From the NCBI GenBank assembly GCA_035547835.1, contig DASZTW010000005.1, positions 124,001 to 188,000 on the forward strand: DNA of 64,000 nt, written 5' to 3'. A program made the translations under genes and the position numbers. How positions within the stretch are numbered: position 1 is the first letter of the stretch; the number at the start of each line of letters is the position of its first letter. This document shows positions 1-64,000 of the stretch, piece by piece. A model generated the notes under the pieces. The model had not been told where the DNA came from. It did not search any database and saw only the letters and a program-made list of their open reading frames with translations. Origin of the DNA: Acidimicrobiales bacterium. Its GTDB lineage: Bacteria > Actinomycetota > Acidimicrobiia > Acidimicrobiales > Iamiaceae.

Positions 1-471
1 GCTCACGTCGAAGTACACGGCCCCGTTGCGCTCGTACGCGTGGCCCTGGTCGATCACCATGCCGATGAACCCGCGGATGTCGGCGATGGCGGACGTGGCA
101 CGCGGCTCGCTCCACGCCGGCAACATGCCGAGCGCGTCCATGTCGTCGTCGAACCGGGCGGTCTCGGCGGCTGCGAGGTCGAGGTAGTGGACCCCGAGCT
201 CCCGGGCCTTGCGGAGGATGTCGTCGTCGACGTCGGTCACATTGCGCACGCACCGCGTCTCGTGGCCGCGGTCTCGCAGGCGTCGCTGCAACACGTCGTA
301 CGTGAGGTAGACGGCGGCGTGCCCGAGGTGCGTCGCGTCGTACGGCGTGATCCCGCACGTGTACATGGTGACGATCGGCCCCGGTTCGAACGGGACCACC
401 CCGGCGCGAGCCGTGTCATACAACCGCATCGGCGGCTGGTCGGGGCGCGTGGACTCGTCGGCCGCGGCCAC
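1..471 (-). CDS. mshC: MshC, cysteine:glucosaminyl-inositol ligase (N-terminal part, runs off the left edge)
   Basis: MshC joins cysteine to GlcN-inositol with ATP in mycothiol synthesis; the fold is that of class I cysteinyl-tRNA synthetase. The visible N-terminal ~157 residues carry CGITPYDATHLGHA, the form of the zinc-Cys plus HIGH-like motif typical of MshC (CysS normally has CGPTVYD and HIGNAR), followed by NVTDVDDD. The KMSKS-like part lies outside the window. Two starts are possible: GTG at 471, just after the preceding stop codon, or ATG at 429 (first residues MRLYDT). The longer form fits the extended N terminus usual in MshC. It lies directly downstream of the F420 reductase gene. 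True CysS is the alternative and is less likely on these motifs. Confidence 0.85.
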   Translation of the reverse strand, partial: MAAADESTRPDQPPMRLYDTARAGVVPFEPGPIVTMYTCGITPYDATHLGHAAVYLTYDVLQRRLRDRGHETRCVRNVTDVDDDILRKARELGVHYLDLAAAETARFDDDMDALGMLPAWSEPRATSAIADIRGFIGMVIDQGHAYERNGAVYFDVS

Positions 472-476
472 GGGTG

Positions 477-1133
477 CTACTCCGGCAGCCCGGTGAGGCG
501 GATCGACAGCCGGGTCTTGTACCGGACGTTCATGCCGACCAGCACCGCGGTGAGCGCTTCGATGGCCCCCGCGGAGCTGAGGCGACCTGCGTCGACGGCT
601 CGCATTCCGGGGATCTCGTCGACCAGGCCCGACGTGACCTTGCGGGCTTCGGGATCGTCGCCGCAGACCATGACGTCGCACTCGACCGGGTGGTCGATGG
701 CGCCCAGCTCGGCGGCTGGCACGTTCTGCCACGCGGCAGCCACCCTCGAGCGCGGGATCGCCGCCTGGATCTCGGCCGCCACCGAACCACGAGCCGGCAC
801 GATCGGCTGAAACGACTTGCCGATCTTGGTGAGCGCGTTGGCCATGGAGATCACGACTTTGCCGTCGAGCTCGTCGGCGAGGTCCATCACCGTCGGCGGC
901 GCGCCCTCCCACGGTGTGGCGACGACCACGACCTCTGCGGCGGCGGCCGCCTTGTTGTCGCCCGCTTCGATGTCGAGCTCGTGACCGGGCCAGGCATCGA
1001 GGATCTCGTTGCGTGCCTGTTCGGCCCGCTCGACGGCCCGGGAGCCGAGCACCACCGTGTGGCCGAGCGACGCCAGCCGGGCCGCGAGACCACTTCCCTG
1101 GGGCCCGGTGGCCCCCAGCACTCCGATACGCAT
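477..1133 (-). CDS. npdG: NADPH-dependent F420 reductase
   Basis: A 218-residue protein with an N-terminal dinucleotide-binding motif, MRIGVLGATGPQGSGLA, followed by the SR pair (GSRAVERA) that in this family contacts the NADPH phosphate. Family members move hydride between NADPH and the deazaflavin F420. The length matches the family (about 210-230 residues). The start is the ATG at 1133, because sequence farther upstream in this frame belongs to the CNNM gene in another frame. Its presence implies that the host makes F420. It sits 5 bp before the possible GTG start of mshC and is probably cotranscribed with it. Confidence 0.88.
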   Translation of the reverse strand: MRIGVLGATGPQGSGLAARLASLGHTVVLGSRAVERAEQARNEILDAWPGHELDIEAGDNKAAAAAEVVVVATPWEGAPPTVMDLADELDGKVVISMANALTKIGKSFQPIVPARGSVAAEIQAAIPRSRVAAAWQNVPAAELGAIDHPVECDVMVCGDDPEARKVTSGLVDEIPGMRAVDAGRLSSAGAIEALTAVLVGMNVRYKTRLSIRLTGLPE

Positions 1134-1143
1134 GGGCGACACC

Positions 1144-2217
1144 CTACCGGCGCGCTTCGCGGCCTCCCTCCCCCGACGGACGTGGCCGCTCGAGGTCCGA
1201 TTCGTCGAGGATGTCGCCGACGAGCTGCTCGAGCAGATCCTCGAGGGTGACCAGGCCGACGGGGTCCGGCCCCTCGCGGACGACCGCGATGTGGATGCGT
1301 GCCCGTTGCATGGCCAACAAGGTCTGGTCGAGGGTCCAGTCCGGCCGGGCGATGAGCATCCGCCGCAGCCGCCCGAGTGGCAGTGGGCGCTCGCGAGCGG
1401 TGACCGGCAACGCCAGGAGGTCCTTGGCGTGCAAGAACCCGAGCACGCGCCGACCGTCGGTGGCCACGACCGGGACTCGGCTGTGGCCACTGGCCACGAA
1501 CACCCCTTCGAGGCCGGCCACGGTGGTCTCGCGGCCGACGGTGGTCACCTGCGCCCAGGGCACCATCACTTCGGAGATCGGCGCTTCGCCGAAGCCGAGG
1601 ACGCCGGCGAGCAGGTCGTGCTCGAACTCGGGGATCAGGCCTTCGTCGGCCGACGACTCGAGCAGCAGCGCGATCTCATCGGCCGAGTGGACCGTGTGGA
1701 GCTCGTCGCGGGGCTGGACCCCGAGCAGACGGGTGACGCCGTTGGCGGCCCAGTTCAGCGCCCGGATCACCGGACCGAACACGAAGACGTACACCCGGTC
1801 GGGAATCGCCAGCCACAACAACGCCCGTTCGGGAGCGGCGATGGCGATGTTCTTCGGGACCATCTCCCCGATCACCATGTGAAGGAAGGAGACGATGACC
1901 AGGGCCAGGATGAAACCGAGGGTGTGGACCAGCCGGTCCGGCAGGCCGTTGCCGACGCCGAGCAGCGACTCGAGCCAAGCCGACACCATCGGCTCGGTCA
2001 CGAAGCCGAGCAGCAGCGACGACATCGTGACCCCGAGCTGTGCACCGGCGAGCTCGAGCGAGAGCGACCGGCTCGCACGCAACGCCAGCGTCGCGCGCCG
2101 GTCCCCACCCTCGGCGAGCGGTTGCAGCACCGTGCGCCGGCTGGTGATCAGCGCGAACTCGACGGCCACGAAGAACGCGTTCGCCACCAGCAAGGCGATG
2201 GTCGCGACGACGTTCAT
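1144..2217 (-). CDS. CNNM/CorC-family membrane protein with CBS pair, short form
   Basis: A 357-residue protein. Residues ~1-190 form a DUF21 (CNNM) membrane domain with several hydrophobic helices (ALLVANAFFVAVEFALI; SSLLLGFV). Residues ~215-335 are two CBS domains, with the HSRVPV segment common in these proteins. Relatives are linked to Mg2+/Co2+ export or resistance and were once called haemolysins. This copy ends just after the CBS pair and lacks the C-terminal CorC_HlyC domain that its neighbour has. Its ATG overlaps the stop of the upstream paralogue by 4 bp (ATGA), so the two are translationally coupled and may form a heteromer (inference). Confidence 0.85.
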   Translation of the reverse strand: MNVVATIALLVANAFFVAVEFALITSRRTVLQPLAEGGDRRATLALRASRSLSLELAGAQLGVTMSSLLLGFVTEPMVSAWLESLLGVGNGLPDRLVHTLGFILALVIVSFLHMVIGEMVPKNIAIAAPERALLWLAIPDRVYVFVFGPVIRALNWAANGVTRLLGVQPRDELHTVHSADEIALLLESSADEGLIPEFEHDLLAGVLGFGEAPISEVMVPWAQVTTVGRETTVAGLEGVFVASGHSRVPVVATDGRRVLGFLHAKDLLALPVTARERPLPLGRLRRMLIARPDWTLDQTLLAMQRARIHIAVVREGPDPVGLVTLEDLLEQLVGDILDESDLERPRPSGEGGREARR

Positions 2218-3647
2218 GGGTCTGCCTGGTCGCCGTCGCCCGCCGAGCCCGTGTCGTCCGGCGGGGTGACGCGGACGGACACCACCCGGTGGCGCTCCAC
2301 GGCCGTCACTTCGAGGGCCCAGCCGTCGAGGCCGACTCGCTCGCCCGGCGACGGGATGTGGCCGAGCCGTTGCAGCACGAATCCCGCCAAGGTCTCGTAC
2401 GGACCATCGGGGATGCGCAGGCCCACCGCGTCGAACAGCTCGTCGGGGTGCAGCGCCGCCGACACCACCACGCTCTCCCCCGGACCGGGCACGGTGACCG
2501 ACGCCGGCATCGGGTCGTACTCATCGGTGATCTCCCCGACGATCTCCTCGAGCAGGTCCTCCAACGTGACGATGCCCGCCGTGCCGCCGTGCTCGTCGAC
2601 CACCACCGCCAGGTGCAAGCGCCGCGCCCGGAGGTCGAGCAGGAGGTCGTCGAGCGGCCGCGTCTCGGGCACCACGTGCGCGGCGGTGACCAGCTCGTCG
2701 ATCGTGGCCGAGTCGCGCCGATCGGCGGGCACCCGGTACACGTCCTTGACGTGCACGATTCCGACCAGGTCGTCGAGATCGCCACGCTGCACCGGGAAGC
2801 GGCTGTGGCCGGTCTCGATCGACGCCGCGATCAGCGCCGGCACCGACGTGCCCACTTCCAGCGCCCGCACCTCGACCCGGGGCACCAGCGCGTCGGCCGC
2901 CGTCTTGTCACCGAAGCGGATGGACCGGGTGACCAGCTGCACCGCTTCGCGGTCGATGGCCCCCTGCTCCCCCGACAGGCGAATCAGCAGCTCGAGCTCC
3001 TCGACCGAACGGGCCGACGCCAGCTCCTCGCGAGGCTCCACGCCGAAGCGCCGCACCACCCAGTTGGCTGCCCCGTTCGACACCCGGATGATCGGGGTCA
3101 TGGCCAAGCTGAACAGCCGCAACGGCCCCGACAGGTTCTGCGCGGCACGCTCGGGTCTGGCCAGCACGATGTTCTTCGGTACCAGCTCGCCCAGCACCAT
3201 CGACGCGACGGTGGACAGCACCAACGCGACCACGACCGACGTGCCTCGCGCGCCGCGCTCGCCGATCAGTGCGGCCACCGGGTGGTGGAACAGGCGGGCC
3301 AGGACGGGCTCCGCGAGCACGCCGAGCACCAGGCTGCACAACGTGACGCCGAGCTGCGCTCCCGACAAGTGAAACGACAACCGGCGGATCACGCCGAGCA
3401 CCAGGCGCGACCGCCGCCCGCCGCGGGCCGCGGACTGCTCCATCCGGGTGCGGTCGACGGCGACCAGCGCGAACTCCGCCGCAACAAAGAACGCCGTGGC
3501 CACCAACAACAGCACGACGCTCACGACGCCGAGCACCGCTTTGGCAGTGGGGAGGTTCAGCGGAGACGCTCCTCGTCGGCGGACTCGGGTGGTCGGGCCA
3601 TGGTGGACAGTCTGGTCGGCCCGCGCGCTGGGCCGCGGGACCGCCAC
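2214..3647 (-). CDS. CNNM/CorC-family membrane protein, full-length form
   Basis: A protein of up to 477 residues: DUF21 membrane domain, two CBS domains (ETGHSRFPV; DEHGGTAGIVTLEDLLEEIVGEI), then a C-terminal CorC_HlyC domain of about 80 residues (DGPYETLAGFVLQRLG). Related proteins are putative divalent cation exporters. The ATG at 3647 gives a hydrophilic 30-residue tail before the first helix. A CTG preceded by GAGGAG, or the GTG at 3536, would start right at the helix, so the start is uncertain. It is the first gene of a coupled pair with the short paralogue at 1144-2217. Confidence 0.85.
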   Translation of the reverse strand: MAVPRPSARADQTVHHGPTTRVRRRGASPLNLPTAKAVLGVVSVVLLLVATAFFVAAEFALVAVDRTRMEQSAARGGRRSRLVLGVIRRLSFHLSGAQLGVTLCSLVLGVLAEPVLARLFHHPVAALIGERGARGTSVVVALVLSTVASMVLGELVPKNIVLARPERAAQNLSGPLRLFSLAMTPIIRVSNGAANWVVRRFGVEPREELASARSVEELELLIRLSGEQGAIDREAVQLVTRSIRFGDKTAADALVPRVEVRALEVGTSVPALIAASIETGHSRFPVQRGDLDDLVGIVHVKDVYRVPADRRDSATIDELVTAAHVVPETRPLDDLLLDLRARRLHLAVVVDEHGGTAGIVTLEDLLEEIVGEITDEYDPMPASVTVPGPGESVVVSAALHPDELFDAVGLRIPDGPYETLAGFVLQRLGHIPSPGERVGLDGWALEVTAVERHRVVSVRVTPPDDTGSAGDGDQADP

Positions 3648-3738
3648 GTGACCATCAGGAGGTGGCGGAGCGCCGCGTGCGGAGGGGTCCCTCCCGGCTC
3701 GGTCTGACGCGGGACGGGCGAGCCAGCAGAATCAGCCC

Positions 3739-4572
3739 GTGACCGCCACTTCCCCGCCCGCCGCGCCCCCACCCTCGTCGAGGGACGCCGAGGCCGTCCT
3801 CGACTTGGAGTCGGTGACGGTCCGGCGCGACGACCGGGCCATCCTCGACGGCGTGTCGTGGACGGTGCGCGACGGGGAACGGTGGGTGGTGCTCGGGCCG
3901 AACGGCGCCGGCAAGACCACCCTCATGCGGGTGGCGTCGTTGTACCTCCACCCCACGTCGGGCCGCGTGAGGGTGCTCGGCGAGGAGCTCGGCAGTACCG
4001 ATGTCCGCCAGCTCCGCACCCGGATCGGCGTAGCCAGCCAGGCGTTCGCGGACTTGCTGCGTCCCGACCTGCTGGTCGAGGACGTGGTCGTCACGGCGCG
4101 GTTCGGCGCGCTCGAGCCCTGGTGGCACACGTACACCGACGCCGACCGGAGCCGCGCCCGCGACCTGCTGGCCCGCCTCGGGATCGGCCACCTCGCAAAC
4201 CACGCGTTCGGTACGTTGTCGTCCGGCGAACGCCAGCGGGCCCAACTGGCTCGCACGTTGATGGGTGACCCCGGGCTGCTCCTGCTCGACGAGCCGACCG
4301 CGGGACTCGACTTGGCGGCCCGTGAGGACCTGCTGGGTCGCCTCACCGACCTGGCGGCCGACCCGACGGTCGCCCCACTGGTGCAGGTGACTCACCACAC
4401 CGAGGAGATCCCCGCCGACTTCACGCACGCCTTGTTGTTGCAGGCAGGCCGGGTGCTGGCCCAAGGCCCGCTCGACACCACGTTGACCGCCGAGTCCTTG
4501 TCGACCTGCTTCGGGATCCCGCTCAGCCTCGAACGCCGCGACGGCCGCTGGCTCGCCTGGTCCCGCCGCTGA
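3739..4572 (+). CDS. ABC transporter ATP-binding protein, stand-alone
   Basis: A 277-residue soluble ATPase with Walker A GPNGAGKTT (~53-61), signature LSSGERQRAQLARTL, Walker B LLLLDEPTAGLDL and switch histidine in QVTHHTEE. No permease or binding protein is adjacent, so its partner and substrate are unknown. The sequence style resembles stand-alone ModF-like ATPases. Convergent with glgX; a large palindrome lies between the two genes. Confidence 0.85.
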   Translation: MTATSPPAAPPPSSRDAEAVLDLESVTVRRDDRAILDGVSWTVRDGERWVVLGPNGAGKTTLMRVASLYLHPTSGRVRVLGEELGSTDVRQLRTRIGVASQAFADLLRPDLLVEDVVVTARFGALEPWWHTYTDADRSRARDLLARLGIGHLANHAFGTLSSGERQRAQLARTLMGDPGLLLLDEPTAGLDLAAREDLLGRLTDLAADPTVAPLVQVTHHTEEIPADFTHALLLQAGRVLAQGPLDTTLTAESLSTCFGIPLSLERRDGRWLAWSRR

Positions 4573-4597
4573 CCCGACCCCAGCCGGCTCCACCCCG

Positions 4598-4650
4598 CCC
4601 TGCTGTGAGCACGCAGCCACCCACCAGGTGGTCAAGTGCTCACAGCAGGG
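4598..4650. repeat. Palindromic repeat family A, single copy at a convergent junction
   Basis: Perfect 15-bp arms, CCCTGCTGTGAGCAC (4598-4612) and its reverse complement (4636-4650), enclose a second near-palindrome CCACCAGGTGG (4621-4631). Relatives occur at 20627-20841 (three copies) and 44371-44413. It lies between the convergent ABC ATPase and glgX genes and covers the last codons of glgX. It could act as a bidirectional terminator hairpin, although no U-tract follows either arm. Confidence 0.85.
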
Positions 4651-6803
4651 AGACGTTGCAGGACCACCAGCGATCGGGGGGTCACCGTGACCTGGTCGCC
4701 GGCGGACCAGCGCGGCGAGTCGACGGTGACCGGAGCCGGCGGAGCGGGCTCGTGGGTACTGAGGACCTGCACCCAGCCGGCGCCCCATTCGGCCGACGGC
4801 AACGTGAACGCCACGTCGCCCTCGGCCACCGACCAGCACACATAGAACGTGTCGTCGTGGCGGACCTCGCCGTGCGGGCCGGTGCCGGCGATCGCTTCGC
4901 CGTTGAGGAACGTCGCGAAGGCAACGCCATCGTCGCGCTCCCACTCCTCCGGTGTCATCGGGTGTCCCGACGGGTCGAACCACGCCACGTCGGGCAGGCC
5001 CCCGTCGACCACGGGCTCGCCCTGGAGCCACCGGTGGCGACGCAAGTTGGGATGGTCGGCGCGGAACCGCGCGAGCCACTGCGTGAACGCCACCAGGTCC
5101 CAGTCGACCGCCGACCAGTCGATCCACGACACGTCGGAGTCCTGGCAGTACGCGTTGTTGTTGCCGCGCTGGGTGCGGCCCAGCTCGTCGCCGGCGAGCA
5201 GCATCGGCACGCCCTGTGAGAGCAGCAACGTGGCCAGAAAGTTCTGGCGCTGCCGGAAGCGCAGGGCGCGAACGGCGGGGTCGTCCGTGGGACCCTCGAC
5301 GCCGCCGTTCCACGACCGGTTGTCGTCGGAGCCGTCGCGGTTGTCCTCGCCGTTGGCCTCGTTGTGCTTGTGCTCGTAGGACACCAGGTCGGCCAACGTG
5401 AACCCGTCGTGGCACGTCACGAAGTTGATGCTCGCCGACGGTCGCCGGGCCGATGTGGCGTACAGGTCAGAGCTGCCCGACAGCCGGCGCGCGAACTCGC
5501 CGAGCGACCCACCCCGGCCGCGCCAGTGGTCTCGGACCTCGTCGCGGTACCGCCCGTTCCACTCGGTCCACAGCGGCGGGAAGTTGCCGACCTGGTAGCC
5601 GCCCTCGCCCAGGTCCCACGGCTCGGCGATCAGCTTCACTCGACTGATGACGGGGTCCTGCTGGATCAAGTTGAAGAACGACGACAGCTCGTCGACGTCG
5701 TGGAGCTCCCGGGCCAGCGTGGCCGCGAGGTCGAACCGGAACCCGTCGATGTGGAGGTCCTCCACCCAGTACCGGAGTGAGTCCATGATGAGCTGCAACA
5801 CGTTGGGGTGGCGCATGTTCATCGAGTTCCCAGTGCCGGTGTAGTCGATGTTGCGGTGCAGGTCGGCCGGATCGAGGCGGTAGTAGCTGGCGTTGTCCAA
5901 CCCCCGGAAGGCGAGCGAGGGCCCGCCGCGGCCACCTTCGGCCGTGTGGTTGTACACGACGTCGAGGATCACTTCGATGCCGGCAGCGTGCAACGACCGC
6001 ACCATCTCCTTGAACTCGCGCACCTGCTCACCGCGCTGGCCCGAGGCGGCGTACTCGTTGTGGGGCGCGAAGAACCCGATCGAGTCGTAGCCCCAGTAGT
6101 TGCGCAGGCCCTGGTCGACCAAGCGCCGCCGGTGGATGAACTGGTGCACCGGCAGCAGCTCGACCGCGGTCACCCCCATCGACTGGAGGTGCTCGACGAC
6201 GGACGGATGGGTCAGCCCGCGGTACGTGCCCCGGTCGTGTTCGGGCACGTCCGGGTGGGTGCGGGTGAGTCCTTTGACGTGCGCCTCGTAGACGAACGTG
6301 TCGGACCAGGCGGTGTCGGGCCGGCGGTCGCCGCGCCAGTCGAATGCAGGGTCCACCACGACCGAGCGCGGCACGAACGGCGCGCTGTCGCGATCGTCGG
6401 GCGGCGCGTCGGGGTCGGCTTCGAGGTTTGCGCCGCCGTGGCCGAACACGGCGTCGTCCCACCGCACGGTGCCCTCGACGGCCCGCGCGTACGGGTCGAG
6501 TAGCAGCTTGGTGGGGTTGCACCGGTGGCCCTCGGCCGGTGCCCACGGCCCGTGCACCCGGAACCCGTACCGCTGACCGGGCGCCACGCCCGGCACCTCG
6601 CCGTGGAAGACCCAGCCCGTGTGCTCGGGCAAGGTGTGGCGTCGTTCGTTGCCGCCGTCGTCGAAGAGGCAGACCTCGACCGACTCGGCGGCTTCGGAGA
6701 ACACCGCGAAGTTGGTGACCACGCGCCCGCCGTCGTGGCGGGTCGTGGCGCCGAACGGGTGCGGTCGGCCAGGCCACAGCCGGGCGTCGTCGACGGGAGC
6801 CAT
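4632..6803 (-). CDS. glgX: Glycogen debranching enzyme GlgX
   Basis: A 723-residue GH13 isoamylase-type enzyme that cleaves alpha-1,6 branches during glycogen breakdown. An N-terminal CBM48-like domain (starting RPHPFGATTR, NFAVFSEAAE) precedes the catalytic barrel with DGFRFD (nucleophile Asp near residue 358), LIAEPWD (acid/base Glu) and NFVTCHDGFTL (third Asp). ATG at 6803 is chosen because the N terminus then matches GlgX and clears the upstream SRPBCC gene by 28 bp. The last four residues (AVST) and the stop codon are supplied by the palindromic repeat at 4598-4650. No other glycogen gene is in the window. Confidence 0.93.
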   Translation of the reverse strand: MAPVDDARLWPGRPHPFGATTRHDGGRVVTNFAVFSEAAESVEVCLFDDGGNERRHTLPEHTGWVFHGEVPGVAPGQRYGFRVHGPWAPAEGHRCNPTKLLLDPYARAVEGTVRWDDAVFGHGGANLEADPDAPPDDRDSAPFVPRSVVVDPAFDWRGDRRPDTAWSDTFVYEAHVKGLTRTHPDVPEHDRGTYRGLTHPSVVEHLQSMGVTAVELLPVHQFIHRRRLVDQGLRNYWGYDSIGFFAPHNEYAASGQRGEQVREFKEMVRSLHAAGIEVILDVVYNHTAEGGRGGPSLAFRGLDNASYYRLDPADLHRNIDYTGTGNSMNMRHPNVLQLIMDSLRYWVEDLHIDGFRFDLAATLARELHDVDELSSFFNLIQQDPVISRVKLIAEPWDLGEGGYQVGNFPPLWTEWNGRYRDEVRDHWRGRGGSLGEFARRLSGSSDLYATSARRPSASINFVTCHDGFTLADLVSYEHKHNEANGEDNRDGSDDNRSWNGGVEGPTDDPAVRALRFRQRQNFLATLLLSQGVPMLLAGDELGRTQRGNNNAYCQDSDVSWIDWSAVDWDLVAFTQWLARFRADHPNLRRHRWLQGEPVVDGGLPDVAWFDPSGHPMTPEEWERDDGVAFATFLNGEAIAGTGPHGEVRHDDTFYVCWSVAEGDVAFTLPSAEWGAGWVQVLSTHEPAPPAPVTVDSPRWSAGDQVTVTPRSLVVLQRLPAVST

Positions 6804-6831
6804 GCCGGGTTCGGTGACCTGGTCGCCCTGG

Positions 6832-7311
6832 TCAGGAGCCCGCGCCGGGGCCGGTCTCTGGAGCTGGCGCGCCGGGTGGGCCCGCCGCGGCCAGGTCACG
6901 CAGGCGGTCACGCGATCGGCGCACCTCGTCGGCGAGCAGACGCTCGAGCACCGCACCGAAGAGCCCGCCGCCGTAGTGGAGATGCATGTCGAGGCGCCGG
7001 CGGTCGCCGTCGTCGGCCAGCTCGGCCTGCAACACCCACGCCGAGTGCTGGCGGCCGTCGAGCTCCTGGCGCTCGAAGACGACCAGTCGCTCCTCCTCGC
7101 GCCGGGAGCGGACCATGCGCAACCGCTTGGTCCGCGCCAGGGGTCCGAGCCGGCCGCGCAAGTCGACGATCCACGCTTCGGCCTCGCCGGAGGGATCGGC
7201 GACGACCCGGCTGACGATGTCGAGCCACCGGGGATACGTGGTCAGGTCGTCGACCCACGCGAACAAGGTCGACGCCGGCGCGTCGGTGTCGAGGGTCGCC
7301 GTGAGGTCCAC
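6832..7311 (-). CDS. SRPBCC (polyketide cyclase/START-like) protein
   Basis: A 159-residue protein starting with GTG. It has the typical opening of the SRPBCC fold (LTATLDTDAPASTLFAWVDD, then TYPRWLDIV) and a C-terminal long helix (LERLLADEVRRSRDRLRDL). Such proteins bind hydrophobic ligands in a deep pocket; the ligand here is unknown. It lies 10 bp downstream of the thiamine pyrophosphokinase gene and upstream of glgX, probably in the same transcript. The C-terminal tail is Pro/Gly/Ala-rich and likely disordered. Confidence 0.75.
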   Translation of the reverse strand: MDLTATLDTDAPASTLFAWVDDLTTYPRWLDIVSRVVADPSGEAEAWIVDLRGRLGPLARTKRLRMVRSRREEERLVVFERQELDGRQHSAWVLQAELADDGDRRRLDMHLHYGGGLFGAVLERLLADEVRRSRDRLRDLAAAGPPGAPAPETGPGAGS

Positions 7312-7321
7312 GGCGTTGTTT

Positions 7322-7999
7322 CTAGTGCGTGTCGCCCAGATGTTCGGCTTCCGGTTGGATCACGGTCACGATCCCCCCGTCGACTGCGACGCCGGCCGTC
7401 GCGCCGGTGAGCTCGTTGCTCACGCCCCGGGCCACGCCAGGCTCCAGCGCGTCACCGTCGAGCTGCCAGCGCAGCCCGACCGTCCGCACGCCGTGCGCGG
7501 GCCCATGGAGGGCGAGGAGGGTGACGAGCGAGCCGGGTGCGCCGCCCACCGACACGCTGCGGGCCGGCACGGCAATCGCCAAGCGCGACCCGCCGTACCA
7601 CGCCTCGACCGGCGCGTGCGCGCCCAAGGCGACGGCCACGGGCCCGAGCACCGCCACGTTGGCCAGCAGGTGATCGAGCCGGCCCCCGGCGCCCCCGACC
7701 ACCACGAGCGCGTCCGGCTCGAGCGAGATCGCAAGGTCGAGTGCCAGCTCCAAGTCCGTCTCGTCCTTGTCGCTCGGGTGGCGGTGGACGGCGGCGCCGG
7801 CCCCCTCGACCGCGGCGAGCACGCTGGCAGGGATCGAGTCGAGGTCACCGACCACGTGATGGACCGGGAGTCCCGCGTCGAGGGCGTGCCCGGCACCGGA
7901 GTCCGCGGCGATGATCACCGAGCAGAGCGCGGCGGCCCGTGCGGCGGCGCCACCCAATGGTCCCCCGCCGGTTACGACGGCGACGGACGGTCGGCTCAC
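7322..7999 (-). CDS. thiN: Thiamine pyrophosphokinase
   Basis: A 225-residue enzyme expected to transfer pyrophosphate from ATP to thiamine, giving thiamine diphosphate. The catalytic-domain motifs VVGDLDSIP and SDKDETDLELAL (acidic Mg2+ site) are present, followed by GGAGGRLDHLLAN. The C-terminal half corresponds to the thiamine-binding beta domain. The GTG start at 7999 overlaps the stop of the upstream membrane-protein gene (GTGA), so it is coupled to the end of the Liv transporter operon. Whether that transporter handles a thiamine precursor is speculation. Confidence 0.85.
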   Translation of the reverse strand: MSRPSVAVVTGGGPLGGAAARAAALCSVIIAADSGAGHALDAGLPVHHVVGDLDSIPASVLAAVEGAGAAVHRHPSDKDETDLELALDLAISLEPDALVVVGGAGGRLDHLLANVAVLGPVAVALGAHAPVEAWYGGSRLAIAVPARSVSVGGAPGSLVTLLALHGPAHGVRTVGLRWQLDGDALEPGVARGVSNELTGATAGVAVDGGIVTVIQPEAEHLGDTH

Positions 8000-8446
8000 T
8001 TGTCGCCGGTGCCGCGCAGCGCCTCGACGAGCTGTTCGGTCTGCTGGGCCTGCTCGAAGGCCGAGCGCGCCAGCCAGAAGCGCAGGAAGCGGCCGAACGA
8101 GTACCGCAGGTACAAGACCCCGCCGACGACCACGAGCGTCAAGCCGAACAGTGCGCTGACGACCATGTCACGTTGCTGCAGCGGGTTCCGGGTGCTGTGG
8201 CCCACGAAGTACGAAACGATCACCCACACCACGCCCAACGCCATCGCCACCGCGCCGAGGCGGATGAACGTCCGCTCGCGGTTCACGACCGGGTCGCGGA
8301 GCCCGAGCTCGGCGACCTCGGCGCGAAAGCGCGCGACGCGGTCGCCGTTCACCGGCGCGCCCGCGGCCGGCGACGTGTCGCTCCCGCCGCCTGCGGCGTC
8401 GTCGGACGACGCGTCATCGGCCGACAGGGACGTGGGTTCGAGTTCC

Positions 8447-8454
<8 letters not shown>
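7996..8454 (-). CDS. Small membrane protein coupled to livF
   Basis: A 152-residue protein of unknown function. It has a hydrophilic, Ser/Asp/Gly-rich N terminus (1-45), then two transmembrane helices (LGAVAMALGVVWVIVSYFVG and SALFGLTLVVVGGVLYL) and a charged C-terminal helix. GTG at 8454 is chosen because it overlaps the livF stop by 8 bp; longer versions would run deep into livF. It couples on to the thiamine pyrophosphokinase start. I do not recognise a family. Confidence 0.72.
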
Positions 8455-9246
<792 letters not shown>

Positions 9247-9250
<4 letters not shown>

Positions 9251-9978
9251 GACGCCTCCTTCTGGGCCCCGAGATAGGCGGCCAGGACCGCCTCGTTCGT
9301 GCGGATCTCGTCGGGGCTGCCCACCGCGAGGACCCGGCCGAAGTCGAGCACGTGGATCGGATCGCAGACCTCCATCACCAACCGCATGTCGTGTTCGACC
9401 ATCACCACGGCCAACCCGCCGGCCGCGAGCTCGCGCAGCAAGGCGGCGAAGGTGGCGGTCTCGGTGTCGTCTTGCCCCGACGCCGGCTCGTCGAGGAGCA
9501 GCACGGAAGGATCGCAAGCCAGCGCCCGGGCGAGCTCGACGAGCCGCGCCTGCCCGGTGGGCAGGTTCGTGACGCGCTCGTCCGCGCGGCCGAGCAAGCC
9601 GACCCGGTCGAGCAGCTCGTCCACCCGTCGGCGGGTGGCACCCGTGGCCCGCAAGGCCCGCTGCGTCTCGACGGCCACTTGCACGTTCTCGCGGACGCTC
9701 ATCATCGTGAACAGCTCGAGACGCTGGAACGTGCGGGCCAGGCCGAGGCGGGCGCGGCGCGTGGGGTTCTTGCCGAGGAGGGACTCGCCGCGCAGCAGCA
9801 CGTCGCCGGAGTCGGGCTTCAACAACCCACAGATGATGTTGAACATCGTGGTCTTGCCGGCGCCGTTCGGACCGATGAGACCCGTGATGTGGCGGGGATC
9901 GGCGTGCAGCGTGGCGCCGCTGAGCGCCCGGTTGCCGCCGAACGTCACCGTGAGGTCGCGTGCTTCGAGGAGCGCCAT
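9247..9978 (-). CDS. livG: Branched-chain-amino-acid-type ABC ATPase LivG
   Basis: A 243-residue ATPase with Walker A GPNGAGKTT, the LivG-type segment RTFQRLELFTMMSVRENV, signature LPTGQARLVELARALA (the usual Ser of the signature is Pro-Thr here) and Walker B VLLLDEPASGQDD. ATG at 9978 overlaps the permease stop by one base (TGATG); sequence farther upstream in this frame is not LivG-like. Second cytoplasmic ATPase of the importer. Confidence 0.9.
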
Positions 9979-12140
9979 CAGCGGACCCTCGCAGCTGCGA
10001 CAGCCGGCGAGAACTCCTCGAGGACCAGCTCGCGTTCCACCTCGGCGAGCCGCTCGGGGGTCCACGGCTCGCTGAGGCCAACCCATTCGAGCGGGGTGGG
10101 CGCCTCCCGCGGTCGACCGGCAAGCGCCTCACGCCGGTCCAGCAGAACCGCGACTGCGGCGCCCGCCACGACGATCACGATCAAGCCGATCACGTACGTC
10201 CAGTTGCCCGACGCGTGGACGAGGCGCAACACGCTCCACACCGCAAGGCCGCCCAACGTGCCCCACATCAGCGGTGGGCGGTTGGTGAGCGGCTCGAAGC
10301 CCTGACGGAACTGTGGCGCCGCGCCGCTCGGCTCCCGACCGAGTCCGATGCCCGCGAACCCGACGGTGAGGTTCTGGAACCTCGTGTACCACGACGCGAG
10401 CACGCTGGTGAGCGGGAACAGCCCATACAGCGAAGCTCCCGTGAACAGGCCTGCGGACACGAAGCCCGCTCCGCCGATCGCGACCACCATGAACAGCGGC
10501 AGGCCGGCAGTGAACTGGAAGTCGTCGGGGTTCACGGCGCTGCGCTGCATGCCGTACAGCGCACCGCCGAGGCCGGCGATACCGGCCGAGATCGCGAACA
10601 CGGCCACACGGGTGCCGATGAGGCTCATTCCGAACGTGGCACACGCAGCTTCGCTGTCGCGGAGCGCGATGAGCCGCCGACCGAACCGCGACCGGCGCAA
10701 GCTGCCGACGAACAGGCAACACAGCGTGAACGCGACCACCAGCAAGACGAACTGGGCTTTGGGGCTGTCGAAGCGCACACCTCCGAGCCGGAGGTTGTCG
10801 ACGTTGGTGGATCCACCCTCGAAGATCTTGATCGTCCAAGGCCCGAGGTCGAAGTTCGGCAGCGTGAAGACCCAGCGGTCGAGCGCCACCGCGAACGCGG
10901 CGGTGGCCAACGCCAAGTAGATCCCCGACAACCGCAGTGCGGGCAACGCGACCAGCGCGCCCACCAGCGCCGACACCACGACGGCCAGCACGAGGCCCAA
11001 CGGGTTCCCCTGGTGGCCGAAATGGGCCATCGTGATCGCGCCCACGCCGGCCAAGCTCAACTGGCACAGCGACACTTGGTTCGCGAAGCCGAACAGCGGC
11101 ACGAGCGACAGGCCGATGATGCCGAACGAGAACAGGTAGCCGTACGTGTTGAGGTCGGACAGCGACAGCGTGGCGGCCAGCATCAGACCGCCCGCCAGCA
11201 CGATCGCCGCGAACGTCACCAGGCCGCGACGACTGGGCGCGGGGAAGTACTCACGGGTCCGCACCAGCGTTGCGAGCCGCGGGCTCGGCAGCACCAGCAG
11301 CGCGATGAACAAGATGATCACCGGCGACGCGAGCCGCAGCCCGGCGAGGTACTGGCTCTGGGGCAGGTAGCCCTGCAGGTAGGAGTCGGCGAGGCCGAGC
11401 ACGATGGCGCCGACGAACGTCATCGACAGCGACCGCAGGCGACCGAAGATCGCCGCCGCGTAGGCGTTGACGATCAACGTCGACAGCAGCACGGCATCGA
11501 GGCCGGCACCGGGTGCCACCAGCACGCCGCCGACGGCGGCCAGGACCGTGCCGAGCACCCAGCTGAGCTGGCTGACCCGCACGGTGCGGATCCCGTTGAG
11601 GCTGCCGAGCGCAGGGTCGTCGACCGTGGCTCGCATCGCCACGCCGATCCGGCTCCGGTACAGCAACCAGCGCAACAACACGGCCACCACGATGGCGACG
11701 ACGACGGTCGCGAGGTCGTGCCAGGTCAGCTTGATCGGCCCCCAGTGCACGGTGTTGTTGCCGAAGAACCGCTGGACGACGTGAGACTGGTTGGGCTTCC
11801 AGAGCAGGTTCGCCAAACCGATCATCGAAAACAGCAGCGACACCGACACGACGAGCTTCGTGTTCTCCGACGTGTCTTGGAGGCCGCGGAAGAGCAACTC
11901 GATCACGATCCCGGCGAGCGGCGCGAGGACGCCGAGCGTGACGACGAGGGACACGATCGTGTTCCAGCCCCACGACACGTGCAGCTGCCAGTAGACGAAC
12001 GCGGCGAGCATGCCGGTGGCGCCCTGCGCGAAGTTGAAGACACCGGTGGTCGCGTACGTGAGCACCAGGCCGCTCGAGATCACGGCGTAACCCGCGGCGA
12101 TCACCAGGCCCAGCGCGGTGTACGTGATGAAGGTGTCCAC
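9978..12140 (-). CDS. livHM: Fused LivH-LivM permease of the ABC importer
   Basis: A 720-residue membrane protein that joins the two permeases usually encoded separately. Residues ~1-290 are LivH-like, with VFNFAQGATGMLAAFVYW near residue 34. Residues ~310-720 are LivM-like, with GFANQVSLCQLSLAGVGAI. Many hydrophobic helices run throughout. The C-terminal ~60 residues are hydrophilic and end in a Glu-rich helix. The GTG start at 12140 lies 4 bp after the substrate-binding protein stop. Fused HM permeases are known, chiefly in actinobacteria. Substrate not deducible: leucine/isoleucine/valine, other amino acids, or small carboxylates and amides are possible. Confidence 0.88.
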   Translation of the reverse strand: MDTFITYTALGLVIAAGYAVISSGLVLTYATTGVFNFAQGATGMLAAFVYWQLHVSWGWNTIVSLVVTLGVLAPLAGIVIELLFRGLQDTSENTKLVVSVSLLFSMIGLANLLWKPNQSHVVQRFFGNNTVHWGPIKLTWHDLATVVVAIVVAVLLRWLLYRSRIGVAMRATVDDPALGSLNGIRTVRVSQLSWVLGTVLAAVGGVLVAPGAGLDAVLLSTLIVNAYAAAIFGRLRSLSMTFVGAIVLGLADSYLQGYLPQSQYLAGLRLASPVIILFIALLVLPSPRLATLVRTREYFPAPSRRGLVTFAAIVLAGGLMLAATLSLSDLNTYGYLFSFGIIGLSLVPLFGFANQVSLCQLSLAGVGAITMAHFGHQGNPLGLVLAVVVSALVGALVALPALRLSGIYLALATAAFAVALDRWVFTLPNFDLGPWTIKIFEGGSTNVDNLRLGGVRFDSPKAQFVLLVVAFTLCCLFVGSLRRSRFGRRLIALRDSEAACATFGMSLIGTRVAVFAISAGIAGLGGALYGMQRSAVNPDDFQFTAGLPLFMVVAIGGAGFVSAGLFTGASLYGLFPLTSVLASWYTRFQNLTVGFAGIGLGREPSGAAPQFRQGFEPLTNRPPLMWGTLGGLAVWSVLRLVHASGNWTYVIGLIVIVVAGAAVAVLLDRREALAGRPREAPTPLEWVGLSEPWTPERLAEVERELVLEEFSPAVAAARVR

Positions 12141-12144
12141 GCCG

Positions 12145-13608
12145 CTACTTGAGGTCGGCCATCGACTTGCCCACCGACGCGAGCGTGGCGCCTTCGCCGT
12201 ACTTGCCCTTCAAGGCGACGACGTTCTTGGCGTCGCAGTTGTAGATGCCGTGGTTGGCGTGCCACTTCACGAGGCTGAACCCGTCGGGTGATGCCCGCAT
12301 GACCGCGAAGCACTGACCGGGGACGTTGTTGTGGGCGGGGTCGGCCGGCGCTTGCAGGCCGCCTGCGTCCCAACCCTTGATCGACTTCAGCGCCTCGAAC
12401 ACGCACTTGCGGTCCACGGTCGCGCACTTGCGGAGACCAGTCGCGAACAGCAGCCACGCCGACATCGAGTTCTCACCCAGCGCCGCGTGGCTCTTGCCGT
12501 TCGGCTTGAACTTCTTGTACAGGGCCTGGTACTCGGCCATGGTCGGCGCCGGCGGCTGCTCGTCGAACGGGGCGTAGTTGATCTGCACGAAGGCCGGCAC
12601 GCTCGCCAACGCCGAGCCCGCGTTCTGCAGGAGCTTGACGTCGTACTCGTTGGCGGCCGCCGCCACCCAGTCGAGCTTGTAGTCGAGGGTGCCGAACGCG
12701 GCGATCAGCTTGCCGAGGTTCTCCGGCTCACCCGTGTACCAGAGACCTTTCACGCCGGCCTGCTTCATCTTCTGGGCATACGGCACCCACGTGGAAGCGC
12801 CGGTCGCGGGATAGAGGTCGTTGTAGACGACCTTCCACCCGAAGTGCTGGCCGGCTTCTTTGTACTGGCCGTTCACCGAGGTGAGCGACGGCAGGTTGCC
12901 GGTGAGGAACCCCACGTGGTTCTTGGCGTCGGGGAACTTGTCGTTGAGCATGCGGGCCATGCCCAAGTCGATGGCGGTGTTGCCGCCCGGCGACTGCTGG
13001 ACGACCAGGTCGGCACCGCGGGCCCGGAACGTGACCACGTAGCCGGGGACGTTCGGCAACAGGCACTCGAGGCGGGTGGACTCACCGGTGTCGTCGAACA
13101 CGGCACCGCCGCCGACCAGGAAGAAGTCCTGCTGGCAGGCCTTGATCATCTCGGTCTTGACGTTGAACAGCGCCGAATCGTGGTGGTTTGCCTTCAGCTT
13201 GAGGCCGTTGACGCCGCCGAGGCTGTTGCACCACGCGGTGAACACGTCGCTCGTGTCGAACAGCTCCTGGTTCAGCCCGGGGCGGACCTGGCTGCCGGGA
13301 TCGGAGAAGACGCCGAGGCTGATCGTGTCGCCGCTGATGCCCGGCGTGCCAGGCGCGACCTTCGCGGTCTTGCCGCCGCCGCAGACCTGCTTGAGCGTGC
13401 CGAAGTCACCGTTCGCGATGGCCTGGTCGACCGAGTTGCCGCCCCCGTTGCCACCGCTCGACGTCGTGGCGCCGGTCTGGGTGCCCGACCCGCTGCCGGC
13501 GGACGGCGCGGCGCCGATCTCGACTTGGTCCTTCGGCCGCGTGCATGCCGTGACCGCGACAAGCACCACCACGACCAACACGAGCGACACAACGCGACGG
13601 TGACGCAT
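12145..13608 (-). CDS. ABC transporter substrate-binding lipoprotein (Liv type)
   Basis: A 487-residue periplasmic-binding-protein type 1 lipoprotein. The N terminus has basic residues, a hydrophobic core and the lipobox LVAVTAC, with Cys as the predicted lipidated residue, followed by a Gly/Ser/Thr-rich linker of ~50 residues. The ATG at 13608 is preceded by a good ribosome binding site (AGGGGG). First gene of the importer operon (binding protein, HM, G, F). At ~490 residues it is longer than E. coli LivJ/LivK and resembles the larger actinobacterial members. Confidence 0.88.
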   Translation of the reverse strand: MRHRRVVSLVLVVVVLVAVTACTRPKDQVEIGAAPSAGSGSGTQTGATTSSGGNGGGNSVDQAIANGDFGTLKQVCGGGKTAKVAPGTPGISGDTISLGVFSDPGSQVRPGLNQELFDTSDVFTAWCNSLGGVNGLKLKANHHDSALFNVKTEMIKACQQDFFLVGGGAVFDDTGESTRLECLLPNVPGYVVTFRARGADLVVQQSPGGNTAIDLGMARMLNDKFPDAKNHVGFLTGNLPSLTSVNGQYKEAGQHFGWKVVYNDLYPATGASTWVPYAQKMKQAGVKGLWYTGEPENLGKLIAAFGTLDYKLDWVAAAANEYDVKLLQNAGSALASVPAFVQINYAPFDEQPPAPTMAEYQALYKKFKPNGKSHAALGENSMSAWLLFATGLRKCATVDRKCVFEALKSIKGWDAGGLQAPADPAHNNVPGQCFAVMRASPDGFSLVKWHANHGIYNCDAKNVVALKGKYGEGATLASVGKSMADLK

Positions 13609-13749
13609 CGACACCCCCTGATCTCTGCGACCGGTCGGGACAGGCTGCCTCAATCCGCGCCCGTTGACAAGGGCCTCCCGTCGGCGGGTTGATATACATT
13701 ATGCGATCTCGCCGTGCGGAACCGTTGCCGCGCCGGGCGCCCGTGCGGT
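13609..13749 (-). promoter_or_regulatory. Upstream region of the Liv operon with an AT-rich -10-like box
   Basis: The 141-bp gap between the binding-protein start and the dioxygenase stop holds an AT-rich patch (13691-13703) that is conspicuous in this GC-rich DNA. On the minus strand it reads CATAAT then GTATATC; CATAAT (13698-13703) is a plausible -10 box about 90 bp before the start. No convincing -35 box was seen. Confidence 0.35.
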
Positions 13750-14646
13750 TCACCAGGGACGGTCACCGATGATCGTCGCCCGCTCCATGACGCGTCGCTG
13801 GGGTGCGTAGTCCGACACCGCGTAGTGCTGCGTGCACCGGTTGTCCCAGAACGCGATGGAGTCCGCTTCCCAACGAAAGCGGCACTGGAACTCGGGGGTG
13901 CGAGCCTGGGCTGTGAGGTGGTCGAGCAACGCCCGGCTGGCGTCGGGCTCCATGCCCACCACATGGCTGGTGAACACGTCGTTGACGTACAGGATCTTGC
14001 GACCGGTCTGCGGATGCGTGCGCACGATCGGGTGCTCGGCGGGCGGGTATTTCGCCTGCATCTCGGCGAGCTTGTCCGGTTCGAGCAGCATGCCGAACGT
14101 GCCGGAGAAGTCGTGCACGGCGGTGCGGCCCTCGATGGCGGCCTTGGTCTCCTCGTCGAGGCACTCGTACGCCATGTACATGTCGGCCCAGAGCGTGTCG
14201 CCGCCGAGCGCGGCCGGCGTGACGCAGCGCAGGATCGAGCCGAGCGATGGTTCGAGCCGCCACGACACGTCGCTGTGCCAGATGTTCTCGTAGCCCGTCT
14301 CCTTCGGGCCCTTGTCGAAGCGGACGACCTCGGGTACCTCGCCCTCCCGCAAGAAGGGATGCACTTCGAGCTCGCCCCAGTTGCGAGCGAAGTCGCGGTG
14401 CTGCGCGCCGCTGACGTGCTGGTCACGGAAGAACAGCACCTTCCATTCGAGCAGCGCCCGGTCGAGCTCGGCGAACAGCTCGGGGCTGAGCGGCTGGCCG
14501 ACGTCGACCCCGTACACTTCGGCGCCGATCGTGGGGCCGAGCGGGCGCAGGTCGAAGCGCTCGTAGGGCTTGTCGTCGGCACCAGGGCCGAGCCGGTGGA
14601 GCTGATACTCGCCGGCACGCAGGCCGGGTCGGATCGTGAACGTCAC
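13750..14646 (-). CDS. TauD/TfdA-family Fe(II)/2-oxoglutarate dioxygenase
   Basis: A 298-residue dioxygenase. The 2-His-1-Asp iron site is visible: HSD in NIWHSDVSWR and the distal His in NRCTQHYAVSDY, followed by the arginine-containing PQRR segment that would bind 2-oxoglutarate. Family members hydroxylate taurine, alkyl sulfates or aryloxy acids; the substrate here is not known. The GTG start at 14646 overlaps the TetR stop (GTGA) and has a GGAGG site upstream, so it is coupled to the TetR gene and probably controlled by it. Confidence 0.88.
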   Translation of the reverse strand: MTFTIRPGLRAGEYQLHRLGPGADDKPYERFDLRPLGPTIGAEVYGVDVGQPLSPELFAELDRALLEWKVLFFRDQHVSGAQHRDFARNWGELEVHPFLREGEVPEVVRFDKGPKETGYENIWHSDVSWRLEPSLGSILRCVTPAALGGDTLWADMYMAYECLDEETKAAIEGRTAVHDFSGTFGMLLEPDKLAEMQAKYPPAEHPIVRTHPQTGRKILYVNDVFTSHVVGMEPDASRALLDHLTAQARTPEFQCRFRWEADSIAFWDNRCTQHYAVSDYAPQRRVMERATIIGDRPW

Positions 14647-15431
14647 GTGGGGACCTCCAAAGTGGCGACGAGGTTGAGGGTGGCGTCGGATGGTGCGGCG
14701 CACAGCAGCCCGGCGACGGCGTCGACGAGGCCGCTCGCCAGCCAGGCGGGCGAGCCGGCGTCGGGGGTGCCGGCGTCACGGGCCCGCTCGTAGTCGGCCA
14801 CCGCCATGACGGTGAGCCGCACGGCCAGCTCGATGCGCTGGTCGCGAACCGGCGGTGGCAAGTGGTCGAGCAGGGCGGACACCTCGACCATCCAGCGCCG
14901 CATCCCGCTCAGCTCGGGGCGATCGAGCTCGGTGAGACGGCCCGACGCCACCGGGTCGGCCAGGAAGGCGGCGAGAAACCGGCCGTACCAGGTGGATCCG
15001 GGTGCCTCGTCGAGCGACTCGGCCAACGGCACGACGAACGCCGCCGCCAACGCCCGTACCGGATCGTTCACCCCCGACCCCGACCCCGCCGCCGACCCCG
15101 CCGCCGACCCCGCCGCCGCCCCCGACCGAGATCCTGCGATTCGTGCAGAAGTGGTTGCTGTGTCGCCACTTCCGCACGAAGAGTTGGCATCCGACGGCGT
15201 TGCATCGTCGAGCAGGGCCTCGCGACGGGCGTTCACCGCGGTCATGCGGAGCTCGAAGATGGCGTCGACGAGTGCGGCCTTGGAGCCGAAGTGGTAGATC
15301 GCCGCCGAGTTGTTCCTGGCGCCGGCCATCGTCCCCGCCTCCCGCAACGACAGCGCGGCGACACCTCGCTCGCCGACCAGTCGCTCCGCCGCTTCCAAGA
15401 TCCGTCGCCGCGTCGCCTCTCCCCGGGCCAT
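14643..15431 (-). CDS. TetR-family regulator with a repeat-derived linker
   Basis: A 262-residue regulator. Residues 1-~65 form the TetR DNA-binding domain (RRRILEAAERLVGERGVAAL, then the helix-turn-helix ending IYHFGSKAALVDAIF). A ligand-binding domain follows from about residue 125. Between them, residues ~80-122 are low-complexity (Ser/Gly/Ala) and encoded by a palindromic element (15140-15180) plus three perfect 12-bp repeats (15082-15117). The ATG at 15431 sits 6 nt after a good -10 box, so the mRNA is probably leaderless. It is coupled to the downstream dioxygenase gene and divergent from an acyl-CoA dehydrogenase, its likely targets (inference). Confidence 0.88.
   Translation of the reverse strand: MARGEATRRRILEAAERLVGERGVAALSLREAGTMAGARNNSAAIYHFGSKAALVDAIFELRMTAVNARREALLDDATPSDANSSCGSGDTATTSARIAGSRSGAAAGSAAGSAAGSGSGVNDPVRALAAAFVVPLAESLDEAPGSTWYGRFLAAFLADPVASGRLTELDRPELSGMRRWMVEVSALLDHLPPPVRDQRIELAVRLTVMAVADYERARDAGTPDAGSPAWLASGLVDAVAGLLCAAPSDATLNLVATLEVPT
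15082..15117. repeat. Three perfect tandem 12-bp repeats inside the TetR gene
   Basis: GACCCCGCCGCC is repeated exactly three times and flanked by degenerate copies. On the coding (minus) strand each unit encodes Gly-Ser-Ala-Ala, widening the interdomain linker without changing frame. Confidence 0.9.
15140..15180. repeat. Palindromic repeat family B, copy 1 (inside the TetR gene)
   Basis: Arms TTCGTGCAGAAGTGG (15140-15154) and CCACTTCCGCACGAA (15166-15180) match in 14 of 15 pairs around an 11-nt loop. A second copy lies 350 bp away at 15492-15532. This copy is translated in frame as part of the TetR linker. Confidence 0.9.
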
Positions 15432-15437
15432 GCCGGC

Positions 15438-15466
15438 ACTCTAAAGCAACTGACTTACTTTGTCGA
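15438..15466 (-). promoter_or_regulatory. tetR promoter with overlapping palindromic operator
   Basis: Minus-strand -35 TCGACA (15461-15466) and -10 TAGAGT (15438-15443) are separated by exactly 17 bp, and the -10 lies 6 nt from the ATG at 15431. The spacer is an imperfect palindrome, AAAGCAACTGACTTACTTT (15443-15461, 14 of 18 symmetric positions). A regulator bound there would block RNA polymerase, so TetR autorepression is likely (inference). Confidence 0.65.
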
Positions 15467-15491
15467 CCCTTCGCCGAGGTCTTCCCGACTC

Positions 15492-15532
15492 TTCGTGCAG
15501 AAGTGGCACTACAGCCGCCGCTTCTGCACGAA
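15492..15532. repeat. Palindromic repeat family B, copy 2 (intergenic)
   Basis: Arms TTCGTGCAGAAGTGGC (15492-15507) and GCCGCTTCTGCACGAA (15517-15532) match in 15 of 16 pairs around a 9-nt loop. It lies in the divergent region between the TetR gene and the acyl-CoA dehydrogenase, about 35 bp before the latter's start. Confidence 0.9.
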
Positions 15533-15554
15533 TCGCACGGTTGTGGCCGCGCGG

Positions 15555-15560
15555 TACCGT
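15555..15560 (+). promoter_or_regulatory. -10 box of the acyl-CoA dehydrogenase gene, leaderless type
   Basis: TACCGT lies 7 nt before the ATG at 15568, and there is no purine-rich ribosome binding site, so the transcript probably begins at the start codon. No clear -35 box. Confidence 0.45.
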
Positions 15561-15567
15561 CGCGGGG

Positions 15568-16716
15568 ATGGAGCGGACCCTGTACGACGACGAGCACGAG
15601 ATGTTCCGGGGCAGCTTCCGGGCCTTCCTCGACAAGGAGGTCGTGCCCAACTTCGAGCGGTGGGAGCACGAAGGGATCGTGCCCCGCGAGCTGTTCGCGA
15701 CGGCTGGCGCGGCCGGCTTTCTCGGCATGGCGATACCCGAGGAGTTCGGCGGCGGCGGGGTCGACGACTTCCGGTACAACGCGGTGATCGGCGAGGAAGT
15801 GCAGCGAGCCGGCGTCGGCGGCTGCGGGCTCGGCCTCACCCTCCACACCGACATCTGCACGCCCTACTTCTTGCACCTCACCAACGACGACCAGAAGGCC
15901 CGCTGGTTGCCGGGCATCGCGTCGGGCGAGCTCATCACAGCCGTGGCGATGACCGAGCCGGGCATCGGCTCGGACCTGGCGGGCATGGCGACGACGGCGG
16001 TGCGCGACGGCGACCACTACATCGTCAACGGCTCAAAGACGTTCATCTCCAACGGCATCAACGCCGACGTGGTGATCTGCGCGGTGAAGACCGACCCGAC
16101 ACAGCGCCACAAGGGCATGAGCCTTCTGGTGATCGAGCGCGCCATGGAAGGGTTCGAGCGCGGCCGCAACCTCGACAAAGTCGGGCTGAAGAGCCAGGAC
16201 ACGGCCGAGTTGTTCTTCCACGACGTCCATGTGCCGGTGGTGAACCGGCTCGGCGACGAGGGCACCGGCTTCCTCCAGCTCGTGCACAACCTGCCGCAGG
16301 AACGGCTTTCGATCGCCAACGCCGGCGTAGCCGCAGCGCGCGCCGCGTTCGACTGGACGCTCGCGTACGTCAAGGAGCGCACCGCGTTCGGCCAACCGAT
16401 CGGATCGTTCCAGAACTCCCGGTTCGCGCTGGCGGAGATGAAGACCGAGATCGAGATCGGCCAGTCGCACATCGACCGCTGCATCGCCGCGCACCTGCGT
16501 GGCGAGCTCACGGCCGACGAGGCCGCCGCCGCGAAGTGGTGGTGCACCGAGCTGCAAAAGCGGGTGGTCGACCGCTGCGTGCAGCTTCACGGCGGCTACG
16601 GCTACATGCTCGAGTACCCCGTGGCGCGGGCGTACACCGATGCCCGGATCACCACCATCTACGGCGGCACCACCGAGATCATGAAGGAGATCGTCGGGCG
16701 CTCGCTCGGCGTGTGA
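15568..16716 (+). CDS. Acyl-CoA dehydrogenase
   Basis: A 382-residue FAD enzyme that oxidises acyl-CoA to enoyl-CoA. Family signatures are AVAMTEPGIGSDLAGM (flavin-binding segment), RTAFGQPIGSFQNSRFALAEM and the C-terminal QLHGGYGYMLEYPVARAYTDARITTIYGGTTEIMKEI region with the catalytic-Glu motif. Length is normal. It is closest in style to long-chain acyl-CoA dehydrogenases, but chain length cannot be read from sequence. The start is fixed by the leaderless -10 box 7 nt upstream. Divergent from tetR, with a shared regulatory region. Confidence 0.92.
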   Translation: MERTLYDDEHEMFRGSFRAFLDKEVVPNFERWEHEGIVPRELFATAGAAGFLGMAIPEEFGGGGVDDFRYNAVIGEEVQRAGVGGCGLGLTLHTDICTPYFLHLTNDDQKARWLPGIASGELITAVAMTEPGIGSDLAGMATTAVRDGDHYIVNGSKTFISNGINADVVICAVKTDPTQRHKGMSLLVIERAMEGFERGRNLDKVGLKSQDTAELFFHDVHVPVVNRLGDEGTGFLQLVHNLPQERLSIANAGVAAARAAFDWTLAYVKERTAFGQPIGSFQNSRFALAEMKTEIEIGQSHIDRCIAAHLRGELTADEAAAAKWWCTELQKRVVDRCVQLHGGYGYMLEYPVARAYTDARITTIYGGTTEIMKEIVGRSLGV

Positions 16717-16738
16717 GCACTCGACAGGAGCCGCCGAC

Positions 16739-17299
16739 ATGACCGGCCCGAAGCAAGACCGTGCGCGCCACGTCGCGCTGCTCCGCGCCGTCAACGTCGG
16801 TGGCCTGAAGGTCGCCATGGCCGACTTGGCTGCGGTGTGCGACGAGCTCGGTTGGACCGAGGTCCAGACGTACGCCAACTCGGGCAACGTTCGGGTCGAC
16901 ACCCCCGCCGCGCTCGAAGCGGGCGACGTCGCCGACCAACTCGGCGCCGCCCTCTCGGCCCGCTACAACCGGGACTTGCGAGTGGTGGTCCGCAGCCAGG
17001 ACCAGCTCGCCGACGCCGCGGCCCGCTGTGATGCGCACCGCCACCCCACCGACGGACCCAAAGCGCTCCACGTCGGGTTCTGCGACTCGCCACCGCCGCC
17101 GGACGCGTTCGAGCACGCCGATTGGGACCGCGTGGCGCCCGACCGGGCCGAGGTCAGCGGCCGCGAGCTGCTGTTGCGCTACCCCGACGGGATGGGTCGC
17201 TCGAAGATGACCGTGCAGTGGTTGCTTCGCCACATCGGGCGAGATCGCATCCTCACCGTCCGCTCGATCGCCATGGTGCGTACGCTGAGCGAGCTGTGA
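16739..17299 (+). CDS. DUF1697 family protein
   Basis: A 186-residue protein whose N terminus, HVALLRAVNVGGLKVAMADL followed by VQTYANSGNVRV, is the hallmark of DUF1697 (two repeated alpha/beta units; function unknown). The C terminus (GRSKMTVQWLLRHIGRD) is also typical. AGGAG lies 9 nt before the ATG. It follows the acyl-CoA dehydrogenase by 22 bp and may be cotranscribed. Confidence 0.85.
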   Translation: MTGPKQDRARHVALLRAVNVGGLKVAMADLAAVCDELGWTEVQTYANSGNVRVDTPAALEAGDVADQLGAALSARYNRDLRVVVRSQDQLADAAARCDAHRHPTDGPKALHVGFCDSPPPPDAFEHADWDRVAPDRAEVSGRELLLRYPDGMGRSKMTVQWLLRHIGRDRILTVRSIAMVRTLSEL

Positions 17300-17355
17300 C
17301 CAGAACCGCCTGTCCCGCAGGCGGCGGCCAAGGACGATCCACCAGGGAGGCCGAC

Positions 17356-17814
17356 ATGAACGTGGGCGACGAGGTCGCGGACTTCGAGCTGCCGGATCAG
17401 GACGGCCAACCACGCCGCCTGTCGACGCTGCTCGAGAACGGCCCTGTGGTGCTGTTCTTCTACCCGGCGGCGATGACGAAGGGCTGCACCAAGGAGGCCT
17501 GCCACTTTCGTGACTTGGCCGCGGAGTACGCCGAAGTGGGCGCGCAGCGAGTGGGCATCAGCCTCGACACGGTCGACAAGCAGAAGCGCTTCGCCGACCA
17601 GCACTCCTTTGACTACCCGTTGCTGTCGGACGACGACGGCACGGTGGCCAGGCAGTTCGGTGTCGCCCGCCCGATCAGCTTGCTCAAGGTGAAGCGGCAC
17701 ACGTTCGTGATCGGCACCGACCGCAAGTTGCTCGCGGAGATCTCGAGCGAGACGAACATGAACCGCCACGCCGACGACGCGCTCGAGTTCCTGAAAGCGC
17801 GCACCGCCAGTTGA
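17356..17814 (+). CDS. Peroxiredoxin, BCP/PrxQ type
   Basis: A 152-residue thiol peroxidase. The active-site segment PAAMTKGCTKEACHFRD holds the peroxidatic Cys and a second Cys five residues later, the C-x4-C arrangement of PrxQ enzymes that form an intramolecular disulfide. It reduces H2O2 and organic hydroperoxides with thioredoxin-like reductants. ATG at 17356 has AGGGAGG upstream. It is a paralogue of the Prx at 43817-44293. Confidence 0.88.
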   Translation: MNVGDEVADFELPDQDGQPRRLSTLLENGPVVLFFYPAAMTKGCTKEACHFRDLAAEYAEVGAQRVGISLDTVDKQKRFADQHSFDYPLLSDDDGTVARQFGVARPISLLKVKRHTFVIGTDRKLLAEISSETNMNRHADDALEFLKARTAS

Positions 17815-17828
17815 CGCGCTCGCCCGCG

Positions 17829-18413
17829 TCAGCGCAGGTCGTCGTACGCGCGGCGTAACAGCAGGGCGGCGGCCCCGTGCAGCACACCGCGCACGATGAA
17901 CCACAGACCCACCACGAGCGCCACGGTGGCGACGCCGGTCCAGGGGTCGATCAGCACTACGACGCCGGCCACGAGGCTCAGCGCACCGAACAAGCGGACC
18001 AGCCAGGGCTTGGGATGGGTGGCGGCGCGAGCGAAGTCGTCGATCCCGGCCACCACCAGCCACACGCCGAGGGCCACGAGCACGGCGTAGAGGCCTGCGC
18101 CGGGTCGGGTGAGGGCGATGAGCCCCGCCACGATCCCCGCCACCGACAGGCCGACCGCCCAGCCACGGCCGGGCACGCCGGCGGGCACGCCCGCCGCGGC
18201 GATCATCGTCGCCACGCTGAAGACCAACAAGGCAATGCCGACCACCACCGCCAGCCCCGCGATCGTGACACCCGGATACGCGACGGCCACGATCCCGGCC
18301 ACCACTTCGGCCACGCCGACGGCGAGCAGCCAGTGCCACTTCCCGGTGATCTCCGCCAGCGCGTCGAGCAGCGTGCCGGGCGGGCGCGGACCCAGCGGCC
18401 GGCGCGCGGTCAC
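17829..18413 (-). CDS. HdeD/DUF308 family membrane protein
   Basis: A 194-residue protein with about six hydrophobic helices and no long loops, in the repeated DUF308 pattern (VAEVVAGIVAVAYPGVTIAG; SLVAGVVVLIDPWTGVATVA). HdeD-type proteins are associated with acid or general stress; the molecular function is unknown. GTG start. It ends 15 bp from the convergent peroxiredoxin stop and lies downstream of the acyl-CoA dehydrogenase gene on the same strand. Confidence 0.8.
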   Translation of the reverse strand: MTARRPLGPRPPGTLLDALAEITGKWHWLLAVGVAEVVAGIVAVAYPGVTIAGLAVVVGIALLVFSVATMIAAAGVPAGVPGRGWAVGLSVAGIVAGLIALTRPGAGLYAVLVALGVWLVVAGIDDFARAATHPKPWLVRLFGALSLVAGVVVLIDPWTGVATVALVVGLWFIVRGVLHGAAALLLRRAYDDLR

Positions 18414-18426
18414 CGGGAGCTCCCCA

Positions 18427-19683
18427 TCACGCCCGGCTCAGCAGGTCCTTGGCGATGTGGGTGATCTGGATCTCGTCGGTGCCGGCGTAGATCTGGAACA
18501 CCTTGGCGTCGCGGGCGAGCTGCTCCACCCGGTACTCCGACATGTAGCCGTTGCCGCCGAACAGCTGCACCGCCGCCATGGCCACCTCGCTCGCCGAACG
18601 GGCCGAGTACAGCTTCAGCGCGGACGCTTCCGCGAGCGTCATCTGCTTGCCGGCTGCCGCCATCTCCACGAAGCGGAACACGAGGTTCTGCACGTTGAGC
18701 CGGGCGACTTCCATCAGCGCCAGCTTCTCCTGGATCAGCTGGAACTCGGCGATCGGCTTCTCCCACAGGAGCCGGTTCTTCGCGTAGTCGATCGACAGCG
18801 CGAGGCACTCCTCGATCACGCCGAGCGACATGGCCGCGACCCCGGCCCGCTCGGTGGTGAAGTTGGCCTTGGCCGACTCGCGCCCGCCGCCGCCGCCCAT
18901 CTCCTCGGTGCCGCCGAGCAGCCGGTCCTTGCCCACCCGCACGTCGGTGAGGAACAGCTCGCCGGTGGGCGACGAGTGCAGTCCCATCTTGCGGAACGGT
19001 TTGGACTGCTCGAAGCCCTCCATGCCTTTGTCGAGGATGAAGGCCAACACGTTGCGCTCGCGCATCGGCGCGTTGTCGCCTTCGTCGAGCTTGGCGTACA
19101 CGACCGTCGTGTCGGCGTACGGACCGTTCGTGATGAAGGTCTTGTTCCCGTTGAGGATGTACTCGTCGCCGTCGCGGCGCGCCGACGTGCGCATGCCGCC
19201 GAGCGCGTCGGAACCGGAGTTCGGCTCGGTGATGGCCCACGCGCCGACCTTCTCGAAGGTGAGCAAGTCGCCGCCCCAGCGCTCCTTTTGCTCGATGGTG
19301 CCGCTCTTCATGATCGTGCCTGCGGCGAGGCCGGTGCTCACGCCCATGGCGGTGACGATGCCCGGGCAGTAGTGGCACAGCTCGATGATCGGGATCAGCG
19401 TCATCGACGCGGCGCCGCCGTCGCCACCCTCACGCTCGGGCTTGGGGGGCAACGTCTCGCCCTGCGCCGCGGCCTCGGCGGCGGCCTTCTCGTGTTCGAT
19501 GCGGGCCTTGAAGCCGGCCCGCGCCATGGTGTCCATGCCGAACGTGGCGTACAGCTTGCGGATGATGTCGTACGGCGGCAGATCGCCGTGCTCGAGGTCG
19601 TCGATGTGGGGCTTCACCTCTTCCTCGAGGAAGCGCCGCACGGCATCGCGCACCATCAGCTGCTCGTCGGACCATTCGTACAC
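18427..19683 (-). CDS. Acyl-CoA dehydrogenase (second paralogue)
   Basis: A 418-residue flavoenzyme with the signatures AWAITEPNSGSDALGGMRT and, at the C terminus, QLFGGNGYMSEYRVEQLARDAKVFQIYAGTDEIQITHIAKDL. It has an insertion around residues 50-85 rich in Ala, Glu and Gly. The GTG at 19683 has a strong site (GGAGGGGG) and replaces a spurious longer reading. A KstR-like operator lies in the divergent region with the SDR gene, hinting at a role in steroid side-chain or fatty-acid oxidation (inference). Confidence 0.9.
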   Translation of the reverse strand: MYEWSDEQLMVRDAVRRFLEEEVKPHIDDLEHGDLPPYDIIRKLYATFGMDTMARAGFKARIEHEKAAAEAAAQGETLPPKPEREGGDGGAASMTLIPIIELCHYCPGIVTAMGVSTGLAAGTIMKSGTIEQKERWGGDLLTFEKVGAWAITEPNSGSDALGGMRTSARRDGDEYILNGNKTFITNGPYADTTVVYAKLDEGDNAPMRERNVLAFILDKGMEGFEQSKPFRKMGLHSSPTGELFLTDVRVGKDRLLGGTEEMGGGGGRESAKANFTTERAGVAAMSLGVIEECLALSIDYAKNRLLWEKPIAEFQLIQEKLALMEVARLNVQNLVFRFVEMAAAGKQMTLAEASALKLYSARSASEVAMAAVQLFGGNGYMSEYRVEQLARDAKVFQIYAGTDEIQITHIAKDLLSRA

Positions 19684-19811
19684 CGGTGTTCCCCCTCCGG
19701 GTGGTTGCCGTCGCGACGGCTCGGCCAGGCCCGTCACCGTACGTCGCCCGGCTTCCCAGGGCGAAACGCCACGGCATCGGGTGGCGGGCCTCCACCGACC
19801 TGACGGCGTGT

Positions 19812-19825
19812 TAGAACGTGTTCTC
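19812..19825. promoter_or_regulatory. KstR-like operator
   Basis: TAGAACGTGTTCTC contains the perfect palindrome AGAACGTGTTCT (19813-19824) and matches the mycobacterial/rhodococcal KstR consensus TNNAACNNGTTNNA at every fixed position but the last. It lies between two divergent genes, an acyl-CoA dehydrogenase (start 19683) and an SDR (start 19856), where a TetR-family repressor of cholesterol catabolism would act. No KstR gene is in the window. Confidence 0.6.
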
Positions 19826-19855
19826 GTTTCTCGCGCCAGTGGAAGGGGCACCTGG

Positions 19856-20626
19856 ATGCAGCGCTTCGAAGGTCGGGCCGTGTTCGTCACCGGCGTGGCG
19901 TCGGGGATCGGGCGGGCGTCGTTCGTGCAGTTCGCGTCAGAAGGCGCATCGGTCTACGGGATCGATGCCAACGCCGAGGCCCTCGCCGAGACCGAGCAGA
20001 TGGCAGAGGCCGCCGTGGCGGAGGCCGGCGGATCGGGCGCCACGTTGATCGTGCAGCCCGGCGACGTGAGCGACGAGCAAGCGGTGGGCGCGCACGTCGC
20101 CGCGGCCGTCGACGCGTTCGGCGGGCTCGACGTCGTGGCAAACATCGCCGGCATCTTGCGGTTCGGCCACACCCACGAGTTCGACTTCGCCACTTGGCGC
20201 AAGATGTTCGACGTCAACGTGCACGGCACGTTCCTCGTCTGCCGGGCCGCCCTCCCCCACCTGCTCGAGCGCAGGGGCGTGATCGTGAACATCGCGTCGA
20301 CGGCCGCCCACGCCGGCTGCCCGTGGGGCGCCGCGTACAGCGGCACGAAAGGCGCCGTGCTGTCGATGACGAGGGCGCTGGCGGTCGAGTACGCCGAGCA
20401 GGGCCTGCGGGCGGTCACGATCAGCCCCGGGTCGGTGGAGACGCCCATCCAGAACGAGTTCGCCGTGCCCGAAGGCGCCAACTGGAAGCTGATCCAGCGC
20501 GCCATGCCGCTCGGCCGCAGCGCCAAGCCCGAAGAGCTCGGCAAGATCGTCGCGTGGGCCGCGTCGGACGACTCGTCGATCTTCAACGGCGCCGACCTGC
20601 GGATCGACAGCGCCACCCTCGCCTGA
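19856..20626 (+). CDS. Short-chain dehydrogenase/reductase (SDR)
   Basis: A 256-residue NAD(P)-dependent oxidoreductase of classical SDR type: TGVASGIGRA (cofactor-binding glycine motif), D37 after the second strand suggesting NAD(H) preference, NIAG, catalytic Ser in NIASTAA, YSGTK (YxxxK) and the PGSVETPI segment. ATG at 19856 with GGAAGGGG upstream. Divergent from an acyl-CoA dehydrogenase across a KstR-like site, so a hydroxyacyl or hydroxysteroid dehydrogenase role is plausible but unproven. Confidence 0.9.
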   Translation: MQRFEGRAVFVTGVASGIGRASFVQFASEGASVYGIDANAEALAETEQMAEAAVAEAGGSGATLIVQPGDVSDEQAVGAHVAAAVDAFGGLDVVANIAGILRFGHTHEFDFATWRKMFDVNVHGTFLVCRAALPHLLERRGVIVNIASTAAHAGCPWGAAYSGTKGAVLSMTRALAVEYAEQGLRAVTISPGSVETPIQNEFAVPEGANWKLIQRAMPLGRSAKPEELGKIVAWAASDDSSIFNGADLRIDSATLA

Positions 20627-20841
20627 ACCCTCCCCCCGCTGTGAGCACTTGGCCACCCACCAGGTGGCTACCTGCTCACACCACCGTGGGAGGTGGGGAA
20701 CCCTCCCCCCGCTGTGAGCACTTGACCACCCACCAGGTGGCTACCTGCTCACACCACGGTGGGAGGTGGGGAACCCGCGCCCCGCTGTGAGCACTTGACC
20801 ACCCACCAGGTGGCTACGTGCTCACAGCACGGTGGGAGGGT
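20627..20841. repeat. Palindromic repeat family A, three tandem copies
   Basis: Three copies of a 73-bp unit (the CTGTGAGCAC element starts at 20639, 20712 and 20785) fill the convergent gap between the SDR gene and the giant gene. Each copy has a GTGAGCA...TGCTCAC inverted repeat around CCACCAGGTGG. The third copy has perfect 11-bp arms, GCTGTGAGCAC (20784-20794) and its complement (20818-20828). Units are joined without spacers, so this is a tandem array and not CRISPR. It may terminate transcription from both sides. Confidence 0.9.
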
Positions 20842-20846
20842 CCGGA

Positions 20847-23800
20847 TCAGGGGGCGTCGACCCCGTCGGCGCCGTCGGACGACGCCGCAGCACCGTTGGT
20901 GCCGTTGCTCGCCGCACCGTTGGTGCCGTTGGTGCCATTCGACCCGGCGACCGTGCCACCGGCGCCGCCCGCGCTGCCTCCGGTGCCGCCGGCCGGCGTG
21001 CCGACAGCGCCGATCGCGCCGTTGCTGCCACCCGAGGTGCCTGCGCCACCGAGGCCGCCGGGACTGCCGGCGGCCGAGCCCCCGGGGCCTCCCGCGCCAC
21101 CGGCCCCCGCGCTGGGCGTGCCCGGCGTGCCGCCGGGCGAGCCCGCACCACCGGTGGCCGCACCGCCCGCACCGCCGGAGGCCGCACCGGCGCCACCGGC
21201 ACCGGCGATCTCGGCCTGGGTGGTCGTGGGCGCCGGCGTGTTGTACGTCGACGTGGTCGAGGCCGTGTTGCCGGACACGTTGCCGGTCGACACGTTCACA
21301 CCCGAGTCAGCCGAGGCCGTGCCCGTGTTGACGAGCAGCGACGACTGGGTGGGCGTGACGACCCCACCGGCGTCGATGTGACCCGACTGGGTGACCTGGT
21401 TGGTGGCTTCGACCCCCTCGGCCGAAGCGGGCCCGGAGCCGACCGATGCGGTTCCGTCCGACGAGTTGCTCGACGGCGACGTCGACGAGGAGGCGAGGTC
21501 GCCGGTCGTCTGGTCCTCGGTGGAGTCAGCTGCGGCGTCGCCACCGGCGCCGCCCGTGGCCGTCCCTGCACCACCGTGGCCACCCGTGGCTGCGCCACCT
21601 GAACCACCCGTGCCACCGTTTCCGCCCGTGCCAGACCCGCCGGCACCACCTGCAGCACCTGCACCACCCGTGCTCGCGCCACCAGCACCACCTGCGCCAC
21701 CGTTGCCGCCGGTGCCCGACGTGACCGTGCCACCTGCGCCGCCACCGCCACCGGTGCCACCTGTGGCGCCGCCACCGGCGCCGCCAGCACCACCACCGGC
21801 GCCGTTGCCTGCGGCACCAGCCCCACCAGCTGCGCCTGCGCCACCGGTCGAAGCACCGCCTGCGCCGCCCGTGGCGGCCGAGGCACCACCCGCGCCACCC
21901 GTGGCCGCCGAGGTGGCCGTCGGCCCGTCAGCGGTGGTCGTGGCGGTGTGGGAGACACCGTTCGTCGAGGCGTTGCCGACGCCGGTGTTGCCGCCCGTGA
22001 AGGCCGAGCCGAACCCGGTCGTGTGGGCCGTGACGTCCTGGTCGACGTCGGCCACGCCGGGCGTGCCGATCGTGACGTCCGCGGCCTGCGTCGCGTGCAA
22101 CGTCGACTTGGCGCCGACTGCATCGCCGGCCCCGCTCGTGACGCTCGCCGTTCCGTCGGACGTGTTTGAAGTCGTGCCAGAGTCGGCCTGGCCGATGTCG
22201 CCCGTCGTGAGCGAGGAGTGGGCGCTCGAGTCGGCGCCGCCACCTGCGCCGCCGGTCGAGGTGCCCGCGAGACCGGCACCACCGGTCGAGGTGCCACCAG
22301 CGCCACCCGCGCCACCGGCACCACCGGTGCCCGCGCCGCCATTGCCGCCAACGGCGCCCGCACCGCCGGTCGAGGTGCCACCGGCACCACCCGCGCCGCC
22401 GGCACCACCGGTGCCCGCGGCTGCCGTCCCGGAACTGGACGACCCGCCCGTGCCCGGAAGACCCGGGACGCCGCCGCCGAGGACGCCCGGACCACCTGGG
22501 CCGCCGGAGCCGCCCGAGCCGCCACTGGCCGATCCGCCGGTCGTCGAGGCGCCACCACCGGCACCACCTGCACCACCGGAACCACCGGTCGAGGTGCCAC
22601 CGGCACCACCCGCGCCGCCTGTGGCGCCGGAACCGACGCCGCCTTGGCCACCCACGGCACCGGCGCCGCCGGTGGAGGCACCGCCAGCGCCGCCGGTCGC
22701 TGCCGACGCGCCACCCGCGCCGCCCGTGGCCGCGCTCGTGGCGGTCGGCCCGGACTGCAACGTGGTCACCGTCGAGTCAGCGTTGTTGGTCGAATCGTTG
22801 CCGTCAGCCTGGTTGGCGCCGGTGATGGCCGATGCCGTGCCGTCGACCGTGCTGTCGAGGCCCTGGTCGAGGTTGGCGACGCCCGTGCCGGACACGTTCG
22901 CCGTGGCCTGCTGCGAGCTGGTCAGCGTCGAGCCTGCGTCGGCACCGGTGGCCGACGCAGCCCCCGTGGCGATCGTCGCGGTGCCGTCGGAGTTGTTGGA
23001 AGTGGTTCGGCTCGTGCTCTGACCGATGTCGCCGGTCGTGAGCGACGCGTCAGCGTGGTCGGTGGACGCACCACCCGCACCTCCGGTCGAGGTCGCGGCG
23101 CCACCGGCACCGCCCGTGCTCGCACCGCCGGCACCACCGGCCGCTCCGGCGCCGCCGTTGCCGGCACCACCGAGACCACCGGCACCACCCGCGCCGCCCG
23201 TGCTGGCACCACCGGCACCACCGACGCCACCGGCACCACCGGTCGAGTTCGCATTACCGCCGGTCCCGGCACCGCCCGAGCCGCCCGAACCACCCGAGCC
23301 GCCGGCACCGAGGCCTGCCGGGCCACCGGCACCGCCCGCGCCGCCGGCACCACCCGTGCCCGTGCCGCCGGTCGAGGTGGCCGCGCCACCTGTGCCACCG
23401 GCCGCACCCGCGCCACCGGTGCTCACGCCACCGGCACCACCGGCACCGCCCGCCGCGCCGTTGCCAGCGCCGCCAGCCCCACCGGCGCCGCCGGCGCCGC
23501 CCGTGCTGGCTCCGCCTGCGCCGCCAAGCGACGCAGATGCCCCGCCGGCACCGCCGGTCGAGGTGCTCGACACCACCGGGCCGCCGACCGTGTTGCCGTC
23601 GTTCGAGGTCGAGCCGTTGGTCGAAGCGTTGCCGACCGCGCCGTTGCCGCCGGACGAAGCGCTCGCCGCTCCGCTGACCGAGGAGTCGACGTGCTGGTCA
23701 CCGTCGACCACACCCGACCCACCGATCGTCGCCGCCGACTGCTGCGCCGCCGTGGCCGACGACTTCGCACCCGTGGCGCCTGCACTTCCGGTCGTGACGG

Positions 23801-26800
23801 TCGCGCTGCCACCCGAGGTGTTCGCCGTCGTGCCGGCCTGCGACTGACCGACATCGCCGGTCGCGAGGGTGCCATCGGCGGTGGAGCCCGACGAACCGCC
23901 GGCCCCACCTGTGGACGTCGAGGCGCCGCCTGCGCCGCCCGCGGACTGACCACCGACGCCACCGACGTTGCCCGCGCCGCCCGTGCCCGCGCCACCGGCG
24001 CCGCCCGCGCCACCGGCACCACCCGTCGACTGACCGCCGGCACCGCCCGCACCAGCCGCGCCGGCCACGCTCACCGCGTTGCCGCCCGTCCCGGCACCAC
24101 CGGCACCGCCTTGGCCGCCGCTGCCACCGAGGCCGAGGGCCGCAGGACCGCCGGAACCACCTTGGCCGCCGTCACCACCGGTCGCCGCGCCGCCCGTGCT
24201 GGCGGCGTTGCCGCCACCGCCACCGACTGCGCCGGCACCACCGGTGGAGCCACCGCCGACGCCACCTTGCGCGCCGGCACCACCGGTTCCGCCGCCACCC
24301 ACACCGCCGGCACCGCCGGCACCGCCGGTCGAGCCACCGCCAGCGCCGCCGGTCGAGGTCGATGCCCCACCTGCGCCGCCGGTGCTGGAGCTGGTCACGC
24401 GGGGCCCGCTCACGCCGGTCGTCGTGAGGCTGCTGACGCCGTTGTCGGACTCGTTGCCGGTCGCGTCGTTGTCGCCAGAGGTCGACGACGCCGCGCCTTG
24501 GACCGTGTTGGCGAACGTCTGGTCGCCGCCGATCGTGCCGGACCCGCTGATCGCGTCGTCAGCCTGCTGCTGGCTGTGCAGCGTCGACTGCGCGCCGGTG
24601 ACGTTGGTCGAGCCGGTGCGGATCGTCGCCGATCCATCTGACGTGTTCGTGACGTCGCCCTGCTGGGCGAGCCCGACGTCGCCCGTGGACATCGTCTCCG
24701 AGGCCGCCGAGGTCGAAGGACCGCCTGCGCCGCCTGTCGACTCGGAACGACCACCGTCGCCACCCGTCGAGGCGCCGCCGGCCGCGCCAGCGCCGCCCTG
24801 GCCACCTCGGGTGGCACCACCCGCGCCACCCGCGCCGCCGGCACCACCGGTCGACGCGCCACCCGCGCCGCCGGCACCACCCACGCCGCCCGTGGAGTTC
24901 GCGAGCCCGCCTTGCGCGGGACCGCCCGTGCCGCCCGTGCCACCGTTGCCGCCGGCACCAACGGCCGCGCCTGCACCGTTGCCGCCCGTGCCACCGGTGC
25001 CGCCCGTGGCGGTACCACCGGACCCGGTCGCCGTGCCGCCGGCACCACCGGCCGCACCGCTCCCGCCGGTCCCGGCACCGCCGGCCGCACCGCTGCCACC
25101 GGCGCCGCCCTGCGTGAGGCCACCGGCCCCACCGGCACCTCCGGCGCCACCGACGGACGCGCCGCCGGCCCCACCGGTCGACGTCGACGCACCACCGGCG
25201 CCACCCGTGCTGCCGCTCGAGACCAGGGGGCCCGTCACGGCCGAGATCGCCGCCGCGCTGGCCTGGTTGGTCGAGACGTTGCCGGTCGCGGTGTTGCCGC
25301 CTGAGGAAGCACCCGCGCTACCGGACACGTCGGACGTCAGCGTCTGGTCGGCGTCGACCACACCCGAGCCGAGCGACGACCCGGTCTGCTGGGCGGCGCT
25401 CAGCGTGCTGGCCGCACCCGTGCCACCGGCGGAGCCGGTCGTGATCGTGGCCGAGCCGTCGGACGTGTTCGACGTCGTGCCGGCCTGGGACTGCCCGATG
25501 TCGCCGGTCGTGACCGAGGCGGTGGCCGACGAGTCGGACGAACCGCCCGCACCGCCGGTCGAGGTCGAGCGACCGCCTGCGCCGCCGGTGGAAGCTCCAC
25601 CGACCGCACCAGCCGCGCCAGCACCACCGGCTGCCGCACCACCGGTGCCACCGGCACCACCGGCACCACCGGTCCCCGCGCCACCGGTGCCACCGATGCC
25701 ACCGGAGCGGCCGTTGGCGCCGCCGAGACCGCCGTTGGCGCCGCCGCCGGAGCCGCCCTGGCCGCCGGTTCCGGCGATCGTGCCACCGCCGCCCGTGCCA
25801 CCGCCGCCGCCGGCACCACCGGTTCCGGTGCCGCCGGTCGAAGTCGAGGCGCCACCTGCGCCACCTGCGCCACCTGCGCCACCTGCGCCGGAGCCGCCGC
25901 CGTTGCCGGCGCCCGCGGCGCCGCCGGTTGCGGTCCCGCCAGCGCCACCGGCGCCACCTGCCCCGCCGACGGAACGGCCACCCGCGCCGCCGATCGCAGC
26001 CGACGCGCCGCCGGCGCCACCCGTGCTGGTGCTCGACACCACGGGCCCGCCGACGCCGTTCGTCGCGGAGCCGGTGGCGTCGTTCGAGGACTCGTTGCCA
26101 TACGCGGTGTTGGAGCCGGAGTCGGCGGTCAGCGCGCCACTGACGTGTGAGGTCACGGTCTGGTCGCCGAGGCTCACGCCGTCACCCGCGTCGGAGCTCG
26201 CGGCTTGCGACGCGGTCACCGCGGAGGATGCGCCGGTGCCCGACGCGTTGCCGGTCGTGATCGAGGTCGAACCGTCCGACGTGTTCGACGTGGTGCGGTC
26301 CTGCGACTGGCCGATGTCGCCCGTGGTCATGTCGCCCTGCACGGTCGACTGCGACGCGCCACCCGCGCCGCCCGTCGAGGTCGCCCGGCCACCTGCGCCA
26401 CCGGTCGAAGCGCCGCCGGCCGCGCCGGCCGCGCCGGCACCTCCGTTCGCTGCGCCACCGGTGCCACCGGTGCCGCCTTGGCCACCGGCACCTGCACCGC
26501 CGGTGCCGCCCGCGCCGCCGAAGCCCGTGCCGAGCGTGCCGGACGACGCCGTGCCACCCAGGCCCGCGCCGCCGGCACCGCCCTGGCCGCCCCCGGCCGG
26601 GATGCCGATTCCGGTCGCGCCGCCGGAGCCGCCGGCGCCACCTGTGCCGCCGGTGCCCGCGCCTCCCGTCGCCGCAGCTTGGCCACCCTGGCCGCCATTG
26701 CCACCGTTCGCGCCGGTGCCGGTGCCGCCGAGACCGCCCTCGCCGCCGATGCCGCCGAACGCGTTCGCACCGGAGCCGCCTGCGCCGCCGGCGCCGCCGA

Positions 26801-29800
26801 CCGAGGCACCCCCTGCGCCACCGCGGGCGCTGGAGGCGCCACCGGCGCCACCCGTGGAGGAGCCGGTCAGGTCCGGCCCCGTGACCGAAGCGCTGTCGTT
26901 GCTGGCGGCCGTGTTCGAGGAGTCGTTGCCGTAGCCCGTGTTGTCACCGGTGGTCGAGTCCGCGGTGCCGGCCACGGCGTTGTCGACGGTCTGGTGCTGG
27001 TCGCTCACGCTCGACCCAGTGGTCGCGCCGTGGATCGCCTGAGTGGCGTCGAACGTCGAGCTCGCGCCCGTCGCCGATGCCGCGCCGGTCGAGATCGTGA
27101 CCGAGCCGCCCGACGTGTTCGACGTCGTGCCGCTCTGCGCCAGACCGATGTCGCCGGTGGTCATCGAGCCGGACACGTTCGTGGACGACGCACCGCCGGC
27201 GCCGCCGGTCGAGCTCGCCGCGCCACCCGCGCCGCCGGTCGAGACGCCACCGGCCGCGCCGGCAGCTCCTGCGCCACCGGTCGCGGGACCGCCGGCACCG
27301 CCCGTTCCACCGGCACCACCTTGGCCCGTGCCGCCGACGCCACCGGCACCGCCCGTACCGCCGTTGGCCGTCGAGGGACCGCCTTCGCCGGTGCCACCGC
27401 CGCCACCCGTGCCGCCCGTGCCACCGATGCCGGCCACACCAGGCGCACCGTTGCCGCCCCGGCCGCCGGTGCCACCTTGGCCCGTGCCGCCGCTCGCGGT
27501 GGCCGCGCCGCCGGCACCGCCGGCGCCACCGAAGCCGCCGCCGCCCGTGCCACCGCCGCCACCGATGGCGCCGTTTCCACCGATCGCCTGACCGCCGGCG
27601 CCACCGGCACCACCCGCGCCACCGGTCGAAGCGCCACCGGCACCACCGACCGCCGACGAAGTGCCACCGGCACCGCCAGTCGAAGTGGCGTTGACGACCG
27701 GACCGGTCACGCGCGAGGTCGCGCTGCTCGAGGCAGCGTTGGACGAGTCGTTGCCGGAGCCGGTGTTGTCACCGCTCGACGCGGTGGCCGTACCGGCCAC
27801 CGCGTTGGTGACCGACTGGTGCTGGTCGGACACACCCGACCCGCCGATCGAGTCGTCCACCGACTGCGTGCCATGGGCCGTGGAGCTCGCACCGGTTGCC
27901 GACGCGGCCCCGGTCGAGATCGCAACCGCCCCATCCGACGTGTTGGTGGTCGAGCCGCTCTGGGCCTGGCCGATGTCGCCCGTGGACATGTCGCCGCTGG
28001 CCACCGTCGCAGATGCGCCACCGGCACCACCGGTCGACGTCGCCCGGCCGCCTTCGCCGCCCGTGGAAGCGCCACCGACGCCGCCGATCGCACCGGCACC
28101 GCCGGTGGCTGCACCGCCGGCGCCGCCGGTACCGCCGGCCGCGCCGGTGCCTGCAGCGCCGGCACCACCTGCTCCAGCCGAACCACCGAGAGCCGATCCG
28201 GCACCGCCGGTGCCCGCGCCGCCAGCAGCACCCGTTCCGCCGGCGCCACCGGCACCGACTCCGACGGGACCGCCGGAACCACCCGCGCCACCAGTGCCAC
28301 CCGTACCGGTGCCACCCGTCGCGGAAGCCTGACCACCGCTGCCGCCGGCAGCGCCCGCACCACCGAAGCCGCTACCTCCGAGACCACCGCTGGCGCCGTT
28401 GCCGCTGATCGCGCTACCGCCGGCACCGCCCGCACCACCGGCACCGCCGGTCGACTGGCCGCCCGCACCACCGGTCGCGCTCGATGCACCGCCCGCGCCA
28501 CCGGTCGACGACGCGCTGACCACCGGGCCCGTGACGCCGGAGGTCTGGTTGCTGGACGTGGTGTTGTCCGAGGAGTTGCCGTAGCCCGTGTTGTCGCCCG
28601 ACGAGGCGTCGGCCGTACCCGCCACGGCGTTGGTGGTGGTCTGGTTCGCGTCCGAGACGCCCGAGCCCGAGATCGAGCCGTCGACCGACTGCGAGCCGGT
28701 GTACGTCGAGGTCGCGCCCGTCGCCGACGCCGCGCCGGTCGAGATCGAGACCGAACCGTCCGACGTGTTCGAGGTCGTGCCGCTCTGGTTCAGGCCGATG
28801 TCGCCGGTGGTCATGGACCCGGTCACGGTCGTCGACGCGGCACCACCCGCGCCGCCCGTCGAGGTCGACGCGCCACCGGCACCACCGGTCGACGCGCCAC
28901 CCGCGGCACCTGCGCCACCGGCACCGCCGGTCGCGACGCCACCCGCGCCGCCCGTGCCACCGACCCCGCCGGTTCCCGTAGCGCCCGCACCGCCGGCGCC
29001 ACCTGCGCCACCGGTCGACGCGGCGTCGCCACCCGTGCCGGCACCGCCAGTGCCGCCGGCACCACCCGTCCCACCGGCACCAAGGGCGCCGGATCCACCG
29101 GACCCGCCGCTGCCGCCCGTGCCGCCCGAGCCGGAGCCACCCGTGGCGGTCGCGTTCCCACCGGTGCCACCTGCACCGCCGCCGCCACCGATACCGGTGC
29201 CACCGGCACCACCTGCACCACCGTTGCCACCGATCGCGCCGCCACCGGAGGCGCCAGCACCACCTGCGCCGCCCGTGGCCGCGCCGCCGGCACCGCCGGT
29301 CGCCGTGGAGGCGCCGCCCGCGCCGCCCGTCGACGAGCCATTGAGGCTCGGACCGGACACGCCGGAGGACTGCGAGCTCGTGGCCGTGTTCGTCGAGGAG
29401 TTGCCGTAGCCGGTGTTGTCGCCCGAGTTCGAAGTCGCCGAACCGCTCACCGAGTTGGTGGCGGTCTGGTCCGGGAGGGACACACCGCTGCCACCGATCG
29501 TCGAGCCGACGGCCTGCGTCGAGCTCGCGGTGGACGACGCGCCGGTCGCGGTCGACGCGCCAGTCGAGATGTTCACCGAGCCATCGGACGTGTTCGTCGC
29601 GGAGCGGTTCTGGTTGAGGCCGATGTCGCCCGTGGTCATCGAGCCCGACACGTTGGTCGTCGCGCCGCCACCGGCACCGCCCGTCGCGGTCGCCGCGCCA
29701 CCGGCGCCACCGGTCGCTGCGCCACCGACACCGCCGGCGCCACCGGCACCGCCCGTCGCCGCGCCACCCGCGCCACCCGCGCCGCCGGCACCACCGGAGC

Positions 29801-32800
29801 CGGTCCCGCCGGCACCACCGATACCCCCTGCACCGCCTCCGGCGCTCGCGCTGCCACCCGCGCCGTCGCCACCCGCGCCGCCGGAGCCACCGGAGCCAGC
29901 CACGCCGATGCCCACGCTGCCGCCCGCACCGCCGGAGCCGCCGGAGCCGCCGGTGCCGTTGCCACCCGTGGCCGTGCCGCTGCCGCCGTCGCCGCCGGCG
30001 CCGCCCGCACCACCGGAGCCGGTCCCGCCGGTCCCGCCGGTCCCGCCGGTCCCTGCGATGGCCTCACCACCGGCACCACCTGCACCACCTGCGCCGCCCG
30101 TGGCCGCGCCGCCCGCACCACCGGTCGCCGTGGCGTCGCCGCCCGCGCCACCGGTCGCCGTCGCGGTGACGGACGGGCCGGTCACGCCGGTGTCCTGCGT
30201 GCTCGTGACGTTGTTGGTCGACGAGTTGCCAGAGCCGGTGTTCCCGCCGCTGTTCGAGGTCGCGGAACCCGCGACGGAGCTCGAAGCGGTCTGGTCCGGC
30301 GTGGACACACCGCTGCCGCCGATCGACGAGTCGACCGACTGGGTCGACGTAAGTGACGACGTCGCGCCGGTCGCCGTCGAGGCGCCGGTCGAGATGTTGA
30401 CCGAGCCGTTGGAGTCGTTCGAGGTGGTCGAGGTCTGGTTCAGGCCGATGTCGCCGGTCGACATCGTGGCCGAGCCGGTCGCCGAGGCGTCGCCGCCCGC
30501 ACCACCGGTCGCCCTCCCTGCGCCGCCGGCACCACCTGTGGCTGCGCCACCCGCACCACCTGCGCCACCTGCGCCACCGGTTGCGTCGCCGCCGACACCA
30601 CCCGCACCGCCGGCACCACCCGTTCCGGCGCCACCCGCGCCGCCCACGCCACCAGCACCGCCGGTCGCGCTGGCCGAACCGCCCGTCCCGCTGCCGCCCG
30701 TGCCACCCGCGCCCCCAGGCCCGCCGATGATGGGCAGACCCGGCGCGCCAGGCGCACCGGACCCGCCGGGCCCAGCGTTGCCACCTGCTGCCGCGGAGTC
30801 ACCACCGTCTCCGCCCGCACCACCGCTGCCGCCCGTGCCGGCAGCACCCGCACCACCGCTGGCGCCGGCGCCACCGACCGCGGCAGCGCCCGCACCGCCG
30901 GCGCCACCTGCGCCGCCCGTGCCGGTACCGCCCGCACCGCCCGTGCCTGTTCCGTTGCCGCCGTTGCCGCCCGTGGCGGTCACGGTGACCGACGGGCCCG
31001 TGACACCGCTGGTCTGCGTGGTCGTGGCCGTGTTGGTCGAGGAGTTGCCGACGCCGGTGTTGTCACCGCTGTTGGAGGTGGCGGAACCGTCGACGGTGTT
31101 CGAGATGGCCTGGTCCGCGTCGATCGTGCCGCTGCCGGTGATGGTGCCGTCGATCGACTGGTTCGAGGTCGTGGAAGACGTCGCGCCCGTGGCCGTGGCC
31201 GCGCCGGTCACGATGCCGACCGAGCCGTCCGACTTGTTCGACGTGGTCGAGGTCTGGTTGAGGCCGATGTCGCCGGTCGACATCGTGGCCGAGCCGCTGG
31301 CCGACGCCGCGCCACCTGCACCACCCGTGCCCCTGCCGGCTCCGCCCGCGCCGCCGGTGCCGGTACCACCCGCACCGGCCGCGCCGCCGGATCCGGCCAC
31401 CGCTGAGCCGGCCGACCCTCCCGGGCCACCCGAGCCGCCGGTTCCGGAGCCCGCGGCACCGCCGGGGCCGCCCGCGGCGCCCGTGGCACCGGGCGTCCCG
31501 GGTCCACCGGCCGAGCCTGCAGCCGCACCGCCGGGCCCTCCCGCAGTACCGCCCGACGCGACGACCGTCACGCCACCGCTGCCACCCGCGGCACCGGCGC
31601 CGCCGGTGCCCGTGCCACCCGCACCGCCCGTCCCCGATCCGTTGCCCCCTGCGCCACCCGTGGCGGTCGTGCTCACCGAAGGTCCGGCGACGCCCGTCGT
31701 CTGCGTCGTGGTGGCGGTGTTGGTCGAGCTGTTGCCCGTGCCCGTGTTGTGACCACTGTCGGACGAGGCCGTCCCGGTCGTCGAGACGTCGGAGCTCTGA
31801 TCGGCGTCGACCACGCCGCTCGACGGGTCGGTGATGGCCTGGGTTGCGCTCGTCGTGGACTTGGCGCCGACCGCAGTGGCCGCGCCGGTCACGATCGAGA
31901 CCGAGCCGTTCGAGTCGTTCGACGCCGTGCCGGTCTGGTTCTGGGCGAGGTCGCCCGTGGTCATGGCGGTGCCGGCGCCCGCCCCGGCACCGCCACCCGC
32001 GCCACCCACGCCTGCGCCCGTCCCACCAGCGCCGCCCGTGCCACTGGCACCGCCCGCGCCGCTGACGTTCGCGCCGTTCGCACCGTTGTTCGACGACGAC
32101 GCGCCGACGGCGCCAGCCGTTGCAACCGGGGCGATCGGCGGCGGGGCCACCGAGGCGTTCTGGTCGACCAGCGCGGTGTTGATCGAGCTGTTGCCGTACG
32201 CGGTGTTGTAGCCCGAGTTGGCCGTGCCGTAGCCGGTGCTGTGCACCACCGACTTCTGGTCGTACAGCTCCACACCGGCGAGCGCGCCGCCCGAGGTGCG
32301 CTGGTCGCTCTGGCTCACCGCGTTGGTCGAGTCGTCACCCGTCGCGGTGGCAGCGCCGGTGCGGATCGACGCGCTGCCGTCCGACGTGTTCGACGCGGTG
32401 CCGTCCTCGTTGACTGCGACGTCGCTGGTGCCGGCCACCGCGCCCAGCAAGGCCTGGTTGATCTCGGCGTCGTTGGTGGAGTCGTTGCCGGTCGCGGTGT
32501 TGCCACCCGACGTCGCGCTGGCCGTCCCGGTGTTGTCGATCGTGGAGCTCTGGTGGTCGTCGACCACGCCGCCCGCGACGCCCCCGTCGGACTGCGTGAC
32601 GCTGTTGGAGGACTGGTTGCCCACCGCGGTCGCGGGGCCGGTGACGATCGAGCCGGTGCCGTTCGAGGTGTTCGATGCGGTGCCGTTCATGTTGACGGCG
32701 GACGTGGCGGCGCCGTCGATGTTCGGGCTCTGGTTCGCTGTCGCCGTGTTGTGCGAGCCGTTGCCGACGACCGTGTTGTTGCCCGTGTTGGCCGACGCGC

Positions 32801-33137
32801 TGCCCTGGTTGTTGACGGTGCTGGTCTGGTGGGTGACCTGCACTGCGCCAGAGGCGGTGACGGCCTGCCCGACCGTGTTGGAGGTCTTGTTGCCGGTGGC
32901 GGTGGCGCCAGCCGTGTTGACCTGCGACGCGCCACTCGACGTGTTGGCCGTGCCGCCGCCGGTGTTGGCGGCTTGCGAGGGGTCGGCTGCATGGACGGCG
33001 GTGGTCGCGTGCGCGGCTGTCGCCTGGACGCCGATGATCGTGCCACCAGCTGCGAAGGTCAGCAGCGCACGCTTGATGATGCGCCGCTCCATCGCCGCCG
33101 AGTCACGTCCGTCGCGACGCTCAGCCCGCTTGCCCAT
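20847..33137 (-). CDS. Giant secreted modular Gly/Ala/Asn/Ser/Thr-rich repeat protein (4096 residues)
   Basis: A 12,291-bp gene. ATG at 33137, preceded by AAGGGGTGG, starts an arginine-rich signal peptide (hydrophobic RALLTFAAGGTIIGVQ, cleavage probably after AHA near residue 45). Residues ~50-340 are Asn/Ser/Thr-rich and carry two partial heads (SNTSxG...TGxATAxG) without a glycine segment. Fourteen modules follow, each beginning TTGDIGxxQ or a variant; their DNA positions fall every ~825 bp (close to 31955, 31270, 30455, 29625, 28805, 27980, 27155, 26320, 25505, 24680, 23855, 23030, 22200, 21505). Each ~275-residue module has a ~120-residue head (SNTSDGS, STGxASATG, GDNTGYGNSSxN) and a ~155-residue GGAGGxGG segment resembling the PGRS part of PE_PGRS proteins, but no PE domain exists. 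No LPXTG or C-terminal membrane anchor is visible. Likely a cell-surface or matrix protein with beta-solenoid or polyglycine-II folding (inference). Confidence 0.85.
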   Translation of the reverse strand: MGKRAERRDGRDSAAMERRIIKRALLTFAAGGTIIGVQATAAHATTAVHAADPSQAANTGGGTANTSSGASQVNTAGATATGNKTSNTVGQAVTASGAVQVTHQTSTVNNQGSASANTGNNTVVGNGSHNTATANQSPNIDGAATSAVNMNGTASNTSNGTGSIVTGPATAVGNQSSNSVTQSDGGVAGGVVDDHQSSTIDNTGTASATSGGNTATGNDSTNDAEINQALLGAVAGTSDVAVNEDGTASNTSDGSASIRTGAATATGDDSTNAVSQSDQRTSGGALAGVELYDQKSVVHSTGYGTANSGYNTAYGNSSINTALVDQNASVAPPPIAPVATAGAVGASSSNNGANGANVSGAGGASGTGGAGGTGAGVGGAGGGAGAGAGTAMTTGDLAQNQTGTASNDSNGSVSIVTGAATAVGAKSTTSATQAITDPSSGVVDADQSSDVSTTGTASSDSGHNTGTGNSSTNTATTTQTTGVAGPSVSTTATGGAGGNGSGTGGAGGTGTGGAGAAGGSGGVTVVASGGTAGGPGGAAAGSAGGPGTPGATGAAGGPGGAAGSGTGGSGGPGGSAGSAVAGSGGAAGAGGTGTGGAGGAGRGTGGAGGAASASGSATMSTGDIGLNQTSTTSNKSDGSVGIVTGAATATGATSSTTSNQSIDGTITGSGTIDADQAISNTVDGSATSNSGDNTGVGNSSTNTATTTQTSGVTGPSVTVTATGGNGGNGTGTGGAGGTGTGGAGGAGGAGAAAVGGAGASGGAGAAGTGGSGGAGGDGGDSAAAGGNAGPGGSGAPGAPGLPIIGGPGGAGGTGGSGTGGSASATGGAGGVGGAGGAGTGGAGGAGGVGGDATGGAGGAGGAGGAATGGAGGAGRATGGAGGDASATGSATMSTGDIGLNQTSTTSNDSNGSVNISTGASTATGATSSLTSTQSVDSSIGGSGVSTPDQTASSSVAGSATSNSGGNTGSGNSSTNNVTSTQDTGVTGPSVTATATGGAGGDATATGGAGGAATGGAGGAGGAGGEAIAGTGGTGGTGGTGSGGAGGAGGDGGSGTATGGNGTGGSGGSGGAGGSVGIGVAGSGGSGGAGGDGAGGSASAGGGAGGIGGAGGTGSGGAGGAGGAGGAATGGAGGAGGVGGAATGGAGGAATATGGAGGGATTNVSGSMTTGDIGLNQNRSATNTSDGSVNISTGASTATGASSTASSTQAVGSTIGGSGVSLPDQTATNSVSGSATSNSGDNTGYGNSSTNTATSSQSSGVSGPSLNGSSTGGAGGASTATGGAGGAATGGAGGAGASGGGAIGGNGGAGGAGGTGIGGGGGAGGTGGNATATGGSGSGGTGGSGGSGGSGALGAGGTGGAGGTGGAGTGGDAASTGGAGGAGGAGATGTGGVGGTGGAGGVATGGAGGAGAAGGASTGGAGGASTSTGGAGGAASTTVTGSMTTGDIGLNQSGTTSNTSDGSVSISTGAASATGATSTYTGSQSVDGSISGSGVSDANQTTTNAVAGTADASSGDNTGYGNSSDNTTSSNQTSGVTGPVVSASSTGGAGGASSATGGAGGQSTGGAGGAGGAGGSAISGNGASGGLGGSGFGGAGAAGGSGGQASATGGTGTGGTGGAGGSGGPVGVGAGGAGGTGAAGGAGTGGAGSALGGSAGAGGAGAAGTGAAGGTGGAGGAATGGAGAIGGVGGASTGGEGGRATSTGGAGGASATVASGDMSTGDIGQAQSGSTTNTSDGAVAISTGAASATGASSTAHGTQSVDDSIGGSGVSDQHQSVTNAVAGTATASSGDNTGSGNDSSNAASSSATSRVTGPVVNATSTGGAGGTSSAVGGAGGASTGGAGGAGGAGGQAIGGNGAIGGGGGTGGGGFGGAGGAGGAATASGGTGQGGTGGRGGNGAPGVAGIGGTGGTGGGGGTGEGGPSTANGGTGGAGGVGGTGQGGAGGTGGAGGPATGGAGAAGAAGGVSTGGAGGAASSTGGAGGASSTNVSGSMTTGDIGLAQSGTTSNTSGGSVTISTGAASATGASSTFDATQAIHGATTGSSVSDQHQTVDNAVAGTADSTTGDNTGYGNDSSNTAASNDSASVTGPDLTGSSTGGAGGASSARGGAGGASVGGAGGAGGSGANAFGGIGGEGGLGGTGTGANGGNGGQGGQAAATGGAGTGGTGGAGGSGGATGIGIPAGGGQGGAGGAGLGGTASSGTLGTGFGGAGGTGGAGAGGQGGTGGTGGAANGGAGAAGAAGGASTGGAGGRATSTGGAGGASQSTVQGDMTTGDIGQSQDRTTSNTSDGSTSITTGNASGTGASSAVTASQAASSDAGDGVSLGDQTVTSHVSGALTADSGSNTAYGNESSNDATGSATNGVGGPVVSSTSTGGAGGASAAIGGAGGRSVGGAGGAGGAGGTATGGAAGAGNGGGSGAGGAGGAGGAGGASTSTGGTGTGGAGGGGGTGGGGTIAGTGGQGGSGGGANGGLGGANGRSGGIGGTGGAGTGGAGGAGGTGGAAAGGAGAAGAVGGASTGGAGGRSTSTGGAGGSSDSSATASVTTGDIGQSQAGTTSNTSDGSATITTGSAGGTGAASTLSAAQQTGSSLGSGVVDADQTLTSDVSGSAGASSGGNTATGNVSTNQASAAAISAVTGPLVSSGSTGGAGGASTSTGGAGGASVGGAGGAGGAGGLTQGGAGGSGAAGGAGTGGSGAAGGAGGTATGSGGTATGGTGGTGGNGAGAAVGAGGNGGTGGTGGPAQGGLANSTGGVGGAGGAGGASTGGAGGAGGAGGATRGGQGGAGAAGGASTGGDGGRSESTGGAGGPSTSAASETMSTGDVGLAQQGDVTNTSDGSATIRTGSTNVTGAQSTLHSQQQADDAISGSGTIGGDQTFANTVQGAASSTSGDNDATGNESDNGVSSLTTTGVSGPRVTSSSTGGAGGASTSTGGAGGGSTGGAGGAGGVGGGGTGGAGAQGGVGGGSTGGAGAVGGGGGNAASTGGAATGGDGGQGGSGGPAALGLGGSGGQGGAGGAGTGGNAVSVAGAAGAGGAGGQSTGGAGGAGGAGGAGTGGAGNVGGVGGQSAGGAGGASTSTGGAGGSSGSTADGTLATGDVGQSQAGTTANTSGGSATVTTGSAGATGAKSSATAAQQSAATIGGSGVVDGDQHVDSSVSGAASASSGGNGAVGNASTNGSTSNDGNTVGGPVVSSTSTGGAGGASASLGGAGGASTGGAGGAGGAGGAGNGAAGGAGGAGGVSTGGAGAAGGTGGAATSTGGTGTGGAGGAGGAGGPAGLGAGGSGGSGGSGGAGTGGNANSTGGAGGVGGAGGASTGGAGGAGGLGGAGNGGAGAAGGAGGASTGGAGGAATSTGGAGGASTDHADASLTTGDIGQSTSRTTSNNSDGTATIATGAASATGADAGSTLTSSQQATANVSGTGVANLDQGLDSTVDGTASAITGANQADGNDSTNNADSTVTTLQSGPTATSAATGGAGGASAATGGAGGASTGGAGAVGGQGGVGSGATGGAGGAGGTSTGGSGGAGGAGGGASTTGGSASGGSGGSGGPGGPGVLGGGVPGLPGTGGSSSSGTAAAGTGGAGGAGGAGGTSTGGAGAVGGNGGAGTGGAGGAGGAGGTSTGGAGLAGTSTGGAGGGADSSAHSSLTTGDIGQADSGTTSNTSDGTASVTSGAGDAVGAKSTLHATQAADVTIGTPGVADVDQDVTAHTTGFGSAFTGGNTGVGNASTNGVSHTATTTADGPTATSAATGGAGGASAATGGAGGASTGGAGAAGGAGAAGNGAGGGAGGAGGGATGGTGGGGGAGGTVTSGTGGNGGAGGAGGASTGGAGAAGGAGGSGTGGNGGTGGSGGAATGGHGGAGTATGGAGGDAAADSTEDQTTGDLASSSTSPSSNSSDGTASVGSGPASAEGVEATNQVTQSGHIDAGGVVTPTQSSLLVNTGTASADSGVNVSTGNVSGNTASTTSTYNTPAPTTTQAEIAGAGGAGAASGGAGGAATGGAGSPGGTPGTPSAGAGGAGGPGGSAAGSPGGLGGAGTSGGSNGAIGAVGTPAGGTGGSAGGAGGTVAGSNGTNGTNGAASNGTNGAAASSDGADGVDAP

Positions 33138-33311
33138 GGTGGTCCACCCCTTCGCCCGTCGTTGGCGGGTGACAGAGGGCGACCGGCCTACGCCGGGACA
33201 TCGCCCATTCCTTGCCGTCAGCCCGCGCCTCCCTCCACACAGGAGGGACAGCGTCCGAAACGTACCAAAGCACCCCGGCAGCAGGGACCCCAGCACACCC
33301 CTAGGATTATC
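33138..33311 (-). promoter_or_regulatory. Structured 5' leader and candidate promoter of the giant gene
   Basis: The mRNA leader can form two hairpins. One is at 33177-33206, with a 6-bp outer stem (GGGCGA with TCGCCC) and a 5-bp inner stem (CCGGC with GCCGG) closed by GTAG. The other is at 33230-33248, with 7-bp arms TCCCTCC and GGAGGGA around a 5-nt loop. A minus-strand GATAAT (33306-33311) is the best -10 candidate; no good -35 was seen. I cannot match the leader to a known riboswitch. Confidence 0.45.
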
Positions 33312-33490
33312 CATTGCTGTAATTTCTGGGGTCCCGATCGGGGCTCGAGGACCGCGGGCGCTCACCGACAGTGCGTGGACTCCTGCGGACCGTGATCGAG
33401 CCCGTCTCGGCGGCCAGCTTCGTCGCCGTCGGCGGATGCTCCGCTTCAGCCTTCGGTTCCGGTTCTCGTCCCCGTGCAACATGGAGCGCA
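33312..33490. other. Divergent intergenic region
   Basis: About 180 bp between the giant-gene promoter candidate and the peptidase start. It contains the 10-bp perfect palindrome CCCGATCGGG (33333-33342), a possible operator. Nothing else was recognised. Confidence 0.4.
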
Positions 33491-35092
33491 GTGACCACTC
33501 ACCACCGCCAACGGCCCCTGGTCGCGACCGCCGTCATCGGGCTGCTGCTCCTCGTCGGGCTCGCTTCCGGCTGCACGTCCGGAAGGATCGAGGACCTCGC
33601 CAAGACCACGTCGACGGCGAGCCCGCCCAGCGTGGCCGGAAGCAACCGCACCGCCACCGCGTCCCGCCTCGACTGGCAGTCGTGCGGCGAGCTCCAGTGC
33701 GCCACGCTGGAAGTGCCCCTCGACTGGTCGAAGCCGGACGGCAAGACGATCGGTCTGCACCTCGCGCGCAAGCCGGCCACGGGTACCCGCGAGGGGTCGG
33801 TGTTGTTCAACTTCGGCGGTCCGGGCGAGGCCGGAGGCTCCGACTTCCAGGACTACGTCGACGGGGCGTTCGACCGCTCCGGCCGCGATCTCGGACAGCA
33901 CTTCGATCTCGTGTCGTGGGACCCTCGGGGGACCGGCAAGTCCGACGGCGTGGCCTGCACGTCGATGGCCGAGACGCTCGAGCCCGACCTCGACCCCACG
34001 CCCGATACGCCGGCCGAGACCACCGCGTTGCGCCAGCGGACGATTCGCGACACCCAGAACTGCCTGCGCCGCGCCGGCAGCGTGTTGCCGTACGTCGACA
34101 CGTGGAGCACGGTGCGCGACCTCGACGCGATCGGAGCCGCGCTCGGGGACGGCAAGTTGACGTACGTGGGCTTCAGCTACGGCACCGAGCTCGGCATGTC
34201 GTACCTCGCGACGTACCCCACCCACGTGCGCGCCATGGTGCTCGACGGCATCGCGTTGCCGCAGGACCCCATCAGCGAGAGCCACGACCAGGCGGTCGGG
34301 TTCGAGAAGGCCGTCGAGACCTTCTTGCGCGACTGCACCGCCGGCACTTCGAGCTGCTCGTTCGGCGACGGCAACGCGGCGGGCGCGTTCGCGGCGCTCT
34401 CCGCTCGTCTCGAAGCCGGCGCGCGCATCCCCGCCTCGGGAACGTGCTCGCTGGTGGGCAGCGCGCTCCGGCAACGCAAGGCCAGCGTCGGCATCGGCGA
34501 GCTCGACACCGCGGTGGCGCAAGCCATGTACGACCGCACCCTGTGGCCCATCCTCGGTACCGGGCTCTCGCAGGCCTCCCGCAAGTCCGATCCCGACGCC
34601 GCCTGCCTCCTCGTGCTGCGTGACTACTACGCCGGCATCCGGCCCGACGGCTCGCTCGACCACCTGCTCGACTCGTTCCATGCGATCAGCTGCGCGGACC
34701 AGGCCGCCCGTGCGCACGATCCGCTCGGCGACCACCCGACCCTCGTGGCCCAGTGGTCGAAGGAGCTTCCACTGGTCGGCGGTCAGTTCGCAGAAGGCCT
34801 GCCCGGTTGTTGGGGCTTCCCCGCCGCGCGCCATCCGCTCCAGTCGTTCACGGCGGCCGATTTCGCGGACGCGCCGCCGGTGGTCGTGATCGGCAACACC
34901 GGCGACCCCGCAACCCCGTTCAGCCACGCCGAGCAGGCGCACACGTTGTTGCCGGGCTCGGTGCTCGTCACTTACGAGTCGACCGAGCACACGGTGTACC
35001 TGACGCACGGATCCACCTGCGTCGACCAGCCCGTCACCCAGTACCTCCTCGACGGGCGCCTCCCCCGCGACGGCATCCGCTGCAAACCCTGA
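33491..35092 (+). CDS. Secreted alpha/beta-hydrolase lipoprotein, peptidase family S33 (TAP-like)
   Basis: A 533-residue exported protein. GTG at 33491 (GGAG upstream) begins a signal sequence with hydrophobic core AVIGLLLLVGLA and lipobox LASGC. The mature enzyme has an oxyanion-region motif NFGGPG, the nucleophile elbow GFSYGTELG, the Asp in GNTGDPATPFSHA and the His in STEHTVYL, the order seen in Streptomyces tripeptidyl aminopeptidases (Tap, SlpD, SlpE) with the C-terminal TAP-like domain. It probably removes peptides from N termini outside the cell. Divergent from the giant protein gene. Confidence 0.88.
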   Translation: MTTHHRQRPLVATAVIGLLLLVGLASGCTSGRIEDLAKTTSTASPPSVAGSNRTATASRLDWQSCGELQCATLEVPLDWSKPDGKTIGLHLARKPATGTREGSVLFNFGGPGEAGGSDFQDYVDGAFDRSGRDLGQHFDLVSWDPRGTGKSDGVACTSMAETLEPDLDPTPDTPAETTALRQRTIRDTQNCLRRAGSVLPYVDTWSTVRDLDAIGAALGDGKLTYVGFSYGTELGMSYLATYPTHVRAMVLDGIALPQDPISESHDQAVGFEKAVETFLRDCTAGTSSCSFGDGNAAGAFAALSARLEAGARIPASGTCSLVGSALRQRKASVGIGELDTAVAQAMYDRTLWPILGTGLSQASRKSDPDAACLLVLRDYYAGIRPDGSLDHLLDSFHAISCADQAARAHDPLGDHPTLVAQWSKELPLVGGQFAEGLPGCWGFPAARHPLQSFTAADFADAPPVVVIGNTGDPATPFSHAEQAHTLLPGSVLVTYESTEHTVYLTHGSTCVDQPVTQYLLDGRLPRDGIRCKP

Positions 35093-35155
35093 CCCGACGG
35101 TGCCTCGTCCGCCGCGGCGCCCGTCGAGCGACCGGGCGGCGATGAACGCGCGCCG

Positions 35156-35764
35156 TCAGGGCGCCGACCGGCGCAACAGCTCGTCGAGCTTGGCGTCGAG
35201 GCGCGCCAGGTCGCTGCGGCGCGCCGGTGTCGCATCCGCGGCGAGCTCGAGGACGATCGCGCCACCCGGTTCGAGGCGCGCTTCGGCTACGTCGGCGAGG
35301 GTGTCGGCACCCTGACGGCTGAGCGCGGTCCGCACGTCGCTGGGCCGCAGTCCGAGCTTGGCCAGCGCCGCATGGTCGACCTCTCCGTCGCGCACCAGCA
35401 CGGTCGGCGACCCCTCGAAGGCGCGCAGCAGACGGTCATCGCGGTTCACGAACCGGACCACCGCCGCGTTGGCCGCCACCAGCACCGCGGCGCCGAGCAG
35501 GCCACCCGTCAGGGTGTTGTCGGGCCCGATGACCGCGTTTTGCACCACGTTCGACAGCAGCAACAGCACCACGAGGTCAAACGAGTTGAGCTGCGCCAAG
35601 TCGCGCTTGCCCGCCACCCGCAACAGCACGAGCAGGCCCACGTACACGCCCACGGTGCGCAGCACCTTCTCCAACACAGGGATGCCGCCGTGGAACAGGC
35701 TCGTGGACATCGAGGCGAGGGTCGGAAACGGTGCGAGGGTCGGAAACGGTGCGAGGGTCGTCAC
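35156..35764 (-). CDS. DUF421 (YetF-type) membrane protein
   Basis: A 202-residue protein with an N-terminal membrane part (VGVYVGLLVLLRVAGKRDLA, then FDLVVLLLLSNVVQNAVIG) and a C-terminal cytoplasmic DUF421 domain (RAFEGSPTVLVRDGEVD). KRDLAQLNSFDLVVLLL is typical of the family, related to B. subtilis spore/germination proteins and YetF; function unclear. GTG at 35764 is preferred because AAGGAG lies just upstream. The first 18 codons then derive partly from an 18-bp direct repeat (Ala-Pro-Phe-Pro-Thr-Leu twice). ATG at 35710 is the alternative. Confidence 0.83.
   Translation of the reverse strand: MTTLAPFPTLAPFPTLASMSTSLFHGGIPVLEKVLRTVGVYVGLLVLLRVAGKRDLAQLNSFDLVVLLLLSNVVQNAVIGPDNTLTGGLLGAAVLVAANAAVVRFVNRDDRLLRAFEGSPTVLVRDGEVDHAALAKLGLRPSDVRTALSRQGADTLADVAEARLEPGGAIVLELAADATPARRSDLARLDAKLDELLRRSAP
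35715..35760. repeat. 18-bp direct repeat at the start of the DUF421 gene
   Basis: GCGAGGGTCGGAAACGGT occurs at 35715-35732 and 35733-35750, with a truncated third copy to 35760. It adds six-residue repeats to the predicted N terminus. Confidence 0.85.
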
Positions 35765-35867
35765 GTCGGCTCCTTCGGGTGGCTCGGGCTCGGCCGGTTG
35801 CCGACGAGCCACCGGTAGCCTGGCTCGCCGTGCGGTGTGGGTGCAGACAGAACGCGATCGGGCAGCG

Positions 35868-38800
35868 ATGACCGCGTCGCCGCCCGCCACCGGTTCGCCT
35901 GCCACCGCGCACGCTGATCCCGAGCTGGGTTGGTTGCGACGGCTCCGCCCGTGGGTCGGTGCACACAAGGGGAAAGTGGTGGCCGCGTTCGCCGCGGCGG
36001 TGGTCGGAATGACCGCCGTGTCGGTCGGCCCGGTCATCCAGCGCAGCGTCATCGACGATGTCGTGATCGGCCGGCACGGCTCGCTCGGCACGCTGCTCGC
36101 CGTCTTGGTGGTGCTGGCTGTGGTGCGACTCGCGTCGACATTGGTGCGTCGCTACCTCGGCGGCAAAGTGAGCCTCGAAGTCCCCTACGACTTGCGCAAC
36201 GCGGTGTTCGAGCACCTCCAGCGACTCGACTTCGCGAGCCACGACAACCTGCAGACCGGCCAGCTCGTCAGTCGGGCGAACGCCGACCTCAACATGATCC
36301 AAGCGCTGCTGGCGTGGATGGCGCTGGTGCTCGGCAACGCGGTGCAGCTCCTCGTGTCACTCGGGCTCATGCTCTGGTTATCGCCGTTGCTGTGCGCGCT
36401 GGCGTGCTTCGTTGCCGTCACCTCGTTCGCGGCGGCGTGGCGCATGCGGAGCATCGTCTACGTCTCGAGCTGGGACGCGTCGCAGCGCGAAGCCGAGATG
36501 ACCGCGGCCGTCGAGGAAGCCGTCACCGGAGTCCGGGTCGTGAAGGGCTTCGGCCAGGAACCCACCGAGCTGCGACGTCTGGTCGACGCCGTAGAAGTGC
36601 TGTTCGGGGCGCGGACCCGCAATCTCCGCCACCGCGCCAAGTTCACGGCGCTGCTGCAGACCCTTCCCGCCTGCGGTCAGCTCGCGGTGCTGGTGGTCGG
36701 CGGCTGGTTGGCGCTCCACGGTCACCTCACGGTCGGCACGTTGTTGGCCTTCTTCACGTACCTCACCCAGCTCGCGGCCCCGTCGCGCACCCTCGCCCTG
36801 TTTCTCACCGCGGCGCAGCAGGCGCGGGCGGGGACCGAACGGATCATGGAGCTGCTCGACGCCACTCCGCTGGTCGCCGACGCGCCCGACGCGCTCGATC
36901 TGGCAACCGTCGAGGGCCGCGTCCGGTTCGACCACGTCACGTTCGGTTACTCGCGCCGCGAACCGGTGCTCTCCGACTTCGACCTCGAGCTGGCACCCGG
37001 CGACCGGGTGGCGGTGGTGGGCGCGTCGGGCTCGGGCAAGTCGACGGTCGCGCTGCTGGCGCCCCGCTTCTACGACGTGCTCGGCGGCTCGGTGCAGCTC
37101 GACGGTCACGACGTCCGCGACCTCACGGTCGACTCGGTCCGCCGCCACATCGGCGTGGTGTTCGAGGAGACGTTCCTGTTCTCCGAGACGATCGGCGCCA
37201 ACATCGCGTACGGCCGTCCCGACGCCACGCCCGAGCAGATCCGGGCCGCGGCGCGCGCTGCCGAGGCCGACGGCTTCATCGAGGCGCTGCCCGATGGCTA
37301 CGACACCCCGGTCGGTGAGCGCGGCCTCACCCTGTCGGGTGGCCAGCGGCAACGCATCGCGCTGGCCCGGGCGCTGATCACCGACCCGCGCATCTTGATC
37401 CTCGACGACGCGACCAGCTCGGTCGACGCGCGGGTCGAGCACGAGATCCACCAGACCCTCGAACGGCTGATGGTCGGCCGCACGACGTTGCTGGTGGCCC
37501 ACCGCCGCTCCACGTTGCGGCTGGCCGAGCGGATCGTGGTGCTCGACGAGGGGCAGGTCCTCGACACCGGCACGCACGACGACCTGGTCGGTCGGTGTGC
37601 TCGCTACCGGGAGCTGCTCGCCGGCGACGACGACCAGCTCGACGCGCCACCGGCGCTCGTCGCGGGCAGCGACCCCGAGCCCGACCCGTGCGTCACCGAG
37701 AGCGCGTTCGCCGATGCGCCCTCCGCCGAACGGGCCACCGAGCGCACGGCCGAGCGGGCCGCCGACGGCACCGAACGCCGATCGCACATCGTGCCGGTGG
37801 CGCGGACTGCGGCGCCCGCGGGGACGCGCATGGGCGGCGGGGTGGGCGCGGGGCGAGCCATGGGCGGCGGCGACCGCTTCCTCGGCCCACCCACGCCGGA
37901 GCTGCTGGCCGCGCTCGACGCGCTCGAGCCACCGGTCGACCACAGCAACGTCGACGCGGCCACCCACGAGGAGGACCGCGGCAGCCTCCACCTCCGGCGC
38001 TTCCTCGGCCCGTGGCGCCGGGAGCTCAGCCTCGGCCTCGTGCTGGTGGTGCTCGACGCGCTGGCCACGCTCGCCGGCCCGGCGCTCATCAAAGTCGGGA
38101 TCGACCGGGCCGTCGTGCACGGTTCGCGCAATGCGCTGTGGACCGCGTCGGCCGTGTTCTTCGGGGTCACCTTGTTCGACTGGTGGGACATGTGGGCCGA
38201 CACCCTCGTGACCGGCCGCACCGCCGAGCGCGTGCTGGTGGCGCTCCGCATCCGCGTGTTCGCCCACCTCCAGCGGCTGGGCCTCGACTTCTACGAGAAC
38301 GAGATGGCGGGGCGGATCCTCACCCGGATGACCTCCGACGTCGACACCTTGTCCGACCTGCTCCAAAACGGCCTGATCAACGCGGTGGTCAACGCCGTCA
38401 CGTTCATCGGCATGTTGGTGGTGCTGTTCGTGCTGAGCCCTTGGCTGGCGCTGGCGACGCTCGCCCTCATCCCGCCGCTCGCCGTGGCCACCGCGTGGTT
38501 CCGCCGCAGGTCGAGCGCGGCGTACGACCGCCAGCGCGAGCGCATCGCCGCGGTCAACGCCGACCTGCAGGAGAACTTGAGCGGCGTTCGCGAGACCCAG
38601 GCCTTCCGGCGGCAGTCCCACAACGTCGCCCGCTTCCGCGACCTCGGCGCTGCCCACCGCGACGCCGGCATCGAGGCGATGTGGATCCAGGCCCGCTACT
38701 TCGGTTTCGCCGAGCTGCTCGCCGGGCTCGGCACGGCGCTCGTGCTCGGGCTCGGCGCGCTGTTGGTGCACCGCGGGTCGATCACGGTCGGTGTGCTGGT

Positions 38801-39743
38801 CGCCTTCTTGCTGTACCTCACGCAGTTCTTCGCGCCGATCCAGCAGCTCTCACAGGTGTTCGACAGCTGGCAGAAGGCCGCGGCGGGCATGCGCAAGCTC
38901 GACGACCTGCTCACCACTCCCACGTCGGTGCCCACCTCGCAGCAACCGACGCGGCTCCCGCGCCTGCGAGGCGAGGTCTGCTTCGACCAGGTGCGCTTCC
39001 GGTACGCGCCGGCCGCTCCGTGGGCGCTCGACGGGATCGACGTGGTGCTGCATGCCGGCCAGTCAGTGGCGCTCGTCGGCGAGACCGGATCCGGCAAGTC
39101 CACGCTGGTGAAGCTCGTCGCCCGCTTCCACGACCCAACCGAAGGAGCCGTGCTGGTCGACGGCATCGACTTGCGCACCGTCGACCCGTCCGCGTACCGC
39201 CAGCAGCTCGGCTATGTGCCGCAGGAGCCGTTCCTGTTCGCCGGCACCGTCGCCGCGAACCTCGCGTACGGCCGGCCCGGCGCCAGCCGCGCCGAGCTCG
39301 AAGCGGCGGCGAGAGCGGTCGGCCTGCACGAGCGGATCATGCGGCTGCCCGGTGGCTACGACCACGAACTGATCGAACGGGGACGGTCGTTGTCCACCGG
39401 CGAACGACAGTTGCTCTGCCTCGCCCGCGCATTGGTCGTCGACCCGGCGGTGCTGATCCTCGACGAAGCCACGTCCAACCTCGACTTGGCATCCGAAGCT
39501 CGCATCAACGAGGCCATGGACACCGTGTGCGGGAAGCGCACCTCGGTCACCATCGCCCACCGACTGCCGACGGCCCGCCGGGCACAGCGCATCTTGGTGC
39601 TCGACGGCGGTCGCATCGTCGAAGACGGTGACCACGACAGCCTGCTCGCCCGCGGGGGTCGCTACGCCGACATGTGGCAGGCGTTCGCCGATCCCGACCA
39701 ACCCGACGTCCCCGACGCGCCCTCGATCTCGGCCGCGAGCTGA
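35868..39743 (+). CDS. Single-chain ABC exporter (two fused half-transporters)
   Basis: A 1291-residue protein with architecture TMD1-NBD1-linker-TMD2-NBD2. NBD1 has Walker A GASGSGKST, signature LSGGQRQ and Walker B ILDDATSSVD. NBD2 has Walker A GETGSGKST, signature LSTGERQ and Walker B ILDEATSNLD. So NBD1 has Asp in place of the catalytic Glu and NBD2 has a changed signature, the pairing that makes one degenerate ATP site in asymmetric exporters (TM287/288, BmrCD). The linker (~600-680) is hydrophilic and Glu/Arg/Ala-rich. ATG at 35868 is chosen; an in-frame GTG at 35835 is possible. Probable multidrug or lipid exporter, substrate unknown. Confidence 0.9.
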   Translation: MTASPPATGSPATAHADPELGWLRRLRPWVGAHKGKVVAAFAAAVVGMTAVSVGPVIQRSVIDDVVIGRHGSLGTLLAVLVVLAVVRLASTLVRRYLGGKVSLEVPYDLRNAVFEHLQRLDFASHDNLQTGQLVSRANADLNMIQALLAWMALVLGNAVQLLVSLGLMLWLSPLLCALACFVAVTSFAAAWRMRSIVYVSSWDASQREAEMTAAVEEAVTGVRVVKGFGQEPTELRRLVDAVEVLFGARTRNLRHRAKFTALLQTLPACGQLAVLVVGGWLALHGHLTVGTLLAFFTYLTQLAAPSRTLALFLTAAQQARAGTERIMELLDATPLVADAPDALDLATVEGRVRFDHVTFGYSRREPVLSDFDLELAPGDRVAVVGASGSGKSTVALLAPRFYDVLGGSVQLDGHDVRDLTVDSVRRHIGVVFEETFLFSETIGANIAYGRPDATPEQIRAAARAAEADGFIEALPDGYDTPVGERGLTLSGGQRQRIALARALITDPRILILDDATSSVDARVEHEIHQTLERLMVGRTTLLVAHRRSTLRLAERIVVLDEGQVLDTGTHDDLVGRCARYRELLAGDDDQLDAPPALVAGSDPEPDPCVTESAFADAPSAERATERTAERAADGTERRSHIVPVARTAAPAGTRMGGGVGAGRAMGGGDRFLGPPTPELLAALDALEPPVDHSNVDAATHEEDRGSLHLRRFLGPWRRELSLGLVLVVLDALATLAGPALIKVGIDRAVVHGSRNALWTASAVFFGVTLFDWWDMWADTLVTGRTAERVLVALRIRVFAHLQRLGLDFYENEMAGRILTRMTSDVDTLSDLLQNGLINAVVNAVTFIGMLVVLFVLSPWLALATLALIPPLAVATAWFRRRSSAAYDRQRERIAAVNADLQENLSGVRETQAFRRQSHNVARFRDLGAAHRDAGIEAMWIQARYFGFAELLAGLGTALVLGLGALLVHRGSITVGVLVAFLLYLTQFFAPIQQLSQVFDSWQKAAAGMRKLDDLLTTPTSVPTSQQPTRLPRLRGEVCFDQVRFRYAPAAPWALDGIDVVLHAGQSVALVGETGSGKSTLVKLVARFHDPTEGAVLVDGIDLRTVDPSAYRQQLGYVPQEPFLFAGTVAANLAYGRPGASRAELEAAARAVGLHERIMRLPGGYDHELIERGRSLSTGERQLLCLARALVVDPAVLILDEATSNLDLASEARINEAMDTVCGKRTSVTIAHRLPTARRAQRILVLDGGRIVEDGDHDSLLARGGRYADMWQAFADPDQPDVPDAPSISAAS

Positions 39744-39758
39744 CGCGAAGCAGCGCAG

Positions 39759-40220
39759 ATGAGCGCACCGCGACAGACGTGGGACGACTTCGAGCGCGCC
39801 CACGTGCGCATCACGCTGGCCACCGGCCCCGTCGGGTTCCGACCGGCCACCCGACGCTCGGGCGAGTTCCCCGCGGAGCTCGCCGAGGGCCCTGTCCACG
39901 TCATCACGGCGTGGAACCCGGGCGGCGAGAAGCGCGACGCGGCGCGCAACGATGCGTCGCAGCGTGAGCTCAGCGCCGAGATCGACCGGCGGCAACTCGC
40001 CCGTTGGCCGGCGGTCGGGCTCGACCCGGACAGCGACTGGTACGAGGACAGCATCGCGGTCGTCGGGCTGTCGCGCGACGAGGCATGCGCGCTCGGCCGG
40101 CAGTTCGGCCAAGTCGCGATCTTCGAGCTCGTCGACGCACCGGACGGCTTGTTGGTGGTGGCGTGCGACGGCCGCGTCGCGACTGCGCACTCCTGGGCGA
40201 TCGACCCTGCGCCTGCCTGA
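39759..40220 (+). CDS. DUF3293 family protein
   Basis: A 153-residue protein with the family hallmark VITAWNPGGEKRDAARNDAS, followed by LSRDEACALGRQFGQVAIFEL. Function unknown. It follows the ABC exporter by 15 bp and is probably cotranscribed. Confidence 0.8.
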   Translation: MSAPRQTWDDFERAHVRITLATGPVGFRPATRRSGEFPAELAEGPVHVITAWNPGGEKRDAARNDASQRELSAEIDRRQLARWPAVGLDPDSDWYEDSIAVVGLSRDEACALGRQFGQVAIFELVDAPDGLLVVACDGRVATAHSWAIDPAPA

Positions 40221-40249
40221 AGGCTTGCGGAGCCGGAGGCGCGCGCAAG

Positions 40250-40271
40250 CGGTCGGGCAGCGGCCCGACCG
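40250..40271. terminator. Hairpin between convergent genes
   Basis: A perfect 9-bp inverted repeat, CGGTCGGGC (40250-40258) and GCCCGACCG (40263-40271), with loop AGCG, lies in the 71-bp gap between the convergent DUF3293 and copper-monooxygenase genes. No U-tract follows, as is common in GC-rich actinobacteria. Confidence 0.6.
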
Positions 40272-40291
40272 GGCACCGCGTTGCAGGCGTG

Positions 40292-42445
40292 TCAGGGCGA
40301 GTCGGGAATCAGCGCGTACGTCGAGAAGCACATCTCGTCCTCGGTACCTTCGGCGAACACGATGTACTTCGGCGGCCGGTTCGGGTCGAGCGACCGGTCC
40401 CACGTGCACTCCATCCGCACGGTCTGGCCGGCGTCGACGTGGAGCGGCTGTGCGAGCGAGTAGTTCATCTGCCAGTCGAAGTTCCACGTCGGGATGTCGA
40501 GCAGGATCTTCTGGCTCGGCAGGCCCGGGTCGAGGGTGAGGCGGAAGCTCTTGCCCAACGTGTGCATGTGGCCCATCACGGCGATGATCGTGCCCGACTG
40601 CGGGACTTTGGTGTCGCACGACGAATGGGCCACCCCGTCGAACCCCGCCGTCAGCTCCTCGGGGGTCTTGCCGCAGATCCCCAGCAGCCCCGGCTCGGCG
40701 AACGCACCGATGGGTCCGTACAACCTGGCGTCGTCGGCCAGCGCGGCGTCGCGGTTGCACAGCGGTGCGTTGGTGCCCGGCATGCACGGGATCTCGACCG
40801 GTGCCAGTGGGTTCACGATGGTGATCGGCCGGATCCTCGAGCTCACCGGGTCGAGCTGGAGAGCCATGCCGGAACGGTCGGGGGTCGGCTTGATGTCCTC
40901 GTGGTGGTAGTGGATCTGCAGGACGAGCGCGTCGCCCGGATCGAGCCGGACGCCGCTGTCGTGGCCGTAGATCACCGGCAACTGACCCGGTACCCACCCC
41001 GCGATGAGACCGGCTTGACCGACCACCCGGTGGCCACGGCCGCGGCCCAACGCCACACCGGGGCCGCCGTAGCACGACCAGCCGGGCTTGCCGTCCTGGC
41101 CCTCGCGCGCGGCCGCCTGATCGCGACCGGCGGCCGGCAACTTGAACACCTGCGCGTGATGGATCTCGTTGATCTGGTCGCCGAGGAACTCGTAGCCGGT
41201 CAGGTACATCGACTTGGTGAGGTGCGGGTCGAGGACGAAACAGCGGTAGTCGTTGGGGATCGACGCCGAGCCTTCGTACGCTTTCGCCATGCGCACCACC
41301 ACGTCGTGGCGCGGCGCCGGACCGGCCGCGCCCGGTGTGGGCTTGATGCGGGTGTCGGCGGGGACGTCGAGGTGGCCTCCGGATTCACCCCACGCCACCA
41401 AGTCGTCGACTTGTTGCTGGCTGAGCTGCAACGAGTGCGCGAGCGGCACCCCCTTGGTCGACGCCGGCCAGGGTGGCATGTAGCGAGCCTTCGCCACGAC
41501 GCCGATGCCCGACGCGACCTTCGACGCGTCGCCGGCCGTGTCGAGCGTCCAGTGCTCCGCGCCGACCTTGCCCGTGTTGTGGCACGACGCGCAGCTCGCT
41601 TCGAGGATCGGCTGGATCGTCTTGTGGAACGACGGCCCCGAGCCGTGCTCGGCCGCCCCTGCGGGCGCGGCGATCTGCGTGGGGATCTGGTTGGTCGACG
41701 GGTCGAGCGCGGTCAGCCGCATGGTGAGGCGCACGGCGTCCGACGTGCTGACCAGCCCCGCCACCGAGATCGGCCCGGCGCCGAACGTCGACAGCTTGGT
41801 GTCGGTGGTGGCCGTGGTGGTGAGGCGACCGTTGGCGAAGCGACCCGTCGCGTCCCACGTGATCGGCGCCGTGGTCTTCTTCACGGTGGCGGTCCCGTGG
41901 AGTTGGAAATGGTAGGTGTGCCCCGGTTCGAGACGGGCGGGCAGCCCGCTGATGCTCGTGGTGTGGAACGTGGCGAGCGGATAGGTGGCCGACTCGAGGA
42001 AGTCCTCGCGGATGCGGGCATCGCGCAGGCTCTGGTCGGAGTGGAACTGCTCGACGTTGGCCACGATGTCGCCGACCCGGCTGGCCGCAGGGTTGGTCGG
42101 GTTCAGCGCCAAGTCGCCGGCGATGCCGTTGGTGGTACCGATCGCATGGCCGGTCGTGGCGCCGACGAGCTTCTCGGACACCTCGTAGCCCAGCTGCGAC
42201 CGGGTCGGGTCGATGCGGTACACCGTCTCGCCGTTACCGGCGACCAGCCGGGGAGCTGACGGCACCGAGTACCCCACCGTCTTGTACCGGCTCGGCACGT
42301 CGAGCCACGAATGGATCTTCCACCACGCGAAGCCCGCGACGCCGCCGAGTACCACCACGACCGCGGCGAGGATCCGCCACTTCGACCGCCACGGCCGCGC
42401 GCCGCGCCGGCGGGGCACGTCGGCGGCTGGCTCGGCGTCGGTCAT
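40292..42445 (-). CDS. YceI - cytochrome c - copper type II monooxygenase fusion protein
   Basis: A 717-residue membrane-anchored protein. One N-terminal helix (WRILAAVVVVLGGVAGFAWW, ~residues 23-42) is followed by a YceI-like lipocalin domain (~65-245; YRIDPTRSQLGYEV, FLESATYPLATFHTT). A cytochrome c segment comes next, with haem motif CASCH and probable axial Met in ARYMPPW (~265-340). The rest is a PHM/DBH-type copper monooxygenase: HH in NEIHHAQVF, HYHH, GHMHTLG and DEMCFSTY with the Met ligand. All motifs needed for two copper sites and one haem are present. The active part should lie outside the membrane. The cytochrome may feed electrons to the copper domain (inference). Substrate unknown. 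Confidence 0.85.
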   Translation of the reverse strand: MTDAEPAADVPRRRGARPWRSKWRILAAVVVVLGGVAGFAWWKIHSWLDVPSRYKTVGYSVPSAPRLVAGNGETVYRIDPTRSQLGYEVSEKLVGATTGHAIGTTNGIAGDLALNPTNPAASRVGDIVANVEQFHSDQSLRDARIREDFLESATYPLATFHTTSISGLPARLEPGHTYHFQLHGTATVKKTTAPITWDATGRFANGRLTTTATTDTKLSTFGAGPISVAGLVSTSDAVRLTMRLTALDPSTNQIPTQIAAPAGAAEHGSGPSFHKTIQPILEASCASCHNTGKVGAEHWTLDTAGDASKVASGIGVVAKARYMPPWPASTKGVPLAHSLQLSQQQVDDLVAWGESGGHLDVPADTRIKPTPGAAGPAPRHDVVVRMAKAYEGSASIPNDYRCFVLDPHLTKSMYLTGYEFLGDQINEIHHAQVFKLPAAGRDQAAAREGQDGKPGWSCYGGPGVALGRGRGHRVVGQAGLIAGWVPGQLPVIYGHDSGVRLDPGDALVLQIHYHHEDIKPTPDRSGMALQLDPVSSRIRPITIVNPLAPVEIPCMPGTNAPLCNRDAALADDARLYGPIGAFAEPGLLGICGKTPEELTAGFDGVAHSSCDTKVPQSGTIIAVMGHMHTLGKSFRLTLDPGLPSQKILLDIPTWNFDWQMNYSLAQPLHVDAGQTVRMECTWDRSLDPNRPPKYIVFAEGTEDEMCFSTYALIPDSP

Positions 42446-42484
42446 GTCATCTCGTCCCCCTGCGCGGCCGCCCAGCGACCGGCG

Positions 42485-42567
42485 TGCCCGGGGTGGGATT
42501 CGAACCCACACGCCCTTTCGGACAGCGGATTTTGAGTCCGCCGCGTCTGCCATTCCGCCACCCGGGC
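42485..42567 (-). tRNA. tRNA-Leu (anticodon CAA)
   Basis: An 83-nt class II tRNA on the minus strand. Acceptor GCCCGGG (42567-42561) pairs with CCCGGGC, with discriminator A at 42485. The anticodon stem GCGGA/TCCGC encloses loop CTCAAAA (anticodon CAA, reading UUG). A long variable arm with a GAAA-type loop and the T-arm GGGTTCGAATCCC are present. The 3' CCA is not encoded. Confidence 0.95.
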
Positions 42568-42593
42568 GAGCTCGTCGATCGTAGCCGGGCGGG

Positions 42594-43277
42594 TCACGCG
42601 AGCAGGACGCCCTCGTGGCGCAGCAGCCAGCGCTTGGCGTCGAGGCCGCCGCCGTAGCCGCCGAGCGCCCCGCCGGTTCGCAGCACGCGGTGGCACGGCT
42701 GCACGATCGGGATGGGGTTGGTGGCCATGGCCGTGCCGACCGCGCGGGACGCACCGGGGTGCCCGACCCGGGTGGCGAGGTCGCGGTAGCTGAGCACCAC
42801 GCCGAACGGCACCAGGGTGAGCTCCCGCAAGACGTCGAGGCGAAAGCCGTGGGAGAGCTGACGGTCGAGCGGGAGATCGAAGTCGCGGCGCGCGCCGTCG
42901 AAGTACTCGTCGAGCTGGCGGCGGACGTCGTCGAGGCGGGCCGGGTCCTCCAACACCCGCGGCGACACTCTCGCAGCCAGCTCCTCGAGACCCTCCGCGC
43001 CGGTGCCGAAGTGGATCTGCACGAGGCCGACCGACGTGGCCGCCAGCGTGAGGGGACCGATCGGCGTGTCGTGGTGGGTCCAGGCGACGTCGACCAGGCC
43101 GGCTGCGGCCGCTGCGTCCCGGGCCCGGGACAGCACATCGGCGGGGACCGACGGCGTGGCACTCGCCGCGGCGCGCAGCCGGTCGACGATCGCGGTGTCG
43201 GCAGCGTCGACCGGAGCGGCAGCGTCGGGCGACGAGTCGGTCGGGTTCGAGTGGGCGGAGTTCGGGCGGAGGGTCAT
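42594..43277 (-). CDS. ogt: Methylated-DNA-protein cysteine methyltransferase
   Basis: A 227-residue DNA repair protein that moves the alkyl group of O6-methylguanine to its own cysteine. The active-site motif IPIVQPCHRVL is present, followed by GGYGGGLDAKRWLLRHE; the helix-turn-helix segment LSYRDLATRVGHPGASRAVG precedes it. An Ala/Asp-rich N-terminal ~75 residues precede the domain. ATG at 43277 overlaps the sigma-factor stop (ATGA), so the two are coupled. Confidence 0.92.
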   Translation of the reverse strand: MTLRPNSAHSNPTDSSPDAAAPVDAADTAIVDRLRAAASATPSVPADVLSRARDAAAAAGLVDVAWTHHDTPIGPLTLAATSVGLVQIHFGTGAEGLEELAARVSPRVLEDPARLDDVRRQLDEYFDGARRDFDLPLDRQLSHGFRLDVLRELTLVPFGVVLSYRDLATRVGHPGASRAVGTAMATNPIPIVQPCHRVLRTGGALGGYGGGLDAKRWLLRHEGVLLA

Positions 43278-43765
43278 GGCGTCACCTGCTTGCGGAGGGT
43301 GGCGAGGCCGGCGCGCACGTTCTGGCGGGCGGCCGCCTCGGTGGTTCCGATGACCTCGCCGATCTCCGCGTACGGCAGGTCGGCCAGATAGCGGTACGTC
43401 ACCGCCGCACGCTGCTTGTCGGGCAGCGCGGCCACCGCTTCCCAGAGCTCGACGTCCGGGAGATCGTCCGCATCGGGACGCCGGCCGGTCGCCACGTCTT
43501 CGGGGAGGGCGGCGCGGGTCGACACCGGGCGCCGCGCGGCCGCGCGGGCCGCGTCGATCCGCCGCCGGTGGGCGATCGTGAACAGCCACGCTCGGAGGTT
43601 CGCGTCGTGGCGGAGGTCGCGATAGCCGCGCAATGCCGCGAGCACCGTCTCCTGGAACCAGTCGGCGCCATCGTCGGGGCCGAGCAGCGCACGGCAATAG
43701 CCCCACAGCGCGGCGCCGTGCTCATCGAGCACCTGCTGGAACGGAGGGAGGTGGCGTGTGGTCAT
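43274..43765 (-). CDS. ECF-type RNA polymerase sigma factor
   Basis: A 163-residue sigma-70-family protein reduced to regions 2 and 4. Region 2 spans roughly residues 10-80 (GADWFQETVLAALRGYRDLR, AWLFTIAHRRRID). Region 4 spans ~105-158 (ALPDKQRAAVTYRYLADLPY followed by the EIGEVIGTTEAAARQNVRAG helix-turn-helix). No anti-sigma gene is adjacent; the downstream coupled gene is ogt, which suggests an alkylation-response unit (inference). Confidence 0.88.
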   Translation of the reverse strand: MTTRHLPPFQQVLDEHGAALWGYCRALLGPDDGADWFQETVLAALRGYRDLRHDANLRAWLFTIAHRRRIDAARAAARRPVSTRAALPEDVATGRRPDADDLPDVELWEAVAALPDKQRAAVTYRYLADLPYAEIGEVIGTTEAAARQNVRAGLATLRKQVTP

Positions 43766-43816
43766 CTCACCGGAGACAACGACGCGGCCGCCGCCCGCGT
43801 GAGATCAGGCCGCAGA

Positions 43817-44293
43817 TCAGGCGTCGGCCAGCGCGGCCAGCAGCTTCTTCGGGGTGTCCTTGGGGCTGATCTTGGGCCACGCCGCGGCGATCTTGCCCTT
43901 CTCGTCGATCAGGAAGGCGGACCGGATGATCCCCATGAACTTGCGGCCGTACAGCGACTTCTCGCCCCACACGCCATACGCCTCGGCGACCTTGTGGTCG
44001 GGATCGGACAGCAACGGGTAGCCGAGCCCGTGCTTCTCGTCGAACTGGGCCTGCTTCTCCGGCGTGTCGGGGCTGATGCCGACGATCACGGTGTCACCGA
44101 CGTCGCCGGCGATGTCGCGCAGCCCGCATGCCTGGGTGGTGCAGCCGGGTGTGAGGGCCCGGGGGTAGAAGAACACGAGCACCTTGCGCCCCTTGAAGCT
44201 CGACAGCCGAACGAGGTCGCCGCGCTGGTCCTTCAATCCGATCGCGGGCGCCCGCTCGCCGGGCTGCGGGGAAGTGGGAGATGCCGTCGCCAT
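43817..44293 (-). CDS. bcp: Peroxiredoxin BCP/PrxQ
   Basis: A 158-residue thiol peroxidase with active site PRALTPGCTTQACGLRD (peroxidatic Cys in TPGC and resolving Cys five residues on) and GISPDTPEKQAQFDEKHGL downstream, as in BCP proteins. ATG at 44293 is preceded by TACGGT with an 8-nt gap, consistent with a leaderless mRNA. Paralogous to the gene at 17356-17814. Confidence 0.9.
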   Translation of the reverse strand: MATASPTSPQPGERAPAIGLKDQRGDLVRLSSFKGRKVLVFFYPRALTPGCTTQACGLRDIAGDVGDTVIVGISPDTPEKQAQFDEKHGLGYPLLSDPDHKVAEAYGVWGEKSLYGRKFMGIIRSAFLIDEKGKIAAAWPKISPKDTPKKLLAALADA

Positions 44294-44301
44294 GTCCGCC
44301 G

Positions 44302-44307
44302 ACCGTA
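44302..44307 (-). promoter_or_regulatory. -10 box of bcp, leaderless type
   Basis: TACGGT on the minus strand lies 8 nt before the bcp ATG, with GCGACA about 19 bp farther upstream as a weak -35. No ribosome binding site is present. Confidence 0.4.
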
Positions 44308-44370
44308 GCCGTCCACCCCCCGCCCCTGTCGCCGAACCCCGCCGCCGCCGCGGCGCTCCCCCCATCCGTG

Positions 44371-44413
44371 CCGTGAGCAGAAACCCACCCCCACGGTGTT
44401 CAAGTGCTCACAG
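44371..44413. repeat. Palindromic repeat family A, diverged copy
   Basis: Inverted arms GTGAGCA and TGCTCAC flank an altered centre. The right side shares 19 identical bases with 4632-4650 of the glgX copy. Here the element sits in a divergent promoter region (bcp and TSUP), unlike the other two loci. Confidence 0.75.
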
Positions 44414-44415
44414 CA

Positions 44416-44451
44416 GGGTCGGGTGGGTCGGGTGGGTCGGGTGGGTCGGGT
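44416..44451 (+). repeat. Four perfect GGGTCGGGT repeats, G-quadruplex motif
   Basis: Four exact 9-bp copies give eight GGG runs separated by one or two bases, a strong predicted G-quadruplex on the plus strand. It lies about 65 bp upstream of the TSUP start and directly after a family A palindrome. Confidence 0.85.
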
Positions 44452-44503
44452 GCCCTCGGGCATTTGGGGGAAAAGCCACCTTTTCTGTCGGCTTTCCCGG
44501 CTA

Positions 44504-44509
44504 TATGCT
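44504..44509 (+). promoter_or_regulatory. -10 box of the TSUP permease gene, leaderless type
   Basis: TATGCT within CTATATGCTGG lies 6 nt before the GTG at 44516. A nearby inverted repeat, AAAGCC (44472-44477) and GGCTTT (44490-44495), spans the -35 zone and could be an operator. Confidence 0.5.
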
Positions 44510-44515
44510 GGCTCG

Positions 44516-45544
44516 GTGCACAACCTGCTGATGACCCTCACGGGCTTCGCGGTGGGCGGGATCGTCGGTCTGACCGGCATGGGCGGCGGCGCGCTGATGA
44601 CGCCGCTGCTCGTTCTCGTGTTCGGCATCCAACCGGGCGCCGCGGTGTCGAGCGACCTCGTGGCCGCACTCGTGATGAAGCCCGTCGGCGGCGCGGTGCA
44701 CGCCCGCCGGGGCACCGTACACACGGGGTTGGTCCGCTGGCTGTGCCTCGGGTCCGTTCCTGCGGCCTTTGTCGGCGCCCTCGCCCTGCGAGGCCTTGGC
44801 CACGGCGACGAGCTCCAGCACCGCATCGGCCTGGTGATCGGCGGCGCACTGCTGTTGGCCTCCACCGGGATGATCGTCAAGACGGTGATGACCAGGCGCC
44901 GCTCGGCCCGGCCCCACACGGACGTGCGCGCCGTGCCGGTCAAGCCGATTCCCACCTTGCTGATCGGCATCGGCGGCGGCCTGATCGTCGGCCTCACGTC
45001 GGTCGGCTCCGGGTCGCTGATGCTGGTGACCCTGCTCGCTGTCTATCCACAACTCACGGCGGGGGAGCTGGTCGGCACCGACCTCGTGCAAGCCATACCG
45101 CTGGTGGCCGCGGCCACGCTCGGCCACGTGCTGTTCGGTCAGGTGCAGTTCGCGCTCGCCGGCTTCTTGATCCTCGGCGCCGTGCCCGGGGTCTACGTCG
45201 GCGCCCGCCTCTCGGCGGTGGCACCCGACCGCGTGATCCGCCCTGCGCTGATCTACGTGCTCACGCTGTCGGGCTTGAAGCTGCTCGGCCTGTCGACGCT
45301 CGGCGTCGGCATCGTGGCGCTGGTGCTCGCCGCCCTGATCGGCGGGTGGCTGCTCACCGTCTCGCGGCTCACCCGGCCGACCACGGCCACGCCGACCACC
45401 GACACGCCGACCGACATCCCGGCGACCACCACCCCCTCCGGCGTCTCACCGCCTGCGGCCGACGGGGGGATGCAAGCCGGCAACCGACACGCCGCCGCGC
45501 GCCACGACGGCGCGCTGGGGTCGACCACGTTCGCCACCGACTGA
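44516..45544 (+). CDS. TSUP/TauE-SafE family permease
   Basis: A 342-residue membrane protein with about eight helices in two related halves, each opening with a glycine-rich motif (GGIVGLTGMGGGALMTPLL and GGGLIVGLTSVGSGSLMLV), as in TSUP proteins that export sulfite, sulfoacetate or other organosulfur anions. The last ~60 residues are Thr/Pro/Ala-rich and cytoplasmic or disordered. GTG at 44516 is chosen because of the leaderless -10; ATG at 44531 is possible. Substrate unproven. Confidence 0.87.
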   Translation: MHNLLMTLTGFAVGGIVGLTGMGGGALMTPLLVLVFGIQPGAAVSSDLVAALVMKPVGGAVHARRGTVHTGLVRWLCLGSVPAAFVGALALRGLGHGDELQHRIGLVIGGALLLASTGMIVKTVMTRRRSARPHTDVRAVPVKPIPTLLIGIGGGLIVGLTSVGSGSLMLVTLLAVYPQLTAGELVGTDLVQAIPLVAAATLGHVLFGQVQFALAGFLILGAVPGVYVGARLSAVAPDRVIRPALIYVLTLSGLKLLGLSTLGVGIVALVLAALIGGWLLTVSRLTRPTTATPTTDTPTDIPATTTPSGVSPPAADGGMQAGNRHAAARHDGALGSTTFATD

Positions 45545-45721
45545 CCCGGATCGCCGTCCCATCCCCCGCCAAACCCACGCCCCGCCGGGCCGAACCGCTC
45601 CGGGCACCCGGCGCTCGGCCAGACCCCGCCAGGCCACGCCGGGCCAGGCCGCCTCGGCGCAACGCAAGCGCGGGAGCCCAACTCTCCGTCCGCTCACCGC
45701 GCGGCGCGCGAACCTTGTCGC
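45545..45721. other. Intergenic region with short direct repeats
   Basis: 177 bp between the TSUP gene and the aminotransferase. It holds imperfect GCCGGGCC/GCCAGGCC repeats (45585-45655) of no evident function. GAACCT (45710-45715) lies 6 nt before the next GTG and may be a -10. Confidence 0.4.
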
Positions 45722-46894
45722 GTGATCGACATCGAGCGACTACGGGCGGACACCCCCGGTTGTGACAACGTCATCCACTTCAACCATGCGGGCGCGTCGC
45801 TGCCGCCGGCCCCGGTCACCGAAGCCCTCATCGACCACCTCGGGCTCGAGGCGGACATCGGTGGCTACGAAGCGGCCGACCTCCGCGCCACCGAGCTCGA
45901 GGCCGTGTACGACTCGTTGGCCACCCTCGTCGGCGGGCACCGTGACGAGATCGCGCTCGTCGAGAGCGCGACGCGGGCGTGGGACATGGCCTTCTACAGC
46001 TTCGACCTCCAGCCCGGCGACCACGTGGTGACCGGCTGGGCCGAGTACGGGAGCAACGCGCTCGGCCTGTTGCAACAAGCTCGGCGGCGCGGCGCGGTGA
46101 TCGACGTCGTACCCGACGACGCCGACGGCACCATCGACCTCGACGCGCTCGCCGCAGTCCTCACCGACCGCACGCGCCTGATCTCGCTCACCCACTGCCC
46201 GAGTCACAACGGTCTGATCAACCCCGCCGCCGAAGTGGGTCGGCTCGCCAAGGAGTGGGGGATCACGTTCCTGCTCGACGCGTGCCAGTCGGTCGGCCAA
46301 CTGCCCGTCGACGTCAACGAGCTCGGCGCCGACCTGCTCACCGCGACGGGTCGCAAGTTCCTCCGCGGTCCACGCGGCACCGGGTTCTTGTGGGTCCGGC
46401 GGTCGCTGCTCCCCCAGCTCGATCCACCGTTCGTCGACGTGCGATCTGCCAACTGGACCGCACCGGCCCGCTACGAGCTGCGCGACGACGCCCGGCGCTT
46501 CGAGACCTGGGAGTCGTTCGTGGCCGGCCGGCTCGGTCTCGGCGCGGCCGCCGAGTACGCCATCGCGATCGGGTTGGAGGCCGTCGGCGCGCAGGTCGGA
46601 CGCCAAGCCGATGCACTGCGAGGCGCGCTGGCTGACCTCGAAGGCGTACACCTGACCGACCGCGGCCGTTGGCGGAGTGGCATCGTGACGTTCCGCCTGG
46701 CCGGTCGATCGGCGTACGAGGTCAGAGACCGGCTGCGCGAGGTCGACATCAATGTGAGCGTGACCACTGCATCGGTCGCTCGCCTCGACCCGGTGTGGGA
46801 CGACGCCGAGGAGCTCGTTCGGGCGTCGGTGCACTACCTGACCACCGACGAGGAGATCGATCAGCTGGTGGCCGCGATCCGTCGGCTCAGCTGA
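45722..46894 (+). CDS. Class V aminotransferase-fold PLP enzyme
   Basis: A 390-residue PLP enzyme with the cysteine-desulfurase/isopenicillin-N-epimerase fold: HFNHAGASLPP at the N terminus, LTHCPSHNGLINP, LLDACQSVGQLPVDV (PLP-binding Asp and Gln) and TGRKFLRGPRGTGFL with the Schiff-base lysine. It lacks the C-terminal cysteine loop of typical SufS, so desulfurase activity is doubtful. It could be an EgtE-like or epimerase-like enzyme. GTG start. Confidence 0.83.
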   Translation: MIDIERLRADTPGCDNVIHFNHAGASLPPAPVTEALIDHLGLEADIGGYEAADLRATELEAVYDSLATLVGGHRDEIALVESATRAWDMAFYSFDLQPGDHVVTGWAEYGSNALGLLQQARRRGAVIDVVPDDADGTIDLDALAAVLTDRTRLISLTHCPSHNGLINPAAEVGRLAKEWGITFLLDACQSVGQLPVDVNELGADLLTATGRKFLRGPRGTGFLWVRRSLLPQLDPPFVDVRSANWTAPARYELRDDARRFETWESFVAGRLGLGAAAEYAIAIGLEAVGAQVGRQADALRGALADLEGVHLTDRGRWRSGIVTFRLAGRSAYEVRDRLREVDINVSVTTASVARLDPVWDDAEELVRASVHYLTTDEEIDQLVAAIRRLS

Positions 46895-46933
46895 CGTCGC
46901 TGCAGACCCGCGCCCGCCCTGAACCGGTGCAGC

Positions 46934-47416
46934 TCAACCCGGCGCGTTGATCAGGAACGTCGCAGCGTGGTCGAAGTACTGGGCGAACGCCTCGCGCGCG
47001 GCTTGGTCGACCTCTGGCTCGAGCGCCGCGTCGGCGACGACCGCGTCGACCGCCTCGAGCATGTGGGCGAGCCACGCGTCGCGCTGGCGTTGATCGATCC
47101 GGAACTCGACGTGACGCATCCGCAAGCGCGGGTGGCCGCGCTCGGCTGAGTACGTTCCCGGGCCACCCCAGTACTGCTGCAAGAACAAGGCGAGGTGCTC
47201 TTTGCCAGGTGCGAGGTCGTCGGGGTAGATCGCCCGCAACGGCGGGTCGGACTCGACCCCTTCGTAGAACCGGTCCACCAGCCGGAAGAAGAACGCCGTG
47301 CCACCGACCAGGTCGTAGAGGGTGGCTTGGCGCGCTTCGCGCTCCGGCTCGGGCCGCGGTTCGGCCGCCCCACCAGCTCCGCTGGCACGCGACAAGCGGA
47401 CCGGCTGCTCCGTCAT
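46934..47416 (-). CDS. glbO: Group II truncated haemoglobin (GlbO type)
   Basis: A 160-residue globin. TLYDLVGGTAFFFRLVDRFY opens the fold. QYWGGPGTYSAERGHPRLRMRH with proximal His is nearly identical to the mycobacterial trHbO signature, and the AWLAHM segment holds Trp G8, the group II marker. A 30-residue Arg/Ala/Gly-rich N-terminal extension precedes the globin. Roles proposed for the family include O2 binding and NO or peroxide chemistry. ATG at 47416. Confidence 0.92.
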   Translation of the reverse strand: MTEQPVRLSRASGAGGAAEPRPEPEREARQATLYDLVGGTAFFFRLVDRFYEGVESDPPLRAIYPDDLAPGKEHLALFLQQYWGGPGTYSAERGHPRLRMRHVEFRIDQRQRDAWLAHMLEAVDAVVADAALEPEVDQAAREAFAQYFDHAATFLINAPG

Positions 47417-47429
47417 CGCGCTTCGACCG

Positions 47430-47777
47430 TCACCGGGGGCGGGGTGCTTGGCGACCGCTCGGGCCGAAGAACCCGCCTTGGGGACGGGCGTGCGCGTGGA
47501 AGTGGTTCGGGATGTTGCGCATGTGGCCGTCGACCCAGTGGGCACCGAGCAGGTCGTCGGCCACTGCGGCGAGCCGCTGCATCATGTGGTCGCGGTGGTC
47601 GGCGGGCGGCTCCACGCCGTGGTGGCGCCACACGACCATCGGCGTCGAGCAGATCTCGCACTCGGCGATCCAGCAGACCTCGTCCTCGTGGAACCACTCG
47701 GTGATCCGCGCCGCTTCGCACAGCGGGCAGCCATCGTCGGGCTCGGGCGGCGAGAAGGAAGGGTCGAACACGGACAT
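47430..47777 (-). CDS. Small uncharacterised Cys/His-rich protein
   Basis: A 115-residue protein with CPLC and CWIAECEIC cysteine pairs near the N terminus, then VVWRHHG and, near the C terminus, NHFHAHARP. The pattern suggests a zinc-binding fold and the HxHxH run recalls HIT proteins, but I cannot assign a family. It lies 13 bp upstream of the haemoglobin gene and 3 bp downstream of another unknown gene. Confidence 0.7.
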   Translation of the reverse strand: MSVFDPSFSPPEPDDGCPLCEAARITEWFHEDEVCWIAECEICSTPMVVWRHHGVEPPADHRDHMMQRLAAVADDLLGAHWVDGHMRNIPNHFHAHARPQGGFFGPSGRQAPRPR

Positions 47778-47780
47778 GGG

Positions 47781-48101
47781 TCAGTCGGTCTCCTGCCAGC
47801 GCCGATCATCGAGGTCGAGATGTTGCATCACTTCCGGATCGGCGGCCGGACCGTACGCCATGGCCAACGCGCCTCGTGTGCCCGACTTCGGGTCGCGCAC
47901 ACCGAGCACCACCATCTCGTCGCCCGGGTCGCTGTCGCCCTCGAACCGATAGACCCGCTCGACGACCGCTTCGGCTGGCGTGCAGGTGGCGTCACCCGCG
48001 CGCCAGCGCAAGTGCCCATCGATGAGCTGGACTTCGGCCGCATACCCGTCGGTGGCGAGCAGGCCGAGAGCGTCGGTGACGGTATCGGGTGCCTTGGTCA
48101 T
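47781..48101 (-). CDS. Hypothetical protein, 106 residues
   Basis: An acidic, soluble protein of unknown function, first in a three-gene string with the Cys/His-rich protein and the truncated haemoglobin. It opens DTVTDALGLLATDGYAAEVQ and has MVVLGVRDPKSGTRGALAMA in the centre. ATG at 48101, with CACACT 6 nt upstream as a possible weak leaderless -10. Codon usage matches neighbours. Confidence 0.68.
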   Translation of the reverse strand: MTKAPDTVTDALGLLATDGYAAEVQLIDGHLRWRAGDATCTPAEAVVERVYRFEGDSDPGDEMVVLGVRDPKSGTRGALAMAYGPAADPEVMQHLDLDDRRWQETD

Positions 48102-48180
48102 GGTCCCAGTGTGGCGCGGCGGCGCCCCGACCGCGCGGCCGAGCCAACCCGAGGCCTGCCGGCGCCACGGCGGGTGACGC

Positions 48181-48186
48181 TACGTT
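48181..48186 (+). promoter_or_regulatory. -10 box of the dienelactone-hydrolase gene, leaderless type
   Basis: TACGTT lies 7 nt before the GTG at 48194; no ribosome binding site is seen. Confidence 0.4.
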
Positions 48187-48193
48187 GGCCGCG

Positions 48194-48919
48194 GTGCCTG
48201 ACCCCTCGACTGACCCACCGGCGGACGCGTCGACCGGCTCCGGCCCTCGGTCGAGCGCCGGCAGCGCGTACCTCGTGGCTCCCCCAAGCGACGGCTCGGC
48301 GGACGGTCCGCACCCTGGCGTGCTCCTGCTCCACTCCTGGTGGGGTTTGACGCCGTTCGTCCGATCGCTGTGCGACCGCATCGCGGACACCGGCTTTGCG
48401 GTGCTGGCACCCGATCTGCTCGACGGCCACCTGCCCACCACCGAAGCCGACGCCGAGCTCTTGTTGCGCGACCGCGACATGAACGAGACCGCCGACCTCG
48501 TCGTCTCCAGCGCCCGCACGTTGCGGTCGCTGCCGATCACCCTCGACGCGCCGCTCGGCGTGGTGGGCATGTCGATGGGTGCGTCGCTGGCGCTGTGGCT
48601 GGCCACCCGTGCCGCCGAGCACATCGGCGCCGTGTCGATCTTCTACGGCACCCAGGACATCGACTTCATGGGCGCCACAGCCGCCGTGCAGGGCCACTTC
48701 GCGGAGCACGACCCCTTCGTCACCGACAACGAGCGCATCGAGATGCAGGCGCACCTGCACCTCGTGGGATTGGAGCCCGAGTTCCACCACTACCCCGGCA
48801 CCCGGCACTGGTTCTTCGAGTCCGACCGGCAGGCGTACGACGAGGCCGCCGCCGAGCTGGCCTTCGACCGGATGATCACCTTCCTGCACGCGAACCTCGA
48901 CGTCTCCGACCCCCAGTAG
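48194..48919 (+). CDS. Dienelactone-hydrolase-family protein
   Basis: A 241-residue alpha/beta hydrolase. PGVLLLHSWWGLTPFVRSLC near the N terminus and the elbow GMSMGASLAL (Ser where classical dienelactone hydrolase has Cys) are present; the catalytic Asp is in AEHDPFV and His in GTRHWFF. Substrate unknown. GTG at 48194 is chosen from the leaderless -10; the first ~35 residues are Pro/Ser/Asp-rich and disordered. Confidence 0.83.
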   Translation: MPDPSTDPPADASTGSGPRSSAGSAYLVAPPSDGSADGPHPGVLLLHSWWGLTPFVRSLCDRIADTGFAVLAPDLLDGHLPTTEADAELLLRDRDMNETADLVVSSARTLRSLPITLDAPLGVVGMSMGASLALWLATRAAEHIGAVSIFYGTQDIDFMGATAAVQGHFAEHDPFVTDNERIEMQAHLHLVGLEPEFHHYPGTRHWFFESDRQAYDEAAAELAFDRMITFLHANLDVSDPQ

Positions 48920-48922
48920 GGT
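48917..48922 (+). promoter_or_regulatory. -10 box overlapping the previous stop codon
   Basis: TAGGGT lies 6 nt before the GTG of the lipoprotein gene; its TAG is the stop codon of the dienelactone-hydrolase gene. Confidence 0.4.
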
Positions 48923-48928
48923 CCGGAC

Positions 48929-49408
48929 GTGCCGCCGACCGCGCCCCGCTGCACCCGCCGACCCGCCACCCCGCCGCTCGTGCTGCTCGCGCTCGGCGTC
49001 GCGCTGGTGGCGATGCTCGTGGCCGGCTGCGGTTCGTCGTCGCCGTCGACGAGTCCCACGACCGAAGCCACCAGCGCACCGGCGTCGACCGCCCCGGCCA
49101 CCACGGCACCCGCCGGCCCGACGGTCGGGTTCCCCACCAACGACGCGGCCGCGCAGCACTTGCTCGACGCGTGGCGCACCCACGACCGAGCTGCGGCCTT
49201 GCAGAGCGCCACGGCCAACGCAGCGACCACCATGCTCGCGGTGCCGGTCGGGCAGCTGAACACCCGTGGCTGCGACGCCGGGGAGTTCACCACGTCGAGC
49301 TGCGTGTACCGCTTGCTGACGAACCAGTACGAGATCCGCATCGATCTGGAGAAGCGACCGATCGGCTGGGTCGTCACGAACGTGCAGTACAGCCCGCCCA
49401 CACCGTGA
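48929..49408 (+). CDS. Putative lipoprotein
   Basis: A 159-residue exported protein with signal peptide (LVLLALGVALVAMLVAGC, lipobox LVAGC) followed by a Ser/Thr/Pro/Ala linker and a small domain of ~85 residues (DAAAQHLLDAWRTHDRAAAL) with two cysteines that may pair. No family recognised. Its stop overlaps the next start (GTGA). Confidence 0.75.
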   Translation: MPPTAPRCTRRPATPPLVLLALGVALVAMLVAGCGSSSPSTSPTTEATSAPASTAPATTAPAGPTVGFPTNDAAAQHLLDAWRTHDRAAALQSATANAATTMLAVPVGQLNTRGCDAGEFTTSSCVYRLLTNQYEIRIDLEKRPIGWVVTNVQYSPPTP

Positions 49409-50106
49409 GCGACGCGTCCGCACCCGTGGAGCCCCGGCCATCGGGCACCGCCATCGCGCTGCGCGACCGCGACAGCGGCATCGAGGTGCTGTTGGTCCAC
49501 AAAGGCGGGGGGCGCCAGTTCCACGCGGGGAGCTGGGTGTTCCCCGGCGGCGCGGTGGACGACGACGACCGCAACGGCCTCGCCCCCGACGACCACCTCG
49601 GCGCATGCCGGGTGGCGGCGATCCGCGAGACGTTCGAGGAGTCCGGCGTGCACGTGGAACCCGGATCACTGGTGGCGTTCTCGCACTGGACCACGCCCGA
49701 GATGGCCCCGCGCCGCTTCGCCACCTGGTTCTTCTTGGCGACAGTCGACGCAAGCGCCGAACACGTCCCCACCTTCGACGGCCAGGAGATCCAAGACGCT
49801 GCCTGGATGACCCCGGGGGTGGCGCTCGAGCGCCACCACGCGGGCGAGATCGACCTCCCGATCCCGCAATACGTCAGCCTGCTCGGCTTGCGCGAACACC
49901 CCACTGCGGCCGCCGCGCAGCAGGCGGCCCGCGCCGCCGAGCCCGTGCGCTACCTCGGTCAGCTCCGCGACGCGGGCGGCGGGAGGATGGTGTTCGTGTA
50001 CGAAGCCGACGCGGCGTACGGCGGCCACCCACTCGACGCGCCGGGCCCACGCCATCGCCTGGTGATCGACGGGCGCCAGATGACGTACGAGCCATTGACG
50101 CCCTGA
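49405..50106 (+). CDS. Nudix hydrolase
   Basis: A 233-residue protein with the Nudix helix GACRVAAIRETFEESGV (core RExxEExG); the FPGGAVDDDD loop before it carries an insertion, as in NUDT7/NUDT19-type or CoA-diphosphatase-like members. GTG at 49405 overlaps the lipoprotein stop. Substrate (CoA, nucleoside diphosphates or others) cannot be told from sequence. Confidence 0.85.
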   Translation: MSDASAPVEPRPSGTAIALRDRDSGIEVLLVHKGGGRQFHAGSWVFPGGAVDDDDRNGLAPDDHLGACRVAAIRETFEESGVHVEPGSLVAFSHWTTPEMAPRRFATWFFLATVDASAEHVPTFDGQEIQDAAWMTPGVALERHHAGEIDLPIPQYVSLLGLREHPTAAAAQQAARAAEPVRYLGQLRDAGGGRMVFVYEADAAYGGHPLDAPGPRHRLVIDGRQMTYEPLTP

Positions 50107-50162
50107 TGCCATTCGGCCCGAAGGTGCCTGACCGGAGCCGGGCGGGGCGGGCTGGCGCCGCG

Positions 50163-50945
50163 TCAGAGCGCGTCGAGCGCGGACCGCAGCGAGCCGAGAA
50201 ACGCCCCGACGTCGTCGGGTGGCGCGCCGTCGAGGATGCGACGCATCACTGCCGAGCCGACGATCACCCCGTCGGCCACCGCCGCGATCTCCGCTGCCAC
50301 CTCGGGAGTGGCCACACCGAAACCCATCAGGACCGGGAGATCGGTCACCGCTTTGAGCCGTGACGCGAGCGAACCGGCCAGCTCACCCAAGCTCGCCCGC
50401 TCACCGGTGATCCCGAGCAAGCTGACGCCGTACACGTAGCCGGCCGACGCGGAAGTGAGTTCCGCCAGCCGTTCGTCGCTGCTGATCGGGCTGGCGAGCT
50501 GCACCGTGGCCACGTCGGAACCCGCCGAGGCGGCGCGCCAGGTGCCCTGCTCCTCGAGCGGCAGGTCAGGCAGGATCACTCCGGACACGCCCGCATCGGT
50601 GAGCTCGGCCACGGCGCGGCGGGCGCCCATGCGGAACACCAGGTTCACGTACGTCATCGCCACGACCGGGACGCCGACCTCGGCGTGCCGCAGCTCGTCG
50701 AGGATCGACGCCGGCGTGGCTCCTGCCGCCAGCGCCTGCTGGGAAGCGTGCTGGATGACCGGGCCGTCCATGACCGGATCGGAGAACGGGATGCCGACCT
50801 CGATCGCGTCGCTGCCCGCGGCGACTGCGGCATGCACGTGGTCGAGCCAGCCCGGCAACCCACCGGTGAAGTACGGGACCAGCAGCTTCCGTCGCTCGTC
50901 GCGCCGGGCGCGCAGCGCGCGCTCGAGGGTGCCGAGCTCAGCCAC
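50163..50945 (-). CDS. trpA: Tryptophan synthase alpha chain
   Basis: A 260-residue TIM-barrel enzyme that cleaves indole-3-glycerol phosphate to indole and glyceraldehyde phosphate. Catalytic Glu in [15 protein letters not shown] and Asp in ILPDLPLEE are present, with GFGV near the phosphate site. The GTG start at 50945 overlaps the trpB stop by 8 bp. Last gene of the trp string. Confidence 0.96.
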
Positions 50946-52137
50946 CCGACCCCCCAGCGTCCGGGCCGAGGATCTGTGCCACTTGCGCGACGTCCTTGTC
51001 GCCCCGGCCCGACAAGCACACCAACACGGTCTTGCCGGCGAGGGCCTCGCGCTCGCGCATCACCCACGCGACGGCGTGCGAGGACTCGAGCGCCGGGATG
51101 ATCCCTTCCGTGCGCGACAGCAGCGTGAACGCCTCGAGCACCTCGGGGTCGGCAACCGATTCGTACCGGGCGCGACCCGAGTCCGACAGCCATGCGTGCT
51201 CGGGTCCGATGCCGGGATAGTCGAGGCCGGCGGAGATCGATTCGGCCTCGGAGATCTGCCCCCACTCGTCTTGCATGAAGTACGACTGCATCCCGTGGAC
51301 GATGCCCGGCACGCCCCGGGCGATGGCCGCGCCGCCGGCGGCTTCCGCGCCCACCAGCTCCGCCTCGGTGCCGGCGAACCCGGCGAACACCCCCGCTGCG
51401 TTGGAGCCGCCGCCGATGCAGGCGACCACCACGTCGGGCACGCCGTCGCCCGGCGCCGGCCCGCCGGTACCGCCGAGCAGCTCCCGGCACTGGGCGCGGG
51501 ATTCGTCGCCGATCACCCGCTGAAACTCCCGTACCAGCCACGGGTACGGGTGCGGGCCCATCACGGTCCCGAGGCAGTAGTGGGTGGTCTGCACGCTGGC
51601 CACCCAGTCGCGCATCGCCTCGTTGACGGCGTCCTTGAGCGTGCGACTGCCGGTCGTGGCGGGCCGGACCTCGGCTCCCAGCAGCCGCATGCGGAACACG
51701 TTGAGGGCCTGGCGCTCCATGTCGACTTCGCCCATGTAGACGACGCACTCCATGTCGAACAGCGCGGCGGCGGTGGCGGTGGCGACGCCATGTTGGCCGG
51801 CGCCCGTCTCGGCGATCAGCCGCCGCTTGCCCATGTGCTTGGCCAGCAGCGCTTGCCCCAACACGTTGTTGACCTTGTGCGAGCCCGTGTGGTTGAGGTC
51901 CTCGCGCTTCAACAAGACGCGACAGCCGAGCCGCGCGGACAGGCGGGTGGCGTCATAGAGCAACGACGGGCGGCCGGCGTAGTCCCGCAGCAGCGTGTCG
52001 AACTCGCCGCGGAAGCCCGGGTCGACCCACAAGCGCCGGAATGCTTCGTCGAGCTCGACGCACGCCGGCATCAGGGTCTCGGGGATGAAGCGACCGCCGT
52101 AGTCGCCGAAGCGGCCGTCGGGTGTGGGGTCGGTCAT
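50938..52137 (-). CDS. trpB: Tryptophan synthase beta chain
   Basis: A 399-residue PLP enzyme that joins indole and serine. [15 protein letters not shown] holds the PLP lysine, GAGQHG and [10 protein letters not shown] bind the cofactor, and the C-terminal SGRGDKD is typical. It is the TrpB1 type that partners TrpA. ATG at 52137; the upstream sequence in this frame overlaps trpF in another frame. Confidence 0.96.
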
Positions 52138-52169
52138 CCGCCAGCGTTCGACCTGGCCCCCTGCAGGGG

Positions 52170-52832
52170 TCAAAACTCCTCGCTCCAGTCGTAGAGGTCG
52201 CCCTCGTAGTGGGGTTCGGCCGGGTCGGCCGCCCGCGCGTTGGCCACGAACGCCCGGACTTTGCGGGCGTCCTTCTGGCCCGGTTCGCCGCCATCGACCT
52301 CGACGCCACTCGAGACGTCGACGCCCCACGGCTGCACTGCCGCGATGGCATCACCGACGTTCTCGGGCGTGAGACCGCCCGCGAGGATCAGGCGCGCCCC
52401 GGCAGGCACCCCTTCGCTCAGCGTCCAGTCGAAGATCTGCCCCGAGCCCGGCGTGCGCGAGTCGAGCAGCAACGCATCGGCCCGGTAGGACGCGAAGCGT
52501 TCGATGTCGGTCGAGCCAGCGGGGAAGGCCTTGATGACGCGCGGCACGCGCTGGCGGATCCAGGCGGTGGTCTCGGGCGTCTCGTGCCCGTGGAGCTGGG
52601 CGGCGGCCAGGCCGGCGGAGTTGACGACCTCGACCACGCGCGGCGCCAACTCGTCGCGGAACACGCCGACGGTCATGACCTCGGGCGGCAACCGCTTGAC
52701 GATGTCGCGCACCAGACCCACGGCCACTTGGCGCTTCGACGGCGCGAAGACGAAGCCGATGGCGTCGGCATCCATCGCCACGGCGAGCAAGGCGTCCTCC
52801 TCAGACGTGATGCCGCAGATCTTCACGAACAT
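52170..52832 (-). CDS. trpF: Phosphoribosylanthranilate isomerase
   Basis: A 220-residue barrel enzyme: FVKICGIT with the catalytic Cys, [19 protein letters not shown] and [11 protein letters not shown] with the catalytic Asp. The C terminus has a ~20-residue acidic tail ([12 protein letters not shown]). ATG at 52832 follows TAGGAT by 7 nt. Its presence means that HisA need not act as PriA in this organism. Confidence 0.95.
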
Positions 52833-52839
52833 CGTGGCG

Positions 52840-52845
52840 ATCCTA
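52840..52845 (-). promoter_or_regulatory. -10 box of trpF, leaderless type
   Basis: TAGGAT on the minus strand lies 7 nt from the trpF ATG and suggests an internal promoter within the trp string. Confidence 0.45.
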
Positions 52846-52926
52846 CGGGACACCCCCGTCGACCCCAGACGAATTGGCGAGCCGTCCGGTTCGCCACCTC
52901 GCCACCCGGCACGTCCGGTCGCGTCG

Positions 52927-53727
52927 TCACCGCGCGGCCCGCGCGCCGCGCACCAGCGAGCGCACCGCCTCGGCGGGGTCACCTGACGTCACCAGCATCT
53001 CGCCGACCAGCAGCGCGTGGTACCCCGCGTCGACCAACCGCCGGGCGTCGTCGCCGCTGCGAATGCCCGACTCCGCCACCCGCACCACGTGGTCGGGCAT
53101 GGCTGCGGCCACCCGCACGGCGCGGTCGGTGTCGACCGCGAAGCTGACCAGGTCGCGCTGGTTGACGCCGATCAAGGTGGCGCCTGCGGTGACAGCCCGT
53201 TCGACTTCGACTTCGTCATGGGCTTCGACCAAGGCGTCGAGCCCGAGTTCGGCCGCCAAGGCGTGGAAGTCGGTGAGCTCACGGTCGTCGAGCGCCGCGA
53301 CGATGAGCAGCACGGCGTCGGCACCTATCAGCCGAGCGTCGGCCACGTCGGCTGCCGACACCGTGAAGTCCTTGCGCAACACGGGAACCGACACCGCAGC
53401 CCGCGCGACGCGCAGGTCATCGGCCGAGCCGCTGAAGTGGTCGACGTCGGTCAGCACCGACAAGCACGAGGCCCCGCCGGTCTCGTAGTCCGTCGCCACG
53501 GCGGCGGGGTCGAGGTCGGGGTGCAACGCACCTTTGGAGGGCGAGCGCCGCTTGACCTCGGCGATGACGGCCACGCCGTGCGCCGCCGCCCCGGCCGCGA
53601 GCGCGGCGCGAAACCCACGGGCCGGCTCGGCCGCTCGGGCAGCCGCGATGAGCTGGTCGACGTCGCGCGCGTCAGCGGCGGCGGCGGCGCGATGCGCCGC
53701 GAGGATGGCGTCGAGGTACGTGGCCAT
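52927..53727 (-). CDS. trpC: Indole-3-glycerol phosphate synthase
   Basis: A 266-residue barrel enzyme with IAEVKRRSPSKG (catalytic Lys), LSVLTDVDHFSGS, VLRKDF and GVNQRDL. ATG at 53727 lies directly after the J-like gene stop. A 94-bp gap with the trpF promoter separates it from trpF. Confidence 0.95.
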   Translation of the reverse strand: MATYLDAILAAHRAAAAADARDVDQLIAAARAAEPARGFRAALAAGAAAHGVAVIAEVKRRSPSKGALHPDLDPAAVATDYETGGASCLSVLTDVDHFSGSADDLRVARAAVSVPVLRKDFTVSAADVADARLIGADAVLLIVAALDDRELTDFHALAAELGLDALVEAHDEVEVERAVTAGATLIGVNQRDLVSFAVDTDRAVRVAAAMPDHVVRVAESGIRSGDDARRLVDAGYHALLVGEMLVTSGDPAEAVRSLVRGARAAR

Positions 53728-53728
53728 G

Positions 53729-54337
53729 TCAGCGATCGTTGATGTTCTCGAACAGCGGGATGAGGATGAAGCTGACCACACCGACCGCCAGCAACAGCAG
53801 GCCGAACAGCAACAGGCCGCCGGACCCGACCAGCCAGGCGGCCAGTGCCAGCAGCACCCCGATCGCGATGATCGCCGCGGGAAACACGTCCATCACCCGC
53901 TTCAACCGGGCGGGACGCAGGTCAGGGCCGCTCGGTTGGCCGGGCCGATCGCGGGCGAGACGCGGCGGCTCGCGCTGGGCCGCGACGTGTGGCACCTCGT
54001 CCGGCAGCGGGGGATGCACGCGGCGGGTGCCTTCCGGCGTTGGCTCGGGCTCGGGTGCGGGCGGCGACTCCCCCGCCGGCGCCGGATCGGCACGCGCCTC
54101 GGCAGTCGGCACGGGGTCCGACGCCGTAGCGGGTGGCGCCGGCGATCGTTCGGCCGCGAGCTGCTGGTCGTACGCCGCGCGCTTGGCGGGGTCGCGCAGC
54201 ACGGCCCAGGCCTCGGCGGCGTCGCTGCGCCGCGCGCGGTCGTCGTCGGCCTCGCCGAGCACCGTGCGGAGGTAGGCCCGCCGGACCTCGGCCGTCGGCG
54301 CGTCGGGCGTCACCCCGAGCACCTCGTAGTGGTTCAT
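53729..54337 (-). CDS. J-domain-like membrane protein without the HPD motif
   Basis: A 202-residue protein. Residues 1-~62 look like a J domain (NHYEVLGVTPDAPTAEVRRA, then EAWAVLRDPAKRAAYDQQL), but the HPD tripeptide needed to stimulate DnaK is replaced by GEAD. A Pro/Glu/Ala-rich linker (~65-140) leads to two C-terminal transmembrane helices (AAIIAIGVLLALAAWLVG and LLLFGLLLLAVGVVSFILI). It is unlikely to be a normal co-chaperone and may be a scaffold. It lies between ygfZ and trpC. Confidence 0.78.
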   Translation of the reverse strand: MNHYEVLGVTPDAPTAEVRRAYLRTVLGEADDDRARRSDAAEAWAVLRDPAKRAAYDQQLAAERSPAPPATASDPVPTAEARADPAPAGESPPAPEPEPTPEGTRRVHPPLPDEVPHVAAQREPPRLARDRPGQPSGPDLRPARLKRVMDVFPAAIIAIGVLLALAAWLVGSGGLLLFGLLLLAVGVVSFILIPLFENINDR

Positions 54338-54360
54338 GGGCGTTCCGTACCAGCTGCCCG

Positions 54361-55257
54361 TCAGACCGGCAAGGACCGCACGGTGGCCGCCACGGGTCCG
54401 CTCGAGCCCTCGACGGTGACCGCGCTGCCGGGCTCCACGGCGCGGCCCACGACACCGAGCGCGTGCTCCCCCGCCACCGACGTGACCTCGCCGACGACCT
54501 TGCCGTCGGCGTCGGCGACCGATGCACCGGGTGCCACGTCGCCCGACGCCAGATCGAGCAGCCGGATCGGCCGCGGGACGTGCCCGCCGCGCGAGTCGAT
54601 GCGGGCCACCAGCTCCTGGCCGGTGTAGCAACCCTTGGTGAAGCTGACCGACTGGTCGACCAGCCACCGACCGCCTTCGTTGGGTATCCCGTCGACCGCC
54701 AAGTCGACGCCGGTCACCGGCACGCCGGCGTCGACCCGCAGCTGCTCGTAACGATCCGCGTCGGCCGCCGTCGCGCCGTCCGGCACGTCGACGGTGGGGC
54801 CCCACAAGTCGACGCCGTCGATCCCCGGCCAAGGTGCGCCTGCCACGACCTCTGCGGCGCCGGCGAAGCGATCCACCGTTGCGCCGTCGCCGCGGATCGC
54901 CACGCACTGCCAGGCGAGGGGCCGAAAGTCGCACTTGGTGCGGAGCTTGAACCGCTCAAGCCGCGCGGTCATCGCCGGACCGATGCCGGCATCGGTGTCG
55001 AGCAAGTAGGCCTCTCCCCTCGGCTCGGTGCCGGCCGGCTCGGCGTCAGCCGTCTCGCCGTAAGGAACATCGGCGCCGGCCAGACGGGTGACCCGCAACC
55101 ACGCCACGGTCTTGCCAGTCGGCTCCAACAGCAGCGCGCGCACCGACTCGCCGACGGCCAAGCTGCTGAGGTCCTGGCTGAGCTGGCCCTGCAGGTACGT
55201 CGCCGCGTCAGGCCCGGTGGCGAGCACTGCGTCGCGCTCGATGCGGAACGCCTCCAT
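54361..55257 (-). CDS. ygfZ: YgfZ/GcvT-type folate-binding protein
   Basis: A 298-residue protein of the tetrahydrofolate-binding family that helps maintain Fe-S enzymes. The signature FTKGCYTGQELVAR is present, as is DAATYLQGQLSQDL at the N terminus. ATG at 55257 overlaps the trpE stop (TGATG), so it is coupled to trpE. GcvT itself is longer and lacks the KGCYTGQE motif. Confidence 0.9.
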   Translation of the reverse strand: MEAFRIERDAVLATGPDAATYLQGQLSQDLSSLAVGESVRALLLEPTGKTVAWLRVTRLAGADVPYGETADAEPAGTEPRGEAYLLDTDAGIGPAMTARLERFKLRTKCDFRPLAWQCVAIRGDGATVDRFAGAAEVVAGAPWPGIDGVDLWGPTVDVPDGATAADADRYEQLRVDAGVPVTGVDLAVDGIPNEGGRWLVDQSVSFTKGCYTGQELVARIDSRGGHVPRPIRLLDLASGDVAPGASVADADGKVVGEVTSVAGEHALGVVGRAVEPGSAVTVEGSSGPVAATVRSLPV

Positions 55258-56807
55258 CACGATGCCTCGGCTCGGGATGTGGCTCGGGATGCCCTCCGCC
55301 GTCGCTCCGCGGTCATGCGGCGGGCCGCCGGGACCGCCGCCAACAGCGCGCGGGCCTTGTTGTGGCACTCGAGGTCCTCGTGCTCGGGCACGGAGTCGAC
55401 CACGATGCCGGCTCCGGCCTGCACCGACGCCAGCCCGTCCGGCCCGACGACCATGGTGCGGATGGCGATCGCGGTGTCGATGTTGCCGCTGAAGTCGAGG
55501 TAGCCGACCACTCCCGCGTACGGCCCCCGCTTGGTGGGTTCGAGGTCGTCGATGATCTCCATCGCGCGCACTTTGGGCGCGCCCGACACCGTGCCGGCCG
55601 GGAGGGTGGCCCGCAACACGTCGATCGGCGTGCGCCCTTCGGCCAGCGCGCCCGACACCTGCGAGGTGAGGTGCATGACGTGGCTGTAGCGCTCGAGCGT
55701 CATCATCTCGTCGACGTGGCACGTGCCGAACTGCACCACCCGGCCGACGTCGTTGCGAGCCAGGTCGACCAACATGACGTGCTCGGCGAGCTCTTTGGGG
55801 TGCTCGGACAGCTCGGCGCCGAGGCGACGGTCCTCTTCGTCGGTGCGACCCCGCCGCCGGGTGCCCGCGATCGGCCGCGAGATGACCTTGCCGTCGAGCA
55901 GCTGCACCATCGGCTCGGGCGACGCGCCCACCAACGTCACTTCGGGATGGCGCACGAAATACATGTAAGGGCTCGGGTTGATCTGGCGCAGCACCCGGTA
56001 CACGTCGAACGGCTCGGCCTCGAGCGGGAAGTCGAACCGTTGGGCGAGCACGACCTGGAAGACGTCACCGGCCAGCACGTGCTCCTTGGCCACCTCCACC
56101 GCCTGCTGGTACCCCTCGGCGCCCATCGATGACGTGACCTCGGGCAGCGGATCGTCGGGATCGGGGGGGTCGACCAACGGCTCACCGAGCGGACGTGCGC
56201 CGTCGGCAGCGAGCCCTTCGAGCCGTGCCATCGCCGCGCGGTACGCGCGGTCGAGCCACGCGTCGTCGGCGCCTTCGGGCACGATCACGTTCTCGATGAG
56301 CGTCACCCGCTGGCGCCAGTGGTCGAACGCGGCGAGCTGGCCGATCACGGACAGCACCGCGTCGGGCCGGCCCAAGTGGTCGGTGGGCACGTTGGGCAAG
56401 CGCTCGACCTCGCGCACGACGTCGTAGCCGAGATAGCCGACCACACCGCCGTGAAGGGGTGGAAGCTCGGGGATCTGCGGCGACCGGTAGCGGTCGAGCA
56501 GCAGCTCGAGGGCAGGCAGGACGCCCTGGTCGAGCGGGAGGTCGGCCAGGCCGGGCAGCTCGCCTTCGAGCTCGAGTTGGCGACCCCGGGCGACGATCGT
56601 GGCGATCGGACGGCGTCCCACGAACGACCAGCGGCTCCAGCGCTCGCGCTCCACCGACTCCAGCAAGAAGCCCGGCTCGTCGCCTGCCGTGAGCCGGGCG
56701 TACGCGGCGACCGGGGTGATCAGGTCGCCGAGCAGCTCGCGCCACACCGGGACGACCGTGTGGTCGCGGGCGAGAGCGCGAAAGTCGTCGCGGCTGGGTC
56801 GGAGCAC
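55257..56807 (-). CDS. trpE: Anthranilate synthase component I
   Basis: A 516-residue chorismate-using enzyme: the LLES element of the tryptophan feedback site, RPIAGTRRRG, HVMLVDLARNDVGRV, GTVSGAPKVRAMEII and VQAGAGIVVDSVPE are all present. The amidotransferase TrpG and also TrpD are not encoded in this window. GTG at 56807 follows the hisI stop by 6 bp. Confidence 0.95.
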   Translation of the reverse strand: MLRPSRDDFRALARDHTVVPVWRELLGDLITPVAAYARLTAGDEPGFLLESVERERWSRWSFVGRRPIATIVARGRQLELEGELPGLADLPLDQGVLPALELLLDRYRSPQIPELPPLHGGVVGYLGYDVVREVERLPNVPTDHLGRPDAVLSVIGQLAAFDHWRQRVTLIENVIVPEGADDAWLDRAYRAAMARLEGLAADGARPLGEPLVDPPDPDDPLPEVTSSMGAEGYQQAVEVAKEHVLAGDVFQVVLAQRFDFPLEAEPFDVYRVLRQINPSPYMYFVRHPEVTLVGASPEPMVQLLDGKVISRPIAGTRRRGRTDEEDRRLGAELSEHPKELAEHVMLVDLARNDVGRVVQFGTCHVDEMMTLERYSHVMHLTSQVSGALAEGRTPIDVLRATLPAGTVSGAPKVRAMEIIDDLEPTKRGPYAGVVGYLDFSGNIDTAIAIRTMVVGPDGLASVQAGAGIVVDSVPEHEDLECHNKARALLAAVPAARRMTAERRRRASRATSRAEAS

Positions 56808-56813
56808 GACGAG

Positions 56814-57203
56814 CTACCGGTCGAGCGAGGCCGACGGGCCCGACCCGAACGACCGGTAGAAGCAGGACCGCTGCCCGGTGTGGCACGCCCCGCCGCCCTC
56901 CTGGTCGACCACGAACAGCAAGACGTCGCCGTCACAGTCGTAGTACGCCTCGCGCACGAACTGCCGGTCACCTGACGTGTCGCCTTTGCGCCATTCCTCC
57001 TGGCGCGACCGGCTCCAGAACACCGTGCGCCCCTCATCGAGCGTGCGCCGCAAGGTGGTCTCGTTCATCCAGGCCATCATCAGGACCTGCCCGGTCGCCT
57101 GCTCCTGCACGATCGCCGGCACGAGACCGTCGGCGTTGTACGTGATGTTGGCGAGGTCTTCGTCGCGGATCGGGATGGCAGTGGCCCCGGGCATGGCCGC
57201 CAT
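56814..57203 (-). CDS. hisI: Phosphoribosyl-AMP cyclohydrolase
   Basis: A 129-residue Zn/Mg enzyme of histidine synthesis. [33 protein letters not shown] and [20 protein letters not shown] hold the metal ligands. It is HisI only, with no HisE domain. ATG at 57203 or 57194; a TACGAT box 7 nt before the second ATG favours 57194 if leaderless. Confidence 0.94.
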
Positions 57204-57460
57204 CGTACGGGCCGCTTCCCGAGGTCCCCCAACCGAATACCGTCAGCCGATCGACGTGCGCCTTTGCCAGACTGCGTGGCGGATGAACCCGTTCAGGTAG
57301 CTGCACTGATTCGCTGACGCCGTCAGCACCGCCACGCCCGGCGCGGCTTGTCTGGCGCGCCGCGCCACGCCGGCACGAGGTCCACCTCGTCGCTCGACCC
57401 CTCACCGGTGCTGCCAGCGACAGCCCAGCACGAACGCCAGGCCCTCGCCGATCATCACCG
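57204..57460. other. Intergenic region between groES-like and hisI
   Basis: 257 bp with no credible gene on either strand. Nothing beyond the possible hisI -10 box at its left end was recognised. Confidence 0.5.
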
Positions 57461-57811
57461 TCAGAGGTACAGGCCGGTGCTCGACTCTTCGAGGCGCGGC
57501 GACGCCACGGCGTGGATGTCGCGCTCGCGCAAGATGAGGTAGTCGGCGCCGCGCACCTCGACCTCGTAGCGGTCCTCTGGGTTGAACAGCACCTGGTCGC
57601 CGACTTCCATGGTGCGGACGTTCGGGCCGTGCGCGACGACCTCGGCCCACGCCAGGCGCTTGCCCATCTGGGCGGTGGCGGGGATCAAGATGCCGCCGGT
57701 CGACCGGCGCTCGCCCTCGGCCGTGTTCAGCTTCACCAAGATGCGGTCGTTCAGCATCTTGATCGGGAGCTTCTCGTCGTCGGCGGGTCCGGGGGGCGCG
57801 TGCTCGGTCAC
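57461..57811 (-). CDS. GroES-like co-chaperonin, solitary
   Basis: A 116-residue protein with the Cpn10 pattern: [12 protein letters not shown], mobile-loop region [35 protein letters not shown] and [12 protein letters not shown]. Unlike a normal groES it is not followed by groEL; the GTG at 57811 overlaps the hisF stop (GTGA). The loop end differs from the usual GIVLPDTA, so partner preference may differ. Confidence 0.85.
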
Positions 57812-58617
57812 GACGCGACGGTATCCGGCGAGGCGGGCGGCACGGGCCGTACCGCGATCCCCCGCGCCGCCATGGCGGCTTTGGCTTCGGCGATCGTGTG
57901 CTCACCGAAGTGGAAGATCGACGCGGCCAGCACCGCGTCGGCGTGGCCCTCGAGGACACCGTCGGCCAAGTGGTCGAGCGTGCCGACCCCGCCCGATGCG
58001 ATCACCGGCACCCGCACCGCGGCGGCCACGGCCCGGGTGAGCGGGAGGTCGAAGCCGTCACGGGTGCCGTCGCGGTCCATCGACGTGAGCAGGATCTCGC
58101 CCGCACCGAGCGCCTCCACTTCCTGCACCCACTCGATGGCGTCGCGGCCGGTGCCGGTGCGTCCGCCGTGGGTCGTGATCTCCCACCAGCCGTCGGGGTG
58201 CGCCGGGCCGGCCGGCCGGCGGCGGGCGTCGACCGCCACCACCGCGCACTGGCTGCCGAAGACCTCGGCCACCTCGGTGACCAGCTCGGGTCGGTCGACC
58301 GCGGCCGTGTTCATCGACACCTTGTCGGCACCGGCGCGCAACATGCGACGCGCGTCGTCGACGGTGCGGATGCCGCCGCCGACGGTGAACGGGATGAAGA
58401 CCTGCTCAGAAGTACGCCGGGCGACGTCGACCATGGTGTCGCGGGCGTCGCTCGAGGCAGTGATGTCGAGGAACACCAACTCGTCGGCGCCTTCGAGGTC
58501 GTAGCGCGCGGCGAGCTCGACCGGGTCGCCCGCGTCACGAAGGCCGACGAAGTTCACGCCCTTGACGACGCGACCCGCGTCGACGTCGAGACAAGGGATC
58601 ACACGGGCGCACTCCAC
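57808..58617 (-). CDS. hisF: Imidazole glycerol phosphate synthase, cyclase subunit
   Basis: A 269-residue barrel: [18 protein letters not shown] with the catalytic Asp, [32 protein letters not shown] and SMNTAAV are present, with the second Asp in [10 protein letters not shown]. It works with HisH, encoded in the next string. GTG start, 6 nt after TAGCGT. Confidence 0.96.
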
Positions 58618-58623
58618 CCGACC

Positions 58624-58629
58624 ACGCTA
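58624..58629 (-). promoter_or_regulatory. -10 box of hisF, leaderless type
   Basis: TAGCGT on the minus strand, 6 nt before the hisF GTG; no ribosome binding site. Confidence 0.45.
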
Positions 58630-58685
58630 CCGGCAACCGCCGCCTGGTCCGGCTGGCCGACTCTCCACCTGGCACGCTGGCCACC

Positions 58686-59264
58686 ATGGCATCGAGCATC
58701 GTGATCGTCCGGCACGGCGCGACCGAGTGGAGCGAGGCCGGACGGCACACAGGCCGCACCGACCTCCCACTGCTCGACAAGGGCCGCGACGCGGCACGCC
58801 GGCTCCGCCCGTGGTTCGCCGACCGACATTTCGACCTGGTGCTCGTGAGTCCGCTGCGACGGGCGACGGAAACCGCCGAGCTCGCCGGCCTCACCGATCC
58901 CGCTCAGGCTGCCGAGCTCGACGCCGACCTCATGGAGTGGGACTACGGCGAGGTCGAGGGCATCACCAGCGCCGACTACCGCGCCACGCATCCGGGCTGG
59001 CAGGTGTGGGACGGCTGCCCCGGCGGCGAGACGGCCGACGACGTCGGCAGCCGGGCCGACCGGGTGCTGGCGCGCTGCGCTGCCGTGGACGGGTCGGTGG
59101 CCCTGGTGGCCCACGGCCACGTCCTGCGGATCCTCACCGCACGCTGGCTCGCGATGGCCCCGGTCGAGGGACGTTGCTGGGTGCTCGACCCGACGAGCCC
59201 CTCCACGCTCGGCCACGAGCACGACAACCGGGTCGTCCGCAGCTGGAACCTGACCGTGGGCTGA
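58686..59264 (+). CDS. Histidine phosphatase family protein (PGM-like)
   Basis: A 192-residue phosphatase with IVIVRHGATEWSEAGRHTGR (phospho-histidine), a second core Arg in SPLRRATETAEL, DYGEVEG and the second His in VAHGHVLRIL. It lies on the opposite strand inside the his cluster. Histidinol-phosphate phosphatase has been reported from this superfamily in actinobacteria, so a role in histidine synthesis is possible but unproven. Confidence 0.88.
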   Translation: MASSIVIVRHGATEWSEAGRHTGRTDLPLLDKGRDAARRLRPWFADRHFDLVLVSPLRRATETAELAGLTDPAQAAELDADLMEWDYGEVEGITSADYRATHPGWQVWDGCPGGETADDVGSRADRVLARCAAVDGSVALVAHGHVLRILTARWLAMAPVEGRCWVLDPTSPSTLGHEHDNRVVRSWNLTVG

Positions 59265-59289
59265 GGGGCGGGCCCCGACCTCGGGCCGG

Positions 59290-60045
59290 TCAGGCCGGCG
59301 CGACGGCGGCGAGCGCCTCGTCGATCGTGAACGCACCTTCGTAGAGCGCGCGGCCCACGATGGCCCCGGCGAGGCGCCGGCCGTCGACTTCCAACGAGTC
59401 GAGCGTCTGGAGGTCGGCGAGGGTGCCCACGCCCCCCGACGCGACCACCGGCAGGTCGGTGGCGTCCAGCACGCGGGCCAGCCCGTCGACATCGGGGCCT
59501 GCGAGCGTGCCGTCGCGCCCGATCTCGGTGACGACGAGCGCGGCGACGGCCGAACCGGCGAACGTGGCGGCGGCGTCGAACAAATCACGCCCGGAACCCT
59601 CGACCCAACCCCGCACGGCCACTTCCCAACCCGTGGCGGTGCGGCGGGCGTCGAGTCCCACCGCGACACGGCCCGGATGGCGCGCGGCGAGGTCCCGCAC
59701 CCAGTCGGGGTCGTCGAGGGCGGCGGTGCCGACGACCACCCGGTGCACGCCCCCGTCGAGCAGCGCGGTGGCCGCGGCGTCGTCGCGCACGCCACCGCTG
59801 GCCTCCACCGACGCGCTGGTACCGGACAAGGCGGTGGCGACGTCGAGGATCACCGGACGGTTCCGCGGGTCACCGGTGCGCGCCGCGTCGAGGTCGACCA
59901 CGTGCAACCACGACGCCCCCGCGGCGGCGAACCGGCGGGCCTGCGCGACCGGGTCGTCGCCGTACACGGTCTCTCGGGCGAAGTCGCCTTGGTACAGCCG
60001 GACGCAGCGACCGTCACGCAAGTCGATGGCGGGATACAGGTCCAT
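59290..60045 (-). CDS. hisA: ProFAR isomerase HisA
   Basis: A 251-residue barrel: LYPAIDLRDGRCVRLYQGDF with catalytic Asp8, WLHVVDLDAA, ASGGVRDDAAAT and TEIGRDGTLAGPD with the second Asp. ATG at 60045 overlaps the hisH stop by one base. With trpF present separately, a monofunctional HisA is expected. Confidence 0.94.
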   Translation of the reverse strand: MDLYPAIDLRDGRCVRLYQGDFARETVYGDDPVAQARRFAAAGASWLHVVDLDAARTGDPRNRPVILDVATALSGTSASVEASGGVRDDAAATALLDGGVHRVVVGTAALDDPDWVRDLAARHPGRVAVGLDARRTATGWEVAVRGWVEGSGRDLFDAAATFAGSAVAALVVTEIGRDGTLAGPDVDGLARVLDATDLPVVASGGVGTLADLQTLDSLEVDGRRLAGAIVGRALYEGAFTIDEALAAVAPA

Positions 60046-60740
60046 CAGGCCGCGCTCGTGCCGGCTCGCACGGCAGCGCACTGGCCCACGAACGCGCGAA
60101 GGAGCGCGAGCCCGTCGCGGCTCGACTTCTCGGGGTGGAACTGCGTCGACGCCAAGCGACCGAGCCCCGCGGCGGCGACCATCGGACCGCCGTAATCGCA
60201 GGTGGCGAGCACGCAGGCCCTGCCGGCGTCCGGAACCACCGCGGCGTACGAATGGACGAAGTACGCCCACGGGTGAGCCGGCATCTGCGCGAACAGCGGG
60301 TGGCGGGGTTGCACCGGGTCGAGGCGATTCCACTGCATCTGCGGCCGCTTCACGCCGTCGGGCAGCAGCGTCACGTGACCCGGCAGCAGGCCGAGGCCGG
60401 GTGCGTCGGGCGACTCGTCGGATCCGTCGAACAGCAGCTGCATGCCGACGCAGATCCCGAGGAACGGCACGCCCCCGCCATCGCGAGCTGCCGTGGCCAG
60501 CGCCACGACCTCGGTTTCGAGGCCTGACGCGCGCAGCGCGCTGCGGCACTTCCCGAACGCGCCGACACCGGGCAGCACCACCCCGTCGGCCGTGGCGATG
60601 CGCGCCGGATCGCTCTCCAACGCGGCGTCCGCACCCGCCTGCTGCAAGGCCTTCTCGACCGAACGGAGGTTGCCGATCCCGTAGTCGACCACCGAGATCC
60701 GGGGCCGCGACCCGGGCCCCGGAACGGATGCCCCGCTCAC
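60045..60740 (-). CDS. hisH: Imidazole glycerol phosphate synthase, glutaminase subunit
   Basis: A 231-residue class I amidotransferase: VVDYGIGNLRSV at the N terminus, nucleophile Cys in LGICVGMQLLF, and His-Glu in TQFHPEKSS. It supplies ammonia to HisF. The GTG start overlaps the hisB stop (GTGA). Confidence 0.96.
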   Translation of the reverse strand: MSGASVPGPGSRPRISVVDYGIGNLRSVEKALQQAGADAALESDPARIATADGVVLPGVGAFGKCRSALRASGLETEVVALATAARDGGGVPFLGICVGMQLLFDGSDESPDAPGLGLLPGHVTLLPDGVKRPQMQWNRLDPVQPRHPLFAQMPAHPWAYFVHSYAAVVPDAGRACVLATCDYGGPMVAAAGLGRLASTQFHPEKSSRDGLALLRAFVGQCAAVRAGTSAA

Positions 60741-61336
60741 AGCTGGCCCTTGGTCGACGGCACCCCACGGCCTTCGACGCGCACCGCGTCGCGCAAGCAG
60801 CGCGCCACGCCCTTGAACGTGGCCTCGACGACGTGGTGGGTGTTCACCCCGGCTCGCTTGGTGACGTGCAGCGTGATGCCGGCTGCCGTCGCGAACGACT
60901 GCCAGAAGTGCTCGGACATCTCCGGGTTGAAGGGCGGATCGCCCAGCGGGAGGACTTCACCGAACGGCACGTCGAACACCACGAACGGCCGGCCCGACAA
61001 GTCGAGGGCAACTTCGACCAGCGCCTCGTCGAGTGGGTACAGCCCGCTCGCGAACCGCCGAACGCCCGCTTTGTCGCCGAGCGCCTCGCGGAACGTCTCC
61101 CCGATCAAGATGCCCGTGTCCTCGACGGTGTGGTGCCCGTCGACCTGCAAGTCGCCCTTGGCCTCGACCCGGAGATCGAAGCCGCCGTGGCGGCCGAGCT
61201 GGTCGAGCATGTGGTCGAAGAACGGCAGACCCGTCGACACCTCGACCTGCCCCGTCGGGCCGTCGAGGTCGAGGGTCACCGAGATGTCGGTCTCCTTGGT
61301 GGTGCGGCTGCGGCCGGCGGACCGGGTCGAAGTCAT
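60737..61336 (-). CDS. hisB: Imidazoleglycerol-phosphate dehydratase
   Basis: A 199-residue manganese enzyme with two metal motifs: GHHTVEDTG (HHxxED) and THHVVEATFK. FFDHMLDQLGRHGGFDL and SEHFWQSFA complete the pattern. Monofunctional, with no phosphatase domain. ATG at 61336 overlaps the hisC stop. Confidence 0.96.
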   Translation of the reverse strand: MTSTRSAGRSRTTKETDISVTLDLDGPTGQVEVSTGLPFFDHMLDQLGRHGGFDLRVEAKGDLQVDGHHTVEDTGILIGETFREALGDKAGVRRFASGLYPLDEALVEVALDLSGRPFVVFDVPFGEVLPLGDPPFNPEMSEHFWQSFATAAGITLHVTKRAGVNTHHVVEATFKGVARCLRDAVRVEGRGVPSTKGQL

Positions 61337-62454
61337 GTCGGGTTCGGCCTTTCGCCCAGGGCGCGCCGGAGCGCAGCGAGGAACCGGGTGTTCTCGTCAG
61401 CGGTCCCGACGGTCACCCGGAGGCAGCCTTCGAGGCCGGGCCAGGACGCGCAGTTGCGGATCAGGACCGACTGGTCGACCAAGCGCTGCCAGACCTCGTC
61501 GCCACCGACGCCGCGCGGCCGGAACAAGATGAAGTTGGCGGCGGACGGCCAGACATCGACGTCAAGGTCGGCGAGACCCGCCTCGATCCGACCTCGCTCC
61601 TCGACGATCGCCGCGACCCGCGCTTCCATCTCCGCGGCGTGGTCGAGCGCGAGCCGCCCTGCCAGCTGCTTCATGGCGTCGAGGTGGTAGGGCAGCGCCA
61701 CCTTCCACAGCTCGGCCACCAACCATGGCGGCCCGATGAGGTAACCGAGGCGGGCCGCGGCCATCGACCAGGTCTTGGAGTACGTGCGGGTGACCGCGAG
61801 CGGCACATCGGGACCGACGAGATCGAGCGCGCTCCACGGCGCGAACTGCCCGTACGCCTCGTCGACCACCACCAGACCAGGCGCCGCGCCGAGCGCGTGC
61901 CGCACGAGCTCGGGGTCCTCGGCCAGGCCCGTGGGGTTGTTCGGCGAGCACAGGAACAACACGTCGGGGGCGCGCTGCGCGAGCAAGCGGTCGAGCTCTG
62001 TGCGATCGAGCCCGAACGACTCGTCGCGTGCGCCCACGACCACCTCCGTGCCGGTGAGCCGCGCGATGTGGCTGTGCAACGCGTACGTCGGCTCGAACAC
62101 CGCAGCGGTTCGCCCCGCGCCTCCGTACGTGAGGAGCAGCACTTGCAGCACCTCGTTGGATCCATTGGCCACGAACACCTGCTCGGGACCGACCTCGTGC
62201 AGCTTGCCGATCGCCGTGCGCAAGCCGGTGGCCTCGCGGTCGGGGTAGCGGTGCCAGTCGAGAGCGCGGATCCCCGCCGTGAGCTCGTCGACGAACGCCG
62301 CGGGTGGCTGGAACGGCGATTCGTTGGTGTTGAGCCGCACGTCGACCGCGACTTGTGGAGAGTGGTAGCCCTCCATCAACGCGACGTCGTCGCGCGGCGC
62401 GACCCTCGGTGTCGACCCAGCCATGGCAGTCGGCTTCGATCCGGAGGCGCTCAC
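61333..62454 (-). CDS. hisC: Histidinol-phosphate aminotransferase
   Basis: A 373-residue class I/II aminotransferase: LNTNESPFQPP, VANGSNEVLQ, CSPNNPTG, VVDEAYGQF and TYSKTWSMAAARLGY with the PLP lysine. GTG at 62454 overlaps the hisD stop (GTGA). The C-terminal FRVTVGT-like segment (LRVTVGTADENTRFL) is typical of HisC. Confidence 0.95.
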   Translation of the reverse strand: MSASGSKPTAMAGSTPRVAPRDDVALMEGYHSPQVAVDVRLNTNESPFQPPAAFVDELTAGIRALDWHRYPDREATGLRTAIGKLHEVGPEQVFVANGSNEVLQVLLLTYGGAGRTAAVFEPTYALHSHIARLTGTEVVVGARDESFGLDRTELDRLLAQRAPDVLFLCSPNNPTGLAEDPELVRHALGAAPGLVVVDEAYGQFAPWSALDLVGPDVPLAVTRTYSKTWSMAAARLGYLIGPPWLVAELWKVALPYHLDAMKQLAGRLALDHAAEMEARVAAIVEERGRIEAGLADLDVDVWPSAANFILFRPRGVGGDEVWQRLVDQSVLIRNCASWPGLEGCLRVTVGTADENTRFLAALRRALGERPNPT

Positions 62455-63761
62455 GCGCGGACCCTCCGCGCCACGGACTCGGCGTGCGCCACCAACCCCT
62501 CGGCCTCGGCCAGCGTCTCGATGGTGGGAGCGAGCGCGTCGAGGGCCGGCCGGTCGACGCCGACCACGTGGACCTCCTTGAGGAAGTCGCGGACCGACAG
62601 CGCGGAGCCGAACCGCGCCGTGCGGGCGGTGGGGAGCACGTGGCTGGGGCCAGCCGCGTAGTCGCCCACCGACGACGGGGTCCATGGCCCGCAGAAGATC
62701 GCGCCTGCGTGGCGGATCGCCCGCACGAGCCGTGCGGGCTCCGCGGTGAGGATCTCGAGGTGCTCCGCGGCCACGACGTTGGCGACGTCGCAGGCTTGCT
62801 CGGGCCCGTCGCACAGCACGAGGTAACCGCCTTGCGCGAAGTTCGCCTCGATGTCACCGCGCCGCGGCGCCGCGGCGACTTGGCGCTCCACTTCTCGTTC
62901 CACCGAGTCGGCGACGTCGGGCGACCAGGTGACGACCCACGACTGCCCCACCGGACCGTGCTCGGCCTGGAGGATGATGTCGACCGCGACGTACTCGACC
63001 CGCGCGGTCTCGTCCGCGAGCACCACGATCTCCGACGGGCCCGCGAACGCGGAAGGGACGCCCACGAGGCCGCGGCCGGCGACCTCGCGCTGGGCGGTGG
63101 CGACGTACACGTTGCCCGGCCCGGCGATCACGTCGACCGGGCGGCACGACTCGGTGCCGAACGCCAGCATGGCCACGGCTTGCACGCCGCCCACGCGGTA
63201 CACCTCGTCGACCCCCACGATGGCGGCGGCGGCCAGCGTGATGGCGGGGATCTCGCCGTCGGGGCCGGGCGGTGAGCACAGCGCGACCGACCCGGCACCC
63301 GCGACGCTCGCCACCCCGGCGGTGTGGATCACGCTCGACGGGTAGCGCGCTCGGCCACCCGGCACATAGACCCCCGCACGCTCGACGGGACGGAACACGG
63401 TGTCGACCCGGACGGTGCCGCCGCCTTCGCGCCGCTCGTACGTCGAAGGGGAAGCGGTCGCGGCCAACGCGTGGCGGTGGAAGTCAGCCACGGCGCCGGC
63501 GGCCGCTTCGAGCGCGGCTCGGAGATCGGGATCGATCGACGCGAGGGCCGCGTCGATCTGAGCTGCGGGAACCCGCACGTCGGCGATCGCGGCACCGTCG
63601 AATTGCTTCGTGTAGGCCCGCACGGCCGCGTCGCCCTCGACTCGCACTCGGTCGAGCACCTCGCGGACCACCTCGACCGGGCCCGACGCGTCGGCCTTCG
63701 GCGCAGGAAGCAGTTCCGCGAGGCCGCGGGTCACGCCTCGGACGTCGATGCGGGTGAGCAC
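62451..63761 (-). CDS. hisD: Histidinol dehydrogenase
   Basis: A 436-residue zinc enzyme for the last two steps of histidine synthesis. GVYVPGGRARYPSSV, AGPGNVYVATAQREV, AGPSEIVVLAD, LQAEHGP with zinc-site residues, and SHVLPTARTARFGSALSV are present. GTG at 63761, 6 nt after TAGCCT. First gene of the hisDCBHA string; hisG is not here. Confidence 0.96.
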   Translation of the reverse strand: MLTRIDVRGVTRGLAELLPAPKADASGPVEVVREVLDRVRVEGDAAVRAYTKQFDGAAIADVRVPAAQIDAALASIDPDLRAALEAAAGAVADFHRHALAATASPSTYERREGGGTVRVDTVFRPVERAGVYVPGGRARYPSSVIHTAGVASVAGAGSVALCSPPGPDGEIPAITLAAAAIVGVDEVYRVGGVQAVAMLAFGTESCRPVDVIAGPGNVYVATAQREVAGRGLVGVPSAFAGPSEIVVLADETARVEYVAVDIILQAEHGPVGQSWVVTWSPDVADSVEREVERQVAAAPRRGDIEANFAQGGYLVLCDGPEQACDVANVVAAEHLEILTAEPARLVRAIRHAGAIFCGPWTPSSVGDYAAGPSHVLPTARTARFGSALSVRDFLKEVHVVGVDRPALDALAPTIETLAEAEGLVAHAESVARRVRA

Positions 63762-63767
63762 GTGGTG

Positions 63768-63773
63768 AGGCTA
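63768..63773 (-). promoter_or_regulatory. -10 box of the hisDCBHA operon, leaderless type
   Basis: TAGCCT on the minus strand, 6 nt before the hisD GTG; the divergent gene starts 53 bp away. Confidence 0.45.
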
Positions 63774-63813
63774 CCGGTCGCCCGTACCCACCCCGGAAGG
63801 GTTAACTGGCCCG

Positions 63814-64000
63814 ATGTCGCCGCCCGACCCCCGCGTCCAGATGTCGGCCATGTCGAGCGTGATCGACGACCTCAGCGCCCGGGTCGCCGAGCTCGCCAAG
63901 TCGCTCGAGAGCCCCGAGACCGAGCACATCGCCGCCACCATCTACGAGGTGGAACGGTCGCTCCGCACCGCCAGGCGATCGCTGGTTCGCGCGGAGCGCG
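63814..64000 (+). CDS. Hypothetical protein, N-terminal part (runs off the right edge)
   Basis: The first 62 codons of a helical, charged protein (SSVIDDLSARVAELAKSLES, then YEVERSLRTARRSLVRAER) that may form a coiled coil. ATG at 63814 has GGAAGG upstream. It is divergent from hisD. No family recognised. Confidence 0.6.
   Translation, partial: MSPPDPRVQMSAMSSVIDDLSARVAELAKSLESPETEHIAATIYEVERSLRTARRSLVRAER

Follow-up and report, generated by a model that had tools for sequence, protein, structure and literature searches.

In-frame RPEs (Rickettsia palindromic elements) are the classical case of a palindromic repeat that is translated. They occur in genes that probably stay functional, to which they give a hydrophilic insert, and intragenic REPs have been described in flexible linkers, as dimers and as partners separated by inserted DNA (Di Nocera 2013, PMC3733652; its text makes no mention of Actinobacteria). 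For REPINs, a common spacing in P. fluorescens SBW25 is 71 bp (Bertels and Rainey 2011, PMC3116915). Here we analysed two palindromes in and beside a TetR gene of the window (the whole stretch of 64,000 nucleotides under analysis), together with the repeat family to which they belong. They probably represent a dispersed, REP-like repeat without tag that has its intact form only in its own genome and is tolerated in flexible loops.

Facing half-elements at a TetR gene

According to the initial annotation, two 41-bp palindromes lie about 350 bp apart, one of them intergenic and the other inside a TetR gene. We could confirm both positions and placements: the palindrome core of the copy within the TetR gene, half-element L, spans 15140-15180 and that of the intergenic half-element R spans 15492-15532 (41 bp each, 352 bp apart from start to start). 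Both cores fold much better than shuffled sequences (z -4.7 and -5.5, respectively; 0 of 200 shuffles equal). The arm motif is enriched in the window, with 11 matches at up to two mismatches versus 2.9 expected, a count that was reached by none of 100 shuffles. The TetR copy has one arm, TTCGTGCGGAAG, that is an imperfect match.

When copies were compared across the genome, the full repeat unit turned out to exceed the palindrome and to measure about 61 bp. It is composed of an outer flank CCANAATCCTGCGA, a 15-bp stem with a loop of about 11 nt and, at the opposite end, an inner flank GAGTYG. Half-element L (outer flank, 41-bp palindrome and inner flank; 15126..15186, + strand, also located by nhmmer) and half-element R (15486..15546, - strand) are inverted repeats whose inner sides face each other, with 85% identity over 53 bp. 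The covariance model CM R1, built from the repeat family with both window copies among its sequences, scored them with 76.9 bits (L) and 72.0 bits (R) and gave no other significant match in the window.

The gene containing half-element L (14643..15431, - strand) encodes a TetR-family regulator of 262 aa (P0001), with a TetR_N domain at residues 11-58 (E 1e-6) and a weak TetR_C_30 match at residues 131-241, below the cut-off of that model. It adjoins a TauD/TfdA-type dioxygenase gene on the same strand (13750..14646) and is divergent from an acyl-CoA dehydrogenase gene (15568..16716, + strand), both named from their sequences. Half-element R occupies the intergenic region between the TetR and acyl-CoA dehydrogenase genes and stops 21 bp upstream of the likely start codon of the latter. 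Such a divergent promoter region is the usual place for a TetR operator palindrome, and with two copies 352 bp apart, TetR or another regulator could use the intergenic copy as main operator and the intragenic one as auxiliary operator. Yet at 53-61 bp, with asymmetric flanks and an occurrence in doublets, the unit exceeds the length of a TetR operator. The repeat furthermore occupies about 17 loci beside unrelated genes, many of them between convergent genes or at gene ends, and genomes without it still have syntenic TetR-TauD orthologues. We therefore consider a role as operators or other regulatory sites highly improbable. Half-element R presumably has no dedicated role.

The repeat family in its own genome

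The genome from which the window comes (G000; 3.7 Mb in 22 contigs, 96.7% complete) was searched by pattern, BLAST and covariance model, which revealed about 20 copies at about 17 loci, all with the same outer and inner flanks. The palindromes belong to a dispersed family with numerous other copies in this genome, which supports the initial annotation on this point. Compact inverted doublets with about 72 bp between hairpin starts were found at C1:75374/75446, C1:143978/144050, C5:294121/294194 and C18:73177/73248, and a fifth, damaged one at C8:37825/37907. Two wide pairs show the same facing orientation: the window pair, at 352 bp, and a pair at 654 bp that encloses a dtd gene, which from its sequence reads as a D-aminoacyl-tRNA deacylase. 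All other copies are either single halves or lone hairpins that carry an outer flank at each side. Units lie within 1 kb of each other more often than expected by chance (three neighbouring pairs among 19 units; 0 of 20,000 simulations). Within one 3-kb stretch (G000:C1:142352-145103, L057), several units are found, namely the wide pair around the dtd-like gene, one compact doublet and, at 145082, what may be a fragment of an outer end. Most copies have, on both strands of the palindrome, one frame free of stop codons, which reads S-C-x-S-G-x-x-A-x-x-S-A-R. Target-site duplications were not obvious at the compact elements, and an Rfam search of the region gave no significant match, the miRNA names scoring below gathering. 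No covariation was seen within the family, whose copies resemble each other through common descent and often have the mid-stem disrupted on one side.

The halves of the two wide pairs are more alike (identities of 0.80 and 0.83) than those of the compact pairs (0.61-0.69). Since the 5' part of the TetR gene is enclosed by 53-bp inverted repeats in facing orientation, and a second such case surrounds a complete dtd-like gene, an inverted pair might be thought to bound a segment, here the TetR promoter and the DNA-binding part, that moves or inverts as a whole in the manner of a phase switch or a captured cassette. We find this very unlikely. Inversion would break the TetR gene, and its DNA-binding and ligand-binding parts jointly align with syntenic orthologues. 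As both domains occur together in the orthologues, the segment between the repeats is no capture of foreign origin, and it was the repeats that came to surround it. The higher likeness would also result if adjacent halves persisted only when they differ, in line with the published view that like halves at close range fold into large hairpins, which are removed (heterodimer argument, PMC3733652). Unlike halves in compact doublets and like halves in wide pairs fit such a removal, in what are small numbers.

The family resembles REPs and BIMEs in several respects. It consists of palindromic repeats in tens of copies, which are dispersed (about 17 loci) and often arranged as dimers of opposite orientation (five compact doublets, one of them damaged), with spacers of similar length and variable sequence. 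Many copies lie at 3' ends or between convergent genes and some are in frame in linkers or loops. In contrast to REPs, the hairpin foot carries no GTAG or CGTC tag and the stem is longer (15 bp). In 13 of the 15 half-elements, the 10 bp next to the hairpin contain neither motif on either strand, and the other two are the halves of one doublet, with GACG/CGTC in its variable spacer.

Inverted doublets of hairpin units at a spacing of about 71-72 bp are also reminiscent of REPINs and their RAYTs, and copies inside genes and at 3' ends are in keeping with the locations reported for REPs (PMC3733652). The repeat might accordingly be a REPIN mobilised by a HUH (Y1) transposase whose RAYT gene was missed in an assembly gap or lost. 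However, the Y1 transposase model (PF01797, Y1_Tnp) had no match in G000, a result that is not absolute for a 96.7%-complete assembly, in a search whose positive controls matched. Even at E 1, Y1_Tnp was unmatched in the five relatives with weak matches to our repeat model as well, several of which have incomplete assemblies. In addition to the missing tag, the singles of G000 are not more decayed than its doublets, unlike in REPINs: mean covariance-model scores were 65.7 bits for doublet halves and 72.7 bits for wide or single ones (p = 0.09 in the direction opposite to that of REPINs, small numbers), and doublets are hence not better conserved. We judge the REPIN explanation improbable.

MITEs of the NEMIS/Correia type offer a further comparison, as the compact doublet is a noncoding element of about 146 bp with imperfect terminal inverted repeats of about 60 bp. 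But a non-exhaustive search revealed no insertion sequence that shares these ends and could be a partner, and the halves also occur singly. The untagged REP-like repeat is presumably mobile and would have spread by copying or transposition, probably via a single-stranded hairpin, as proposed for REPs.

Repeats read as protein sequence

An open reading frame runs through half-element L, which on the - strand reads N-S-S-C-G-S-G-D-T-A-T-T-S-A-R-I-A-G-S. We aligned the TetR regulator with 18 homologues on both sides of the insert; the section from R70 to A127 comprises 58 aa here versus 15-22 aa in the homologues. The insert itself covers residues 80-121 or so (about 42 aa; approximately 15069..15194, - strand, from the alignment and pLDDT), with 36-43 extra residues relative to the 18 homologues. 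In four of the genomes examined for this (G019, G025, G028 and G010), the homologue adjoins a TauD-type gene that is 52-57% identical to the TauD neighbour in the window, which argues that these homologues are orthologues. Judged by this comparison of sequences, the long linker is the derived state and the orthologues display the ancestral one. Syntenic orthologues thus lack the insert, and the same linker was not found without the palindrome.

The in-frame copy does lengthen the linker between the two domains, as the initial annotation held, but the palindrome unit supplies only about 21 of about 40 extra residues. Most of the others, amounting to roughly half of the insert, come from an imperfect 12-bp tandem repeat (GCCGCCGACCCC type; 15069..15132, repeat families D1/D2) at the outer edge of half-element L, a GC-rich array that is translated as part of RSGAAAGSAAGSAAGSGSG. 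Short tandem repeats at the outer edge were also seen in two other copies (C1:65418 and C19:158931). With the 18-sequence alignment as input, AlphaFold2 (mean pLDDT 85) predicted a helix at residues 51-77, disorder at 93-119 (pLDDT <50) and a helix at 124-141, and the insert is accordingly modelled as a disordered loop between two confident helices.

We propose that the two half-elements came to flank the initial third of an ancestral TetR gene, and that half-element L would have entered in frame, in the loop downstream of the long post-HTH helix. With a palindrome open in one frame, the copy could be translated as a hydrophilic disordered spacer and be tolerated. The adjacent 12-bp array would then have lengthened the spacer further. 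For TetR function, the insert is probably near-neutral.

An acyl-CoA synthetase gene reads in frame through a second half-element (C12:54270-54333; L062:5271-5334), using the same palindrome frame as in TetR. The element sits in a variable loop ahead of LFTSGSTG, the phosphate-binding motif. This loop measures 48 aa here versus 23-58 aa in orthologues (48-53% identity), a range that includes it, so that the protein shows no net lengthening; the element may have replaced loop sequence instead. With in-frame copies at these two places, the suggestion that such palindromes are tolerated in coding DNA was borne out. Three more genes, by their sequences an ABC transporter, a PAP2-like and an Lnt-like gene (G000:C1:65457, 75396 and 142391; L119, L058 and L057), end inside elements, from which they take their last residues (AIRAEVAE, AIRAELAE and LPIRAQVAK) and the stop codon. 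The C-terminus supplied by the element follows the pattern IRA(E/Q)(V/L)A(E/K). Of the other copies, many are situated at 3' ends or between convergent genes, according to gene calls based on codon usage, in agreement with descriptions of REPs. Two gene starts called inside hairpins (C15:106415 and C1:144053) were judged to be start mis-calls.

The TetR copy, inserted in frame within an otherwise conserved gene, resembles RPEs. In contrast to these, there are only two internal coding copies in total here, presumably in a different bacterial group. The repeat works like an intragenic REP or RPE, which is a likeness in behaviour and not an assignment to either class.

Similar hairpins in other genomes

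The intact core pattern was present in 0 of 84,980 species genomes, the own genome excluded. A single match in viral contigs was rejected as a chance match inside apparent coding DNA. Class-wide, 5 of 296 genomes contained the exact core, no more than with the reversed control, so it is not a class-wide motif. The model of the own half-elements gave weak matches in 5 of 98 relatives, whose hairpins have different outer arms, and after extension with these hairpins it matched in 12 of the 397 genomes of the order (own included), in some of them with many copies. Regarding the further copies expected in related genomes, the intact core was thus confined to G000, but hairpins of similar build do occur in a few relatives. 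A BLAST match in G056 and a model match in G025 were weak and not counted as relatives of the family. A literature search for the repeat sequence or for palindromes in Acidimicrobiia yielded nothing relevant.

Doublets were found in G021 as well, at a spacing of 70-71 bp, and G001 has one doublet at 73 bp. Since doublet spacing lies outside the models, it provides independent support for the kinship of these two families with that of G000. Between families, both partners had changed in 8 base pairs (0 of 500 shuffles), a covariation signal that is weakened because the hairpins were picked by a structure-based model or a palindromic pattern. The remaining outside hairpins could be independent families caught by a structure-biased search. 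Multi-copy near-perfect palindromes with other outer arms were observed in the distant order members G445 (L171, L187 and L191), G089 (L172, L183, L188 and L192) and G019 (L173 and L184), some of them near contig ends. In the Propionibacteriales MAG Dino_bin33, the core lies inside longer arms on at least 10 contigs; there, a long near-perfect hairpin, TCGCGCCGAGATTGCAGAAGTGGTCGAT...ATCGACCACTTCTGCAATCTCGGCGCGA, is repeated (L195-L207) and possibly represents a related family. It is conceivable, though not likely, that part of the Actinobacteria harbours an undescribed class of REP-like hairpins that share the core (A/G)GAAGTGG...CCACTTC(T/C), have outer arms that differ by lineage and stay paired through compensatory changes, form doublets at a conserved spacing of about 70-73 bp and are spread by a non-Y1 enzyme.

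REP-like repeats, including intragenic copies, are already known as a class from other bacteria, and the G000 family is a new example. It is a REP-like repeat that carries no tag and whose genome yielded no RAYT, which leads one to ask by what means such repeats move where Y1 transposases are lacking. It also presents a regulator whose inter-domain loop appears to have been lengthened by a palindromic repeat, with the ancestral state visible in orthologues. The TetR case is a clean natural test of palindromic repeats becoming protein sequence.

Follow-up and report, generated by a model that had tools for sequence, protein, structure and literature searches.

The window analysed here is the whole stretch of DNA, 64,000 nucleotides in length. 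It carries on its minus strand a gene for a giant repeat protein of 4,096 residues (Table 1), located well inside contig C5. The open reading frame was uninterrupted from 20847 to 33482 and ran on upstream of the ATG at 33137; this ATG was chosen as the start, as it stands before a good signal peptide. No internal stop and no frameshift were seen in the coding frame, whereas the other frames over the gene contained 7 to 57 stops each, which ruled out coding on the plus strand. A collapsed-repeat assembly artefact was also rejected, because the modules are too divergent and the locus lies well inside its contig. Thus, the secreted 4,096-residue protein proposed by an earlier, sequence-only reading was confirmed, with the hydropathy profile in agreement. 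That reading had named frameshifts or an assembly artefact as grounds for abandoning it; on the assembly the frame proved intact, and dN was lower than dS among the modules (see below).

The protein was rich in Gly (35%), Ala (18%), Thr (14%) and Ser (12%), and strongly acidic (153 Asp/Glu versus 34 Lys/Arg), with neither Cys nor Trp. The stretch ATAAHA followed the hydropathy maximum of the putative signal peptide, and the N termini of the relatives described below bore similar signal peptides, as judged by eye. A motif scan and hydropathy analysis found neither a transmembrane segment nor, over the final 120 residues, an LxxTG motif, in accordance with the lack of a visible anchor noted originally.

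Table 1. Features of the giant repeat gene and its 3' flank (window positions)
Feature	Position	Strand	Remarks
CDS of giant repeat protein, 4,096 aa	20847..33137	minus	ATG at 33137, TGA at 20847
Putative signal-peptide N terminus (MGKRAERR...MERRIIKRALLTFAAGGTIIGVQATAAHA)	33006..33137	minus	Hydropathy maximum at residues 24-42, then AxA-type site
Head-type units at the N terminus, about three, lacking Gly segments	32103..33005	minus	Most like N terminus of C18 paralogue
13 complete head+Gly modules	21507..31958	minus	Eleven internal, 272-278 aa (816-834 bp); first 227 aa, last 233 aa
Example module 5, 275 aa	27984..28808	minus	Head 28503-28808, Gly segment 28002-28502 (167 aa)
Last head and degenerate Gly/Asn-rich tail	20847..21506	minus	No LxxTG, no transmembrane segment
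REP-like array, three 73-bp units with strong palindrome	20625..20839		Between convergent 3' ends of giant and SDR genes

The genes surrounding the giant encode acyl-CoA dehydrogenases, an SDR, an alpha/beta hydrolase, a double ABC exporter and branched-chain amino-acid-type ABC transport. A functional link with them was discarded, since they belong to ordinary metabolism and transport and the neighbours of the relatives are mutually unrelated. In four genomes of the same taxonomic family, the order acyl-CoA dehydrogenase, acyl-CoA dehydrogenase, hydrolase was kept without the giant, and 1.2 to 2.5 kb with different small genes stood in place of the SDR and giant genes. The giant gene is therefore regarded as lineage-specific, placed at a site of gene turnover, and not as a member of an operon. 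In the same-family genomes examined, the equivalents of the interval from the acyl-CoA dehydrogenase to the alpha/beta hydrolase (19891-33371) carried a cargo that differed from genome to genome, including PLP-enzyme-like, CoA-ester-lyase-like, rhodanese/AsnC-like and sugar-nucleotidyltransferase-like genes (assigned by eye).

The 3' end of the giant gene lies within 10 bp of the REP-like array. Each unit contains a palindrome of ~45 bp (TGTGAGCAC..CACCTGGTGGGTGG..GTGCTCACA) that is very stable as RNA (z -7.9), and 79 matches were found in the same genome at about 40 sites, often as pairs or triplets. Judged from these features, the 73-bp units appear to form a REP/BIME-like dispersed family in Acidimicrobiales.

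Elsewhere in the window, a tRNA-Leu(caa) (42484-42567) was located inside the open frame 40292..43162 on the minus strand; for this reason, the start of the YceI / Cu-monooxygenase-like gene must lie downstream of the tRNA, and the 956-residue frame is over-long. A tRNA-Ser(cga) called by ARAGORN at 15618-15714, inside the acyl-CoA dehydrogenase frame 15460..16716, is probably a false positive. At 35358-39743, two complete ABC exporters (TM-NBD-TM-NBD) occupied a single frame of 1,461 residues, whose best NCBIfam match, just above the cut-off, was a cyanophycin metabolism-associated ABC transporter.

The repeat array was delimited with the marker TGD[I/V/L][G/A], which occurs 14 times between residues 394 and 3878. 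Successive markers were spaced by 227, 273, 275, 275, 275, 275, 278, 272, 274, 275, 275, 277 and 233 residues. Thus, the near-constant period noted previously held, together with its shorter ends (681 and 699 bp), although the run of regular intervals comprised eleven and not twelve. Each module consisted of a Ser/Thr/Asn-rich head of ~102 residues followed by a Gly segment, as the sequence-only reading had proposed; in module 5, a lead-in of 6 residues separated the Gly segment from the TGD marker that follows. The positions invariant in 13 heads included TGD, N.S.G, Q, G.N...GN.S.N and GP. The three head-type repeats that precede the array had escaped the earlier reading.

The Gly segments measured 121, 165, 167, 167, 167, 167, 170, 165, 167, 167, 167, 167 and 125 residues, respectively; the length was exactly 167 in eight of the eleven internal modules and 165 to 170 in all of them. 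Runs of at least two GGX triplets covered 54% of the segments, compared to 9% after shuffling, a likeness to the PE_PGRS proteins. Gly autocorrelation was in excess at lags 3, 14, 49 and 52, although the z-scores of these periodicities overstate their significance because the modules share ancestry. Only 4 Phe, and no Trp or Tyr, were present in the 2,082 residues of the Gly segments.

Membership in PE_PGRS was nevertheless ruled out. The PE domain (PF00934) was found neither in the giant (Pfam, E<=1), in line with the earlier reading, nor elsewhere in its genome, and unlike PE_PGRS proteins the giant bears a Sec-type signal peptide and short Gly segments of fixed length that alternate with heads. 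In PE_PGRS proteins, the aromatic/hydrophobic edge of turns is described as a 'foot' in the mycomembrane (PMC9436101), whereas the giant has no Phe/Trp-rich edge. For lack of both this edge and the PE domain, the idea of PGRS as a 'membrane sail' does not transfer to the giant.

No family in Pfam, NCBIfam or the PDB accommodated the giant. There was no Pfam match at E<=1 and no NCBIfam match at E<=0.1, PDB sequence matches did not exceed chance, and searches of the three libraries with the head, the module, the Gly segment, the paralogue or the G187 relative were likewise empty or at chance level. For these three libraries, the earlier remark that the two-part design was not recognised from a named family thus stood, but the protein is not isolated. 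A giant exported repeat protein is known as a kind; the repeat family and its length-locked alternation with GGX spacers are new to the libraries searched.

Within the same genome, the head profile matched a single further locus, on contig C18. This paralogue is a frame of 2,390 residues with 22 back-to-back units spaced 89 to 108 residues apart and no Gly segments; a Pro/Thr stalk leads to its C terminus, LAHTGAPLDEEALLGLLLLLAGIPVTRLARRRRRSEG (LAHTG, a transmembrane segment and RRRRR). LAXTG is the signal of the class E sortases of soil and freshwater actinobacteria (PMC5148588), and the LAHTG of the paralogue is accordingly predicted to be a class-E-type sorting signal; the genome encodes two sortases. 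One of these two sortases (contig G000:C2, locus L053) directly adjoins a secreted protein that ends in LAFTG, a transmembrane segment and a basic tail (23-1015 and 1063-1905), the two being likely a sortase/substrate pair.

The giant-head profile matched individual units in the C18 paralogue as well as in the relatives, with E values down to 4e-18 and 1e-19. The shared repeat has ~95 to 110 residues, occurs in tandem and displays the signatures Q, N-x-S/G-x-G, TG-x-A-x-A-x-GN and TG-x-N-x3-GN-x-S-x-N. The giant carries this homologous repeat, which defines the family; the C-terminal sorting signal was not used in the definition. Of the relatives, the nine whose C terminus is intact all carried the sorting signal (LxxTG, transmembrane segment and basic tail), and the giant alone lacked it. 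Taken together, the giant is an unusual member, apparently without an anchor, of a so far undescribed Acidimicrobiia family of surface proteins built of repeats.

The family was found in 15 of the 397 genomes of the order sample (own genome included), in 7/296 genomes of the class sample and, in the 396-genome phylum sample, in the own genome only; none of the 23 other genomes of the same taxonomic family matched. With so sparse a distribution, and absent from those 23 genomes, the repeat family is not an essential structure. A contig profile search with the heads of the giant alone gave no match, whereas a broader repeat alignment identified seven named loci. The relatives include G187:C62 and C56, JAHWJI010000029.1, JAKOVH010000033.1 and JAHFUR010000014.1; the named loci belong to Acidimicrobiales, Acidimicrobiia or unclassified Actinomycetota MAGs. 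A further relative in JAUJNB010000012.1 (locus L033, 9509-14406) was split among several frames; its repeats were rich in Asp/Asn, and its C terminus carried ALAVTG and a transmembrane segment. This copy is decayed or mis-assembled.

Most relatives lack Gly segments, unlike the giant with its spacer in each unit. The head+Gly design nonetheless recurs in a second family of the order, and partly in a third. The last 1,497 residues of G187:C62 contained head+Gly modules spaced 218, 219, 215, 217 and 221 residues apart (a period of ~218), with Gly segments of ~110 residues that include GFGGFGG turns; head-only units came after these modules, and then LPRTG and a transmembrane segment. G083:C27, a fragment of 652 residues, also had Gly segments between heads. 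A tree built from 136 units grouped the heads of the giant with most C18 units and with those heads of G187:C62 that bear Gly segments (local support, 0.88 and 0.86), and it paired the giant's first unit with the first one of the C18 paralogue (0.96). Built on single short repeats, this tree is weak, and both one gain and two gains of the Gly segment are compatible with it.

The giant differs from its relatives in three respects: a GGX segment of ~167 residues lies at the inter-unit linker, the composite has been amplified into 13 modules with one more head at the end, and the anchor is missing. The best reading of this pattern is that the giant would derive from a sortase-anchored ancestor by gain of the Gly spacer and loss of the anchor.

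The modules proved to be strongly diverged. Pairwise identity was 44 to 72% for protein and 61 to 77% for DNA, and the longest identical DNA stretch between any two modules was 34 bp. Such divergence marks the array as old; what keeps it regular is a conserved length and not recent homogenisation. The sequence-only reading had expected such an array to be prone to unequal recombination; with so little identical DNA between modules as its substrate, this expectation was not supported. Among the eleven internal modules, median dN and dS were 0.49 and 0.72 for the heads and 0.30 and 1.01 for the Gly segments, and codon position 3 was the commonest site of differences, most strongly in the Gly segments. 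Thus, the heads tolerate more amino-acid change than the Gly spacers, and dN was lower than dS for both, showing that the reading frame has been under past purifying selection. The constant length of a low-complexity Gly segment at such divergence (dS ~1) points to a length constraint.

These values also bear on whether the giant is a degenerate, non-functional member that lost its sorting signal, perhaps on arrival of the REP-like array at the 3' end, and is now simply shed. Consistent with such a loss, it is the sole family member with a C terminus present but no LxxTG, its C-terminal tail is degenerate and the REP-like array is close by; moreover, dN<dS among modules is mostly a record of past selection and so is compatible with a recent loss of function. 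However, a frame that stays open and unshifted over 4,096 codons, dN<dS and the constant length of the modules argue against decay, and the shorter module and distinct head that close the array resemble an ordered C terminus. We consider this alternative improbable.

A second alternative is a very long fibrillar adhesin, in which the heads would be multivalent binding units and the Gly segments distance-setting spacers. The regular spacing of the heads, the greater variation of the Ser/Thr/Asn-rich heads than of the spacers and the surface anchors of the relatives are in agreement with it, and, like the fibrillar adhesins of Gram-positive bacteria, the giant is very long, exported and built of tandem modules, with sortase anchors in its relatives. 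However, fibrillar adhesins are defined by a stalk plus an adhesive domain (PMC8286594), and no recognised Pfam stalk or adhesive domain and no anchor were found in the giant, which makes this reading a rather unlikely one.

Curli (CsgA) repeats presumably resemble the giant only as Gln/Asn/Gly-spaced beta-type repeats, and their repeat length differs from that of the giant. No Curlin_rpt (PF07012) match at E<=1 was obtained with the giant, 14 homologous stretches or the C18 paralogue.

AlphaFold models of a module together with the head that follows it (alignment of 11 rows) and of the N-terminal head repeats (14 rows) reached pLDDT values of 28.7 and 43.4, respectively, and Foldseek gave no fold match in the PDB; both models are of low confidence and were left out of the fold claims. 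We infer that the heads may be beta-rich repeats. For PE_PGRS proteins, published models (PMC9436101, PMC10216338) arrange the GGX triplets in PGII sandwiches, the first Gly pointing to the interior, and a polyglycine-II-like structure of the Gly spacers would fit the GGX content and the lag-14 periodicity.

Of the functions first suggested (surface fibre, adhesin or matrix protein), a fibre or matrix role is still the simplest, the relatives being surface proteins of the sortase-anchor type. We consider it reasonably probable that the giant is an exported extracellular structural protein, forming a surface or matrix fibre. Counting against it, Pfam and NCBIfam gave no adhesive, cell-wall-binding or enzymatic domain, AlphaFold yielded no confident model, the repeat family is sparse, and the missing anchor leaves retention at the surface without an evident basis. 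In this structural role, Sec-type export would release the protein from the cell, the heads would fold as beta-rich repeats, and each Gly segment would either fold into short polyglycine-II-like helices stacked on one another or act as a flexible spacer of fixed length, so that the heads would sit at regular intervals along a very long fibre, acidic and free of cysteine. Retention at the cell would be through non-covalent association, for instance with a head-only anchored paralogue or a wall polymer, binding to the anchored head-only paralogue being the most economical guess, and the fibre might serve as a matrix, a spacer or an adhesive fibre. A more speculative proposal, held with little confidence, is a silk-like 'block copolymer' in which beta-repeat heads and length-locked polyglycine-II bundles would alternate along one secreted chain of 4,000 residues, having arisen within a sortase-anchored family and, in this species, been released from the wall as a matrix fibre.

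The giant and its relatives point to a so far undescribed family of giant surface proteins, narrow in its taxonomic range, in an actinobacterial order that has received little study, with PGRS-like GGX sequence used as a constant-length spacer outside the mycobacteria and without a PE domain. The family may offer a natural test system for polyglycine-II folding of GGX sequence, as the head unit occurs with and without the segment, the segment in two lengths (~167 versus ~110 residues) and the protein in anchored and unanchored forms.
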